Origin: Aphrocallistes beatrix
Taxonomy: Eukaryota > Porifera > Hexactinellida > Sceptrulophora > Aphrocallistidae
NCBI GenBank assembly: GCA_963281255.1
Contig: OY725504.1
Coordinates: forward strand, 1-64,000
Reading direction: 5' to 3'
Length of the DNA: 64,000 nt
Both the position numbers and the translations under genes were made by a program. The notes beneath the pieces were generated by a model. It worked only from the letters and a program-made list of their open reading frames with translations. It made no database searches and was not told where the DNA came from. Every line of letters starts with the position of its first letter. The first letter of the stretch is position 1. Shown one piece after another: positions 1 through 64,000 of this stretch.

Positions 1-3000
1 ATTCTTTTCTCAAATGGCACTGTACCCCCCCACACGCATTGAAAAATGCTCCAAATCACCCGATATTTCAATGGCTTCCAAACTGAAAATGCTCACTTTC
101 ACTTTGCTCTTATAACGTTTCTTACAGAAAATGCCTAGCTTCGCTCTCCTTTGGCCACATTCTTTTCTCAAAATGGCACTGTACCCCCCACACGCATTGA
201 AAAATGCTCCAAATCACCCGATATTTCAATGGCTTCCAAACTGAAAATGCTCACTTTCACTTTGCTCTTATAACGTTTCTTACAGAAAATGCCTAGCTTC
301 GCTCTCCTTTGGCCACATTCTTTTCTCAAAATGGCACTGTACCCCCCCACACGCATTGAAAAATGCTCCAAATCACCCGATATTTCAATGGCTTCCAAAC
401 TGAAAATGCTCACTTTCACTTTGCTCTTATAACGTTTCTTACAGAAAATGCCTAGCTTCGCTCTCCTTTGGCCACATTCTTTTCTCAAAATGGCACTGTA
501 CCCCCCACACGCATTGAAAAATGCTCCAAATCACCCGATATTTCAATGGCTTCCAAACTGAAAATGCTCACTTTCACTTTGCTCTTATAACGTTTCTTAC
601 AGAAAATGCCTAGCTTCGCTCTCCTTTGGCCACATTCTTTTCTCAAAATGGCACTGTACCCCCCCACACGCATTGAAAAATGCTCCAAATCACCCGATAT
701 TTCAATGGCTTCCAAACTGAAAATGCTCACTTTCACTTTGCTCTTATAACGTTTCTTACAGAAAATGCCTAGCTTCGCTCTCCTTTGGCCACATTCTTTT
801 CTCAAAATGGCACTGTACCCCCCCACACGCATTGAAAAATGCTCCAAATCACCCGATATTTCAATGGCTTCCAAACTGAAAATGCTCACTTTCACTTTGC
901 TCTTATAACGTTTCTTACAGAAAATGCCTAGCTTCGCTCTCCTTTGGCCACATTCTTTTCTCAAAATGGCACTGTACCCCCCCACACGCATTGAAAAATG
1001 CTCCAAATCACCCGATATTTCAATGGCTTCCAAACTGAAAATGCTCACTTTCACTTTGCTCTTATAACGTTTCTTACAGAAAATGCCTAGCTTCGCTCTC
1101 CTTTGGCCACATTCTTTTCTCAAAATGGCACTGTACCCCCCCACACGCATTGAAAAATGCTCCAAATCACCCGATATTTCAATGGCTTCCAAACTGAAAA
1201 TGCTCACTTTCACTTTGCTCTTATAACGTTTCTTACAGAAAATGCCTAGCTTCGCTCTCCTTTGGCCACATTCTTTTCTCAAAATGGCACTGTACCCCCC
1301 CACACGCATTGAAAAATGCTCCAAATCACCCGATATTTCAATGGCTTCCAAACTGAAAATGCTCACTTTCACTTTGCTCTTATAACGTTTCTTACAGAAA
1401 ATGCCTAGCTTCGCTCTCCTTTGGCCACATTCTTTTCTCAAAATGGCACTGTACCCCCCCACACGCATTGAAAAATGCTCCAAATCACCCGATATTTCAA
1501 TGGCTTCCAAACTGAAAATGCTCACTTTCACTTTGCTCTTATAACGTTTCTTACAGAAAATGCCTAGCTTCGCTCTCCTTTGGCCACATTCTTTTCTCAA
1601 AATGGCACTGTACCCCCCCACACGCATTGAAAAATGCTCCAAATCACCCGATATTTCAATGGCTTCCAAACTGAAAATGCTCACTTTCACTTTGCTCTTA
1701 TAACGTTTCTTACAGAAAATGCCTAGCTTCGCTCTCCTTTGGCCACATTCTTTTCTCAAAATGGCACTGTACCCCCCCACACGCATTGAAAAATGCTCCA
1801 AATCACCCGATATTTCAATGGCTTCCAAACTGAAAATGCTCACTTTCACTTTGCTCTTATAACGTTTCTTACAGAAAATGCCTAGCTTCGCTCTCCTTTG
1901 GCCACATTCTTTTCTCAAAATGGCACTGTACCCCCCCACACGCATTGAAAAATGCTCCAAATCACCCGATATTTCAATGGCTTCCAAACTGAAAATGCTC
2001 ACTTTCACTTTGCTCTTATAACGTTTCTTACAGAAAATGCCTAGCTTCGCTCTCCTTTGGCCACATTCTTTTCTCAAAATGGCACTGTACCCCCCCACAC
2101 GCATTGAAAAATGCTCCAAATCACCCGATATTTCAATGGCTTCCAAACTGAAAATGCTCACTTTCACTTTGCTCTTATAACGTTTCTTACAGAAAATGCC
2201 TAGCTTCGCTCTCCTTTGGCCACATTCTTTTCTCAAAATGGCACTGTACCCCCCCACACGCATTGAAAAATGCTCCAAATCACCCGATATTTCAATGGCT
2301 TCCAAACTGAAAATGCTCACTTTCACTTTGCTCTTATAACGTTTCTTACAGAAAATGCCTAGCTTCGCTCTCCTTTGGCCACATTCTTTTCTCAAAATGG
2401 CACTGTACCCCCCCACACGCATTGAAAAATGCTCCAAATCACCCGATATTTCAATGGCTTCCAAACTGAAAATGCTCACTTTCACTTTGCTCTTATAACG
2501 TTTCTTACAGAAAATGCCTAGCTTCGCTCTCCTTTGGCCACATTCTTTTCTCAAAATGGCACTGTACCCCCCCACACGCATTGAAAAATGCTCCAAATCA
2601 CCCGATATTTCAATGGCTTCCAAACTGAAAATGCTCACTTTCACTTTGCTCTTATAACGTTTCTTACAGAAAATGCCTAGCTTCGCTCTCCTTTGGCCAC
2701 ATTCTTTTCTCAAAATGGCACTGTACCCCCCCACACGCATTGAAAAATGCTCCAAATCACCCGATATTTCAATGGCTTCCAAACTGAAAATGCTCACTTT
2801 CACTTTGCTCTTATAACGTTTCTTACAGAAAATGCCTAGCTTCGCTCTCCTTTGGCCACATTCTTTTCTCAAAATGGCACTGTACCCCCCCACACGCATT
2901 GAAAAATGCTCCAAATCACCCGATATTTCAATGGCTTCCAAACTGAAAATGCTCACTTTCACTTTGCTCTTATAACGTTTCTTACAGAAAATGCCTAGCT

Positions 3001-6000
3001 TCGCTCTCCTTTGGCCACATTCTTTTCTCAAAATGGCACTGTACCCCCCCACACGCATTGAAAAATGCTCCAAATCACCCGATATTTCAATGGCTTCCAA
3101 ACTGAAAATGCTCACTTTCACTTTGCTCTTATAACGTTTCTTACAGAAAATGCCTAGCTTCGCTCTCCTTTGGCCACATTCTTTTCTCAAAATGGCACTG
3201 TACCCCCCCACACGCATTGAAAAATGCTCCAAATCACCCGATATTTCAATGGCTTCCAAACTGAAAATGCTCACTTTCACTTTGCTCTTATAACGTTTCT
3301 TACAGAAAATGCCTAGCTTCGCTCTCCTTTGGCCACATTCTTTTCTCAAAATGGCACTGTACCCCCCCACACGCATTGAAAAATGCTCCAAATCACCCGA
3401 TATTTCAATGGCTTCCAAACTGAAAATGCTCACTTTCACTTTGCTCTTATAACGTTTCTTACAGAAAATGCCTAGCTTCGCTCTCCTTTGGCCACATTCT
3501 TTTCTCAAAATGGCACTGTACCCCCCCACACGCATTGAAAAATGCTCCAAATCACCCGATATTTCAATGGCTTCCAAACTGAAAATGCTCACTTTCACTT
3601 TGCTCTTATAACGTTTCTTACAGAAAATGCCTAGCTTCGCTCTCCTTTGGCCACATTCTTTTCTCAAAATGGCACTGTACCCCCCCACACGCATTGAAAA
3701 ATGCTCCAAATCACCCGATATTTCAATGGCTTCCAAACTGAAAATGCTCACTTTCACTTTGCTCTTATAACGTTTCTTACAGAAAATGCCTAGCTTCGCT
3801 CTCCTTTGGCCACATTCTTTTCTCAAAATGGCACTGTACCCCCCCACACGCATTGAAAAATGCTCCAAATCACCCGATATTTCAATGGCTTCCAAACTGA
3901 AAATGCTCACTTTCACTTTGCTCTTATAACGTTTCTTACAGAAAATGCCTAGCTTCGCTCTCCTTTGGCCACATTCTTTTCTCAAAATGGCACTGTACCC
4001 CCCCACACGCATTGAAAAATGCTCCAAATCACCCGATATTTCAATGGCTTCCAAACTGAAAATGCTCACTTTCACTTTGCTCTTATAACGTTTCTTACAG
4101 AAAATGCCTAGCTTCGCTCTCCTTTGGCCACATTCTTTTCTCAAAATGGCACTGTACCCCCCCACACGCATTGAAAAATGCTCCAAATCACCCGATATTT
4201 CAATGGCTTCCAAACTGAAAATGCTCACTTTCACTTTGCTCTTATAACGTTTCTTACAGAAAATGCCTAGCTTCGCTCTCCTTTGGCCACATTCTTTTCT
4301 CAAAATGGCACTGTACCCCCCCACACGCATTGAAAAATGCTCCAAATCACCCGATATTTCAATGGCTTCCAAACTGAAAATGCTCACTTTCACTTTGCTC
4401 TTATAACGTTTCTTACAGAAAATGCCTAGCTTCGCTCTCCTTTGGCCACATTCTTTTCTCAAAATGGCACTGTACCCCCCCACACGCATTGAAAAATGCT
4501 CCAAATCACCCGATATTTCAATGGCTTCCAAACTGAAAATGCTCACTTTCACTTTGCTCTTATAACGTTTCTTACAGAAAATGCCTAGCTTCGCTCTCCT
4601 TTGGCCACATTCTTTTCTCAAAATGGCACTGTACCCCCCCACACGCATTGAAAAATGCTCCAAATCACCCGATATTTCAATGGCTTCCAAACTGAAAATG
4701 CTCACTTTCACTTTGCTCTTATAACGTTTCTTACAGAAAATGCCTAGCTTCGCTCTCCTTTGGCCACATTCTTTTCTCAAAATGGCACTGTACCCCCCCA
4801 CACGCATTGAAAAATGCTCCAAATCACCCGATATTTCAATGGCTTCCAAACTGAAAATGCTCACTTTCACTTTGCTCTTATAACGTTTCTTACAGAAAAT
4901 GCCTAGCTTCGCTCTCCTTTGGCCACATTCTTTTCTCAAAATGGCACTGTACCCCCCCACACGCATTGAAAAATGCTCCAAATCACCCGATATTTCAATG
5001 GCTTCCAAACTGAAAATGCTCACTTTCACTTTGCTCTTATAACGTTTCTTACAGAAAATGCCTAGCTTCGCTCTCCTTTGGCCACATTCTTTTCTCAAAA
5101 TGGCACTGTACCCCCCCACACGCATTGAAAAATGCTCCAAATCACCCGATATTTCAATGGCTTCCAAACTGAAAATGCTCACTTTCACTTTGCTCTTATA
5201 ACGTTTCTTACAGAAAATGCCTAGCTTCGCTCTCCTTTGGCCACATTCTTTTCTCAAAATGGCACTGTACCCCCCCACACGCATTGAAAAATGCTCCAAA
5301 TCACCCGATATTTCAATGGCTTCCAAACTGAAAATGCTCACTTTCACTTTGCTCTTATAACGTTTCTTACAGAAAATGCCTAGCTTCGCTCTCCTTTGGC
5401 CACATTCTTTTCTCAAAATGGCACTGTACCCCCCCACACGCATTGAAAAATGCTCCAAATCACCCGATATTTCAATGGCTTCCAAACTGAAAATGCTCAC
5501 TTTCACTTTGCTCTTATAACGTTTCTTACAGAAAATGCCTAGCTTCGCTCTCCTTTGGCCACATTCTTTTCTCAAAATGGCACTGTACCCCCCCACACGC
5601 ATTGAAAAATGCTCCAAATCACCCGATATTTCAATGGCTTCCAAACTGAAAATGCTCACTTTCACTTTGCTCTTATAACGTTTCTTACAGAAAATGCCTA
5701 GCTTCGCTCTCCTTTGGCCACATTCTTTTCTCAAAATGGCACTGTACCCCCCCACACGCATTGAAAAATGCTCCAAATCACCCGATATTTCAATGGCTTC
5801 CAAACTGAAAATGCTCACTTTCACTTTGCTCTTATAACGTTTCTTACAGAAAATGCCTAGCTTCGCTCTCCTTTGGCCACATTCTTTTCTCAAAATGGCA
5901 CTGTACCCCCCCACACGCATTGAAAAATGCTCCAAATCACCCGATATTTCAATGGCTTCCAAACTGAAAATGCTCACTTTCACTTTGCTCTTATAACGTT

Positions 6001-9000
6001 TCTTACAGAAAATGCCTAGCTTCGCTCTCCTTTGGCCACATTCTTTTCTCAAAATGGCACTGTACCCCCCCACACGCATTGAAAAATGCTCCAAATCACC
6101 CGATATTTCAATGGCTTCCAAACTGAAAATGCTCACTTTCACTTTGCTCTTATAACGTTTCTTACAGAAAATGCCTAGCTTCGCTCTCCTTTGGCCACAT
6201 TCTTTTCTCAAAATGGCACTGTACCCCCCCACACGCATTGAAAAATGCTCCAAATCACCCGATATTTCAATGGCTTCCAAACTGAAAATGCTCACTTTCA
6301 CTTTGCTCTTATAACGTTTCTTACAGAAAATGCCTAGCTTCGCTCTCCTTTGGCCACATTCTTTTCTCAAAATGGCACTGTACCCCCCCACACGCATTGA
6401 AAAATGCTCCAAATCACCCGATATTTCAATGGCTTCCAAACTGAAAATGCTCACTTTCACTTTGCTCTTATAACGTTTCTTACAGAAAATGCCTAGCTTC
6501 GCTCTCCTTTGGCCACATTCTTTTCTCAAAATGGCACTGTACCCCCCCACACGCATTGAAAAATGCTCCAAATCACCCGATATTTCAATGGCTTCCAAAC
6601 TGAAAATGCTCACTTTCACTTTGCTCTTATAACGTTTCTTACAGAAAATGCCTAGCTTCGCTCTCCTTTGGCCACATTCTTTTCTCAAAATGGCACTGTA
6701 CCCCCCCACACGCATTGAAAAATGCTCCAAATCACCCGATATTTCAATGGCTTCCAAACTGAAAATGCTCACTTTCACTTTGCTCTTATAACGTTTCTTA
6801 CAGAAAATGCCTAGCTTCGCTCTCCTTTGGCCACATTCTTTTCTCAAAATGGCACTGTACCCCCCCACACGCATTGAAAAATGCTCCAAATCACCCGATA
6901 TTTCAATGGCTTCCAAACTGAAAATGCTCACTTTCACTTTGCTCTTATAACGTTTCTTACAGAAAATGCCTAGCTTCGCTCTCCTTTGGCCACATTCTTT
7001 TCTCAAAATGGCACTGTACCCCCCCACACGCATTGAAAAATGCTCCAAATCACCCGATATTTCAATGGCTTCCAAACTGAAAATGCTCACTTTCACTTTG
7101 CTCTTATAACGTTTCTTACAGAAAATGCCTAGCTTCGCTCTCCTTTGGCCACATTCTTTTCTCAAAATGGCACTGTACCCCCCCACACGCATTGAAAAAT
7201 GCTCCAAATCACCCGATATTTCAATGGCTTCCAAACTGAAAATGCTCACTTTCACTTTGCTCTTATAACGTTTCTTACAGAAAATGCCTAGCTTCGCTCT
7301 CCTTTGGCCACATTCTTTTCTCAAAATGGCACTGTACCCCCCCACACGCATTGAAAAATGCTCCAAATCACCCGATATTTCAATGGCTTCCAAACTGAAA
7401 ATGCTCACTTTCACTTTGCTCTTATAACGTTTCTTACAGAAAATGCCTAGCTTCGCTCTCCTTTGGCCACATTCTTTTCTCAAAATGGCACTGTACCCCC
7501 CCACACGCATTGAAAAATGCTCCAAATCACCCGATATTTCAATGGCTTCCAAACTGAAAATGCTCACTTTCACTTTGCTCTTATAACGTTTCTTACAGAA
7601 AATGCCTAGCTTCGCTCTCCTTTGGCCACATTCTTTTCTCAAAATGGCACTGTACCCCCCCACACGCATTGAAAAATGCTCCAAATCACCCGATATTTCA
7701 ATGGCTTCCAAACTGAAAATGCTCACTTTCACTTTGCTCTTATAACGTTTCTTACAGAAAATGCCTAGCTTCGCTCTCCTTTGGCCACATTCTTTTCTCA
7801 AAATGGCACTGTACCCCCCCACACGCATTGAAAAATGCTCCAAATCACCCGATATTTCAATGGCTTCCAAACTGAAAATGCTCACTTTCACTTTGCTCTT
7901 ATAACGTTTCTTACAGAAAATGCCTAGCTTCGCTCTCCTTTGGCCACATTCTTTTCTCAAAATGGCACTGTACCCCCCCACACGCATTGAAAAATGCTCC
8001 AAATCACCCGATATTTCAATGGCTTCCAAACTGAAAATGCTCACTTTCACTTTGCTCTTATAACGTTTCTTACAGAAAATGCCTAGCTTCGCTCTCCTTT
8101 GGCCACATTCTTTTCTCAAAATGGCACTGTACCCCCCCACACGCATTGAAAAATGCTCCAAATCACCCGATATTTCAATGGCTTCCAAACTGAAAATGCT
8201 CACTTTCACTTTGCTCTTATAACGTTTCTTACAGAAAATGCCTAGCTTCGCTCTCCTTTGGCCACATTCTTTTCTCAAAATGGCACTGTACCCCCCCACA
8301 CGCATTGAAAAATGCTCCAAATCACCCGATATTTCAATGGCTTCCAAACTGAAAATGCTCACTTTCACTTTGCTCTTATAACGTTTCTTACAGAAAATGC
8401 CTAGCTTCGCTCTCCTTTGGCCACATTCTTTTCTCAAAATGGCACTGTACCCCCCCACACGCATTGAAAAATGCTCCAAATCACCCGATATTTCAATGGC
8501 TTCCAAACTGAAAATGCTCACTTTCACTTTGCTCTTATAACGTTTCTTACAGAAAATGCCTAGCTTCGCTCTCCTTTGGCCACATTCTTTTCTCAAAATG
8601 GCACTGTACCCCCCCACACGCATTGAAAAATGCTCCAAATCACCCGATATTTCAATGGCTTCCAAACTGAAAATGCTCACTTTCACTTTGCTCTTATAAC
8701 GTTTCTTACAGAAAATGCCTAGCTTCGCTCTCCTTTGGCCACATTCTTTTCTCAAAATGGCACTGTACCCCCCCACACGCATTGAAAAATGCTCCAAATC
8801 ACCCGATATTTCAATGGCTTCCAAACTGAAAATGCTCACTTTCACTTTGCTCTTATAACGTTTCTTACAGAAAATGCCTAGCTTCGCTCTCCTTTGGCCA
8901 CATTCTTTTCTCAAAATGGCACTGTACCCCCCCACACGCATTGAAAAATGCTCCAAATCACCCGATATTTCAATGGCTTCCAAACTGAAAATGCTCACTT

Positions 9001-10491
9001 TCACTTTGCTCTTATAACGTTTCTTACAGAAAATGCCTAGCTTCGCTCTCCTTTGGCCACATTCTTTTCTCAAAATGGCACTGTACCCCCCCACACGCAT
9101 TGAAAAATGCTCCAAATCACCCGATATTTCAATGGCTTCCAAACTGAAAATGCTCACTTTCACTTTGCTCTTATAACGTTTCTTACAGAAAATGCCTAGC
9201 TTCGCTCTCCTTTGGCCACATTCTTTTCTCAAAATGGCACTGTACCCCCCCACACGCATTGAAAAATGCTCCAAATCACCCGATATTTCAATGGCTTCCA
9301 AACTGAAAATGCTCACTTTCACTTTGCTCTTATAACGTTTCTTACAGAAAATGCCTAGCTTCGCTCTCCTTTGGCCACATTCTTTTCTCAAAATGGCACT
9401 GTACCCCCCCACACGCATTGAAAAATGCTCCAAATCACCCGATATTTCAATGGCTTCCAAACTGAAAATGCTCACTTTCACTTTGCTCTTATAACGTTTC
9501 TTACAGAAAATGCCTAGCTTCGCTCTCCTTTGGCCACATTCTTTTCTCAAAATGGCACTGTACCCCCCCACACGCATTGAAAAATGCTCCAAATCACCCG
9601 ATATTTCAATGGCTTCCAAACTGAAAATGCTCACTTTCACTTTGCTCTTATAACGTTTCTTACAGAAAATGCCTAGCTTCGCTCTCCTTTGGCCACATTC
9701 TTTTCTCAAAATGGCACTGTACCCCCCCACACGCATTGAAAAATGCTCCAAATCACCCGATATTTCAATGGCTTCCAAACTGAAAATGCTCACTTTCACT
9801 TTGCTCTTATAACGTTTCTTACAGAAAATGCCTAGCTTCGCTCTCCTTTGGCCACATTCTTTTCTCAAAATGGCACTGTACCCCCCCACACGCATTGAAA
9901 AATGCTCCAAATCACCCGATATTTCAATGGCTTCCAAACTGAAAATGCTCACTTTCACTTTGCTCTTATAACGTTTCTTACAGAAAATGCCTAGCTTCGC
10001 TCTCCTTTGGCCACATTCTTTTCTCAAAATGGCACTGTACCCCCCCACACGCATTGAAAAATGCTCCAAATCACCCGATATTTCAATGGCTTCCAAACTG
10101 AAAATGCTCACTTTCACTTTGCTCTTATAACGTTTCTTACAGAAAATGCCTAGCTTCGCTCTCCTTTGGCCACATTCTTTTCTCAAAATGGCACTGTACC
10201 CCCCCACACGCATTGAAAAATGCTCCAAATCACCCGATATTTCAATGGCTTCCAAACTGAAAATGCTCACTTTCACTTTGCTCTTATAACGTTTCTTACA
10301 GAAAATGCCTAGCTTCGCTCTCCTTTGGCCACATTCTTTTCTCAAAATGGCACTGTACCCCCCCACACGCATTGAAAAATGCTCCAAATCACCCGATATT
10401 TCAATGGCTTCCAAACTGAAAATGCTCACTTTCACTTTGCTCTTATAACGTTTCTTACAGAAAATGCCTAGCTTCGCTCTCCTTTGGCCAC
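1..10491. repeat. 159-bp satellite array, 66 tandem copies
   Basis: Head-to-tail copies start at 1, 159, 317, 476, 634, 793 and then every 159 bases to 10333; the last ends at 10491 and sequence diverges after it. Units 1, 2 and 4 are 158 bp (one lost A in unit 1, a 6-C instead of 7-C run in units 2 and 4). From 793 on I see no difference between copies by eye. The array reaches the left edge of the window, so its true length is unknown. Because 159 is divisible by three and one minus-strand frame lacks stops, a 3316-codon open frame spans 485-10435; I treat that as a by-product of the repeat, not a gene. Centromeric or other heterochromatic satellite is the natural reading but is inference. 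Confidence 0.98.
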
Positions 10492-10496
10492 ATTCC

Positions 10497-11085
10497 TTAT
10501 TGAATTACAATAACAAGCGAGCTTTGCTTCATTTCGCTGCGCGGCTTGCGGACACTTTGTATCCGCCGGAGGCTCCCTTCGGGCGCCTTTAGAAATGAGT
10601 GGGGTGCGAATTACCACTGGCTTCACTACCATCAGAGTTGCACGCGGGGCGGGCTGGCTCGCACGCCCGCAACATGCTCGCACAATACATACTACTCAAC
10701 TACTGTCACGTAAGTCAAAGACAACATAACTCACCATCTCGTCTTGACCATCCGGGCGCAGATGATTTAAATCAAAATCCTTTATAATACAACTGAACCC
10801 ATGTTTCACTTCTCTTTCTTGGTTTACTTTGCTATTTTTTCTAACTAATTTTTCGTTGTTTTCTTTATTTTTCTCCACATTTAAGACGATTGCAAATGCT
10901 ATTTAGTATTGCTTATGTTGCCAGGTTAGATCTCATCGAATATGCATCGAAATTTTGTAAATTTTCAAGTGATATTGATTATAACAGTAAGACAGAAGTA
11001 TTTAGAGCTGTTATCTATCTTATAATTCATTAATTTGGGGCCAGCCGCGCAGCGCAAGCAAGCGAAGCGCACTTGTTAGAATTTA
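10497..11085. mobile_element. Foldback / MITE-like element with GC-rich inverted ends
   Basis: The left end (about 10510-10600) and the right end (about 11040-11085) are imperfect inverted repeats, each holding an AACAAG-type motif and a CGCTGCGCGGCT-type core. The left arm also contains a GC-rich segment with AGGCTCCCTTCGGGCG that recurs in reverse at 31500-31575. The interior (10747-10957) contains a stretch repeated directly at 11525-11600 and 11798-11873. It looks like a non-autonomous DNA element; no transposase is seen and I could not define a target-site duplication. Confidence 0.55.
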
Positions 11086-11260
11086 TCACAACTCATTTAC
11101 CAGTTTTAACGCTGTTTTTCTTTTCTAATGATGGATTTTTTTCGTCGCAAAAGTTTAGAAAATGGGTGGTGAAGAAGTTTGCTATAAGCTTGGAACTTAT
11201 CCTTCATCACATTTATATTTATGATGAATCAATTGATTTAATACAAATGCTAGAAATTAA

Positions 11261-11599
11261 TTTAGATCATTTATCCTTGGTCCAATCACAGACGACGAAA
11301 AATTAACAATATTCTCTGAAGTTATATGTTGTTATCCATGGTTCAAGAATGATTTAGTTAATCGAGATGGATTCTCTGCAGCTGAATGTGCTGGTGAGAC
11401 TCAAGGAGAGTATTTCAAGATTCCTGCGAAGTTCCATCCATCCAAGAGCTACGCGTTTCTTGTGCGTATGTTTGGATCCAAGGGAGAGAAACGTTCGTTT
11501 AGAACTGAGTGGTGTGCTAAGTGCCATTCGGGCGCAGATAATTTAAATCAAAGTTCTTTAAAATACAACTATTTCACTTATGTTGCTAGGTTTACTTAG
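11261..11599 (+). pseudogene. Coding relic of unknown family (113-codon open stretch without start)
   Basis: An open frame without a start codon reads as plausible globular protein: Asp/Glu-rich start, then WFKNDL, AECAGE, FKIPAKFHPSKSYAF, RSFRTEWCAKCHSG, ending at TAG 11597-11599. The segment just upstream is open in another frame, as if a frameshift broke a longer gene. A shortened copy of the C-terminal part (HPGADDLNQ, then stop) lies at about 10747-10787, so the relic belongs to a repeated family. I do not recognise the domain. Confidence 0.35.
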
Positions 11600-12120
11600 C
11601 TCTTATTCCAATTAATTCTTCGTTGCTTTCTTGTACAGTGAGTTTTTCTCAATTATTAGATTGATGAAGTGGAAATAGATTTACTCTCCCCTTCTACTCT
11701 GACACAAAAGTAACGTGTTGTTTTTGAATTCATTCAGGGACGTTTGTTGATTTATTTTCCCGAAAATTTACATTAATTAATGCACGCTGTTCTACATTTA
11801 AGACGATTGCAAATGCTATTTGGTATTGCTTATGTTGCCAGGTTAGATGTTCTCAAATATGTATCGAAATTTATATATTTATTTTCTAGTTTTATTCGTT
11901 TGAATCAAGACGCATAGTTGCCTACTTTCACAAGATATATTTACACCATAGCTTTGGGATTGGAGGGTTTAACAATCACTAAATGTATACTACTTATTCA
12001 CCCTTTCATTTCTGATTTGTTTCTACCCCATATGACTAATTTAATTGTTATTTCTATAAGTATAAGTTACAATAGCATACATCGTAATTAATTATGATAT
12101 CAAACATTAATGTTCACTCT
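11600..12120. other. AT-rich gap between repeats
   Basis: Apart from the direct repeat at 11798-11873 I see only AT-rich sequence without credible open frames, RNA genes or transposon ends. Confidence 0.6.
11798..11873 (+). repeat. Direct repeat of 10879-10957
   Basis: About 78 bases starting ATTTAAGACGATTGCAAATG match 10879-10957 with only a few differences. Together with the 10747/11525 pair this shows a segmental duplication, with spacing near 0.8-0.9 kb, inside the repeat-rich flank of the satellite. Confidence 0.8.
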
Positions 12121-12370
12121 TGTAGATTGCGGCGTAGCTTTTCCGAGGATATCCTGGAGCTGTAGCGTAGCTTTCCCGGAGATATTCTGTAGCTGTAACG
12201 TAGCTTTCCCGGAGATATGCTGTAGCTGTAACGTAGCTTTCCCGGAGATATCCTGTAGCTGTAACGTAGCTGTAACGTAGCTTTCCCGGAGATATCATGT
12301 AGTTGTAACGTAGCTTTCCCGGAGATATGCTGTAGCTGTAACGTAGCTTTCCCGGAGATATGATGTGGTT
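12121..12370. repeat. 33-bp minisatellite, about 7-8 copies
   Basis: The unit contains GTAACGTAGCTTTCCCGGAG and repeats every 33 bases; one copy carries an extra GTAACGTAGCT. The 33-base period (11 codons) keeps a short minus-strand frame open, but its composition is that of the repeat only. Confidence 0.9.
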
Positions 12371-12981
12371 GTGCTGTAGATGTGGCGTTGGTATCCAGTT
12401 GCTGTCACGTAGCTAGCTATGATGAGTTGGAGAGAGAAGCCCATCAGATGAGTCGTTTGGAAGAGTGATGGAGAGCGAAAAGGATCTGTTGAAATTGTTC
12501 GAAACTGTGTTCATCACTTGTATATATACTCTACACCGTCCCATGCAGGAGCAGACACCTGTCGCAACCTCCTGTCTATTGCAGTTATAATTAGAACTAA
12601 CTCAGTACTAAACACTTGTCAGAGGCAACACCTGCTTCAAAGGTGTCCACACTCTAGTCTAGTCGACAGGTGTTTAATCTTGCAGGTGTCTACTCCAGAT
12701 AATGATTGGCAGGTGCCTACTGACAGATGCCTACTGCTGTGTGGGACCGGGGAGAGTATATATACGGGTGAAGAAGCTGCAGAAACTATATTGCCGGCAA
12801 TATTCGCTACCTTCTTCAACGCTTCACCTCATCACCCCCGGGGGCATCGCTACACAGCCAACTCTCCAGCAGGTCAGTATTATCCTACTCTTACACTTGA
12901 CAAATAGAATTTACAAATAGACCGACCTGATCTTTTCTCTTTTAGAATTCTCACCGCCAGATTCAGGCTGAAGGACTTGGA
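12371..12981. other. Gene-free stretch, possible LTR-like fragment
   Basis: Two TATA-like strings lie at about 12519 (TATATATAC) and 12757 (TATATATACGGG). The segment also holds several copies of a CAGGTG(T/C)CTACT-type motif. This could be the promoter part of a degraded retroelement LTR, but no second LTR, primer-binding site or gag/pol frame was found. Confidence 0.25.
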
Positions 12982-13128
12982 CCAGATCTTCTGACTGATG
13001 GACTATCAGATCTTCTGACTTAGGGACTTCCAGATCTTCTGACTGAGGGACTATCAGATCTTCTGACTGAGGGACTACCAGATCTTCAGACTGAGGGACT
13101 ACCAGATCTTCAGACTGAGGGACTTCCA
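12982..13128. repeat. 24-bp minisatellite, about 6 copies
   Basis: The unit CAGATCTTCTGACTGAGGGA plus four bases repeats every 24 bases with point variants. It keeps a short minus-strand frame open (repeated VPQSEDL) that has no other sign of being a gene. Confidence 0.9.
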
Positions 13129-14090
13129 AACTGCCAGACCGTCGAGCTAAGGTATGTGTAAAATCTTAACGCCATCACTCACTTCTTTCCCATTTCCAAA
13201 CTAATCAACTCCCTCCTTCTTTCTAGGTGTGAGATGTCTCTAGCCTCATTCCTCACTCATCCCTAACTTCGTCATTTCCGGGGTAGTAGGGTACATTATT
13301 TTTCAGTTAGGTCAGTAGACTAGGTTAATAAGCTTTCAGTGCGCTTTATGAGGTATTCCAAATTATACCTCCCGTCTAGGTTCAGTTTATCGTTATCGTG
13401 CATACCCCTTAGAGGGGTATAGCTAAAAATTGTTGATTCTATTAGGTTTGAATTTTGGGGGGGGGGGGGTTAATTATGAGCTTCAAAGTTGTCCTGTCCA
13501 TGTGGTCTCCTCAATACATTCGTTAAGATAGGTTAAGGTTCAGCTTAAGGTCGAATAAGAGAGTACCTCTTCGTTTTCGTTCACGTGTAAAGTTAGGTTA
13601 TAAGGTCGAATTCGAATATCGTTCAAAATTAAGTTCAGTGTAGGTGTAAGTTCGAATACCCTCGTATCGTTTAAAAATCAGTTAAGTTAAGTTTAAACTA
13701 ATGTCCGATTTAGTCATAATTTTACATCCAAAATTCAATCGTACTCATTGTTGCATCCTAAGGGTATTGGGAGGTCCTTAAATGGTGTCAAGGTATAAGT
13801 ATAGGTATAGTAAGTATACAGTTAGGTTACATAATGAGGGGTCTCTCAATTCGGAGGGGCTCCGGCCTTGACACCCTCCAATTCTAGCTCAGGTTGGGGA
13901 AAGGTACATGAATGCGTCCCAAGTGCATTCACAGTTAGCCACAAAACGGCTGCTGGAACCCTGAGGGGTCAACCTGAGTAATTAACTATAGGAACGGGCG
14001 GGAGGGAAACATAGAAGGGGCATACACCGCAGGGGGATCCACAGTTCGGCGACCGGAGAGGAAGGGATGGTGGTGAAGCCGGGGCGGACT
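13129..14090. other. Gene-free stretch with a G homopolymer
   Basis: No credible gene. A run of 13 G lies at 13457-13469. GTTAGGTT-like words recur loosely between 13300 and 13830 without forming a regular array. Confidence 0.6.
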
Positions 14091-14799
14091 TACACGGACC
14101 GCGTCCCTACACTAATGGAGGAGCTGCACAGACCGCGTTACTACACTAATGGAGGAGCTACACAGACCGCGTTACTACACTGATGGAGGAGATACACAGA
14201 CCGCGTTACTACACTGATGGAGGAGATACACGGACCGCGTTACTACACTGATGGAGGAGATACACAGACCGCGTTACTACACTGATGGAGGAGATACACA
14301 GACCGCGTTACTACACTGATGGAGGAGATACACGGACCGCGTTACTACACTGATGGAGGAGATACACAGACCGCGTTACTACACTGATGGAGGAGATACA
14401 CGGACCGCGTTACTACACTGATGGAGGAGATACACGGACCGCGTTACTATACTGATGGAGGAGATACACGGACCGCGTTACTACACTGATGGAGGAGATA
14501 CACGGACCGCGTTACTACACTGATGGAGGAGATACACGGACCGCGTCCCTACACTGATGGAGGAGATACACGGACCGCGTTACTACACTGATGGAGGAGA
14601 TACACGGACCGCGTTACTATACTGATGGAGGAGATACACGGACCGCGTTACTACACTGATGGAGGAGATACACGGACCGCGTTACTACACTGATGGAGGA
14701 GCTGCACAGACCGCGTTACTACACTGATGGAGGAGATACACGGACCGCGTTACTACACTGATGGAGGAGATACACGGACCGCGTTACTATGCTGATGTA
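14091..14799. repeat. 34-bp minisatellite, about 21 copies
   Basis: The unit contains GACCGCGTTACTACACTGAT and GGAGGAGATACAC and repeats every 34 bases with few variants (ACAGACC versus ACGGACC, GTTACTAC versus GTCCCTAC). Copies abut with no spacers, which excludes a CRISPR-like arrangement. Confidence 0.95.
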
Positions 14800-15334
14800 G
14801 AAACCACATTGAAGAAGGAGCTGTTTAATGTCATTCTATTATTCTTGTCGTGTATGCATATTATCTACTCTGTATTTGAACACAATTTGACTATTAAATT
14901 AACTACAAATTTGGTCTCATTTCATATTGAAATACTGGGTAAATATTCAAAGAATTACAATCGTGGTTCAGCCTTACCTCATCAGCCTCCGTTTCATCTC
15001 TAAGTTATTAAATTGCTGGAATCAATATCAATTCGTCATAACTATTTCATCATATTAATAGTACACATAACGCACATATTGTATTTCACGTACCTGGCAA
15101 CATAAGCACTCCGTCTGCCATCCTATATGACGTAAAGTTGATGATGAAATAAAGGTTTTCATGAGGAAACGATCTCAATGTGTGCTCTCGGGACTCAATC
15201 TAAATGTACTGCATGTTAACACTCGCTAGTGTTGTATCTCGTTTCCCTGCTATATACTGCTTGTTTCCGCTTTATAGAGGTCCATATCGATTCGTTGGTA
15301 TACTGCATGTTAACCTCTAAATATGCTTCAATCG
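14800..15334. other. AT-rich gene-free stretch
   Basis: I see no gene or clear transposon end here; open frames are short and AT-driven. Confidence 0.6.
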
Positions 15335-15890
15335 TTGAATCTAATTCCGATCAAATGGTTATTATACGTACAAATAATGAGTCCATTCTTTATATTGAAG
15401 ATGGAAAATAGCCGCTTTTTGAACCTTGACTTCAAATATTGGCGTCGATTCCGGTAATACCACAAATATTAGGTTTTGTAAGGATGCTCCCCTACCCAAC
15501 GAACTAAAATCCACCTCAATCGTCCAGTAATGCCGATCAAATGATTATCATACGTACAAATAATGAATCCATTTCTATATCGATGTTGGTAAATACCCGC
15601 TTTAAGAACTTGACTTCAAATATTGGCGTGCATAAGAATACTGCTAAACCCGAGGAACTAAAATCCACCTCAATCTTCGACTCTAATTCCGATCAAATGG
15701 TAATTTTTGTACAAATAATGAGTCTATTTATTTATATTGATGTAGGTAAATAGCCACTTTTTGACTTTGACTTCAAATATTGGCATGGTTTCCGGCCATC
15801 CCACAAATATTAGGTTCTATGAGGATGCTCCCAACCTCCACGAAATAGAACCCACCTCAATCGTTGAATGTAACACCGATTAAATGGTAT
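15335..15890 (+). repeat. Imperfect long direct repeats, 3-4 copies
   Basis: The anchor CCGATCAAATGGTTATTA recurs at about 15348, 15534, 15690 and 15873. It is followed by ACGTACAAATAATGA, then CTTGACTTCAAATATTGGC and CACAAATATTAGGTT(T/C)T. Spacing varies from about 155 to 186 bases, so this is an old, diverged tandem duplication. Confidence 0.8.
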
Positions 15891-15956
15891 TCAAATTTTT
15901 AAATATCAAGTTAATTATAGATCAGTCCAAAAATCCATATTTCAGCCAATTTCTAT

Positions 15957-16411
15957 TGACATCGGTTAACATGTTAACCGCCCTGGAGGAACCCAAAATA
16001 ACCGAGCCCAAAAATTGGTTAACCAACCCCAGCCCTCGTTAGTAATCGCCTCAACAAGGCTGGATTCAGTTAACCGGTTAACCGCCGTCAATCACGGTTA
16101 ACGGTTAAGAAAATCTTGGATCGGTTAGCCGATCTGCTATATTTTCTAAAAATTTAGACTAATTTCATTGTTTATCGATGGAGATTCATGAATATTACTT
16201 CTAAAAAATTGATAATCAATTATAATTTCTATTTTTAATCATTTAGTATATTTCGAGACCACTGAAAATTGTAAATTTTTCAATATCAGGTTAAATATTA
16301 GTCGAAAATTCCATTTCTACCAATTAATATTGACATCGGTTAACCGGTTAACCGCCCTGTAGGAAATCAAAATAACCGAGCCCGAAAATCGGTTAACCAA
16401 CCCCAGCCCTG
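15957..16411. repeat. Paired GGTTAACC-rich repeats
   Basis: Two similar blocks, 15957-16033 and 16331-16411, share GACATCGGTTAAC, AACCGCCCT and GGTTAACCAACCCCAGCCCT. Between them lies another cluster of GGTTAACCG words near 16070-16130. GGTTAACC and GGTTAACCGGTTAACC are perfect palindromes. This may be the two ends of a decayed element. Confidence 0.7.
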
Positions 16412-17255
16412 GCCTCAAATTAGCACTTATTCTAGCCTCCACATATAATCCAAAGTTTTAGTTTTCCTAATTCAGGATAAGTTTGAGTATCATTTCGGAT
16501 ATTATGACAAATATATTTTAAATGCTGCTTTTAGTAGAATACTAGGAACTTAACCCCTGTATTTTCGTTGACTTTGCGTTTTGCCGTTCCCGGAATTTCT
16601 CAAGAACGTAACCCCTCGAACGGCAAGGGATTCCTGTATCTAACTTGTATTGTAGCCAGTGTTTCCTGCACGATTTTTCGAATGCACTCATTTGGCAACG
16701 TCGCCGCACTTTTGACACGCTTTGACGCGCTTTAATGCGTTTTGGCACGCGGGAAACACTGAATTTGTAGCCGAGTTATTTTGGTCATTTATCTGATCTT
16801 TATTTGAATTATTTTGTTTATTGCATTGTTATTGGGGTTATTACTTTTGTGCTAGCTTGACATGGTTATTTGAATTCAAGGCTAGAGGATGTCCTTAGAT
16901 TTGGAAATTACCTCCGAGATCAGTCCTTCAGACAAGCCTCGGCAAGCTTCCCACTCAGTTTCAGAGCTGGATAGACCAAGCAAGTTCTCCCCGACCAATA
17001 GAGAAAGAGCTTTTTCAGCTACTGCTCCTAAATTAAGTATTAAATCCAACAACCCACAAATCTCAAGTATGTGAGCATGTAATAAGAGGGTAGCGTCATT
17101 GAGAAGCTAATGAGCTTTGGGATTAGTTCAAAATTCCCCAGGATGCTAGGTGGCTGTGGAGGTCGATAATTGTACTTACAGAAATTTCCATACTTTTCTT
17201 TATAAGAATCGCATTTACTAATTGGGATTTAAGTTCAGCTCTTCAAAATGTTATC
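16412..17255. other. Upstream region of the PH-Arp10 gene
   Basis: This stretch is AT-rich. A Ser-rich 61-codon frame at 16889-17074 looks mildly coding-like, but I found no donor that joins it in frame to the next coding block. It could be part of a 5' exon or nothing. Confidence 0.4.
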
Positions 17256-20226
17256 ATGTTTAGAAAAATTATTCGATATTTTGAACTCCGGAATTTGCAG
17301 GGATTTGAATTTAATGAGAATATTTATCACTTTCTTGTTTCACAATGGTTGAAACTGTCTGCAACTTTGTTAGGGAAGCGGTTCTGGACTTTTTCTCGTA
17401 AGATCAAAACGTCCGCTGAGTTCGACCCTTCGGCTCTGGCGGACTTCCGCGTGACTGAATGGGACCCGACGCCGCTAATGATGGAACTCTATCGCACTCC
17501 TAACTCCCACTTCCACAGACACCGCCTTAGGAAAGAAGGGTCACTGGACACTCTCAATTTGGGACAGACACGGCCTGGTCTGTTCCGCCGCTACAAGACC
17601 AAGTACCTCCACGTGTCCGACAGCACCCTCACCTGCTTCCAGACGCAGCCCTCGGGCGTCTCCGCCACGCCTAAGCTCAGCGTGAGTTTATTTATAATTC
17701 GATTCTCTACACAATTGTGTTGGCAGAGACGCTCTCTATGAAAGCGAGTAAAGTTCGCAGTTCTAAGTATTAACTCGTACCTGCAGGTAACTCTGCCTAT
17801 CGAGGAGGTGATGGGAGACGGACAGGACGAAGAGGGACAGAACGGAGACCTGATGGACAACGTCCGCTGGCAGGAGGGGAGCGCAGTGGTCCAGGTGAAG
17901 GACAGAAAGACACAAAAGTGGCTCAGCCTCCGGGCCACCAGCGGAGAGGAGGCAGCAGAGTGGTTCGAGACAATTCGTCTGGAAATGTCGAACCCTGGAT
18001 TCGTGAAGAGCCCCATGACTCTCCACTTCGAGTCCCACCCCGAGTCGCTGGCGGAGCTGGTGGTGGTGGTGGGCTCCACTTCCGTGCGAGCAGGTGAGTG
18101 CTCAGTCAGCTGTTCCTGCTCGTCCTTACCTCGCTCTGTCTAGGCTTCTCCGATAACAAAGAGGGCGGACCTCTCATCTACTTTCCCTCCGTGGTCCTGC
18201 ACGACGATAAAGGAGAGGTGAGCGCGGAGTATTCGTGGGGATTCGATGCCCTTCCCCCTTCCGTCCGCAAGAGAGGCACTTCCCGACTCTCGCACGGATT
18301 CCGCTACTCCCAAAACCTCCAGGACAACGTGTTCCGGCCGCTCCACCTCTCCTCCCTGCTCTACTACCTCATCACCGACCTGCTGAGACTCAGGAACAGA
18401 TCCCGCATCAGGTAGGCCTATCCCGCTGCTCGCCTGAATTCTCTTAACTCGGCCGTTGATAGGCTGCTGCTCTCACTGCCGAATGCGTGGAGGAGCTGTG
18501 CGGAGGACGTGTGTCACGTCATCCTAGGAGAGCTGAGCCTCCACTCCCTGGCACTCATCCCTTCACACCTGCTCTCCCTCTACCACGACCCCTCCTCCCT
18601 CACAGGTACCGCTGCTATTCTTTCCCGCTGACCCATTAAAACCTGTCAAATCCCTGACGCATAACCAAATTCCTCTGGACATTCTATTATTATCCTCGAT
18701 GATATTTTAGTGGTTTAAATTTATTGAAATTTCGCTCACTAGACTCGCTCATTTACAAAAATACTGCTTCCCAACCAAGAGATTATCTCGTAGCGCGAGA
18801 CGCTCCTTTAGGCTATGATTTTAATCCCGAAAGTGTTTAGGAGCGTGAAAATTTAGAATATTACCCAATTTACCCTATATTATACTGTTACAGTACACCC
18901 TCGCTAATCCGAACACTTCATTCTTACAATCCGAACACCCAAAATATAATATTATTCGCTTCTATGCTTTAAATCAAAGTTTATAACATTATATCTTTCA
19001 TTGATTCAGAAACCTCGTTAAAAAAAGCAATCATAACAAGACATTATTCTGAATATTCTAACAATACAAATTTATTATAGTTAATATCCCATTGAATTAG
19101 TGTTATTTCACTAATCGGAACAAATTCACCAATCCGAACGATTTTTTCGATCATTGGCACAGAGCTGTTCGGATTAGCGAGGGTGTACTGTATTTATAGA
19201 TTTAGGTGTTAAAAATGTATGGGTTTGAGATTAGGAGCGTATCTCTGGAGGGCTGTATAAACTGCTCAGGGATCCCAATGACGGATAAAAACTGAATTGT
19301 GCAATTAGAGTTTGAAACTTCATATTATGTCTTATGCCTCGAATCTCTCTAGCGCTCGTGGTGCGGGTCGGGGGCGGCACGGAGATCGTGCCGGTGGTGG
19401 ACGGCGTCGTACTCGAGTCCGCCGCCCGGAGGAACCCGGAGCTGGGGGGACATCTCATCGAGGCGATGCTGATAGAGCTTTTGGCGCGCAGAGGAGTCCG
19501 CAGCTCTTCTCTCGTGGAGTCCTTCCTCTGGCGCCTCGTGAAGGAGCGCCACGCCTTCGTGTCGCTGGACCCCGAGCAGCAGGGGGAGCAGGACACGACC
19601 AAGTGAGTGCTCTCATTGGCTCAATGAAAAGGGACTCTATTTTCTGTTTTTCCGTCTCCAGACTCGAGGTCGAAGTGGACCTGTCCGCGTTCCAGCCGCC
19701 GAACGCGGAGCACCAGAGCTTCCGGCTGCTCTCGGAGAGGTGGGAGTGCGCAGAGGTTCTGTTCGCCCCCGGCCTCCTCGGCAAGGACTTCCCTTCCCTG
19801 CAGCAGTGCATCGCGGACTGCCTGCGGCAGGTGGACATCGACCTGAGACGCCCGCTCGCCAAGAACATCCTCCTGGTCGGCGGCACTTCCTCCCTCCACG
19901 GACTGCCGGAGCGGCTGCACCGGGAGCTCTCCACCATCCTCTCCCAGCAGGGGTGCGTTCCCAGTTCTAGATAACTACCAACTTAGTTCCCAGCACTATA
20001 TTAATGCATCGATTACGATGCTCTATTTTTAGAACTGTGGTTTAGTTTGTTTTCTATTAGCGAGCGGCGGAGTTTCCAGATCGGAATCAAGACACTGCCT
20101 GAGAGGGAGCACGCCTCCTTCCTCGGCGGCTGCCAGCTGCTGCGGGACGAGACCTACCGCACCGTGATGGAGCGCGAGTGGATCCACCTGTCCGACTGGC
20201 TGAAGGAGCAAGAAATCCGAGTCTAG
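17256..20226 (+). CDS. ACTR10: PH domain fused to actin-related protein 10/11 (dynactin pointed-end subunit)
   Basis: Seven exons join in frame: 17256-17681, 17787-18093, 18144-18411, 18463-18605, 19353-19602, 19662-19952 and 20061-20226, giving 616 residues with the first Met at 17256. That start is uncertain; Met75 at 17478 is an alternative and upstream exons are possible. Residues about 92-210 form a PH domain (KEGSL, then GLFRRYKTKYLHV, ending in the helix EEAAEWFETI with the hallmark Trp201). From about residue 228 the protein matches Arp10/Arp11: ELVVVVGSTSVRAGFS for the first actin strand, IYFPSVV, the ALVVRVGGGTEI phosphate-2 loop region, KNILLVGGTSSLHGL and a final SDWLKEQ. Arp10 caps the pointed end of the dynactin filament. 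Human ACTR10 has 417 residues and no PH domain. Intron 4 hosts a 300-bp transposon relic. Confidence 0.85.
18891..19190. mobile_element. pogo/Tigger-like MITE with TA target duplication
   Basis: It begins CAGTACACCCTCGCTAATCC and ends with the exact reverse complement of that terminus. TA lies immediately outside both ends (18889-18890, 19191-19192). The 300-bp element has no coding capacity. The CAGT start and TA duplication are typical of the pogo branch of Tc1/mariner elements. It sits in intron 4 of the PH-Arp10 gene. Confidence 0.9.
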
Positions 20227-20304
20227 CCCAACCTAGCAATTAACCATTTTATGCTGCTGTATATACCTGAGCTACTGTTTTAGTTTTGGAACTGGCGTAA
20301 ATAT

Positions 20305-20330
20305 TTTATTAGTAAAATGCTATAAATAAA
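20305..20330. terminator. Facing poly(A) signals of convergent genes
   Basis: AATAAA on + at 20325-20330 lies about 100 bases after the Arp10 stop. TTTATT at 20305-20310 gives AATAAA on - for tetraspanin A, about 55 bases after its stop. Each signal lies between the other signal and its own gene, so the two mature transcripts should overlap at their 3' ends. Confidence 0.6.
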
Positions 20331-20363
20331 TAAGTTTGTGAATTATAAATGAGTAGAACGGAG

Positions 20364-21316
20364 CTATTCTTTCTCTGCCTTTCTCCCGCATCTGGCGGAG
20401 AGCACGAGTCCGATCAGGAAGAGCGGCAGGATCAGGACCAGCGCCTCGATCACTGCGGCGGCGACGCCGAGGCCGAGGAAGGACCAGGTGACTCCCAGGT
20501 AGTACGCGACGAACGCCGTCTGGCAGCCCCTCGCGTAATAGGTCGGCTGCCATTGGTTGCAGACGGTGGAGACGGTCTCGTTGAGTGCTCCGCAGCAGCT
20601 CCTGGGTCTGTAGACCATTGCTGTAGTGTAGACAGACGGATACTTGGTCCAGAAGTAGATTGCGGTTTCTGTGCCTGCATAATCGGAGCCGTTATTGAAT
20701 CCGCAGCACATCGCGGTGGCTTGCACTGCCTCGACGAACACAGCGGCCTAGAGGGATGAAGGAGTCAAGGTGTGAAAATGGATCTATAAATAGAACGACG
20801 GTACTTACGCTAGAGTTGAAGCCGAGGTCTTCGCCTTGAAGCAGGGCCTTGAAAGCTTGGTAGATGTTGGTGGAAGCCTGGCCCTTGGAAGCGAAGTACT
20901 GGCTGAAGTCCAGAGAGAGAGTGATCACCTGCAGAGTGTAGATGGCGAACAGAGCTGCGATGTAGAGCAGCAGGAGCATGGCTAGAGGAAGGAAGGTGTG
21001 AAAATGTGTACATATCTATTGGCGGGAAAGACGCGAGCTCACCTGCGAGGTACCTGAGACGGGCGAACAGAGAAGCTACGCCCGCCAGGATCCCGATCAC
21101 TGCCAGCACCGCCACGGCCACTCCGGCCGACAGGAAGAAGAGGAGGACCTCGCGGCTGTTCCCGAAAATTCTGTCGAAGAAAGCTTCACTGCCGACGTAG
21201 CCGGTCCACTGCCAGGCCGCCAGACTCATGAGCACCACCCCGACCACGAACCCAACCGCGTTGAGGGCAATCAGCAAAACGCTGAGGACAATCCTGCAGA
21301 AGGCGCACGCTCCCAT
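20364..21316 (-). CDS. Tetraspanin A
   Basis: Three exons (minus order 21316-21043, 20981-20809, 20747-20364) encode 276 residues. Four membrane helices flank a short first loop and a large extracellular loop carrying CCGFNNGSDY, PRSCCG, a single Cys and RGCQ. That is the six-cysteine CCG pattern of tetraspanins, plasma-membrane scaffold proteins that organise partner receptors. Near-membrane Cys residues (MGACAFC) suit palmitoylation. Intron phases are 1 and then 0, exactly as in the two neighbours at 21676 and 23292, so the three arose by tandem duplication. Which named tetraspanin it corresponds to cannot be told. Confidence 0.88.
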
Positions 21317-21675
21317 TGAGATATGTCAGAAGTAGAAGTGGATAAAAACGCAAATGAAATAAAAAAGAAAACAAATATGCGCTTCGCTGTGGGAGTTCCG
21401 CATTTATAACCAAGAAATCGCTGTGGGTGGCTTTGCACTTCAAGAATTGGAATTGAAACTAATTCCGATTCGCATTCCACGCTTGACTCGACGAGCCAAG
21501 TCATTCCGTTTGTTGGCTTCTAGAATGTTCTACTCATGACTGCTGTGAAATGTTACAACCCAATCCGTCATACAAAGTTAGTGTTAAATCGTAATACTAA
21601 CTAAGAGCATGAGTTTATTGGATAAAATAAATAAAATAAGAAAGTAGAAATGCACTGGCTAGATAAGAGACTGGG

Positions 21676-23165
21676 TTACTCCTCTTCCTCCTCCTCCAGG
21701 AGGCCGCCCTCCTTGCGCGCGTACGCCAGCTGGTGCGCCATCAGCCAGAGCGGGATCTGCACCAGCACCAGCTGGAACAGTCCAGCCGCCATCGCCAGTC
21801 CCACCAGCGCCCATTGGTTGGCGGCGAGGTAGGCGTACCACAGCTGTCCGCACCCCGTCCCGCCCAGGTTGTAGGAGGCCGCGGACTCCGTGCACTCGAA
21901 CAGACGCACCGTGAAGTCGTCGCAGCAGCTGCGCGGGCGCCAGGTGACCAGGCCCGGGATGACGGGCGCCGACTGAGCGGTGGCCTCTGCCACTGCCAGC
22001 TGCGCCCCTGGCCCGTTGGCGTAGTCGGAGCCGTTGTTGTAGCCGCAGCACTCGAACGTGTCTTGGAACCAAGCCAGCTCCCGTCCGAACTAGAAACACG
22101 AACACTACACCATTACTGCCTGCATTCCTGATATCCTATCCGTATCTAGGTTTAATTAACGCAATGTTTAGAACAGATGTAGCTTTTGGTGCAGTTCCTT
22201 TAAGGTTCAAATATGGCCTGGACAGTGTACTACGATCTAGCAGTCCATTCCTATCATTTCACAGAGTGCGTCCCTTCCTCTAAGGTGCAGGAGACTGACA
22301 AAGGATTGGTCGAGTAAATTCTATAATTAGTCGTCTTATCTGCTGCTGCATTGGAGCTAGAATCACTCACCCAATCTTCTGCAGAGAAGTCAGCGAGCTT
22401 GGTTCTGGTCTCTAGAATCTGAGGCAACACCTTTCTCTGATCCTCCCAGCGATCCCACTGCAGTGTGACCGCAATGACTTCCAGTGTGAGCACAACCACC
22501 AGTCCAGTCCCCAGCAAAGCCAGCGCCACTCCTGAGACACAATTCACACCTCAAACAATGCATTGCAGCAATGGATTAATTCCAATTATACTAGGACGTC
22601 GTCACGTTCATAGAGTTTCGTATCCGATTAAGATTCAATAAACTAAATTTAGTAACAAAGATAGGATAGATTTTGTTAAAATTAGGAATCTCTGGATTCC
22701 ATATTCGAATCCAATTTAGTACTATTTGTATGGGAAGGAAGCAAGTGTTCAAATACTGTCTGGTTGGTGTGCAAGTACGGCATATGAAGCTAACCTAAGA
22801 GACCAGCAGATCCCAAGCATTCCATTGGGGCTACTTGGTCTCCAACATTGGAAATTGAAACTTACAACTAGCCTCGACTGACCTGCGCCGCTGCTGCGCT
22901 TCCTGAGCAGGAAGAGGGCGGAGAAGAGGATTCCTCCCCAGCACAGCGCCTGCAGCAGAAGCCCCGCCGCCAGGAGCAGCGCCAGGATGACGTGGAAGTC
23001 CGGGCTGTAGGCGGTCGCGGGGAATTCGGGATTGGCCGCCAGCCGCGCGTACTGCCACGCGGAGACGGACATGAGGACGAGGCCCAGCATCGCCCCCAGC
23101 GCGTAGAGGCAGATGGCGATCGGCCCCAGAGCGAACTTGATGGCGACGGAGCGGTGGATCTTCAT
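21676..23165 (-). CDS. Tetraspanin B
   Basis: Exons 23165-22883, 22531-22371 and 22089-21676 encode 285 residues, starting MKIHRSV. Helices 1 and 2 are in exon 1, helix 3 in exon 2, and the large loop and helix 4 in exon 3. The loop shows CCGYNNGSDY, PRSCCD, FEC and GTGC (six cysteines). The protein ends in an acidic tail with six consecutive Glu, absent from its neighbours. An in-frame upstream Met exists at 23258, but MKIHRS matches the short cytoplasmic N-terminus of the family better. TTTATT at 21614-21619 is a likely minus-strand poly(A) signal. Confidence 0.87.
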
Positions 23166-23291
23166 TCTAAGATCTAACACAGACTTATGTACAATCACGT
23201 AGTCACTGCAATGGAAGGAATTGGTAGGAACTAAGTCGATAAGTGAGGAATTAATCAAAAGAATAAATAAGATCTTATAAAACTAAATAAG

Positions 23292-24188
23292 TTACGAATA
23301 TCTTTCTTCCTTCGAAGAGTCGCCACAAGTAGCAAATAAGGCCATAGCAACAGGAACAATGCACAGGAATGTGACCCAAATAGCAATGACGACTCCGATC
23401 TGCGTCCAGTAGATCCGCACGAGAGCGGCGGAGAGGGACGTGCTGCAGGGGGCGAGGTGCTGGGACGCGTCTCCTCTGCGACAGCCGAGGAGAGGGAGGG
23501 ATCGGTTGCAGCAGCTGTCCGGGAGCCAGGAGAGCGGGTCGCTGGCGTTGCTGGCGGCGGCGGAGTTGAGGAAGTCCGTGGAGTTCTGGACCCCGCAGCA
23601 GCGGTTCTCCGTCTGCCAAGCGTCCCAGTAGCTGCGGAACTAAGGCAGAGAGGGTCAGAAGGTCGCCGGTGCAAGGGCGTGTGACTCACCTGGAATTGGT
23701 TCTGGAGGTAGGCGGGCCCTCTCACGCGAGTGGTCAGCTCCCCGAGCACCAACGGCTCAGCGGCCGTCCAGTCCAGCCAGAAGAGTGACGTCACCGCCAC
23801 GTACGTCGTCGCCATGAGGAAGCTGGCGGCGAGGAAGACGGCGAAGAACAATCCTGTCGGAGAACAGATAAAAGCGCCGGTGCAACCAGTCCGGCTTCCG
23901 GTGCGTACCTGAGGTTATCCGGAGTTTGTCCGCGAGCAGGAGAGCCCCGGCCACCACGCCGACTATGCCCGTCAGCAGCAGCAGGCCTCCGAGCAGGATG
24001 TACAGGTGGGTGAGAGCTCTGGAGTAGCGCCCGTGAACAGCCGCGATCTCGCTCAGTGTTACGTCGGCAGAGACAATTTCGCCCCACCGCCAGGCCGCCA
24101 GCCCGAGAGAAACCAGGCCGAGCAGTGCCAGCAGGAAGCTGAGGAAAGAGAAGGCACAGCAGGCCATGATTCTGATGACATTGGCCAT
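23292..24188 (-). CDS. Tetraspanin C
   Basis: Exons 24188-23909, 23853-23690 and 23639-23292 encode 263 residues. Four hydrophobic helices are present; the large loop has CCGVQNSTDF, PDSCC, a LLGC Cys and a PCST Cys, plus several Asn-x-Ser/Thr sites. Intron phases 1 and 0 match tetraspanins A and B. Its start is about 200 bases from the divergent MORC start, and its stop is only 126 bases from the start of tetraspanin B. Confidence 0.88.
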
Positions 24189-24389
24189 GTTACGTCGTTG
24201 CTTCTGTGTGATGCATTCTGTTGTGCGGATCGCTGATGCGAATAATTATAAGCAATGCTTCTATTGTGGTGATGTAACAACACAGAACTCAAGTGTGCAC
24301 ACGGGCATAGTAATATAACCCAACCATAACCAGATCCACACCACTACGAACTGGATCTGGCAGCACTTTCTCCCTTGCAATTCCCGCCA
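24189..24389. promoter_or_regulatory. Short bidirectional promoter region between tetraspanin C and MORC
   Basis: Only 201 bases separate the two divergent start codons, so both promoters must lie here or overlap the genes. I see no obvious TATA box on either strand. Confidence 0.45.
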
Positions 24390-27300
24390 ATGGACCGAGT
24401 CATTGTTAAAATTCGTGCCAAGAGCCTCAATCCCGCCGAGCAAGAAGAGCTCTCCTTCACCCTCGTTTCTCGAGGCACAATCCAAGATAGGTGAGTTGTT
24501 TTCTATTCTGTATTTCCTGCTCAACTCGAATTATTTATGGAATGAGAACTTGAATACGACAGAAGATATTTGAAATTGTGGTTCGGTAAGTTGTACATCT
24601 GACATGTACAGATTCTCAATAATCCAGAGTGCAAAGGGACTGCACTGAATTGGTTGTAAGAGTGCAGAGATTTCTGAGAAGATTTCATACTCTGGGTCTG
24701 AAAATAAATGGTTTGTGGCATTCAAGTTGTGGTCCGTAGATTGTCGGCGGTCGAGCTTGAACTGTCCCAGTATGTGAGGGTGCGGGAGCTGAACGGACAC
24801 TGGGAGGGGGTCATGCCGGTTGTCCTGTCCGACCACTCCTCTCAGTCCCACGACGTGGATGATTTCAAGCGTATGGTTAGCTTCCTGCGGAACAAAGGAT
24901 ACGTGAGTCTCTGCCAGGGTTCTGTCTTTGTCGATTCTACGCCGCTCTTGACTGAATCTCGATCTCGTGTAGGCCGGACGCAGTCAGATGGAGTCCAAGA
25001 GTGTCTATCTGAGTCCGTCCGACGCAGTGGACGAGAACGGTTTCACGATTCTCAAACTCAAGTTCCGCAAAGTCCCGTCCTTTCTGGATCGACCGATGCG
25101 TCAGCTCTCAAAGGTACGCCGCCATATCCACATTCCTCCGTTGCTAAGCTAATGTTACGTGTTTGTTTGTGAGTAGAGACACTCGGACCCGGACGGCAGA
25201 AGGAGGAGCTCCGAGACTTACAATAATATCTCTCAGGTAATCCCTGGTCCAACCCGCGTATCGTGTGTCCTGTGTTGAGTTATATTCCGTTCTGCAGACC
25301 TCAATCAGTGAGGGAGACCACATGAGGAGAGCATCAGAGGTGAGTGGGGAGCCACGGCAGCTGTTCCAGGTTAGCTCTTCGCGGTTTATTCTCTCTCAGT
25401 CCAGTCTAGCGCCCTCGCTACAGAGCATCGCTCAGAACGGATCTCAGATTTCTTCCCTGGCGCAGTCTCTGCTGCCGAAGAGGACCGAGCCTGAGCCGGT
25501 GCCAGCGACGCCGGGAGACGATTGGACCATTTCCAAAGTCACCGCCGGCTCTACGACGATGGACCTGCAGTCCTCTCTCTTGCCCGCCAAGACTTCAGGT
25601 ATGCGCGCGAACCGCTCTCGCCCCTCAACCATTTGAGTCCGCTCTCTTTAGCTCCCGAGACCCTGGCCACGCCCCCAGCCTCCCCCCTCACACCGGACAC
25701 TACCAAAGAGCACCGGGCCATCGACCGGTTCGACAGACCGGCGTTCAAGTACTCGCTGCTCGTCTCGATGGCGGACCGGCACTCGGCCTGGGTATTCGGC
25801 GCCATCGCGGAGCTGATCGACAACTCGGTGGACGCGGGCGCCACTCAGGTGGAAATCGGGATAACGCACAGCTTCTGCTGCGAGTCCCACCCCGGCCCCG
25901 CCCTCTTCATCCAGGACAATGGACAGGTACCCTCCTATGCTACCCCCGATCCCCTCTTATGCCACTGCTCGATCCCCTGCCTCAGTGCCGTGAGCTGTTC
26001 GTTGTTAGGGAATGACGCACAGGGAAATGCAAGCCATGATGGAGTTCGGACACGACTACGTCCCGCAGCACACCCAGGGCGCGGAGAGGATTGGACAGTA
26101 CGGCGTCGGCTTCAAGAGCTCCGCCATGAGACTGGGTGAGCTATTAGAATCCGGAATCGGACTTCTTATTTGTGTGTTTATCCTATAATCCATAATCTTC
26201 CTTCACAGCACTGCTGCATTCATCAAATTGTAACGACACCAATTCGCACTAGCAGTTACTAGCTGTTAGTGCTTGCGGTTACTAATTACTAATATCACAT
26301 ACTAGCAGTTGCTAGTCGTTATAATAACGATAATTAGTTGGAGTGACTGACTCTCTTAGGACAGAGTTCGCTGGTGTTCTCGCACAGCAAGAAGGAGCAG
26401 ACGTTCTCGCTGGGTTTCCTCTCGCTGCCTTACAACCGGGGACGCAGCTCCGTGTCGGTTCCGGTGCTCACCTTCCACGCAGACTCGTTCCAGCCGCAGG
26501 ACGCCTACAGCTCGTCCCAGGACGTGGAGAATGCGCTGCATGACGTCACGATCCAAACAGGTGCGCTCTCGCCTTCCTGCGAGTGAGTCTCGGTCTAACC
26601 TTCTGGTCCTAGGAATGAACCCCATCGCCATCGGGTCCGAGTTCCAGCGGCTGAAGGCGCTGGGCGCGTCTGGCACGAAGATCCTGCTCTTCGACCTGCA
26701 CCGCGACGACCAGAAGCTGGACTTCACCACGGACCAGGACGACATACGCATCAGCGCGCCGCAGTCCGGCCAGACCGGCTCCCAGGCGCCCTTCCTCCGT
26801 AACTCCAGGCGCCACATCGCCACCGACGTGCCGCCCGACTACTCCCTCACCACCTACTGCTCCATCCTCTTCCTGCAGCCGCGCATCAAGATCCTCATCC
26901 GCGGGTGCGCCGTCACGAGCTCGTGAGTTTCTCTTCGTTGTTTGTTTGTTTGTTTGTTTGTTTACTTGCTTGATCGTGATTGTGCAGGCCCGTGGCGGAC
27001 CGGATGCAGAACCAGAAGCGCAAGACTTTCTCGGTGGAGGAGCCGGGGCGAGGAGACCCGTTCTCCGGACCGTCGGAGGGGGAAGGCGCGGAGAAGTACG
27101 TGGCGCTGGTCGGGTTCTCTCCGGAGGACAAGGAGCGCGCGCTCGGCGGGTTCATGCTCTACTATAGGAACAGGTCAGCTGCTGGTTATCTCCGTTTGTT
27201 GTTGTTGTTGTTTACTTCTCCTGTCCAGGCTGATCCTCTCCTACCATCGCGTGGGGATTCAGACGAAGAACTTGGACCTGGCGAACGGAGTGGTTGGGGT

Positions 27301-27884
27301 GGTGGACACGCGCTCGCTCCCCGTCCTCAACACCAAGCAGGACTTCAACCAGAACTCGAGACACTTTGTGTCGCTGGAGCGCCACCTGTCCGAGATCGTG
27401 GAGCACTACTACTGGAACTTCGTGAACCCCGACGTCAAGGTGACGCCGCTCCCGACGCCCGTGCGGACCGTGGACGAGTCTTTCTGGCTGCAGTGCAACC
27501 ACTGCACCAAGTGGCGCCGCGTCAAGTCCTGGGACCCCAGCAAGCCCATCCCCAAGTTCTGGTTCTGCCGCATGAACCCCGACCCCAGCTTCAACTCGTG
27601 TCTGGTGCCGGAGGAGTCCCAGGGGCGGTCCGAGGTCACCACGGGTACGCGTAGACAAACTCGTAGATTTGTAAATAAACAAATATTATTGTTGTCCGAT
27701 TTTAGGTGTGACATCCGGCGCTCAGATAAACACCAACGGTTCCAATTCAAACCCTAATTCAAAATTCTCTGCATTCCAATCCTTCTCTCCCGCAGCTAAG
27801 GAGAACAGTTCTTTCAAGAATTCGTACCCACACGCGCACCCGCCGGAATCTCACAAGTTCGCTCCGAAACGGAGGAAGACCTAA
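24390..27884 (+). CDS. MORC-family GHKL ATPase with CW zinc finger and long N-terminal extension
   Basis: Thirteen exons join in frame: 24390-24490, 24740-24902, 24973-25113, 25177-25236, 25298-25339, 25400-25598, 25652-25926, 26009-26135, 26360-26560, 26613-26922, 26988-27173, 27229-27644 and 27706-27884, giving 799 residues. The GHKL ATPase starts near residue 265: ELIDN (Glu289, Asn293) binds Mg-ATP, DNGQG (324-328) and GQYGVGFKSS follow. An S5-like transducer leads to a CW finger (about 686-727; WLQCNHCTKW, with Cys691, 694, 715, 726), which in this family reads methylated histone H3K4. The C-terminus has a basic KRRK end. MORC proteins compact and silence chromatin. Unusually, about 260 residues of unrecognised sequence precede the ATPase, which in most animal MORCs lies at the N-terminus. 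Confidence 0.88.
26940..26963. repeat. (GTTT)n in MORC intron
   Basis: A short GTTT microsatellite fills most of a small intron. The same motif occurs in two G-alpha introns (29610-29640, 30228-30310). Confidence 0.85.
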
Positions 27885-28781
27885 TTCGTAGTCACTTTTC
27901 AATTCGATCAGTTCTGTTGGCTGAATTCAGATTATTAAACAATTATATTTCTTTCGAGTTTCTTGAATTTTTTCTTACTTCTCACTTGCATTCTGAAATA
28001 CATTTCTTGCCGTTCTATTCCTACCTCGTAATTGCTGTGGGATTTATCTATAGTCCAGTAGGAGTGAAGATTTACTGTTAATTAAGGCCATAGATGGGAA
28101 GTGGCAAGGATAGGCAGTCCATAAACCAGCACAATCCCCGTAGGCTTAACTATTTTGATTTTTTCATGGTTAGCTGGGGTGGCGAGATTTGTAAACATAT
28201 ATCAAACTAATGTGGCATGACACCCCAAGTCAACATAACATTTAGGTCTGGGGTGGCACGCTACCCCTGCCATCCCTAGAGTTACGTCTATGGCTGTAGC
28301 TTACACTTCCATTGGGTTTGCTGGTGATGGTTGCCAGATCCACTGCTCTCGTTAACGTGGGAATATTTTACTTAGGGCCAGAGCGATAAAAGTTCTAATC
28401 CGATAAATAAATGTACCTTCTTTCCCCGAATAATATACACCTGTGGTGCTTATTCAGGGAAAGACGGTGTATATATTTGCATATCTGCAATTTTTGATTG
28501 GTTAGTTGGCGTTCCTTACGAATGTTTCATTAACATTCCATTGATGTATTTCAGTCTCTGAGTTATACGTGTCTGCAAAGATTTACTGACCAATACTTGT
28601 TACACATACTCAGAGGTAGAAATGCGTTGCTTAGGCAGTGGTATAGATGCCAACTTCCTAGGAAACTAAATCCGTGAGGGTTGGCATGTCTGGTGTAACG
28701 TTTAACTTTCCTATGACTACCGTCCTAACTACGCCTGAGTTGCTCAGTAATGCATTATTCGTTCTAACCGCGTAGAGATCG
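27885..28781. other. Intergenic region with a weak inverted-repeat element
   Basis: ATTAAA near 27934 may serve MORC polyadenylation. At about 28084-28306 a left end with GCCATAGATGGGAAGTGGCA faces an imperfect inverted right end (CATCCCTAGAGTTACGTCTATGGC), suggesting an old MITE. No gene is seen. Confidence 0.4.
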
Positions 28782-30960
28782 ATGGCGCTGTGCTTTGTGT
28801 CTGCCGAGGAGAGAGAGGCGCGCGCTCGCAGCCGCGCGATAGACCGGAACCTGCGGCGCGAGAAGCAGCTGGTGCAGAACAGCATCAAGATCCTGCTGCT
28901 GGGCGCGGGCGAGTCCGGCAAGAGCACGGTGCTCAAGCAGATGCGCATCCTGCACGGAGGCGGCTACTCCGACTCGGACAGGCAGGACTACCGCCCCGTC
29001 GTGTACCACAACATCCTCAAGGTACCCCCCCCTGTTCCTCTCATACCTCTCCCCTGTTCCTCTCATACCTCTCCCCTGTTCCTCTCATACCCCCTCCCCC
29101 TGTTCCTCTCATACCTCTCCCCTGTTCCTCTCATACCTCTCCCCTGTTCCTCTCATACCTCTCCCCTGTTCCTCTCATACCTCTCCCCTGTTCCTCTCAT
29201 ACCTCTCCCCTGTTCCTCTCATACCTCTCCCCTGTTCCTCTCATACCTCTCCCCTGTTCCTCTCATACCTCTCCCCTGTTCCTCTCATACCTCTCCCCTG
29301 TTCCTCTCATACCTCTCCCCTGTTCCTCTCATACCTCTCCCCTGTTCCTCTCATACACAGCTTATCCTTATTCTTCGTGTAGGGAATCAAGATCCTGATA
29401 GAGGCCAGGCGCCGGATGGGGCTGGAGTGGGAGAACCCGGAGAACGAGAGGTTCGCGCAGAGGGTGTCGGGGTACAGAGCCAGTGACATGGAGCCGGAGC
29501 AGTTCATGCACTACGTGTCCGCGCTGCTCTCTCTCTGGGAGGACGATGCCATCCAGAGCACCTTCTCGCGGAGGAGGGAGTTCCAGATTGTGCGTCTCTT
29601 ATTCTTGTTTGTTTATTGTTTGTTTGTTTGTTTGTTTATTACTGTGTTTGTGTGTAGGGAGACTCGGTTCAGTACTTTTGTGACAGACTCTCAGAAGTGG
29701 GAACAATTGTGAGTTACGTTTTGCTGCTATTCTGATACTCTTAGCTCTGTACGCAGACAGTGCATAGCTTGCGTTGATACGTCCATTCAGAGGTTTCGCT
29801 CTCTCCTAAGACTTTAGCACTGCAGTACACCGTATGATTCTCGCTAGGCTCAGTACTGTAATGTACTTTAATTACCCGCCTCATTTCCTCAGAGCTACCT
29901 GCCCACCGACGACGACATCGTGCACGCGCGCAAGGCCACGCGTGGGATCGTGGAGTACAACGTGACGGTGCGGGCGCAGAACTTCCGGATCGTCGACGTG
30001 GGCGGGCAGCGGTCTCAGCGGCAGAAGTGGTTCCAGTGCTTCGACAACGTGGACGCCATCGTCTACCTGGTGGCCTCCTCCGCCTTCGACCAGAACCTGC
30101 TCGAGGACAGAGTCACCAACCGACTCGTGGAGTCCGTCAACATCTTCGAGACCATCGTGAACAACCGCTGCTTCAAGAACGTCTCCATCATCCTCTTCCT
30201 CAACAAGTCAGATCTGCTCGAGGTTGCTGCTTGTTTGTTTGTTTGTTTGTTTGTTTGTTTGTTTGTTTGTTTGTTTATTTGTTTGTTTGTTTGTTTGTTT
30301 GTTTGTTTTATTTCCTTCCATTCCATTCCAGGAGAAGATTAAAACTACTTCCATCACGGATTACTTTCCAAATTTCGATCAGGACCCTCGCGACCTGAAT
30401 CTGGTTCAGGTATTCATCGTTTCTCTCTTCGACTCAGTTCGGTACCACCGCGACAAGGAGCTCTTCTACCACCGAACCACTGCCACCTCCACCAAACAGA
30501 TGAAATTCATTGTCAAGGTACCACTTCACACCTTACGCACCGGGGGTTTATCTAGGAGCCATGATGAAAAGGGGCATACTGGGGAGTTTTCATGTAGAGA
30601 CACTCGTGAAAATTAGCCCAATAGATGAGTGAGAAAAATTGAGACGGTTGGCATGTATGCGAGTTGGCGCCGGTCCAGAAATTCCTAGAGAACCCTGTTT
30701 AGGTATCGATGTGTCATCTGAATTTTACCTTTGAAAAGTGCCACACTACAAAATCCTAGATAGACCCTTGATACGCACCCACCAACCCCTCTCCCCTAGA
30801 AAAGAGGACATCTACCCTTCTATCCGTATGGGTAGGACCAAGGGGAGGGGCCGCTGGTGGGTGCATTCCTTAAGCTAGCTCCGTTGCTAACGGCGTCTGT
30901 GTGTAGGTGATTGCAGACATGCTGATAGACGAGCACCTGAAAGCCATGAGCTTCGCATAA
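28782..30960 (+). CDS. Heterotrimeric G-protein alpha subunit, G12/13 class
   Basis: Six exons (28782-29021, 29383-29589, 29658-29708, 29893-30222, 30332-30517, 30907-30960) encode 355 residues, the usual family length. Motifs in order: P-loop GAGESGKST (41-49), switch I RKATRG with catalytic Arg179, [14 protein letters not shown] with catalytic Gln205, LNKSDLL for guanine recognition and TTATST in place of the common TCAT-type loop. [16 protein letters not shown] and [17 protein letters not shown] point to the G12/13 class, which signals to Rho exchange factors. Residue 2 is Ala, so N-myristoylation is not expected; Cys4 could be palmitoylated. The C-terminal receptor-contact tail ends MSFA rather than the LMLQ usual in vertebrate G12/13. 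Confidence 0.9.
29031..29356. repeat. 22-bp minisatellite in G-alpha intron 1
   Basis: About 15 copies of CCTCTCATACCTCTCCCCTG plus TT fill nearly the whole first intron. The pyrimidine-rich unit runs up to the final acceptor, so it may act as an extended polypyrimidine tract. Confidence 0.95.
30228..30310. repeat. (GTTT)n microsatellite in G-alpha intron 4
   Basis: About 20 GTTT units, with one ATTT interruption, make up most of this intron. Confidence 0.95.
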
Positions 30961-31386
30961 CACTTCTTCTTCGAACTAATTAGTTTCTTACTTTTATTGC
31001 TGATATTATTATTATTATTATTAAAATTATTTTTATTTATCCTTACTATTAAAACTCGATTATTGTTTGTTTATATAGCTATATCTGTAACGAATTGATT
31101 GAAGAAACTGCTCGGCACAGAAAGCTGATTTTTGGCATGTGGGAGTCTTTTGGCTCCAGTAAGTTCTGAGCTCAGACGAAAATGTCGACTCATCATGGAA
31201 TTATGACGTCATTGTCACATTTTTAAAAGTTAAGCAACACAGTTATTCGGGCATAACTCAGCCATTATAGGAGATATAAGGCTGAAATTTTAATAGAATC
31301 TGTATACTAACACGTCTCACATATTGTACAACTCGCATCCAAATATGATGACTCATCACTCTGTTATGACGTCATCATTACGCATC
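30961..31386. other. Intergenic repeat-like sequence
   Basis: No gene. The TATGACGTCAT-type word occurs twice (near 31203 and 31367), each after an ACTCATCA word. The block reads like part of a dispersed repeat continuing into 31387-31575. Confidence 0.45.
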
Positions 31387-31575
31387 AAAATTTTAAAAAT
31401 TGATAATTTGGGTGTTTTTTCGAGTGATATCGATTTTAAATCTAAGATGGACATATTTAGAGATGATATCTCCATTATAATTAACCAATGTCACCTCCAG
31501 GCGACCGAAGGGAGCCTCCGGCGGACACGAAGTGTCCGCCCGCAGCGCAAGCAAGCGAAGCGCGCTTGTATCCAT
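31387..31575 (+). mobile_element. Second copy of the foldback-element family
   Basis: It matches 10955-11085 in the same orientation: a GTGATAT(C/T)GATT block, TATTTAGAG(A/C)TG(A/T)TATCT, then a GC-rich end with CGCAGCGCAAGCAAGCGAAGCGC. It also carries the AGGGAGCCTCCGGCGGACAC segment present in reverse at 10550-10600. Confidence 0.7.
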
Positions 31576-31738
31576 TAAAATGTGCGTTCTTACAAACATT
31601 TCATTTTAACACTTCTCACCGCTCTAACTGAATCCCGATTAGACGCATTCCAACGGATTCCATACCTGACAACCTCAGCTCCTAGCAACCATTCATCTCT
31701 CCCGGAATGCACCTGTCAGATTTCCCAGAATCCTGACC

Positions 31739-31744
31739 TATAAG
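31739..31744 (+). promoter_or_regulatory. TATA-like box upstream of sulfatase
   Basis: TATAAG lies 28 bases before the start codon. If used at normal spacing it would give a leader of only a few bases. Confidence 0.35.
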
Positions 31745-31772
31745 AGCGCCGAGTGTCTGTCTGCGCAGTTCG

Positions 31773-33203
31773 ATGCTCCTCACTCGCGCGACTCTGCAAT
31801 TCTCTCTCGCGACCGCCGCGCTTGCGCTGCCGCACATCCTGCTGCTGCTGGCGGACGACCTGGGCTGGGGGGACCCGGGCTACCAGGGCGGCCGCGCGCT
31901 CACCCCGCACCTGGACCGGATGGCCCGCGCCGACGGGACGGTTCGGCTGTCGCGCATGTACGTGTCCGCGCCGGTGTGCTCTCCCTCGCGCGCCGCGCTC
32001 TTGACCGGCCGCAACCCGAACCGGTTCTGCCTGTGGGGCTCCAACACCGGCTGGAACCAGCCGGACTTTTCCCGGCGTCAGCAGTACACGCTCCCGGCCT
32101 CCGAGCCGTCCCTCCCCGCCCTGCTCGCCGAGGCCGGGTACCGGACCGCCGTGTACGGCAAGTGGCACCTGGGGGACTTCGCGGGGGCGGGAGCGGCGCC
32201 GCCCGACCTGCGAGGGTTCGCGGATTGGCTCTGCACCGCCCGCTCCGTGCCCTCCTTCTCCCCGAACTGCGGCTGCTTCCCTTCGGCGCCCTGCGAGAAC
32301 GGACACTACGGCTCAGACCCGCCCTGTCTCAACTACTGGACCTCCCACGGAGCCAACCGGACGCTGCTGCCCTGGCCGTTCCCGGTCCCTGGCGACGACT
32401 CCCTCTTCCTGTTCCGGCACCTCAAGCGCCGACTGCTCGCCGCGCGCGCGGAAGGGCGTCCGCTGTTCGCTTTCCTGCCGCTGCACGCCGTGCACACGCG
32501 CTACGTGGCGCCGCCCTGGCTGCGCCGCTTCTACCTCTCCCGCGGACTCTCCGCGCAGACGGCGGACTACTTCGGCGCCGTGACGGCGCTGGACCGCACG
32601 GTGGGGCTGGTGCGCGCGCTGCTGCGGCGCCTGCGGCTGGAGACGGACACGGTCCTCTGGTTCCTCTCGGACAACGGCCCCTCGCGCGAGTCCCCGGGGC
32701 GGACAGGTCCGCTGCGGGGACGCAAGGGGGAGCTCTTGGAGGGCGGCGTGCGCGTGCCCGGACTCTTCGAGTGGCCGCGACTGATCCGGCGGAACCGCGA
32801 GGTGTTAGATCCGGTCGCCGCCACAGACATCCTCCCGACCCTCCTGGACCTCCTCAACCGCTCCCAGCCCCTGGGTCGCCCCCTGGACGGCCGCTCCGTT
32901 CTGCCCCTGCTGTCCGGGCGCCAGATGCCGCCGCGGCCGCTGGGCTGGGCCTACAACGTCCGCGGGAACTTCTCGGGCCGGTTCCAGGTGGGATGGCTGG
33001 AGCAGGAGTTCAAAGGGATTTTCTACTTCAACCGACATTCCTGTGTCCGTTACCGTCTCTACAATCTGACGGCTGATCCCGGCGAGGCGCAAGACCTCTC
33101 TTCCCAACAACCGCAACGGCTCTCTGGAATGCTCTCCAGCGCCACTGAGTGGCTGAGAGGAGTGGAACACAGCGCCAGACACGAGGCCGCCTGTCTCCCC
33201 TGA
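31773..33203 (+). CDS. Secreted/lysosomal formylglycine sulfatase, intronless
   Basis: One open frame of 476 residues. A hydrophobic N-terminus (LATAALALP) looks like a signal peptide. ADDLGWGD gives metal-binding Asp residues. CSPSRAALLTGR is sulfatase signature 1, with Cys69 expected to be converted to formylglycine. YGKWHLG is signature 2, and LSDNGP carries late metal ligands. Sulfatases of this type hydrolyse sulfate esters of glycosaminoglycans or other glycans. It is generally GALNS/arylsulfatase-like; the substrate cannot be told. Unlike nearly all neighbours in this block it has no intron and is very GC-rich, which suggests retrocopying or acquisition from bacteria. Confidence 0.9.
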   Translation: MLLTRATLQFSLATAALALPHILLLLADDLGWGDPGYQGGRALTPHLDRMARADGTVRLSRMYVSAPVCSPSRAALLTGRNPNRFCLWGSNTGWNQPDFSRRQQYTLPASEPSLPALLAEAGYRTAVYGKWHLGDFAGAGAAPPDLRGFADWLCTARSVPSFSPNCGCFPSAPCENGHYGSDPPCLNYWTSHGANRTLLPWPFPVPGDDSLFLFRHLKRRLLAARAEGRPLFAFLPLHAVHTRYVAPPWLRRFYLSRGLSAQTADYFGAVTALDRTVGLVRALLRRLRLETDTVLWFLSDNGPSRESPGRTGPLRGRKGELLEGGVRVPGLFEWPRLIRRNREVLDPVAATDILPTLLDLLNRSQPLGRPLDGRSVLPLLSGRQMPPRPLGWAYNVRGNFSGRFQVGWLEQEFKGIFYFNRHSCVRYRLYNLTADPGEAQDLSSQQPQRLSGMLSSATEWLRGVEHSARHEAACLP

Positions 33204-33287
33204 CACTTACATTTGAGTTGCACACACATTATTAACTATGCCTTCTTGTCCATGGTCCATTCAGTCGTGAAGTCTAATGATTGTATA

Positions 33288-33523
33288 GTTGTCTATAAGT
33301 TGTCTACTAGTTGTTTACAGTTGTTTACTAGTTGTTTACAGTTGTTTACTAGTTGTTTACAGTTGTTTACTAGTTGTTTACTAGTTGTTTACAGTTGTTT
33401 ACTAGTTGTTTACAGTTGTTTACTAGTTGTTTACAGTTGTTTACTAGTTGTTTACTAGTTGTTTACTAGTTGTTTACTAGTTGTTTACAGTTGTTTACAG
33501 TTGTTTACTAGTTGTTTACTAGT
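33288..33523. repeat. AGTTGTTTAC(T) minisatellite abutting a start codon
   Basis: Some 20 units of 10-12 bases run up to the ATG at 33524, with no unique sequence between. It must contribute the leader or promoter of the NDUFA11-like gene. Confidence 0.93.
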
Positions 33524-34453
33524 ATGAGCGATGACATAACGCGTCTGAAGCAGAAGGACGTTGAGGGGTTCCAGGTGGCGGACGGGATGGGCTGCGCGGA
33601 CAAGATGGTGTACGCCGGGGGGGTCATGTCTGTGTTGGGTGTGTACCTCGGCGCACTTCAGGCCGCCATCCCGCGCATCTGGCCGAAGAACCACTACGGC
33701 CCCACTCTGCTGACGCCCTTCTCCCTCATGGCCAAGCACTCAGTCACTCTAGGTGCGTAGGTCTGTTCGAGGAAATCTTTCCTGAGGCAATTTGCTAATT
33801 TGTTATGCACTGCCGCGATTAAGAATTGTTTGCAGATAATTGCTTAGCAAGTTCTTGCCAGATCAAATAAGTATTTTGCCATGTTCATGCCAAGTTCATG
33901 GTTCATGCCACAACTCAAAAATTCATGGAAATGTTCAAATCTACGGACTCGGTTAATGATGTGGTAACATTGATTGCTCGTCAGTCACGCAGCGAGCAAA
34001 TGCAATGTCTTTCCACAAAAATCAGAAATCGAGTTTTGCTCGTGAATGCTCGGTTTGCACTTGTTTGTTTGTTGTCAGCTATAAATGGACTAATTCTGAT
34101 TGGCAGGCTTCGCGGGAGCGGCGTTCGCGCTGGGCGCGTGTCTGACGGCCAAGCTCCGGGACCGAGAAGGGATCGGGAGCTGCGCGGCGGGGGGTCTCAT
34201 GACCGGGATGGTGTTCGCCGTCAGGTACCGGGCCACGCACTCCATGCCCTGGACCACTTTCGGGATCGGACTCCTGGTCACTCTCGGGTCCTCCGCTTTC
34301 AAGGTGGTCTACGGCACCTACCTGCCTGAGCTCCCAGGGGACCAGCAGCACAACTTCCTGGTCCGCTTGCGACAGAACGCACGCGCGGAGGGAATGAAGG
34401 CGATCACGGAACGGCGGATAACGGACTTCGAGCAGTGGCAAAACGAACAGTGA
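33524..34453 (+). CDS. NDUFA11: Tim17-family inner-membrane protein, NDUFA11-like complex I subunit
   Basis: Exons 33524-33752 and 34107-34453 encode 191 residues. Gly-rich membrane segments (GMGCADKMVYAGGVMSVLGVY; GFAGAAFALGACL; AAGGLMTGMVFAVRY; FGIGLLVTLGSSAF) have the spacing of the Tim17/22/23/B14.7 fold. CLTAKLRDREGIGSCAAGG recalls the Cys-containing loop of NDUFA11, an accessory subunit of mitochondrial complex I. A Tim17/22 translocase subunit is the main alternative. The protein extends about 50 residues beyond human NDUFA11, ending in a charged helix. Confidence 0.7.
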
Positions 34454-34505
34454 CTCTTCTCTCTTTTGTTGATTGCCGTTGTACGTCGAATTATAGCAAC
34501 TAATG

Positions 34506-34663
34506 CAGTGTTCCCAGCCTGGGCCCATGGACCCTTAGTGGTCCACAGAAGATATCAGAGGTCCACAGGATTCTAAATTTAGTTTTACGGTTAATAGGAG
34601 GAATCCACATAATATAGGAAAATTGATGTAGGGATCCACAGTCCAAAAGGTTGAAAACCGCTG
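34506..34663. mobile_element. hAT-type MITE with 8-bp target duplication
   Basis: The element starts CAGTGTTCCCAGCC and ends GGTTGAAAACCGCTG (imperfect inverted ends). AACTAATG is present directly on both sides (34498-34505 and 34664-34671). An 8-bp duplication and CAG-type ends define the hAT superfamily. It is 158 bp and non-coding. Confidence 0.92.
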
Positions 34664-34790
34664 AACTAATGTCTAACACTCTCGCTTCACGCCTCAGTTG
34701 TGGAATCCATGGTCCATGTACCAGACGAGATCCGATGAATTAACACAACATTCCTATGCAGAATTAGGAATTAGTGATCCTAACCTAATT

Positions 34791-35002
34791 CAGGCCCGGC
34801 GGAAGCACTTTTCATTTGGTCGGGCCCAAAGCTAAAATTATTTTTTTTGCTTTTTAACAGTATTTCATAGGAAATATTTAGTGCATATTATACACACGTA
34901 TGATGCAGTAGAATTTTTTTCGACCTAATATTATTTTAATCAACATATTCGAGCTCAATTTTTGATCGGGCCCGATTGGCCCGACCGCTTCCGCCGGGCC
35001 TG
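34791..35002. mobile_element. MITE with GC-rich inverted ends
   Basis: CAGGCCCGGCGGAAGC at the left is repeated inverted as GCTTCCGCCGGGCCTG at the right, with an inner GGTCGGGCC/GGCCCGACC pair. TAATT borders both ends (34786-34790, 35003-35007). The superfamily is not certain. Confidence 0.85.
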
Positions 35003-35142
35003 TAATTAGTCATCATTCAGAGCTCCAAACTAGACTTAGATTCGCCTTACACTTCCCTGATTGGTCAATTCCTAGCTCAGTGAGCTCTCCTTATCCATGG
35101 TCCACTCCTTACTATGTCTCGCAGTGCTGTGCTAGAGCTAGG

Positions 35143-35364
35143 ATGCTGGAGGTGACCTGCAACGACCGACTGGGAAAGAAGGTGCGAGTGAAGTGCAACG
35201 AAGACGACACGATCGGAGATCTGAAGAAACTGATCGCGGCGCAGACGGGCACGCACCACTCCAAGATAATCCTGAAGAAGTGGTACACCGTCTACAAGGA
35301 CCACATCACGCTGGCTGACTACGAGGTGCACGACGGGTTCAACTTTGAGCTCTACTACAGCTAA
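35143..35364 (+). CDS. UBL5: Ubiquitin-like protein 5 (Hub1)
   Basis: A single exon of 73 residues is near-identical to animal UBL5: [42 protein letters not shown] and a final ELYYS. As in the family it ends in the double Tyr plus one residue and lacks the di-Gly used for covalent conjugation. UBL5/Hub1 binds spliceosome proteins non-covalently and modulates splice-site choice. The spliceosomal TXNL4A lies only 0.5 kb downstream. A (CCT)n run follows in the 3' UTR (35366-35396). Confidence 0.97.
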
Positions 35365-35814
35365 CTAACCCCTCCTCCTCCTCCTCCTCCTCCCTGCCCT
35401 CAACTCTCCACCTGTCCACCTCTCCTCCTAAATTTCTGTTTTCTAAAGTTTGCTATTTCATTGTATGTCTGCAAATTCAATGTAAGCTTCTCATTAGTTA
35501 CGTGAGTGGACAAAGGAATCTTGTTGATTCTACTCAGACTGATGGCGCCACACTCTTATGTCGATATATGGAATATTTTAGGTTAAGCAACGTTCCAGGA
35601 AGGTCAAGATTATAGTTCCATTGGACAACTGTACTATTCCAGGACTTTCAATTCACTTAAGCGTAATGAGAAACTGAATTGAAACTTCTCTAAAAAGAAA
35701 TGATAAGTTTCTGGAATCGTTTTTGAATTAGCACTGTTGTCATGGTTACTAATAGCTCAGCACTGGAATTGACGTACGTTAGAACAGTGTTATTATTCGC
35801 ACTAGAGAATACAC

Positions 35815-35822
35815 TATAAATA
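35815..35822 (+). promoter_or_regulatory. TATAAATA upstream of TXNL4A
   Basis: The octamer lies only 16 bases before the ATG. At normal TATA spacing transcription would start after that ATG, so either it is not a working TATA box or the leader is extremely short. Confidence 0.3.
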
Positions 35823-35838
35823 GCTCCAGAGGTGTGAA

Positions 35839-36618
35839 ATGTCGTACATGCTGCAGCACCTGAACAACTGCTGGCAGGTGGACCAGGCCATCATGAGCGA
35901 GGAGGAGAGGGTGGTGCTGGTGCGCTGGGGACACGACTGGGACCCGACCTGCATGAAGATGGACGAGGTGCTCTACAAGATCGCCGAGAAAGTCAAGAAC
36001 TTTGCCGTCATCTACGTCGTGGACATTACAGAGGTGAGTTGTGGTAACCATGGATACTCAATGCAGCGATGTATGCGGAAACTCCTGGCTGGAATAAGAG
36101 ATACCTACGATGCTACCATCCCGGTCCATTGGCATGCATACTTGAGCAGTTATATTCCTTTATACAGTCAGGGTCGCTTATTATGAACTAACCTGCTGGT
36201 CCCAATTTCATTTTTTAGATAGGATTTCTATTGAATCAAGTTCGCTTAATATGAAGTATCTCTATTATGAACAGATTTTTTGGTCCCTTGGTGGTTCATG
36301 ACTCTTATCCGATCCCCAGACCATCCTAGCATTCCTATCGCTCCTATCCGTATCCATGGTAGCTATATAATGTGGTCACCACAGGTGAACGACTTCAACA
36401 AGATGTACGAGCTCTACGACCCGTGCACCGTAATGTTCTTCTTCCGGAACAAACACATCATGATCGACCTGGGCACGGGCAACAACAACAAGATCAACTG
36501 GGCGCTGGAGGACGAGCAGGAGATGGTCGACATCATCGAGACTGTGTACCGCGGCGCGCGCAAAGGCCGCGGACTGGTTGTGTCGCCTAAGGACTATTCG
36601 ACCAAGTACAGATACTAG
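35839..36618 (+). CDS. TXNL4A: Thioredoxin-like U5 snRNP protein (Dim1/DIB1)
   Basis: Exons 35839-36033 and 36385-36618 encode 142 residues, the exact length of human TXNL4A. Conservation is very high (GHDWDPTCMKMDEVLY, FAVIYVVDITE, ELYDPCTVMFFFRNKH, DYSTKYRY). It is a thioredoxin-fold core component of the U5 and U4/U6.U5 snRNP, needed for spliceosome activation. Its intron carries a partial transposon relic from 36165. Confidence 0.98.
36165..36284. mobile_element. Partial pogo-like MITE in TXNL4A intron
   Basis: TA followed by CAGTCAGGGTCGCTTATTAT starts a pogo-like terminus. Variants of the same words (GTTCGCTTAATATGAA; CTATTATGAACAGA) recur inside. No matching right end is visible, so it is truncated or rearranged. 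Confidence 0.5.
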
Positions 36619-36868
36619 CTGACTAATGCTGCTGTAATGTATTCTAATGCTTGATAAGACTGGAATGCTGTTGCAACAGTATTACGTTGCACTGAGTATT
36701 ACCATGGCAGTAATGCATTTCCAGTCTCGCATGCTGGAGTGTAAGAGATAGGGTTACTTTCTAATTAATTGCATTTCTCTCTGCATCAGTGTTGCACCTG
36801 CACACTGAGTGAGAATTCATACGTAGGTTCCTAGCACAGACAAATCAGTTCATTCTAAAGTGACAGTT

Positions 36869-37309
36869 TCAGAACTTCTTCAGCTCCTCCTGATACTTGT
36901 CATACTCGCCACTGCTCAGACATTCCTTTGCAGCTTTGATGTCTCCCTGTATGGCGTCTATGAGCTCCTGCAGAGAGTGGAAGTCGGTCATGTCCCGGAT
37001 GAACCCGAGCACGCAGATGGAGAGCTGCCGTCCGTAGAAGTCCTCCGGGAACTGGTGCAGGATGTGCGTCTCTGCGGACTTTTTCGTGTTCTTGTAGTAC
37101 GGGTTGAAGCCGAGGCTCATCACCATCTCGCGCACCTCGTCCCCCTCCACGAGTCCCCACCCGAAGTAGACCCCCTGCTTCAGCGGCGGAAGCTGGGCCA
37201 CCACCTCCTCGGGAAAGTTGGCCGTCGGGACCCCCAGCTGCTTGCTTCCCCGCCCGAATCCCTTCACGACCGGCCCCTTCAGCAGCGCGGGGAGATTGTC
37301 CTTACTCAT
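36869..37309 (-). CDS. RFK: Riboflavin kinase (flavokinase)
   Basis: One exon encodes 146 residues. GFGRGSKQLGVPTANFPEE carries the family's PTANF motif for Mg-ATP and riboflavin binding. NPYYKNTKKSAETHILH and the catalytic-Glu region follow, then LQELIDAIQGDI near the end. The enzyme phosphorylates riboflavin to FMN in the cytosol. Length is close to the animal enzyme (about 155). It lies tail-to-tail with TXNL4A, 250 bases apart. Confidence 0.96.
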   Translation of the reverse strand: MSKDNLPALLKGPVVKGFGRGSKQLGVPTANFPEEVVAQLPPLKQGVYFGWGLVEGDEVREMVMSLGFNPYYKNTKKSAETHILHQFPEDFYGRQLSICVLGFIRDMTDFHSLQELIDAIQGDIKAAKECLSSGEYDKYQEELKKF

Positions 37310-38690
37310 CTGTCCTAGCTAATCTACAATCAACTTTGCATGGTTAGTATTGCGTTGTATCGAATGTCAGTCATCTCTGTTTGATATTACACAAAGTCAA
37401 ATATTATAATTTATGACCAATGATTTGCTTCTGTTCTGATTTGCTGTGCTTCCTTACTGAATAGCACAGCAGTAATATTTGGTAATCATTTCAGTAGATT
37501 GTCTCGAGGATATTTTAAATCAAGAAATCCAGTTTGATTTTTCTAGTAGAAACGGCACAGTTTGCTGTTCGGACCTTGACCTAAATGAACTTGTGGCGTA
37601 ACGGGTCATCTCAACTAGTATTTATCTACTTGCGCGCACATTTAGTTTACGGATACAACGATGTTGTTTTCTAAGCAGCAGGTGCTTGATTGTGCAGCCG
37701 ACACAAAATGTTTAATTGGACAAAATTTATCAAAGTGGACACAACGGTGCAAACGCCTTAAGACTAGCTGTTGCAATATCAGTTTCATTCCCAGACCTTC
37801 AGCAGTTATTTTTATTTAGAAATTTGTTATGGAAGCTTCTTATACCTTCGACCCAAATGCAGGACTCACTCAGCGCACGATGACGTCAGCAGATTAGTGG
37901 CTGATTTGTTCTTATTTCTCCACCCAATCAATTTCTGAGTTTGATTTGCGCTGCGTATTTAGCTCAGAGCTAAATTTATCTAGAAATTTGCACTTGATTC
38001 ATGACATCATCTTACTGTTGTTAGGTTGTGTACTCTGGAATGTAGTTCAGACATGTGGTTGAACTTACTTCTATAAACTGATGTGGCGGGTAATTCTAGG
38101 AAAGTTTAATCGTTATTTTAGTGGGAACTACGCGTTTATTTATCGTATATCATTCCTGTAAACAACAGCTGTGTTCTAGCAACGTTAAAATCGTAAGTTG
38201 TGGTTGCAAATTATTCATGAATTGGTCAATTTTCTAATTTACAAAATCTGAGATATTTTAATTCACTTGCCTTATAATTTTATTCCACAATCTGATGCAA
38301 CATTCCAACTCCTCCAATGTGTTACCATCCATGTTATTATTGTTTACAATACTTAAACGCTTACTCTAACAATGCTGATCAGAATTGATTCATTTCTGCC
38401 TGGAATTGTCTAATTGCAAATGCTAATTGCAAGTGCTTAGCTCAGTATTCAGGTTGCATCTCATAATTGCTTTGGCGCAACAAACTTTTCAGTGTTGTGA
38501 CAACTCTGCACTCTACACTCAGACCCATGAGTTGATTGTGCAACTTCCAGATAGTTATTGTATAATTTTAGAAATTTGTGGAGTGATTTGTACATTAATA
38601 TTAGCTAAGTCCCTGCACTACCAGCAAACCAACTAAACAGACAGCAAAGCGATTTATTGGCAGCGCGCAGGTCACAAGTTAAGTCAACAA
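37310..38690. other. AT-rich gene-free region
   Basis: No credible gene, RNA gene or transposon ends. TTTATT at 38653-38658 is a likely minus-strand poly(A) signal for the next gene. Confidence 0.6.
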
Positions 38691-39458
38691 TTACTGCGTC
38701 TTCTGCAGGAACGAGCTCTTGTTTCTGTGAATCTTGTCGTACTGCTCCTTGTAGCGGTTCCGCTCCTTCCGGAGGTTCTCTACGTCCTGCTGCAGCAGCT
38801 TTATCTCGCGCTCCAGGCTCTCCTTCTGCTGCCGCATCGTGTTCTTCTTCTTGTTCTTCTTCTCGCGGCAGACCTGCGCGTAGCCGCGGTTCTTGAACTG
38901 TCTGCGGAGTCGTTTCAGTTCTTTCTCGCTCAGTTTGTTCACGCCGATATCTTTCAGCTTCTTGTTCAGCTCAGGAATCCCCAGGTGCGTCAACTCGTCC
39001 CGGTTGATCCCCTCAGGCAACTTGAGGTCGATTTCCTGTCCCTCATCGTCCGTCAGTTGCCCGTCTCTGTACTTGTCCTCTCTGTCTCCCCGCGAGTAGG
39101 GACTGCTGTCGGAGTAGGAGAGTGTGCTGCGGTTCTCGTCAGCACAGCCCGCCTCGTCTTGGTTGTAGAACATTTCCTGGCCCTGCCATGCGATGCCCTC
39201 GAATTCGGAGAAATTCTGTCCCTCGGGCCCCGCCACCATGTGGTCCCGGTTGGGGGACCATTGTCCCGGCGGCGGCGGCAGAGCCATCGGGAGAGGCAGC
39301 GTGTAGTCCGGCAGCTGCATGTGCGAAAAATCGATCGTGCCTTGTGCCATGAGGTTAGGGTACTGCATCGCGTTGAATGTGAAATCCCCTGTGGGCATGT
39401 AGGGGAGGATCGGTGGGTATTCGAAGTCGTTGCTGGGGGGAAGTTCGTTGTAACTCAT
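38691..39458 (-). CDS. Maf-like bZIP transcription factor 1, intronless
   Basis: 255 residues. Pro- and aromatic-rich N-terminus, acidic middle, then a Maf-type extended homology region (IPELNKKLKD), basic region RRQFKNRGYAQVCREKK (NRGYAxxCR hallmark, 190-198) and a leucine-zipper-like coiled coil. Maf proteins bind TGC-containing palindromic sites as dimers. This copy keeps the Gly-Tyr pair specific to Mafs. Its N-terminus is unlike those of the three paralogues downstream, so it is the outgroup of the cluster. Confidence 0.88.
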   Translation of the reverse strand: MSYNELPPSNDFEYPPILPYMPTGDFTFNAMQYPNLMAQGTIDFSHMQLPDYTLPLPMALPPPPGQWSPNRDHMVAGPEGQNFSEFEGIAWQGQEMFYNQDEAGCADENRSTLSYSDSSPYSRGDREDKYRDGQLTDDEGQEIDLKLPEGINRDELTHLGIPELNKKLKDIGVNKLSEKELKRLRRQFKNRGYAQVCREKKNKKKNTMRQQKESLEREIKLLQQDVENLRKERNRYKEQYDKIHRNKSSFLQKTQ

Positions 39459-39495
39459 GTTTGTGTTTTATGAATATTATTCTAGCAATCGAGTG

Positions 39496-39503
39496 TATTT
39501 ATA
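39496..39503 (-). promoter_or_regulatory. TATAAATA box of Maf-like gene 1
   Basis: TATAAATA on -, 37 bases before the start codon. The same octamer precedes all four Maf-like genes. Confidence 0.7.
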
Positions 39504-40456
39504 GAACACAGCAGTAGCTCTTATTTATATGCAGTGCGTTGCGCAATGTCCTACTAATCTGTAGGGAAAGTACGAGAAGAGTGATTGCTTTCAGTTTGCT
39601 CCGACTTCTCCATGACCAGATTTTTGATTAATTCCAAAAAATATTACTCTGCATTTCTTCTGCGGTCCATCTCATCCCTAATTACCATTAAATTAATTAA
39701 TTAACTAAATTCTCCTAATACGCGCTGGAATTTACTTTATTTATAAACTCTGGTGGCAGCTGAGCCACTAACTTCCTTGTTCGAATCTTTTCAAATTATT
39801 CTCCGCATCGAGACCGCAGATTCGTTGCAGCTTTGCTCTGCAACTAAAGGAGTAGGCATTCCAGGAATGTCTATTGTGTTGCTTTATTGGACACTTTTGG
39901 GTTTTCTAACAGTCATTTCTCGGACATAACGGCCATGATGTGTTTACGTATCAATTTAGTTTCCTCTGTACCCACCTCCACGTTTGCACTACCTTCTCTG
40001 TTTTGTGAAAAATTCTCAATCCTGATTCAAAATAATTGTTCATTGCAAATCTGATTTTAGTTCTAAGCACTTTCTGGAATTTTGGATTGGATCGCATTTA
40101 TAGTGGACGGGCAGCGGGAAAGTGCTGACTGTTTTTCAGATCAGCGCTTTTTCTTTCCTGCATCTCAGAATAAAATCAAAACGCTGACGCCACAGCTGAT
40201 GATATTTTAATTTCTGTTCCTCGTCATCCTCTGTCTAACCAGAACTGCTCACATAACGCAAGCTCTTAGTTTGCTCTTTTCTATTTTTAGATAATTACTC
40301 ACGCGTTTATCTTTGGTGGGAATTTCCCGCAATCCCTACATGTGTTGTTTGTTCTAATATTAGAATTATCTAGAATCTGACAGTTTATATTCTTCATCAT
40401 ACTTTGCTTTGTTATTTTTAGATAACAAGATTGAATAATGTAAATCCACCACTTTC

Positions 40457-40647
40457 ATACTTGCCAACCTCTGCAAGGAAAAAAGCGGGACATCAGTAGT
40501 ATTTTAGCAGACATTGAGCTATTTAGCGGGACATAGTATATTTTATTAGTCTTATACACTGAAAAGCGGGACAATTCCACTTTTTGGAATGTTTTCGCGG
40601 GAGATTACTTTCAACATATGTCCGAAAACGGGACAGTTTGCAAGTAT
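40457..40647. mobile_element. MITE with ATACTTGC/GCAAGTAT inverted ends
   Basis: Left end ATACTTGCCAACCTCTGC, right end ACGGGACAGTTTGCAAGTAT, with repeated GCGGGACA words inside. The ends are imperfect inverted repeats. No target duplication is clear. Confidence 0.6.
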
Positions 40648-41297
40648 ACTTATGAAACGGATGCGATTATTCGCAGAAACTTTTGTTCTAAATTTGTTTT
40701 CTCTAAACTGTATTTTTAGTGCAGCTTATAATACAGAAGATCCCGCGTGTCCTGGAAATTCTATTGGACCAAACTGGCTCAAATCTGAACGATATATTCC
40801 CTATATTGTGGAGATTTGAACCTGGCTGCAATTTAATCTCTATAGCAATTTCTAACTGGTAACTGATGTGATTAATTAAATAACGAAATGGCGCCCGCCC
40901 ACATCCACAAGTTTCAATTTAAAATGCTAAACCAGGCTTCCCAAGCTTTCCGGCCATACACTCTAGACTCCACACAGTTCTACAGCATCACGCCATGTTA
41001 CGAATATACTCATTACCTCCACGAGCTACGTCACTGCCCCCACGTTATGCTCATGCCCAATCGGGCTTCCTCGGTGGGAGGTCTATAGCATATCAAGCAC
41101 GTTCATCCTCACCAAGGATACAACTCTCCGTGCATCAACACCTGCTATCTGCTCTTTGAGATTCTGCTTCTAGAATGAGTCATCTAAATACCTTGTGGTC
41201 GGGAGTGATATCTCTTCCTCAGCTCGTGACGCCTATATCAGAGCTGTTAGCAGCACAAATCCATTCTACTTAGTCAACTGAATTGCCTCAACTTCAC

Positions 41298-44200
41298 ATG
41301 AGCTCGCATCGGCCCATTTCCAAGCGGCACATCTCTTTCTACAACAAAGAGTTCGCCAGCGTTTGCTGCGGGATAAACCTAAAATCTCGCTGCGGCAACG
41401 GCGACTGTGAATCCGTCCGCACTCTAGGCGGGCTCGTGATCGTCAAGTGTCCGGACCTGGACGCCTGCGTCTTCCAGGACGTCGTCTACAACCTGCTCTG
41501 TCCCGCCTGCGGCGCGGCGCTCAACCCGCAGCAGTTCAGCGGCGTCGTGTTCGTGCGCTGCGAGGCGAAGATCTCCGTGGGAGGCAAGGAGGACGTGCTG
41601 CGGGCCAGCCAGGAGGAGACCGTGCTGTGGGAGATGCAGTACCTGGGCCCCGAGGTCGCGGTCAGCATCCTGGAGAGGGAGGACGAGGCTGCGCCCCCCG
41701 TCGACGTTTCTAAGAACTATCTCTTCCCGACGAACGGCGTCAACCTGGTGGGGACTTGCCCCCGCAGCGATTGCTTCGCCTTCAAGAACAACCAAGGCCT
41801 GGTCGTGGTGCGCGTGGGGCTGATCGAGTCTGCGGTCTTCCAGGAGTTGGTCAAATTCCGCAACTGCTCCTGCTGCAACCGCGAGCTCCGGCCGGACTCC
41901 TTCAAGGCCATCACGTTCCTCGGCTGCCGCGCGGAGGTGGAGATCCACGGGAGAGTCGAGACGTTCGACGCCACCGCCACGCCCAAACCCTTCAAGCTCG
42001 AGACCGCCGGCCCGCGGGCGATCATTCGCGTCAATCGAGATTCGGCGGCCCGCTCTCCCCAGTCCAGCCCCGATAGGGCGCGCAGTCTCGCCGGCCTCTC
42101 CCCCACCGCCGTGTCGGAGGGATTCGAGAAGTTCGTCCGGAACGTTTCCTCGGGAATGCGGAACGCGTCCGAGGAGATGGAGCCGGGGATCAACTTCCTG
42201 GCGGACTGCCCGAGCGCGGACTGCGACGCAGTGGTGATTCCCGCCGGACACATCCTCAGCTGCAAGTACAAGGAGGCCATCCGCGGGAAGATCTGCCCCT
42301 CCTGTCGCCAGGCGCTGCCGCCCTCCTGCTTCAAGGGCGTGGGCTTCCTGCAGTGCACGGCCAGCGTGCAGAGCGGCGGGAAGGAGTCCGTCTACCGCGC
42401 CGGGCGCATCGTCGAGATCTGCAAGATCCATCCGGAGGGCCACGAGGTGGAGATCACCGTGCGGGAGCGGGACATGGGCGGCGAGACCACCGGGACGCTG
42501 TCCGAGGGGAAGGGGCCGAGTTCGGTCCGGGTCTGCTCCGGCCTGAACGTCGAGGCGATGTGCATAAACCCCAAATGCAACGCCTCCATCGTGGTCATCC
42601 CGTGCCCGCGCGTCGAGGAGTGCCACTACTTCGACCTGATCTCCTCGCTCCAGTGCCCCTCCTGTTCCTGCAGCATCCCGCCCGCCCTCTTCATCGGGAT
42701 CTCCCTCGTGCAGTGCAAGGCGGAGGTGACCATCGGGTCCAAGTACCAGTCCGTGAAGGCCGTGGGGGACGAGACCAAGGATTTCCGGCTCGAGTTGGGC
42801 GGTCCTCCGGTCTTCATCAAAATCCTGAGCCGGGACCTGGGCCCGAAGACCGGGCAGCTGTCGGGGGAAGCCGGCATGGAGTACACGAGTGCTTGCACAG
42901 GCCTCAACCTCGTAGCCATCTGCCACAACTCCTCGTGCCTCGCCTACAGAGAGAACGACGGACAAGTCAACGTCAAAGTCCCGGACAAGACCGACTGTCT
43001 CTTGAGCGAGGCTGCGGCCAACCTCCGCTGTCCCTCCTGCGACCGGGGCATGGACTCCTCGCAGGTGAAGGCCATCACGTTCGTGCGCTGCAGCGGAGAG
43101 GTCTTCATCGGGAGTCAATGCGAGAAGTTCACTGCGGCCGGCGACAAACTGAGGCATTTCCCCGTTTCCAGCAACAGTCCGGAAGTGAGGATCAACATCC
43201 TCTCCAAGTTCCAGGTGAAGAAGGATCAGCCGTCCAGCGAGAGGAAGTACACCAAGGTGTGCGACGGAGTGAACTTCGTCGCGTTCTGTCAGAACCCGGC
43301 CTGTCTGTCCGTGCAGGAGTACGGCGGATACGTCAACGTCCGGCGGGACCAGCAGTTCGTCCGGAGGGGCGGGTTTCTCCCGAACCGCTGCAACTACAGC
43401 CAAGAAATCCAAAATCTGAAGTGTCCGTCCTGTGAAGCCCGCTTGGACCCTAAGATCGCCCGCGGAGTCGCGCTTGTGAGGTGTAAAGGAACGATCGAGA
43501 TCGCCGGCAAAAGCCAGAACTTCGAAGCAACAATGAACGATTTTAAAGAATTCAGCTTAGACCATTCAGATAGTCGCACCTTTGTGGAGTTCCAAGTGAT
43601 TGAGATCCTTCCTCACGGGCCCGGTCTCAACGTCATCGTCAAATGTCCGAACAAGGCCTGTCCCTGCCAGAACCATCCTCTCCTGAAGGAAGTGGCAGTC
43701 ATTAAGTTCGGAATCGTCCAAGGCTGCAAAGTGAACGAAGCCATCCGATCCGAGAACTGTCCTCTCTGCAAGCACAACATTCCAACTGACAACTTCGTTG
43801 CTGTCCTCTTCAACGAGTGCACGGCCCTTGTCAAGAGAGATGGGCAGGAGACCACCTACATGGTCGGGGCCAGGGTCCAGACGCTCCCGTTCGAATTCAG
43901 TGAGAATATCGAAGTCGACATCCTCCCAGTCATCGCGAGGGAAGTGTCGGCCAAGCAGATAGTGGAGAATCCGTTCGGCCGACTGGTGAACGGCATGAAC
44001 GTCCAGGCCGTCTGCTCCCACCAAGGCTGCGAGGCGAAGCGGTCTTACGGGGGGAGAATCAACATCAGCTGTCCGGAAATGAAGAAGTACACCCTCAGGG
44101 AGTTGTTCCCGTCCCTGAACTGTCCCTCCTGCCGGGCCCCTCTGTCCCAGATGATCCTCACCTGTCTCAGCTTCGTGCAGTGCAAGGCGCTGCTGCAGGC

Positions 44201-45089
44201 CCCCGGCAGGAAGTACCTGCTGGAGGCCGGCAAGGACGAAGCGATCGACTTCGAGAGCGCCTCCCTCACGCCCGACTTCTCCATCCAGGTCCTGAGTCTG
44301 GACCAGGAGTTCCCGGACTCGTTCGGGAAGGGAGGGATCAGCAAGGGCAGCGAGTTCTCCCACGCCTCCGTCTGCCACGGCCTCAACTTCCGGGCTTCCT
44401 GCTCCAACTCCGCCTGCGTCGCCAACCAGAGGAGCCAGTACGTGAACATCATGGCCGGACACCTCCTGGACTTCGACTACAGAGCCGCCGCTCAGTCCCT
44501 ATCCTGTCCCGTCTGCCAGGCCCGCATCCTCCCGAACGAAGTCAGCGGCGTCACGATGCTCTGCTGCACCGGCGAGGTTCGGTTCGGGGACCGCGTGGAG
44601 AAGTTCGATTACTCGGGGGAGAGAATCTCGAGGATCAACATCCCCAACGACGGGTCCAGGGTCTGGATCAAGGTGGAGCACCGGACGTACGACATCATCA
44701 CGCACCCCGTGCTCCCGTACATGCACCGTCCCTTCCAAGCGCTGTGCAACGGTCTGAACTTCCGCTGCTACTGCAAGAACCCTCTGTGCGGGACTTTCAG
44801 GGAGAGGGAGGGGCTGGTGATGGTGCAGAGGGACCCCGCGTTCGCTCAGGCGCACGGCTACCCTCTCAACGTGTGCAGCTACCGACAGGAGATCTCCAGC
44901 CTCAAGTGTCCCGACTGCGCCGCCCGGCTACGGCCCTACTTCGTGTGGGGCGTCCTGTTCACCTGCTGCAGCGGGAGCATCACGAGGGACGGGTCTCCGC
45001 CCGAAAAGTTCAGCACCCTCCTCGGAAAGGTGGTCCTCTACGCCCTCGACAGAGACGACATATCTGTCCGCATTAACTTCTCCTTGTAG
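41298..45089 (+). CDS. Ten-module Cys-rich, zinc-ribbon-like protein, intronless
   Basis: A single 1263-residue frame from ATG 41298. It is built of ten modules, each about 100-125 residues. Each starts with a G(L/I/V/M)N(F/L/V) word near 41361, 41736, 42183, 42540, 42900, 43266, 43622, 43992, 44380 and 44752. Each module then has C-x4-C (as in CINPKC, CKNPLC), about 40 residues, C-x2-C (CPSC in most), then a (V/F)xxC strand and a beta-rich tail. The four invariant Cys suggest a zinc ribbon. The pattern recalls Cys modules repeated in some rotifer, fungal and protist proteins, from memory and unproven. No signal peptide, membrane helix or enzyme motif is seen. Modules 6 and 10 share a longer insert with an NxCxYxQEI word, hinting at a duplicated block. 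Function unknown. Confidence 0.85.
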   Translation: MSSHRPISKRHISFYNKEFASVCCGINLKSRCGNGDCESVRTLGGLVIVKCPDLDACVFQDVVYNLLCPACGAALNPQQFSGVVFVRCEAKISVGGKEDVLRASQEETVLWEMQYLGPEVAVSILEREDEAAPPVDVSKNYLFPTNGVNLVGTCPRSDCFAFKNNQGLVVVRVGLIESAVFQELVKFRNCSCCNRELRPDSFKAITFLGCRAEVEIHGRVETFDATATPKPFKLETAGPRAIIRVNRDSAARSPQSSPDRARSLAGLSPTAVSEGFEKFVRNVSSGMRNASEEMEPGINFLADCPSADCDAVVIPAGHILSCKYKEAIRGKICPSCRQALPPSCFKGVGFLQCTASVQSGGKESVYRAGRIVEICKIHPEGHEVEITVRERDMGGETTGTLSEGKGPSSVRVCSGLNVEAMCINPKCNASIVVIPCPRVEECHYFDLISSLQCPSCSCSIPPALFIGISLVQCKAEVTIGSKYQSVKAVGDETKDFRLELGGPPVFIKILSRDLGPKTGQLSGEAGMEYTSACTGLNLVAICHNSSCLAYRENDGQVNVKVPDKTDCLLSEAAANLRCPSCDRGMDSSQVKAITFVRCSGEVFIGSQCEKFTAAGDKLRHFPVSSNSPEVRINILSKFQVKKDQPSSERKYTKVCDGVNFVAFCQNPACLSVQEYGGYVNVRRDQQFVRRGGFLPNRCNYSQEIQNLKCPSCEARLDPKIARGVALVRCKGTIEIAGKSQNFEATMNDFKEFSLDHSDSRTFVEFQVIEILPHGPGLNVIVKCPNKACPCQNHPLLKEVAVIKFGIVQGCKVNEAIRSENCPLCKHNIPTDNFVAVLFNECTALVKRDGQETTYMVGARVQTLPFEFSENIEVDILPVIAREVSAKQIVENPFGRLVNGMNVQAVCSHQGCEAKRSYGGRINISCPEMKKYTLRELFPSLNCPSCRAPLSQMILTCLSFVQCKALLQAPGRKYLLEAGKDEAIDFESASLTPDFSIQVLSLDQEFPDSFGKGGISKGSEFSHASVCHGLNFRASCSNSACVANQRSQYVNIMAGHLLDFDYRAAAQSLSCPVCQARILPNEVSGVTMLCCTGEVRFGDRVEKFDYSGERISRINIPNDGSRVWIKVEHRTYDIITHPVLPYMHRPFQALCNGLNFRCYCKNPLCGTFREREGLVMVQRDPAFAQAHGYPLNVCSYRQEISSLKCPDCAARLRPYFVWGVLFTCCSGSITRDGSPPEKFSTLLGKVVLYALDRDDISVRINFSL

Positions 45090-46033
45090 CTGGTCCGTAG
45101 CTAGCCTTACCTGAACTAACACTATTCTCTAATCCCAGGTTCTACCCCGTCAGACTATTTGTGTGTCATTGTCTATTGTGCTATTCTGTTGCAATGTTAC
45201 TCTATAATTAGATTTATTGCGAATGCAATTGTGGCACATTTTGATTTGATTTACTTTTTTGAAGATCATTGGTAGACTAAACCAGATTGTCTAACAGATG
45301 CATGATCCAACTGGTGTCAACCAAATTATGTCTATTGAATAACTCCTGCGTGTTGAGTTGGAGCACGTTTCTGCTTATGTGAGTGGGCTCTGCTGTCAAT
45401 TATTTATTTTTCGCCGAGACACCATAATTATACAGTGTGTGCGAGGCGCATATCAAAATCCAATTTAATTATTTGCAAAACCGCTTACAAGTTTCCCAAA
45501 TCTCTTTGAAAATAATGTTACATCAAATTGATATAGAAAATATTTTATTTTGATCAATGCGATTCTAGTGCTTTGGCTTTGGAATGTAAATGAGGTATCC
45601 TTCATAGCCATTACAATGCTTTTGGGGCTAGACTAGCAAATGGCTGTAGGAGGAGTTGGGAGGAGTGGAATTGCTTCCACCTACTCGACCTCAACATAAA
45701 CAAACTCGGACATTCCTAACTGAGACTTCTCTAGTCCAAACTGCTCGCGGGCCTCTGTTGTGTCTGAATTCAATGCATGCATGTTACACGTAATTTCCCT
45801 AAGTAGCTATCACTCTTTTTTTCCCTTCATACCCCCGATAAGGGAAACTATTGCACCGCAGCGATAAGGCAATTAGCAGTTTGACTGATAAGATTTATTA
45901 ACAAGACATTTACAAGCACAGCAAATTTGCGATAGAATAAAGCTCGTGTAGAATTGTGCGATTTGAGCCTTTCTGCCGATCTCTGCAATCATATTCTGGC
46001 ATAGTTAATAGTTTAATTCTACGGAGCACGTCT
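45090..46033. other. AT-rich intergenic region
   Basis: No gene or repeat recognised. TTTATT at 45894-45899 is a likely minus-strand poly(A) signal for Maf-like gene 2. Confidence 0.6.
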
Positions 46034-47092
46034 CTAAGCCTGCTTCCTCTGCTGCATCTGCTCGTAGTTGCCCTTGTACTTGTCTCGCTCGATCCTCAGC
46101 CGTTCCACGTCCCCTTTCAGTTCGTCGATTTCGCACTGGAGTAGCTGCTTCTGCTCCTTCATCGTGTTCTTCCGGTCGTCCTTCTTCTTGCGGCAGGTGT
46201 GTGCGTAGCCACGGTTCTTGTACTGGCGCCGAATCCTCTTCACGTGATTCTGGTCGTCCCGACTCAGGCCGAGGTTTTTCAGTTTCTTGTTCAGGTCAGG
46301 AATCTTCAGATTGGTCAGATCCCCTTCCGTCACCCCCTCGGGCAGCTGCTCCGCCAGGTCTTTCATGTCGAGTCCTAAGTCCACCGTTTCGTCCTCGCTG
46401 TCATCGTCGTCTGGCTGCATCTGCGGTTTCAAGACGGAAGGAGGGGGACTGTACTCGGGGTCGATTCCTGGCCCGGGGTAAGGGGACGGGATGGAGTTGA
46501 GGTCTGTGTGTGGGTACATGCCCCCGGGGCCAGATAGTTGGTGCTGAGGGAAGTAGCCAGGCTGTTGCATCTGAGGATGGGCAGGGTATTGCTGGTAGAA
46601 GTTGTCGATGGCTGGTGGCTGGTGTAAATCACTTAGAAAGTCCCACATGCCCAACTGCTGGTCATCCGAGGAGAGTTGGGCAGGTGGCGCAGCGGGGAGA
46701 GGATTCGGACGGAGGTTCCGGGGAGAGGCAGACGCGGGGGCTGAGCTCACCGCCGGGGCAGAGGGGGGAGTGTTGCTCCAAGGATAGGACCCGTTGGAAG
46801 GCGGATAATCGGCACTGGAGGGAGGCGAGAAGAGAGAAGAGCTCGGGAGTTGTCCCGCCATCTGTCCGGGTGTGAAGGGGGCGTGATGAGGAGGAGGAGG
46901 AGGAGGCGCCTGGTGTTGCTGGTAAGAGAATGGGTCGTTGAAGACGTTGAATGGAGCTGGTGGCAGTTGTTGGTTGGCATCCATGAGGTGTGGGTAGCTT
47001 GAGTAATCAAATGTGAAAGCACTGCTGTTCGCAGGGTAGGATTCCCCTGGCATCCCCACGAATTGGTTCATTCCGAACTCGAAGTTGTTCAT
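46034..47092 (-). CDS. Maf-like bZIP transcription factor 2, intronless
   Basis: 352 residues. A Pro/Ser/Gln-rich N-terminal half (MNNFEFGMNQF start, PPPPPP tract) is shared with factors 3 and 4. The C-terminal half has an acidic stretch, the extended homology region IPDLNKKLKNLGLSRDD, basic region RRQYKNRGYAHTCRKKK and a coiled coil. NRGYA is intact, so normal Maf-type DNA contact is expected. Confidence 0.88.
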   Translation of the reverse strand: MNNFEFGMNQFVGMPGESYPANSSAFTFDYSSYPHLMDANQQLPPAPFNVFNDPFSYQQHQAPPPPPPHHAPFTPGQMAGQLPSSSLFSPPSSADYPPSNGSYPWSNTPPSAPAVSSAPASASPRNLRPNPLPAAPPAQLSSDDQQLGMWDFLSDLHQPPAIDNFYQQYPAHPQMQQPGYFPQHQLSGPGGMYPHTDLNSIPSPYPGPGIDPEYSPPPSVLKPQMQPDDDDSEDETVDLGLDMKDLAEQLPEGVTEGDLTNLKIPDLNKKLKNLGLSRDDQNHVKRIRRQYKNRGYAHTCRKKKDDRKNTMKEQKQLLQCEIDELKGDVERLRIERDKYKGNYEQMQQRKQA

Positions 47093-47136
47093 TTCTATCT
47101 GTAGATTTGTTCCTGCCTCTACCTGTGCTGAGCAGA

Positions 47137-47144
47137 TATTTATA
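47137..47144 (-). promoter_or_regulatory. TATAAATA box of Maf-like gene 2
   Basis: TATAAATA on -, 44 bases before the start codon, matching the box of the other three paralogues. Confidence 0.7.
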
Positions 47145-50100
47145 CGTGTGTGTACACAGTAGTCCTCGTATTGTTTCCATCTAGGGACTTCTCATGTTGC
47201 AGCTTATTCGATGGTGTAACAGGGACTCAGCTCAGATAAACATGTTTATTTCCCTCCCTGCTTTCTCCTTTGTCTTTCCAGTTGATTAGATCATTTATTA
47301 TTCTAATTTTGTATTTTCTTTCATTACTGCTTTCGTTTCTCGATTGTCCCTAAAGCTTAATTGTCCTACACAAACGCTGTCGATTCTGTATAAGTAGGAA
47401 TGCAATCGCTGACGAACTCAGGGAAAATTACTGCCGACTCTTCTATAAATAATTGCCTGATATCTCTTCTAGCATTCAATTCAGTTTGTGGGTTATTCGA
47501 CTTTCACCATACATAATCTCCTCGCTTCATTTTTCTGGAACTTAATACGCTCCTATTCCTTCTTACCCACAAAATTGTCCTCATTTCTGATTTTTAGATT
47601 TGCTGGCATTCCTTCCATTGTATCGTCATTATTCCAGTTCGGTTCCCAATTCAACAATTCTGTTTATAGAAATGAGGTTGATGGGAGAATTACCCAAGAA
47701 TTTCATACGCTGCTATACAGAGAAGCTCGGACTGAGAATAGAATGAGTTCTGTTCCTAGATGAGAAGCAAAGTCTGCGATTATTTGTGGGAAATACTTCC
47801 GTATGAATAATCGCATCTGTCAAATCCGATAGACCTGTTTCGGTAGAAATTTGAGCTAGTGATACTACCGAAGACACGGATTCTATTGGACGAATTGTCA
47901 TTCTATCCAATAATGCAAAACTTATAGAACAGAGGAACCGTCTAATATATACTGTTCAACTGAGCCCATGCGAGTGTAGAATAAGTGTTGGATGATCTGC
48001 CACAATCAGTGTTTCCCGCCGAGCTCGCTAAGCGCTATTTAGCACGCTTAGCTTGTCGAATAACGTGATTTTGTTGTTAAATAATGCAATTACCCGAATA
48101 AACCACACAAAATTGCAAAATTCACGCGTTTTCCATAATCCTGAGGAAACACTGGCCACATTACCAATGTATTACATTTTAAAACTGATTGAATGGGACA
48201 AATGTATGTCGAGTAGGAGATTACGATTTCTGTAGTAACACAGTCGACTCCGCTTAATAGGGTCACATCGGTCAGAGGACATTTTGCCCCGATTAAGCGG
48301 AGAACCCTATTAACCGAAAATATTTTGTATTAGCTTCTATGTGTGAGAGCTGTTCGGTCCTGCCAAAAGTGGCCCGATCAAGCGGTTGACCAGATTAAAC
48401 AGTGATCCTATTAAGCAGAGTCGACTGTATATTTTATTTAGTATAGAATATCGCGGAGGTATCTCTAAGGACAAAATGTCACTACACCCAATATCCACTG
48501 TCTCAAGCTGCTTATAATGTTCATTTTTGTCAGCCCTTGCTTGGCGTTATTGCGTATTTATTATTTAAGACTTTATTTATTTTCAATCATTCTACCCTTC
48601 ACCCCTCCCAAACCAAACCTAGATCGGTGCACTAAATAAGCTGCGAGGTTTGACGATCAAATTCCGATCGCGTGGATCAGATGTCAATAAGACTATAGCG
48701 CTGTTAACCACGAGCATTTGCTTCCTTGTTTTGTGATGGACAAATCTACATTCGATCCTTGATACGAGCTTAAACTAAATCGTATTCAGCCCAGTTATCC
48801 AATTACAGTCATCCCAATTGCTCAATACTCCTTTTGGTGGAATAAGATTTACATCTTACACGTGCGATGCCAGGTGCACTGGTTACCTGCAACATTCAAC
48901 TACAGCTCTTATAAGGAGAACTGTGATTTGAATTTATCATCACTTGATAATAAATGGAAATGTTCTAACACCTCTGAATGTCCTTCTGGAGCTACTCTAT
49001 TACAAGTCTGCAGCCCACCATGTTGAATGCTAATGTTGACATGTGGGAGGTTATCCCGAAAATCCGCGAAACATTGTGATGACACGAACAAAATATTTTA
49101 ACAGTTCCAAATTCTGTGAGCTAAGCAAACTGATTAAACTGTTGTAATGTTCAAGAATCTTATAAGGACCTACAGATAGTACTGTTGCCACACTGCATCT
49201 GTCCGAATTCCAGCTAAAGTTTCCATGACGACCTAACATTGCAGCATAATTTGATATCTGTTTTCTCTTGCGCCACTCCAATGCATCACTCAATGAGATG
49301 GGCGAGATAGATCAGAGCTGCTGCCCCCGCAATGATTCATATTTTATTGATCAAATTTCTGATACTAGCAAATCCAGATTACGTGCTTCCCTACTCTCTA
49401 ACTGTTGCTCAAGTTTCAGTTGCCTTCATTGAATTCCTACGCACTCTGCTATGCACACATCATGCATTTGTGTCTGATCAACAATCTCTACAGAAATGAA
49501 CTGAGCACCAAATCATGAATTTATTTATTTTGTACGTAATTAGTCTTGGAATTTTAATCCATTCTTCGCTGCGGCATGGTTGACTCTTGTGCAATTATCG
49601 CTCTTGAATCACAATTTAAACTAATTAGAACTTATCGAGACCATAATTCAGGATCTAATCACATTCTACGCATGAACTTTTTGATTATCTCTGACGGAAA
49701 TGATTGAACCTTTGCTTCCAATTCGTATTTAAAATTAATTGATTACGAAAAGGTGACTATTTCTGCCTATCCGAGTAAATAAATTGATGACTGATTTGCT
49801 TAGGATTTTGCTTCTTTCGCGTTACTTAACAAAGTTAATATATATTTCTCCACAATCAGTCACTTGTTCCTAATTCCATTAGCGCAGACTTTAGTTATTT
49901 GAACTGGGATCAGAGGTTAGTTCATAATAGCACATGTAACAAGCGCAGATGACACACATTAATAACTGCTTAGGTTTGCCGATATTCCGTGAATAATGCG
50001 CGCAGAGAGGAAGTTACTTGTTTCAAATTTGTATATCCGAGCAGCTCTCCAGCATTACAACTGTACAGACATACATTGAAGAGTAGAGCTACAATAATAC

Positions 50101-50162
50101 AATACAATACAATACAATATAAAAATCCAGCCAAACGGCCATGGATCAGTGCACACTGCTCT
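47145..50162. other. Long AT-rich gene-free region with one MITE
   Basis: Only the element at 48241-48427 and a short (AATAC)n run near 50097-50118 stand out. No gene recognised. Confidence 0.55.
48241..48427. mobile_element. pogo/Tigger-like MITE
   Basis: Left end CAGTCGACTCCGCTTAATAG and right end CTATTAAGCAGAGTCGACTG are near-perfect inverted repeats. TA follows the right end; CA, perhaps a mutated TA, precedes the left. Internal AGCGG/CCGCT words give further pairing. Confidence 0.8.
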
Positions 50163-51260
50163 TTATCGGCTCTGGTCCTTTCCTACTTGCATCATTTCAT
50201 AGCTGTGTTTGTATTGGTCCCGCTGGATCCTCAGTCGGTCCACGTCCGTTTTCAGGTCATTTATTTCTCCCTCCAGCATTTCTTTCTGACTCTTCATTGT
50301 CGTCTTTTTCTCCTCTTTGTTCTTGCGGCAATTTTTCGCATAGACGCGGTTCTTTTGCTTTCTGCGCATTTGCTTCACTTCCATTTGTTGCTCCTGCGTC
50401 ATTCCCTGGTCCCGCAACACCTTGTTCAGATCTCGGATGTTTATTTCCGCGAGTTCGTCCGCGTTTGAGATATCATCCAGGGCAGGGTCCAGCTTTGTAT
50501 CGAGGTCTTCATCATCGAAACAATCTGGGAAGGTCTCGGATTTGCCGGTGATTGACTCGTCGTAAGACATGGGGGGCGGCTTTATGAGGGAGGAAGGGGG
50601 GCTGTACTCGTTGGGATCGTGTCCTGATCCGGGGTAAGGGGACGGGATGGAGTCAGTGTGTGGGTACATACTCCCGGGGCCAGCCAGATGGTGCTGAGGG
50701 TAGTAGCCAGGCTGTTGCATCTGAGGGTATGGCTGGTAGAAATTGTCGGTGGGTGCTGGCTGGAACTCGTCCAGCATTTCCAGCAGTTCCTGCTCCAACT
50801 GCTGGTCTTCAGCGCTGGCAGTGGCTGGCTGGTGCTGTGAGGGGAGTTGGGCAGGTGGCGCAGCGGGGAGAGGATTCGGACGGAGGTTCCGGGGAGAGGC
50901 AGACGCGGGGGCTGAGCTCACCGCCGGGGCAGAGGGGGGAGTGTTGCTCCAAGGATAGGACCCGTTGGAAGGCGGATAATCGGCACTGGAGGGAGGCGAG
51001 AAGAGAGAAGAGCCCGGGAGTTGTCCCGCCATCTGTCCCGATGTGAAGGGGGCGTGAGGAGGAGGAGGAGGAGGCGCCTGGTGTTGCTGGTAGGAGAATG
51101 GGTCGTTGAAGACGTTGAATGGAGCTGGTGGCAGTTGTTGGTTGGCATCCATGAGGTGTGGGTAGCTTGAGTAATCAAATGTGAAAGCACTGTTGTTAGC
51201 AGAGTAGGATTCCCCTGGCATCCCCGCGAATTGGTTCATTCCGAACTCGAAGTTGTTCAT
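50163..51260 (-). CDS. Maf-like bZIP transcription factor 3, intronless, altered DNA-contact motif
   Basis: 365 residues. About the first 230 residues are nearly identical to factor 4. The C-terminal half diverges strongly: INIRDLNKVLRDQGM replaces the usual extended homology sequence, and the basic region reads RRKQKNRVYAKNCRKNKEEKK. Gly of the Maf NRGYA hallmark is Val, while Asn, Ala, Cys and Arg of the bZIP core remain. A KETLEGEI-like coiled coil follows. DNA specificity may differ from true Mafs. Confidence 0.86.
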   Translation of the reverse strand: MNNFEFGMNQFAGMPGESYSANNSAFTFDYSSYPHLMDANQQLPPAPFNVFNDPFSYQQHQAPPPPPPHAPFTSGQMAGQLPGSSLFSPPSSADYPPSNGSYPWSNTPPSAPAVSSAPASASPRNLRPNPLPAAPPAQLPSQHQPATASAEDQQLEQELLEMLDEFQPAPTDNFYQPYPQMQQPGYYPQHHLAGPGSMYPHTDSIPSPYPGSGHDPNEYSPPSSLIKPPPMSYDESITGKSETFPDCFDDEDLDTKLDPALDDISNADELAEINIRDLNKVLRDQGMTQEQQMEVKQMRRKQKNRVYAKNCRKNKEEKKTTMKSQKEMLEGEINDLKTDVDRLRIQRDQYKHSYEMMQVGKDQSR

Positions 51261-51321
51261 TTCTAGTTGTTAAATCTTTTCTGTTGATTGTTGGTGATAT
51301 ATGTATTCTGCTTTTGAGATG

Positions 51322-51329
51322 TATTTATA
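51322..51329 (-). promoter_or_regulatory. TATAAATA box of Maf-like gene 3
   Basis: TATAAATA on -, 61 bases before the start codon. Confidence 0.65.
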
Positions 51330-52460
51330 ATGTTGTACATACACGCTGTGTAACTCTATACAGAGAATTCTGTAGTATGTGGCTGGAATTGGTTGTGCAG
51401 CTGACCTTTGAATATTCACTTTCTTCGAGACGTTCTTCCGTGTTATTCAGGAAGTTTCCCATTAATTGGTCTATTTATAGCTTTCACTCATTTCGTTTTA
51501 CTTTTGATTTCGACTGTTTGTAAATTACGATATTGTTTGAAGTTTTTGTTTCGACTTAATTGCGTCGAAATAAAAAACTGTTTCCCTTTCGATAAAATGT
51601 TTTTAATTTTCTTTGGTTTCAGAAGAATGCTGAATATATTCATGTAATTATTGCTCGGTACTTTTCCTTTTGTTTTATTATCATTTTCCCCGACTGATTG
51701 ATTTGCAGATTCCTTTAGGCGCTTCTGTCGCAAAATTTATTTCTGTTTTCCTCCAAAAAATTTTTACTTGCTAAATTCTACTATTACTCGACATATTTTT
51801 TTATGATACAATATGTTCCAGTTATATTCTGATGAATAACCCTATTTCTCAATCGAATTATATAAATTGTTTGTTCCATCAGATTTTAAAGTCCCTCTTC
51901 GCTAAAGCTACAGAAGAGATTTGGAATATTATGGAGACAGCGAGTGTGTATACGACATCTTGATATTCTGTTGATTGTAATAATGACCTTCTCTCTCTAC
52001 TAATAGCTAACCAAACGATTTACTGCAGAATAGATTACTTAAAGATATTAAGATGTCTTTAAACTTTACGTAACGGAGAATTTCTGAATATCAGAGCCAG
52101 TCTTTAGCAACGCCCTTCTTCCAACTCCGTTACACCTGTGTTACGTAGCACAATTATCATTTGAATGGATTTGCAAAGTTACAACAATGGCAGAGCAAAC
52201 CACATGAAGTGTATCAATTTTATGTACGTCAAATCAGTTATTATACAAAGTACCTAAAACTCTCAAGCATTATGCATAATGACTGAGAGAAAATGCCTGG
52301 AATTCCAGATATTTTACATAAAAATATCTAATTTGACGTTTTAACTGTAACATATATATGTTAACTATCTATCTATCTGATGCTGAAACTTTCAGGTATT
52401 TTACATAATAACCGACTTGACGTTTGAAATTATTGATATGCGTATATATATATATACTAC

Positions 52461-52516
<56 letters not shown>

Positions 52517-53104
52517 GCATATCAATAATTTCATCGGAGATGATGGGGTGTAGTCTTTCATTCTTTTCCGGAGGTCTTTCCTGTTAGAGATCAGAGTTGG
52601 ATTAGACTCTGTGGACTCTTACGAATCTGGTGCTAGGAGAGTTCATGATGCATTCAGCACTTGATACACAAGGTCGTATGACGGTGCATTGCAGAGCCAA
52701 ATAAGGCTGTAAGCAGCCTTTGCTGTTACTTGCACTACCTGATGCATAATCACATGCACGGCTAATTACACGCACACTTCCTTCTTTCAACCTTGCGCAT
52801 AGCTTCACCTTTGCACCTGACATTCCACGACCAGGAGATGACCTCTCTAACTTAGCGGTCGAGTGCTGAATAATTTACAGCTCGCAGCCGACTGGCTTAT
52901 GCTATGCTTTTGTCTGTGGTGGCGCTGTCTTGTTGCATTCCAGGTGCAGTGGGCGAGTGGTCATTTTAGGAACATAATTCCTGTTTTTACGTTTCAGGTC
53001 TTTTCAATAAACATCGATTGCGCAAACACTGCCACTTTCATTTTAGGTTAGATGCAATGTGACCTCACTCTTGTAGTCACTACACACCATCCACCAAGTT
53101 TGTA
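51330..53104. other. AT-rich intergenic region with a large AT hairpin
   Basis: No gene recognised; the dinucleotide palindrome at 52425-52530 is described separately. Confidence 0.55.
52425..52530. repeat. (TA)n repeat inside a long palindrome
   Basis: GAAATTATTGATATGCGTAT at the left is mirrored by ATACGCATATCAATAATTTC at the right, enclosing about 65 bases of alternating TA with one ACTACG interruption. The whole segment can fold as one cruciform of about 100 bases. Confidence 0.93.
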
Positions 53105-53112
53105 TATAAATA
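53105..53112 (+). promoter_or_regulatory. TATAAATA box of Maf-like gene 4
   Basis: TATAAATA 49 bases before the start codon, identical to the octamer before factors 1-3. Confidence 0.72.
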
Positions 53113-53161
53113 TGCAGAAGTCAAAGCGAAAGCAACATTATTCAATTCTACACCAATCAAC

Positions 53162-54253
53162 ATGAACAACAACTTCGACTTCGGAATGAACCAATTCGCG
53201 GGGATGTCAGGGGAATCCTACTCTGCGAACAGCAGTGCTTTCACATTTGATTACTCAAGCTACCCACACCTCATGGATGCCAACCAACAACTGCCACCAG
53301 CTCCATTCAACGTCTTCAACGACCCATTCTCCTACCAGCAACACCAGGCGCCTCCTCCTCCTCCTCCTCACGCCCCCTTCACTTCCGGACAGATGGCGGG
53401 ACAACTCCCGAGCTCTTCTCTCTTCTCGCCTCCCTCCAGTGCCGATTATCCGCCTTCCAACGGGTCCTATCCTTGGAGCAACACTCCCCCCTCTGCCCCG
53501 GCGGTGAGCTCAGCCCCCGCGTCTGCCTCTCCCCGGAACCTCCGTCCGAATCCTCTCCCCGCTGCGCCACCTGCCCAACTCCCCTCACAGCACCAGCCAG
53601 CCACTGCCAGCGTTGAAGACCAGCAGTTGGAGCAGGAACTGCTGGAAATGCTGGACGAGTTCCAGCCAGCACCCACCGACAATTTCTACCAGCCATACCC
53701 TCAGATGCAACAGCCTGGCTACTACCCTCAGCACCATCTGGCTGGCCCCGGGAGTATGTACCCACACACTGACTCCATCCCGTCCCCTTACCCCGGATCA
53801 GGGAATGACTCCAACGAGTACAGCCCCCCTCCTTCCTTCATAAAGCCGCCCCCCATGTCCTTCGACGACTCGGAATTCCCTGACCTTGACCAATCAGAGC
53901 TGGGGGACCTGGACCTGTCTGACCTAGAGCTGCCAGACGGTGTCACTCCCGGGGACCTCGCCGTCCTGAAGATCCCGGACCTGAACAAGAAGCTGCGGGA
54001 CTTGGGGCTGAGTCGCGACGAGCAGAATGTTATCAAGAAAATCCGCAGACAGCACAAGAACCGACACTACGCCCACACGTGCCGCCTGAAGAAGGTGGAG
54101 AAGAAGAGCACCATGAAGTCCCAGAAGCAAATTCTGGAGTCGGAGATAAACGATCTGAAAACAGACGTTGATAAACTCCGGAGACAGCGGGACGAGTACA
54201 AGAAGAATTACGAAATGATGCAGCAACGGCCGAGAGACCAGCAGTTCTCTTGA
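53162..54253 (+). CDS. Maf-like bZIP transcription factor 4, intronless, altered DNA-contact motif
   Basis: 363 residues. The N-terminal half is almost the same as factor 3. The C-terminal half resembles factor 2: PDGVTPGDLAVLKIPDLNKK, LRDLGLSRDEQN, basic region RRQHKNRHYAHTCRLKK and a coiled coil. The hallmark Gly of NRGYA is His. It is the only Maf-like gene of the cluster on +, lying head-to-head with factor 3 across 1.9 kb. Confidence 0.87.
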   Translation: MNNNFDFGMNQFAGMSGESYSANSSAFTFDYSSYPHLMDANQQLPPAPFNVFNDPFSYQQHQAPPPPPPHAPFTSGQMAGQLPSSSLFSPPSSADYPPSNGSYPWSNTPPSAPAVSSAPASASPRNLRPNPLPAAPPAQLPSQHQPATASVEDQQLEQELLEMLDEFQPAPTDNFYQPYPQMQQPGYYPQHHLAGPGSMYPHTDSIPSPYPGSGNDSNEYSPPPSFIKPPPMSFDDSEFPDLDQSELGDLDLSDLELPDGVTPGDLAVLKIPDLNKKLRDLGLSRDEQNVIKKIRRQHKNRHYAHTCRLKKVEKKSTMKSQKQILESEINDLKTDVDKLRRQRDEYKKNYEMMQQRPRDQQFS

Positions 54254-57200
54254 ACCCCTGTTTCATTCTTTTCTGTTTAATTATAAAATGTTATTAAATT
54301 TAGAAAATTTTATAATCCTGTTACAAACTGTGGTGGAGAGGCATTCCGACGCAAGGCACTTATTTCGCTGGGAGAGAAGTGTCCTAAGTTTGGAGAGTTG
54401 TGATTATTTGTTGAAATTTGGCTGTTGCGTTTTAGGAACTTTTCCATTCAAGCAACGAAATTGCATATTTTGACTGTTGATTGAATTAATCACCGAAACG
54501 AAACTCCCAGCTTTCTAAGTAACCAATTAATTTATATATTATCCCATTCGTGAAAGTTAATTGTCAATTAACCTCCAAACTACGCTTGAAAATCTCCCAT
54601 CCCAATTTGCTGATTTAATATTTTAATGCATTTCCACTAATTAAGAGGTTAAATTAAAGTTCCTATGATATTAGCTCCTGATTCCTATCCAATCACAGAA
54701 CAGCATCCTCAGCACTTCTAGCCAGACATCTCGATAGGAGACTTTGTGCTCTTCACAGCACCAAATTGTATGTTTCCAAATAATCAATTGAGCTAAGGGT
54801 CTGTCTTATTCTGTGGTGTAAGCTAGGATTTGTGGTTCAGGGAGGAGGAGGTACAACACCCAGCTGGGGGGTCTGGGGGTGCTGAAATCCCCCAGTGGGG
54901 TCTTGGAGCTTTGCCCTGGGAGCTGACAGCATTTGTTCTATAACATGTCCGGACTCTTCAAGTTAGACAAACGTACTACTTATCCAACAAATGAAATAAA
55001 TGCAATATTCAAATTTTAATAAATTATCGGTTTAGCCAGTCCTACCAAAATAATAACTTTATTTAACAATCAAGATTCCAAAAAGGTTGTTTGTAACTGC
55101 CTTGTCTTCCTGTGGCTGGTCAGGGGCGCTTCCATACGATTCACTCTTTGTGCGGTCCCTTTCAGTTGCCAGCTCTGACATTAACTTCGTTCACAAGAAA
55201 CCCCGCTTAGAAGACGGAAGTCTGAAAGCTCAGTTTCGCCATAATAAGCTGAATCATAATTCAAGTTTCAGCTAAAATCCAGCATCGTTGTTTTTCACGA
55301 AATTGTTGCATATTGAGTTTCTGTTTACATCTGCGATGACGGAATCGAAATCTTCCTAGAATTTCCAAAACTTTTGGACATTCTTTCTTGCCATCATCAT
55401 ATGCTGTGATATCGCTAATTACCCGGCGTATTTCATAACAGCTGACCGCAATGCAGATGTTTCCACAAATTTGTATGAATGTTTATTCAATAAACCCGTT
55501 CAGCTGTTGTTAACCTATTGCAACATCTTCATCTGCTCTCCTGAACAGGGAATAGACAGTGTATTTCTCAATGCTAGATCGGCTGTGCTGTTATTAAACT
55601 TGGTACGCAGATGTAAAGTGGCGATCATAATCGGATTAGGATTGCGGCACCGTTTAACTTATAATAGGACATGGCTTAGTCGTAATTGGAAGTTGATTTC
55701 TATTGTTATCCCACTCACTCGGTTACACAACCCAATCTCTTTCTTTAATCAGCTCTTTCCTATTCCTATTATTCGTCATTTCCTACTCGAGCCGAGTACA
55801 GGACAGTGACTGGTACTACCCGCCATTAAGCTGAATGTAATCAGGACGCAGTCTGACCGACAGACAAACGTACGAGTTATCATTAACTTTGCACCTTGTT
55901 GGTAATCTTATCTGATTTAAAGCCGTCATATCAATTTTGAATTAAAATATGCTAATACGTACTTCGGTTACGATTGTAGTGGGCAGTCCATTCTATGCAA
56001 TCGCCTGACGTGTCACTCCAACCCGCAGGCTGCTTCGGTAAGCGTTTAGTTCCTTTCTGTTTCTATTATTCAATTCTTATATTATTTGCTCCCATACATT
56101 GTATAGCATTTCTCAGCGAAAACATGCACAGATATAATTACGGACAGCTATGAAATAAAAACCTTTTATTTTCAAATGTTTAGTTGTAACATTCTACTCC
56201 GTCACAACTCGGTTATAGCATCAATAAGATCCATTCTAATTCATCTCTTACTCCAACTGCCACAATCATTGCGCCATCTCGTAAACCACTCCGCTCCATC
56301 CATTAACAAGATTGTGTAACATCTCACCCACCACATCACAGCTGGAATTCATTTATTCCAGATTAGAGTCATTCCATTAGTCAGATAGTAATTTGCCAAT
56401 TATTTCGTGGAATTTTTCAATTGAATTATGATGCTTACTGAATCGATCCGTATCTTTCATTGATGCATCACACAGGAATTCCTAAAACTCTGAGTGTCAG
56501 CATTGAGTGCTCCGTGTGTATCAAGAGCAGAACTGACTTCTAGTTTTTCCATACCGCCCCAACTCCATCCCCTCACAGCTCCATATGCAAACCTGATAAT
56601 AATACTTTATAGTTAATTGTTCCAGCCCCCAGAATTCCAATATAAAATACTCTACGTGTGTCAGGTATACTAACTCTTAAGAAGTTCATTATCACTCTTA
56701 GATTATTATCCAATAGCTTGCGTAGAAAATACGTTTACTGCTGCGATATAGAACATGCCACTGACACTGGCGTAAGAGCTACAAACAATATTCTGTGGAA
56801 TAATTCAACAATAGAATGACTTGTAATTGTCTGATTCCACTGTTCATTTTTCTGCTAACTCTGATACATTAATTCAATGGTAGAAAGTCTGCAGCTTCAC
56901 TTCTCCATTCAGAATATCTGTGTCTCCGCGAGTCAATCAGATCCAACTCGATCTCCCATATTTATACGCTGCTTTCAAATCAAGCGACCAAAAAAATTTG
57001 CTTACTTCCTGAAGGCAAGCACTTTTTTCCCTGAGCGCCTCTTATGCAGGTCTCACCATAGCATTGAGCCATCTAGCAGAATAGGACTTGGAACACAGGC
57101 AAACGAGACGCTTGCAATTGATCGAAAATGTAGGTTTGTAATTGATCGAATCTGGTAGATTTGCAAATGATCAACTAAGTTGGGAATGTATGCCCTTTAT

Positions 57201-58898
57201 GCCGTTACCAATATTCATCTAATTGCCTATTCTAATCTAATCTAATTCTCATTATAATACTTTTCATTTATATTACGAAAATCATACTACTAAATAAATT
57301 GAGTGGCGGAACTTTCGTCTCCTGAAATGCCCCTTACGCACTTACTGATTTCTCAATCAAAATGCCTCATTTTCACCTTTTTTTCAAACATATTCCACTC
57401 CAAAAGCCTCACTTTCCGTTCCTTACATATTAGTGCCCGTTTATTTAGTCTCTAATGAGACGAAAATTCCGGGGACGAAAGTTCCGCTTACCGTTGATCA
57501 AATGCAAACCTTCAAATTCGATCAATTGCAACGTCCTCGGGAAAACTTCCTCGAGATAGGTCAGTGGGCATTCTTGACTCTCTACGGTTGTTTGGAGCAG
57601 GTGTACAGTCTCCGGGGTGAACGACGGAAAATGAATTTTGTAATATTCTTATGCAATTATTTTTCTTGTTAGCCAACATATTAACACTTTTGTTTGGATA
57701 GTTGCACAATTTCGTAAACATTATTTATTTTAGAAATAAATCTGCACAAATGTTGTGAGGTTCTGTCCGTAATATTTGTAAGTTTATCGTTACTTCGAGG
57801 AAGGTATTAGTCCCCACAACTCAGAAAACTTTATGCAAAATTAAATTGCAATTTTGGCTCAAAGTTTGTGTATACATTCAAGGAGAATAACATTCTCATA
57901 ATCATGCTTTGTTGTCACGCAAATACACACAACACTTGCGAGGGTAGAATGTGATACCAGAGCTTTCGTCTCAACTCTATCAGCACTGGTAGAAAAGCTA
58001 CGGAGAATCCTGGTTTACGGTTAAGCATTACTCAATTGTTTTGGAAAGCTTTTATTAGATAAACTTTTGTACAATTTACTATTTAAATTTCCCCTGGTCG
58101 AATGCTTCGCTGTAGCAGCCTGTTTCCTGGGATTCTCTGCTTCCTCAGAAACAGCTTTCACTGTGATGGATTCTAATAATAGAATTTATATTAATAGAAC
58201 TATCACTACTACTTTCTATTTGTGATCTTACTTACAATTTCAGTTCGCTTCTTCTCCATAGTATTATGTTTCTGTTCCATTTGTGCCACTTTCAATTCTT
58301 TCTCGTTAGTTCAAGTTTCACGTTATCAATTCCGTAACTGAACTCTCCTGAGGTGCTAGTTCCAATTTCAAGTTCAGACCAGTGTCCCATGTCCTCCATA
58401 GTTAGACCATGAATATATCTCTACGCCACAGCCACTCGACAGTCTCCGTACGTTGAACCTCTTCAATTGAGGTTTAATTAGATTGTACTATCAGAATGCT
58501 ATAATCATAATACATGTTAGAACGTCTGTGTCGCAACCTCGGGGCATTTTCTCCGTCAAAACAATGATGTTCTGTTGCAAAGCAATCTCTGTTTCCCTTA
58601 TTTACATTAGCCTTATTTTCTAGTCTATTAATTAATAGGTTGTACACATCCTCTCCGAGTTGATTGTCCCTTTCACTTCCTCTGAGTTAATATTATCAAG
58701 CACTTTCTATCCACCATCTTGCACATCATGTTGCTACCATTGCGCCATCTGCGGAGGCGAATCTGCTGCTGTGTCTGCAGTAGGAAGTTACGCATGCATT
58801 AATATTATCTGTAAATATTATCTAACGCAACAGAATCAGTTAAACTTTCGATTGGAACGTAATCAACACTTCCCTAGCAACCATTTGGTTAGATAAGT
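54254..58898. other. 4.6-kb AT-rich region without a recognisable gene
   Basis: I see a GC-rich patch at about 54840-54930 (CAGCTGGGGGGTCTGGGGGT), probably a dispersed repeat, and the nested inverted repeats at 57103-57545. Open frames here are short and AT-driven; no RNA gene was recognised. Confidence 0.5.
57103..57545. mobile_element. Nested inverted-repeat element
   Basis: Outer arms: 57103-57174 (TTGCAATTGATCGAA and related words) and 57492-57545, its imperfect inverse. Inner arms: GCGGAACTTTCGTC at 57306-57319 and GACGAAAGTTCCGC at 57474-57487. It looks like one foldback element inserted in another, or a two-tier palindromic MITE. Confidence 0.65.
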
Positions 58899-61088
58899 AT
58901 GGCAACCCGCCAAGAAACGAACTTCCCCCCTCCCCCTCCTCCCCTGGAGCCGTGGAAGGAGTTCCTGGTCCGGATGGGGAGACACGCCCTGGAGAACACA
59001 CAGGTACATGCCCTTATATGGTTATAATGGAGCCGAAAAATTACCGAAATCCAAACCCTGGACAAGCCTAGACATAAATCCGTTATTACCATATAAGGAC
59101 ATTAAACTGTCTACAGGCGACCCCTGACGAGTTCCTGCAGCAGATAGATGGGACACCGGACAGCCCCCTCATCCCGCTCCACTCCCTGCGGACACTCCTC
59201 TCTAATAATAAGCAGACATTCCTTCCCACCAGTCTGGTTGTCGGCGTGGTCGCCCGGAAGTTCCACCCTCGTTTCTGGGAGAAAGGGCCCACGAGCGGCT
59301 GCTGCTTCTCCCTCTGGCTCCGCGATGCCACTGACCTCGTGCGCGTCACGTTCTGGGACGCAGCGGCGCACATGCACTACGAGAAGGCGGAAGAGGGCCG
59401 CCTGCTGAGCATCAGCGCATTCAGACTGAAGCCGCTCTACACACACGAGAAGATGTCCCAGTTCGAAGTGGAGCGGCTCTCTCCCGTCGAGATAAGTTTG
59501 AGTAAGTAACGCAACCTCCTACACTGCTAGTAGGTGACAAAGTGTCCTATAGGTGGTCCCAGCGGCCCCGTGAGGGCCATCAAGGTGAGCAGGGTGCTGG
59601 CGATAGACACACACAAGGTTTGGAATTGTGACGTAGGTCCTGACCTGTCGAACTTGAGAGGTTTCCTGAGGCCTCTCCTCAACTTCGAGTTCGGACCGGA
59701 GACTCTGAAGACTCTTGCGGACAGACCAATCAGTTTGGAGTTCCGGCGCTCCATCAGTGCGCGGATTATCTACAAAGTAAGCTCCGCAGAGAATCGAGAT
59801 TGATTGGGTGTTAGAGTGGGGGGGGGGGGCGGGTATGAGCTAGAGTTCCATTGGGTAATATCTGCACTGACAAAGCATTGATAAGTTTAGTTAGAGAGAA
59901 GTTGAACAGTGCAGATTGCCAATATTAGTCTTCAGTTTCGTTTTTACTCAAATTATTCGCCTAAGATTTCAGTTACACAATCTTATAGAGATGACATGGG
60001 AGAGCATCTCTGGGCTGTACTCTGTACTCACAGAGCCGTAGCCACCGGTTCGGTTGGTCCGGTTTCAACCTAACCACTTTTGGACCAATTTAGCCTCAAA
60101 AAGTACCATTTTTTAGTCCCAACCGAACCGGACCACTTCACACCTGATTCCTACGGCCTTGGAATTAGACTAACCATAACCATTCACTCTTCGTATACTC
60201 AATTTACGAGTATTTGTATGGAAAATGTTGAGTGAGAGAACTGAATCTATTTTTGTCTCAGAGTGCCATTCGAGAGACGAATTCAGTGTACGGAGAAGTT
60301 CCGTGTGTGTGGCTGGCCCTCCACGACGGGTCCCTGGAGGGGAGGGAGACGGGGTCTGGGAGGAAGGAGTACATCTGGCTGTTCCTGACCTTCAACCTCC
60401 AGCCCGACCTCCTGGAACAGCTGTCTCCCAATCAGCTGATCGTAGTGACACACATCGCGTCTCTCTATCTGTTCCACGACGAGTGGACTGAGTTCCTGGA
60501 GTGGAGACTCATCTGCCACTCGACCGCCAGCACACAGGTACTGACTATACGAACGAACGAACGAACGAACGAACGAACGAATAAACGAATAAATGAATGA
60601 ACGAATGAATGAATGAACGAACGAACGAACGAACAAACGAACGAACGAACGAACGAATGAATGAGTGAATGAGTGAACAATAACTGATGCATTTATACTA
60701 GTATTTCATATCCTCACTTAGGAGTTATTTTCTGATCAAAATGCCAATTTCAATTTTCAATTTCCTTATTCCAACACAACTCTCCATTGAGCATTCTACC
60801 CTTGCGGTAGTGATTACAGTCCAGTTATATTCCTAGACGCTGAGTTCGTTGAGATTAGAAAGGTGACACATTCCAATCCCCCAGGTCCACATCGTGGCAG
60901 AGGAGCCTGACTCCAGTGTGTGGCATTACATCCGTTCTGTGTCGGAGAAGAAGGACTCCGTGGTGTCCTCGTATGCCAAGGGACTCTCCCGCTCATTCGG
61001 AGATGTCCCCCCAGAGATTTCACACCTCTCCAATACCGAGACACTCTTCAAACTCGGCAGATTCGAGTGCGAATACAGACACAGTTGA
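58899..61088 (+). CDS. Probable OB-fold protein, RPA70/RADX-like (function uncertain)
   Basis: Five exons (58899-59003, 59117-59501, 59553-59776, 60262-60537, 60885-61088) join in frame to 397 residues. After a Pro-rich start, residues about 70-165 (SLVVGVVARKFHPRFW, then CCFSLWLRDATDLVRVTFWD, then GRLLSISAFRLKP) have the strand order and FSLWLRDATDxxRVTFWD pattern of RPA70-type single-strand DNA-binding OB folds. A second, more diverged block in exon 4 (EYIWLFLTFNLQP, LIVVTHIASLYLF) may be another OB fold. RADX or another RPA-like genome-maintenance protein is the best guess. I cannot place the family with certainty. Confidence 0.55.
60034..60160. mobile_element. Inverted-repeat relic in intron 3 of the OB-fold gene
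   Basis: GCCGTAG at the left matches CTACGGC at the right, and CGGTTCGGTTGGTCCGG is mirrored by AACCGAACCGGACCAC. It is a short non-coding palindromic element; no target duplication is defined. Confidence 0.6.
60551..60680. repeat. (GAAC)n/(GAAT)n tetranucleotide repeat in intron 4 of the OB-fold gene
   Basis: About 30 units of GAAC, with GAAT, AAAT and GAGT variants, begin 13 bases after the donor site. Confidence 0.93.
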
Positions 61089-61579
61089 TTTGTCTATTCA
61101 TTCTCAATTCTCACTTAAATCATTTCAGTTTAAAATTTGAAGTTTAAAATTGTTATTTTTCCATTACTCTTGGGGGGTCCTGCGCATCGTTAATGTCTCC
61201 GTGGAAGAGTAGCGAAATATCTCCGTCCGCACTTTTTAATCATTCGAATGGATGCATTTATTAAAACGTCTCTTGTCTATAATCACAATTTATTCCATTA
61301 ATTAACAGCTGTGCTGTTCAACATTGGTTTCCTGTACGCTGGGTGAACTCCAGTGCGTGCCAAGATATCATAAGGCAGTGAGTAATGCCAGGAATCTTCA
61401 TCCATGCAAACCTAGCTTAGTTGCTCTCGTCCAATCCAGTGGCGTGATTGGAAGCACAAAACCTGTTAAGTAATCATGTCTCAGGCTATCATAATGTCTG
61501 ACCACCTAGCTCCCTACCACTACCACTGCCACTACCACTACCACATCTCACTGCATAAGACAGAGCTAGGTCTTAGGCG
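61089..61579. other. Intergenic spacer
   Basis: No gene. A small CACTACCACTAC run lies at 61515-61545, and a possible TATA-like word is absent near the next start. Confidence 0.5.
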
Positions 61580-63729
61580 ATGTCAGCTGTGAGGAGCTTA
61601 CCACGCTTCCAGCATGCGCTCCACCTTACATGTCTCGCGTATAAAATATCTTTCAAGTCCGCTCTAGCTCCAAACTCTATTCTGATTCTGATGGCAAGCA
61701 CTCCTGAGCAAACCAAGCGCCTCGAGATGGGAGAGGTCGAGGCGCGACGTGTGTGGGCAGCGGCCGACTGTGTCTGCTTCGACGTGGACTCCACCGTCTG
61801 CCAGGACGAGGGCCTGGACGAGCTGGCGGAGTTCTGCGGGGTCGGGGAAAAGGTCAAGCAATGGACCAAGAAAGGTGAGTAAGATTCTAATCTCATTTCT
61901 ATCACAGCTCGGATCACTACATTCCTACGTCTGGTCAGGTTGCCACGTCCCGGCTCTAGCTGAAGTAGTAATATTCCTTGCTTTCTTCCTAACTTCTTCC
62001 TTTCCCTTTCAAGTTCGTTCTCAGTAAAGTTTGTAAGATTGCATGCGAGCAGTTTGGGATATAATTTCCAGAATTTATTTGATAGAAAGTTCATTGGAAT
62101 GATACCACAAATCTTTTCTATCTAATCTTACGCAATTTTTCAAAGCAATTGAAATCTGATCGGATTTATTTACCAATTGTTTATCCTGAAAATGACGTAA
62201 ACAAAATTATCGCGTGGTAGGTCTAAGCATCACATTCGCAAGCTTTTGTTCTGAAATTCTCCTTTGCTTGCACAATAACAACAAACATCCACCTCCAGCA
62301 TGTGATGGCATAACTTGCTTCATTAGACCATAGATGGATCAGGGCATTCTTATCACGTGTTTGGTTTCTAGGTAATTAACCTAAGCAGAATTGTGTTTTA
62401 CTTACCTAACTGTTGTGTAGAAATGGAAGTTTTCTCCCTACCGAGTTTCTATGTATTTTTGTGAGTTATTCTTGTCCAGGAAATCCTAAATTAGGGCAGG
62501 GGTATTCCTGTCCAGGATTTCCCTGATTGGTCAATTCTGTTCGAATAGAAAGTAACATTTGCACATGGATACAAACTCCAACCTCGGAATGTGGGAGTTT
62601 GAATGGCTGCATACTTTCACTTTGCTTAGCAACCCTTTGAGTCCGACATCTGTAATTAATGCCCACATCCTAGCAACACATTCGATAGCTTGGCATTCCA
62701 TTTTAATTAATTTAACAGCAAATAATTCCTTTCAAGTATGGAGCATCAATAAGCCACGATATCTGAGATGATTGTTAACTCAATTAGTAATTTGCTACGA
62801 GACTAGCACTCAGTTATGAACTTGTAATTATTAATGATATTAAAATGACAAAGTTTCCCTTGTACCCTTGAGCTATTAGCTCTGTGGCATAGCACTACAT
62901 TGTTGAAGCTGTTTTATTTTAATTCACTGAGCGTAGAAGCCTCTGAGATATTTGAGAATTTTCCTGTGTGCAATGCACAGAATTGACCAATAGTTCAAAC
63001 CTGTAATATCAGAGAGACAGCAGCTATGAGAACCGAATCCAATACTCTCCCATTCCCTAGCACAGTGGTTCTCAGCCGGGGTGCTAGGGACGATTCTGGG
63101 GGGTGCGAGAAAGTATAGCCACTTGATTAATATTTACTAAGTAATAACAAATTTGTTCTATTTTGCCTACTCAATGAAGTGCATTGTTTAGCTTTAGCAC
63201 ATTTATTGTATTCTTGGAAGTGCTTTTTCAAAATACTAATATAATGTGTAAATCAATGCATTTTATTGAATAGGCGTAATAACGCTACCTTTATTAAAAA
63301 GGGGTGCGAGATTTGATTTCGAAAGCTGAAGGGATGCGGAAGTCTAAAAAGGTTAAGAAACACTGCCCTAGCATTATCTATGAGACCATTGGGGTTAAGA
63401 TCAGAAGTACGGTACCTGGATACGTTAGGGGTACTAAGGCATGCTTCTCCTCTCTACAGGAATGACGGGGTCGATCGGGTTCAGAGAGAGCCTGAGCACC
63501 AGACTCAAGATGATCCAGCCCTCCCTGAAGTCCCTCCAGGACTTCCTCAGCTCACACCCGATACGCCTGACGCCTGGCATTCAGGAGCTGGTGTCCACTC
63601 TGCATTCCAAAGGCGTCGATGTGTATCTAGTGTCGGGTGGGTTCAAGGAAATCATTGGTCCTGCGGCCAAACAGCTCGGAATCCCACCGGAACGGATTTT
63701 TGCGAACTCTCTCATGTTTGATAAGGCCG
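61580..63729 (+). CDS. PSPH: Phosphoserine phosphatase, 5' two exons (gene continues past the window)
   Basis: Exon 1 is 61580-61874 and exon 2 is 63460-63729, ending on a partial codon before GTTAGT; later exons lie beyond 64000. CFDVDSTVCQDEGLDELA carries the HAD motif I nucleophile pair (DxDST). GMTGSIGFRESLSTRL is the cap region, and YLVSGGFKEII holds the SGGF Ser of motif II. The enzyme makes L-serine from phosphoserine in the last step of serine synthesis. ATG 61691 gives an N-terminus like the human protein. The upstream in-frame ATG 61580 would add 37 basic/hydrophobic residues resembling a mitochondrial targeting peptide. Intron 1 contains a hAT MITE. Confidence 0.93.
63063..63365. 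mobile_element. hAT-type MITE with perfect 8-bp target duplication
   Basis: It starts CAGTGGTTCTCAGCC and ends GGTTAAGAAACACTG, imperfect inverted ends of hAT type. CCCTAGCA flanks it exactly at 63055-63062 and 63366-63373. GGGGTGCGAGA words occur near both ends. Non-coding, inside PSPH intron 1. Confidence 0.95.
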
Positions 63730-64000
63730 GTTAGTTTGTTGTTATTTCTATTTACAAAGTATGCATTTATTTCTACCGAAACCAAAGCACAAAACCTAGA
63801 GTATTCATTCCACTTTCTAAGACCATGGATAATAGGACTGTTGCGTGGTATTTTGAAATATATCGTAGTATTCTGAGATTTTGTTTCGCTTACTCAAATG
63901 GCCTTGTGATTCAATCGGTTTCATCGTAACTTGATAACCACTGCCACCAAATTGTGGCATATGACACAATTGGCGCATGCATTTGTCCGAATTGCGTCAA
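63730..64000 (+). other. Start of PSPH intron 2
   Basis: AT-rich sequence after the donor at 63730; I see no further exon before the window edge. Confidence 0.6.

Follow-up and report, generated by a model that had tools for sequence, protein, structure and literature searches.

The ten-module gene and its surroundings

Within the window, the whole 64,000-nucleotide stretch of Aphrocallistes beatrix DNA that was analysed, a gene of animal type encodes a protein of ten tandem modules. The open-reading frame runs on the forward strand from its first ATG at 41298 to a TAG codon ending at 45089 and specifies 1263 amino acids, 77 of them cysteines, with no internal stop. A sequence-only reading had described a giant intronless protein; the uninterrupted 1263-residue coding frame bears this out, and "intronless" applies to the coding frame only, as an intron in the 5′-UTR is possible. 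No signal peptide was seen in the protein on inspection by eye. The features are listed below.

41298 to 45089, + strand, whole open-reading frame, ten tandem modules, 1263 aa
41367 to 41675, + strand, module 1
41733 to 42038, + strand, module 2
42183 to 42467, + strand, module 3
42537 to 42830, + strand, module 4 (AlphaFold2 model, pLDDT 94.6)
42897 to 43205, + strand, module 5
43263 to 43598, + strand, module 6 (with a ~9-aa insert common to modules 6 and 10)
43620 to 43934, + strand, module 7
43989 to 44297, + strand, module 8
44376 to 44681, + strand, module 9
44748 to 45086, + strand, module 10 (protein end)

The GC3 of the frame is 86%, similar to that of six neighbouring ORFs of the window (60–87%), and the flanks have a GC content of ~40%. 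The gene lies, as had been read from the sequence, amid Maf-like bZIP ORFs; the one at 38.7 kb is on one flank, those at 46.0, 50.2, and 53.1 kb are on the opposite flank, and all are likewise uninterrupted frames. This looks like a matter of neighbourhood only, with nothing tying the cluster to the ten-module gene. A split frame is found at 35824–36183, where a match to DIM1 reaches no further than position 74 of the 133-position profile and resumes downstream in another frame. An Rfam search of positions 10500–64000 produced nothing that reached the gathering score.

Composition of the modules

The ten modules, each of about 100 residues, are in register, with a G-h-N motif (h, hydrophobic) at residues 25, 147, 297, 415, 535, 657, 776, 899, 1028, and 1152. 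All ten carry, in order, G-h-N, a first cysteine knuckle (C-x4-C), a second knuckle (C-x2-C), and a later fifth cysteine, as described earlier; a regular expression for the full motif matched the protein ten times and was matched in none of 1000 residue shuffles. The same description had counted four cysteine pairs per module, where there are actually two pairs and the fifth cysteine. Seven residues are invariant in 10/10 modules (G2, N4, C9, C14, C40, C43, and C60 in the numbering of module 4), and the modules are otherwise diverged, with pairwise identities of 14–36% (median 26%) and long branches in the tree. These observations support a zinc-ribbon-like fold under selection and agree with the view that this is no fresh tandem duplication.

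The 77 cysteines in 1263 residues might also suggest a metal store resembling metallothionein, rich in cysteine and lacking a specific partner. This is very improbable, given that just five of the 6–8 cysteines in each module are invariant, that the non-cysteine residues G2 and N4 are conserved, and that the module is modelled as a fold with high pLDDT (see below).

The module among named families

Searches of Pfam, NCBIfam, and PDB sequences gave no name for the module, and the best match of a PDB profile search had an E-value of 0.25. The earlier remark that no named animal family with this build was known stands for Pfam, NCBIfam, and PDB, the last by sequence and by fold, and neither the window modules nor the module in the relatives could be matched confidently to any characterised family in the libraries searched. 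The sole Pfam match above cutoff was to Trm112p (PF03966; 29.1 bits against a cutoff of 22), a protein that likewise has a C-P-x-C knuckle. It was rejected: the match covers 26 profile positions (6–31) spread over 136 residues (938–1073) that straddle modules 8 and 9, so that most of the 40-position domain is not aligned in one piece. No accepted Pfam match adds a further domain to the frame, in line with the sequence-only reading, and ubiquitin, U-box, and PARP domains were absent from the Pfam matches of the window ORF. PfamB_2311 was also set aside, since it lies on the other side of PARP from the module (PMC2964712). Among the papers listed in literature searches, no title or abstract opening named the module.

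Relatives in bacteria

The first relatives came from a DNA pattern that described a motif in the module's first half; C-x2-C and the fifth cysteine were absent from this pattern. The scan of genome contigs gave 20 loci, 17 of which were judged to be chance. A profile search built from the ten modules, as proposed earlier, did recover chlamydial frames (E = 1.3e-7 and 4.1e-7), and the uniqueness that had been implied for the module did not hold: Chlamydiota have a homologous domain, and so does a single genome from the order to which a Hymenobacteraceae MAG belongs. In the reverse direction, a profile made from chlamydial modules only scored 46.9 bits against the window ORF, compared to maxima of 9.4 bits in 500 shuffles with cysteines fixed and 7.6 bits in 500 full shuffles. 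None of the 500 cysteine-fixed shuffles reached the real score, indicating homology beyond cysteine spacing. Alignment of the window and chlamydial profiles with hhalign gave an E-value of 3.1e-10 over 76 columns. Judged by these sequence comparisons, the window module is homologous to the bacterial domain; the alignments run from the start of the module to between two thirds and four fifths of its length, and the last strand is aligned in multiple alignments only. Single window modules matched the chlamydial profile weakly, half of the ten with E-values between 0.001 and 0.011 and the other five with E-values between 2.2 and 170; the strength of the ORF score comes from ten modules in register.

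In an alignment of 29 selected modules, the glycine and the four cysteines of the pairs are present in 29/29 rows, the fifth cysteine in 28/29, and the asparagine in 27/29. Four of the 29 rows have a C-x2-C first knuckle, a spacing that a metal knuckle may have. We use the working name Ub-linked zinc-ribbon module family for this group, which has no Pfam or NCBIfam name.

The domain was present in 7/232 Chlamydiota genomes and in 1/291 genomes of the Bacteroidota order of the Hymenobacteraceae MAG (L039), most searched genomes being without it; it was found in 0/274 genomes of the class of a Methylococcales MAG and in 0/4 further genomes. In the relatives, it lies C-terminal to ubiquitin-type domains, U-box, PARP, or ankyrin-patatin. 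Carriers include one with two ubiquitin domains (PF00240, 1.3e-45), others with Ub-like domains (7.8e-12, 1.5e-11, and 2e-7), one with a U-box (2.1e-10), three with PARP (L025, L050, and L053; matches at 2.8e-9, 3.9e-7, and 4.2e-7), and one with ankyrin and patatin. The chlamydial proteins among them (L025, L033, L046, L048, L049, L050, L052, and L053) end in a module with G-h-N, first knuckle, C-x2-C, and fifth cysteine (absent in one row) in the same order as in the window, and differ in having one copy each, in several cases joined to another domain, whereas the window protein consists solely of its ten copies. Carriers with no ubiquitin, U-box, or PARP domain also exist (L048, L052, and L055), and the absence of such a domain from the window ORF is thus compatible with family membership. 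One of these, frame L055 of genome G734, resembles the window array in that a single frame carries two modules that are clear and a third that is weak (E = 0.008), separated by spacers and with no credible Pfam domain; it differs in having three modules at most, long spacers, and a C-x2-C first knuckle in two of them. The single copies occur in some bacteria of intracellular type. The domain is probably widespread next to ubiquitin in protists, rotifers, and fungi as well.

Several other matches were dismissed as chance. These were tblastn matches to E. coli plasmids (32 records at E = 6, with one and the same part of the query aligned in all 20 listed), matches to phages (4 records at E = 3), and matches to genome G811 (two places, L059 and L060, E = 6.6e-5), the last because the L059 frame lacks G-h-N and the first knuckle. 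Scans of a viral contig collection gave 0 matches in one and 12 and 23 stretches in the others, none confirmed, and two more scans gave 12 and 8 loci, all judged chance, with a best profile E-value of 0.088.

Origin of the array

In a tree with 12 chlamydial modules, the ten window modules form one clade (support 100/99), separated from the chlamydial modules by a long stem, and look as if amplified in this lineage. The gene may possibly have been acquired horizontally from a protist, symbiont, or giant virus and domesticated, with amplification after capture and a present role that may be defensive or may be degenerate. The frame is uninterrupted where at least one neighbour (35824–36183) is split, and the relatives belong to bacteria and viruses that inhabit eukaryotes or seem to. 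However, the Maf-like neighbours are uninterrupted as well, the GC3 resembles that of the surrounding ORFs, and the long stem and single clade leave no donor that can be named. We consider this origin less likely than not; it is compatible with the scaffold function proposed below.

Predicted structure

AlphaFold2 predicted a single window module (module 4) as an all-beta fold with one short helix (pLDDT 94.6, pTM 0.82), and a chlamydial module at moderate confidence only (pLDDT 71). For both models, the same four viral proteins occupied ranks 1–4 in the fold search (prob 1.00, TM 0.61–0.72), with a single match of the window module model passing E = 0.001. The likeness of the two folds runs through these shared top matches rather than a direct comparison of the models, one of them at pLDDT 71. 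Two of the four viral proteins are giant-virus ubiquitin proteins by annotation, namely the Barrevirus "Ring and ubiquitin domain protein" (A0A3G4ZQ93) and the Pandoravirus salinus "Ubiquitin" (S4W648); they differ from the window protein in their ubiquitin/RING context, which is known from annotation alone. A Foldseek search of PDB with the module 4 model had a best match of E = 0.088 and TM 0.42 among the best 50 of 849, and these matches were set aside.

Tandem zinc-binding modules commonly bind nucleic acids, and ten ribbons in a row contacting DNA or RNA could read a long site. The pI of the whole protein (8.0) and the net charges of modules 2 (+5) and 10 (+4) would suit such an array. 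Against it, net charge ranges from −5 to +5 across the modules, the invariant columns contain no lysine or arginine, the relatives are tied to ubiquitin, U-box, PARP, and patatin rather than to nucleic-acid enzymes, and no significant PDB fold match was found among the best 50 of 849. We consider nucleic-acid binding unlikely.

Proposed function

We lean, by a little over even chances, towards a catalytically empty, multivalent zinc-ribbon scaffold derived from a ubiquitin-linked adaptor domain. The protein would probably be intracellular, each of its beta modules being a diverged member of a family joined elsewhere to ubiquitin or Ub-like domains, U-box, PARP-type ADP-ribosyltransferases, or ankyrin-patatin. 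Zinc binding is probable; one zinc would be held between the C-x4-C and C-x2-C knuckles, which would thereby pin the beta-sheets. Each module may offer a binding surface, and ten in a row would bind a repeated or clustered ligand with avidity.

That the domain is found beside ubiquitin, ubiquitin-ligase, or ADP-ribosylating enzymes, and resembles giant-virus folds, suggests that the array probably serves as a binding scaffold with many hands; since ubiquitin, U-box, and PARP domains are all missing from the window protein itself, the functional link rests on the relatives. As to ligand and pathway, we infer that the ligand most likely belongs to ubiquitin-linked signalling (ubiquitin chains, E2/E3 partners, or ADP-ribosylated or ubiquitylated targets). 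The protein may take part in defence against intracellular microbes, which is the least certain step.

A bolder and rather speculative reading is that tenfold amplification in the animal lineage made a polyvalent reader of ubiquitin or ADP-ribose marks, which would make the module a binding domain of a new class and the protein a candidate scaffold of cell-autonomous immunity. The domain would then be common to eukaryotes, giant viruses, and intracellular bacteria at the ubiquitin/PARP interface.

Neither the Pfam nor the NCBIfam copy searched contains a model of the domain, yet it recurs at the C-termini of ubiquitin, U-box, and PARP proteins in some bacteria and is similar to portions of viral proteins with a ubiquitin annotation. 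With ten copies and no other part, the window protein is well suited to finding out what the domain binds. Should the domain read ubiquitin or ADP-ribose marks, it would be a binding domain that microbes have repeatedly taken up.

An intact reading frame of ten diverged modules

The open reading frame at 41298-45089 (+) proved to be real, running from its first ATG for 1263 amino acids with no internal stops. G+C makes up 86% of its third codon positions against 39-40% of the flanks, and third-position values of 60-87% were found in six other open reading frames in the window (four Maf-like ones, a sulfatase and a tetraspanin piece), so the frame is coding and fits this genome. The Maf-like bZIP genes around it are uninterrupted frames:

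38691-39458 (-), Maf-like bZIP
46034-47092 (-), Maf-like bZIP
50166-51269 (-), Maf-like bZIP
53063-54250 (+), Maf-like bZIP

Identity is 66-81% among the last three; the first reaches only 42-48% against them over 100-122 residues. A G-alpha piece in the window is nearest to the G12/13 class, an animal-type class of G-alpha, at 1.2e-43; among the best 60 of 263 matches, other classes begin at 1.6e-32, save for an engineered miniGq at 2.8e-38. Together with the four Maf bZIP frames and a tetraspanin, this piece points to a host that resembles an animal or something closely related to animals. A satellite with a 159-bp unit (66 copies at 99%) occupies positions 1-10495. Because 159 = 3 x 53, one minus-strand frame across it remains open for 3339 codons (488-10504); this frame is probably not a gene. 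At 14091-14797 lies a tandem array with a 34-bp unit, in 20.8 copies at 95%.

The modules are in register, at residues 25, 147, 297, 415, 535, 657, 776, 899, 1028 and 1152, and the full motif matched the protein ten times and none of 1000 residue shuffles. Seven residues are kept in all ten modules (G2, N4, C9, C14, C40, C43 and C60 in module 4 numbering), and pairwise identity between modules is 14-36%, with a median of 26%. The sequence-only reading had counted four Cys pairs per module; the five invariant Cys instead make two pairs and a fifth Cys. By eye, two further Cys, one just before G-hydrophobic-N (G-h-N) and one mid-module, occur together in modules 1, 4, 5, 6 and 10, singly in modules 3, 7 and 9, and not at all in modules 2 and 8. 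Elsewhere in the window, the best match was only E 1.5 with module profiles A1 and A2 (A2 being a 14-row alignment) and only E 0.35 with the chlamydial module profile A3.

A module without a family name

Searches of Pfam, NCBIfam, PHROGs and the PDB gave no credible identity, in keeping with the earlier statement that no named animal family of this build is known. The sole above-cutoff Pfam match of the protein, Trm112p, was rejected, as its alignment was split. NCBIfam gave no match, PHROGs a single match at E 0.21, and the PDB, searched by sequence, no match to the protein and a best E of 0.25 to the module profile. The module was named by Pfam in none of 15 carrier proteins and by NCBIfam in none of six. 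Among the papers listed in literature searches, none carries a name for it in its title or abstract opening. A history of the PARP family (PMC2964712) shows a U-box PARP and PARPs with E2 domains, and its PfamB_2311 domain, lying on the wrong side of PARP, is no fit for the module; the words zinc and PARP are absent from the main text of a paper on chlamydial ubiquitination (PMC4209131).

Sequence relatives in bacteria

A genome collection was scanned with a DNA pattern derived from the motif G-h-N..G.C.N..C.A, giving 20 loci, three of which were singled out by a profile of the ten window modules.

Pattern loci matching the window-module profile
L025, Parachlamydiaceae MAG: E 1.3e-7
L033, Neptunochlamydia MAG: E 4.1e-7
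L030, Parachlamydiaceae MAG SSA5: E 0.005, weak and interrupted

The remaining 17, with a best profile E of 0.04, were judged to be chance. L025 and L033 carry C-x2-C and the fifth Cys, although the pattern spanned no more than the module's first half. In the reverse test, a profile of four chlamydial modules gave the window frame 46.9 bits, compared to at most 7.6 in 500 shuffles, at most 9.4 in 500 shuffles with Cys fixed, and 0.6 for the reversed protein. Single window modules scored weakly (five at E 0.001-0.011 and five at E 2.2-170, with a 61-bit composition bias already taken off). Compared profile to profile, window and chlamydial modules align over 76 columns at E 3.1e-10, with a probability of 96.8. 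The C-terminal fifth lies outside these local alignments.

Seven of 232 genomes of Chlamydiota, the phylum of L025, matched A2 at E <= 1e-4, three of them already found by the pattern. The order to which a Hymenobacteraceae MAG belongs gave one match in 291 genomes; we would guess that this genome, G734, is an amoeba symbiont. The one match among 385 genomes in the class of Amylibacter kogurei was judged to be chance, and none was found among 274 genomes of the class that includes a Methylococcales MAG. For such empty samples, matches in other groups are the only positive control. The domain is absent from most genomes searched.

Ten window, 12 chlamydial and seven G734 modules were selected by hand for a 29-module alignment, which omits fragmentary matches at L043, L045 and L046:666-908 and the match at L059. 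The G and the four paired Cys are conserved in all 29 rows, the fifth Cys in 28 and the N in 27; the first knuckle reads C-x2-C in four rows from G734, and in one chlamydial row it is C-x6-C. By eye, an A-P-x-W-R-like stretch, probably an additional strand of the domain, lies a few residues upstream of G-h-N in L049, L051, L056 and L058, and at that place several modules of the window carry a stretch that differs, is shorter and contains Cys.

Predicted structure

With the remaining nine modules serving as the alignment, AlphaFold2 produced a model of module 4 (pLDDT 94.6, pTM 0.82) that has strands at 2-8, 18-23, 28-30, 52-66, 69-84 and 92-97 and one short helix. Its best Foldseek match in the PDB was E 0.088. 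Against the viral library, its four best matches all have probability 1.00, and the fifth is at E 0.066.

Leading viral fold matches of module 4
A0A3G4ZQ93, 'Ring and ubiquitin domain protein', Barrevirus: E 2.2e-4, TM 0.71
A0A6M6DLR9, viral: E 2.1e-3
S4W648, 'Ubiquitin', Pandoravirus salinus: E 3.7e-3, TM 0.72
A0A886NGQ9, viral: E 9.8e-3

Since no ubiquitin structure is among the best 50 of the model's 849 PDB matches, the modelled similarity probably involves a part of the viral proteins outside the ubiquitin fold. A chlamydial module model, with a pLDDT of only 71, returned the identical four proteins at ranks 1-4 (E 2.0e-4 to 1.2e-3; next E 1.1).

History of the array

A branch with 100/99 support, whose stem measures 2.6 changes per column, sets the ten window modules apart from the rest in a 22-module tree, and modules 6 and 10, which have an insert in common, pair at 94/91. 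Read most simply, the tree points to a single ancestral module that multiplied long ago in this lineage. With 12 chlamydial modules as the sole outsiders and only two of 19 inner branches well supported (10 are open), eukaryotic relatives could still break this group.

Partner domains and a possible mode of action

In bacteria the module is joined to a variety of front ends. At L025:911-6986, three adjacent frames with different front ends each carry it at the C-terminus, like a shared tag.

Domain composition of carriers
L025: ankyrin and patatin, module; Ub-like (7.8e-12), module; PARP catalytic (4.2e-7), module
L049:853-2516, neighbouring genes: two ubiquitin domains (1.3e-45) and module; U-box (2.1e-10) and module
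L050: PARP (2.8e-9) and module
L053: PARP (3.9e-7) and module; small frame, module without Pfam domain
L046: Ub-like (1.5e-11) and module
L048, L052: module without Pfam domain
L056 (G734): Ub-like (2e-7) and module
L058 (G734): Ub-like (4.5e-4, under Pfam cutoff) and module
L055 (G734): 538-aa frame, two clear modules with a weak third between (E 0.0079)

In L033 / L042, the module is preceded in the same frame by a ubiquitin-like C-terminus (LVLRLRGG), and a stop codon separates the two. By eye, the proteins at L048:1276-2400 and L052:1270-2235 end in a hydrophobic stretch resembling a membrane anchor.

Each module would present a beta surface and probably binds one zinc between its two predicted knuckles. 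No signal peptide is visible by eye in the window protein, and reduced Cys would be compatible with the cell interior. The net charge of a single module lies between -5 and +5, which does not favor nucleic-acid binding. Single modules elsewhere join ubiquitin, E3-type or ADP-ribosylation domains. That ten stand here with no enzyme suggests avidity, and the protein may serve as a scaffold, sponge or decoy whose ligand and pathway we infer.
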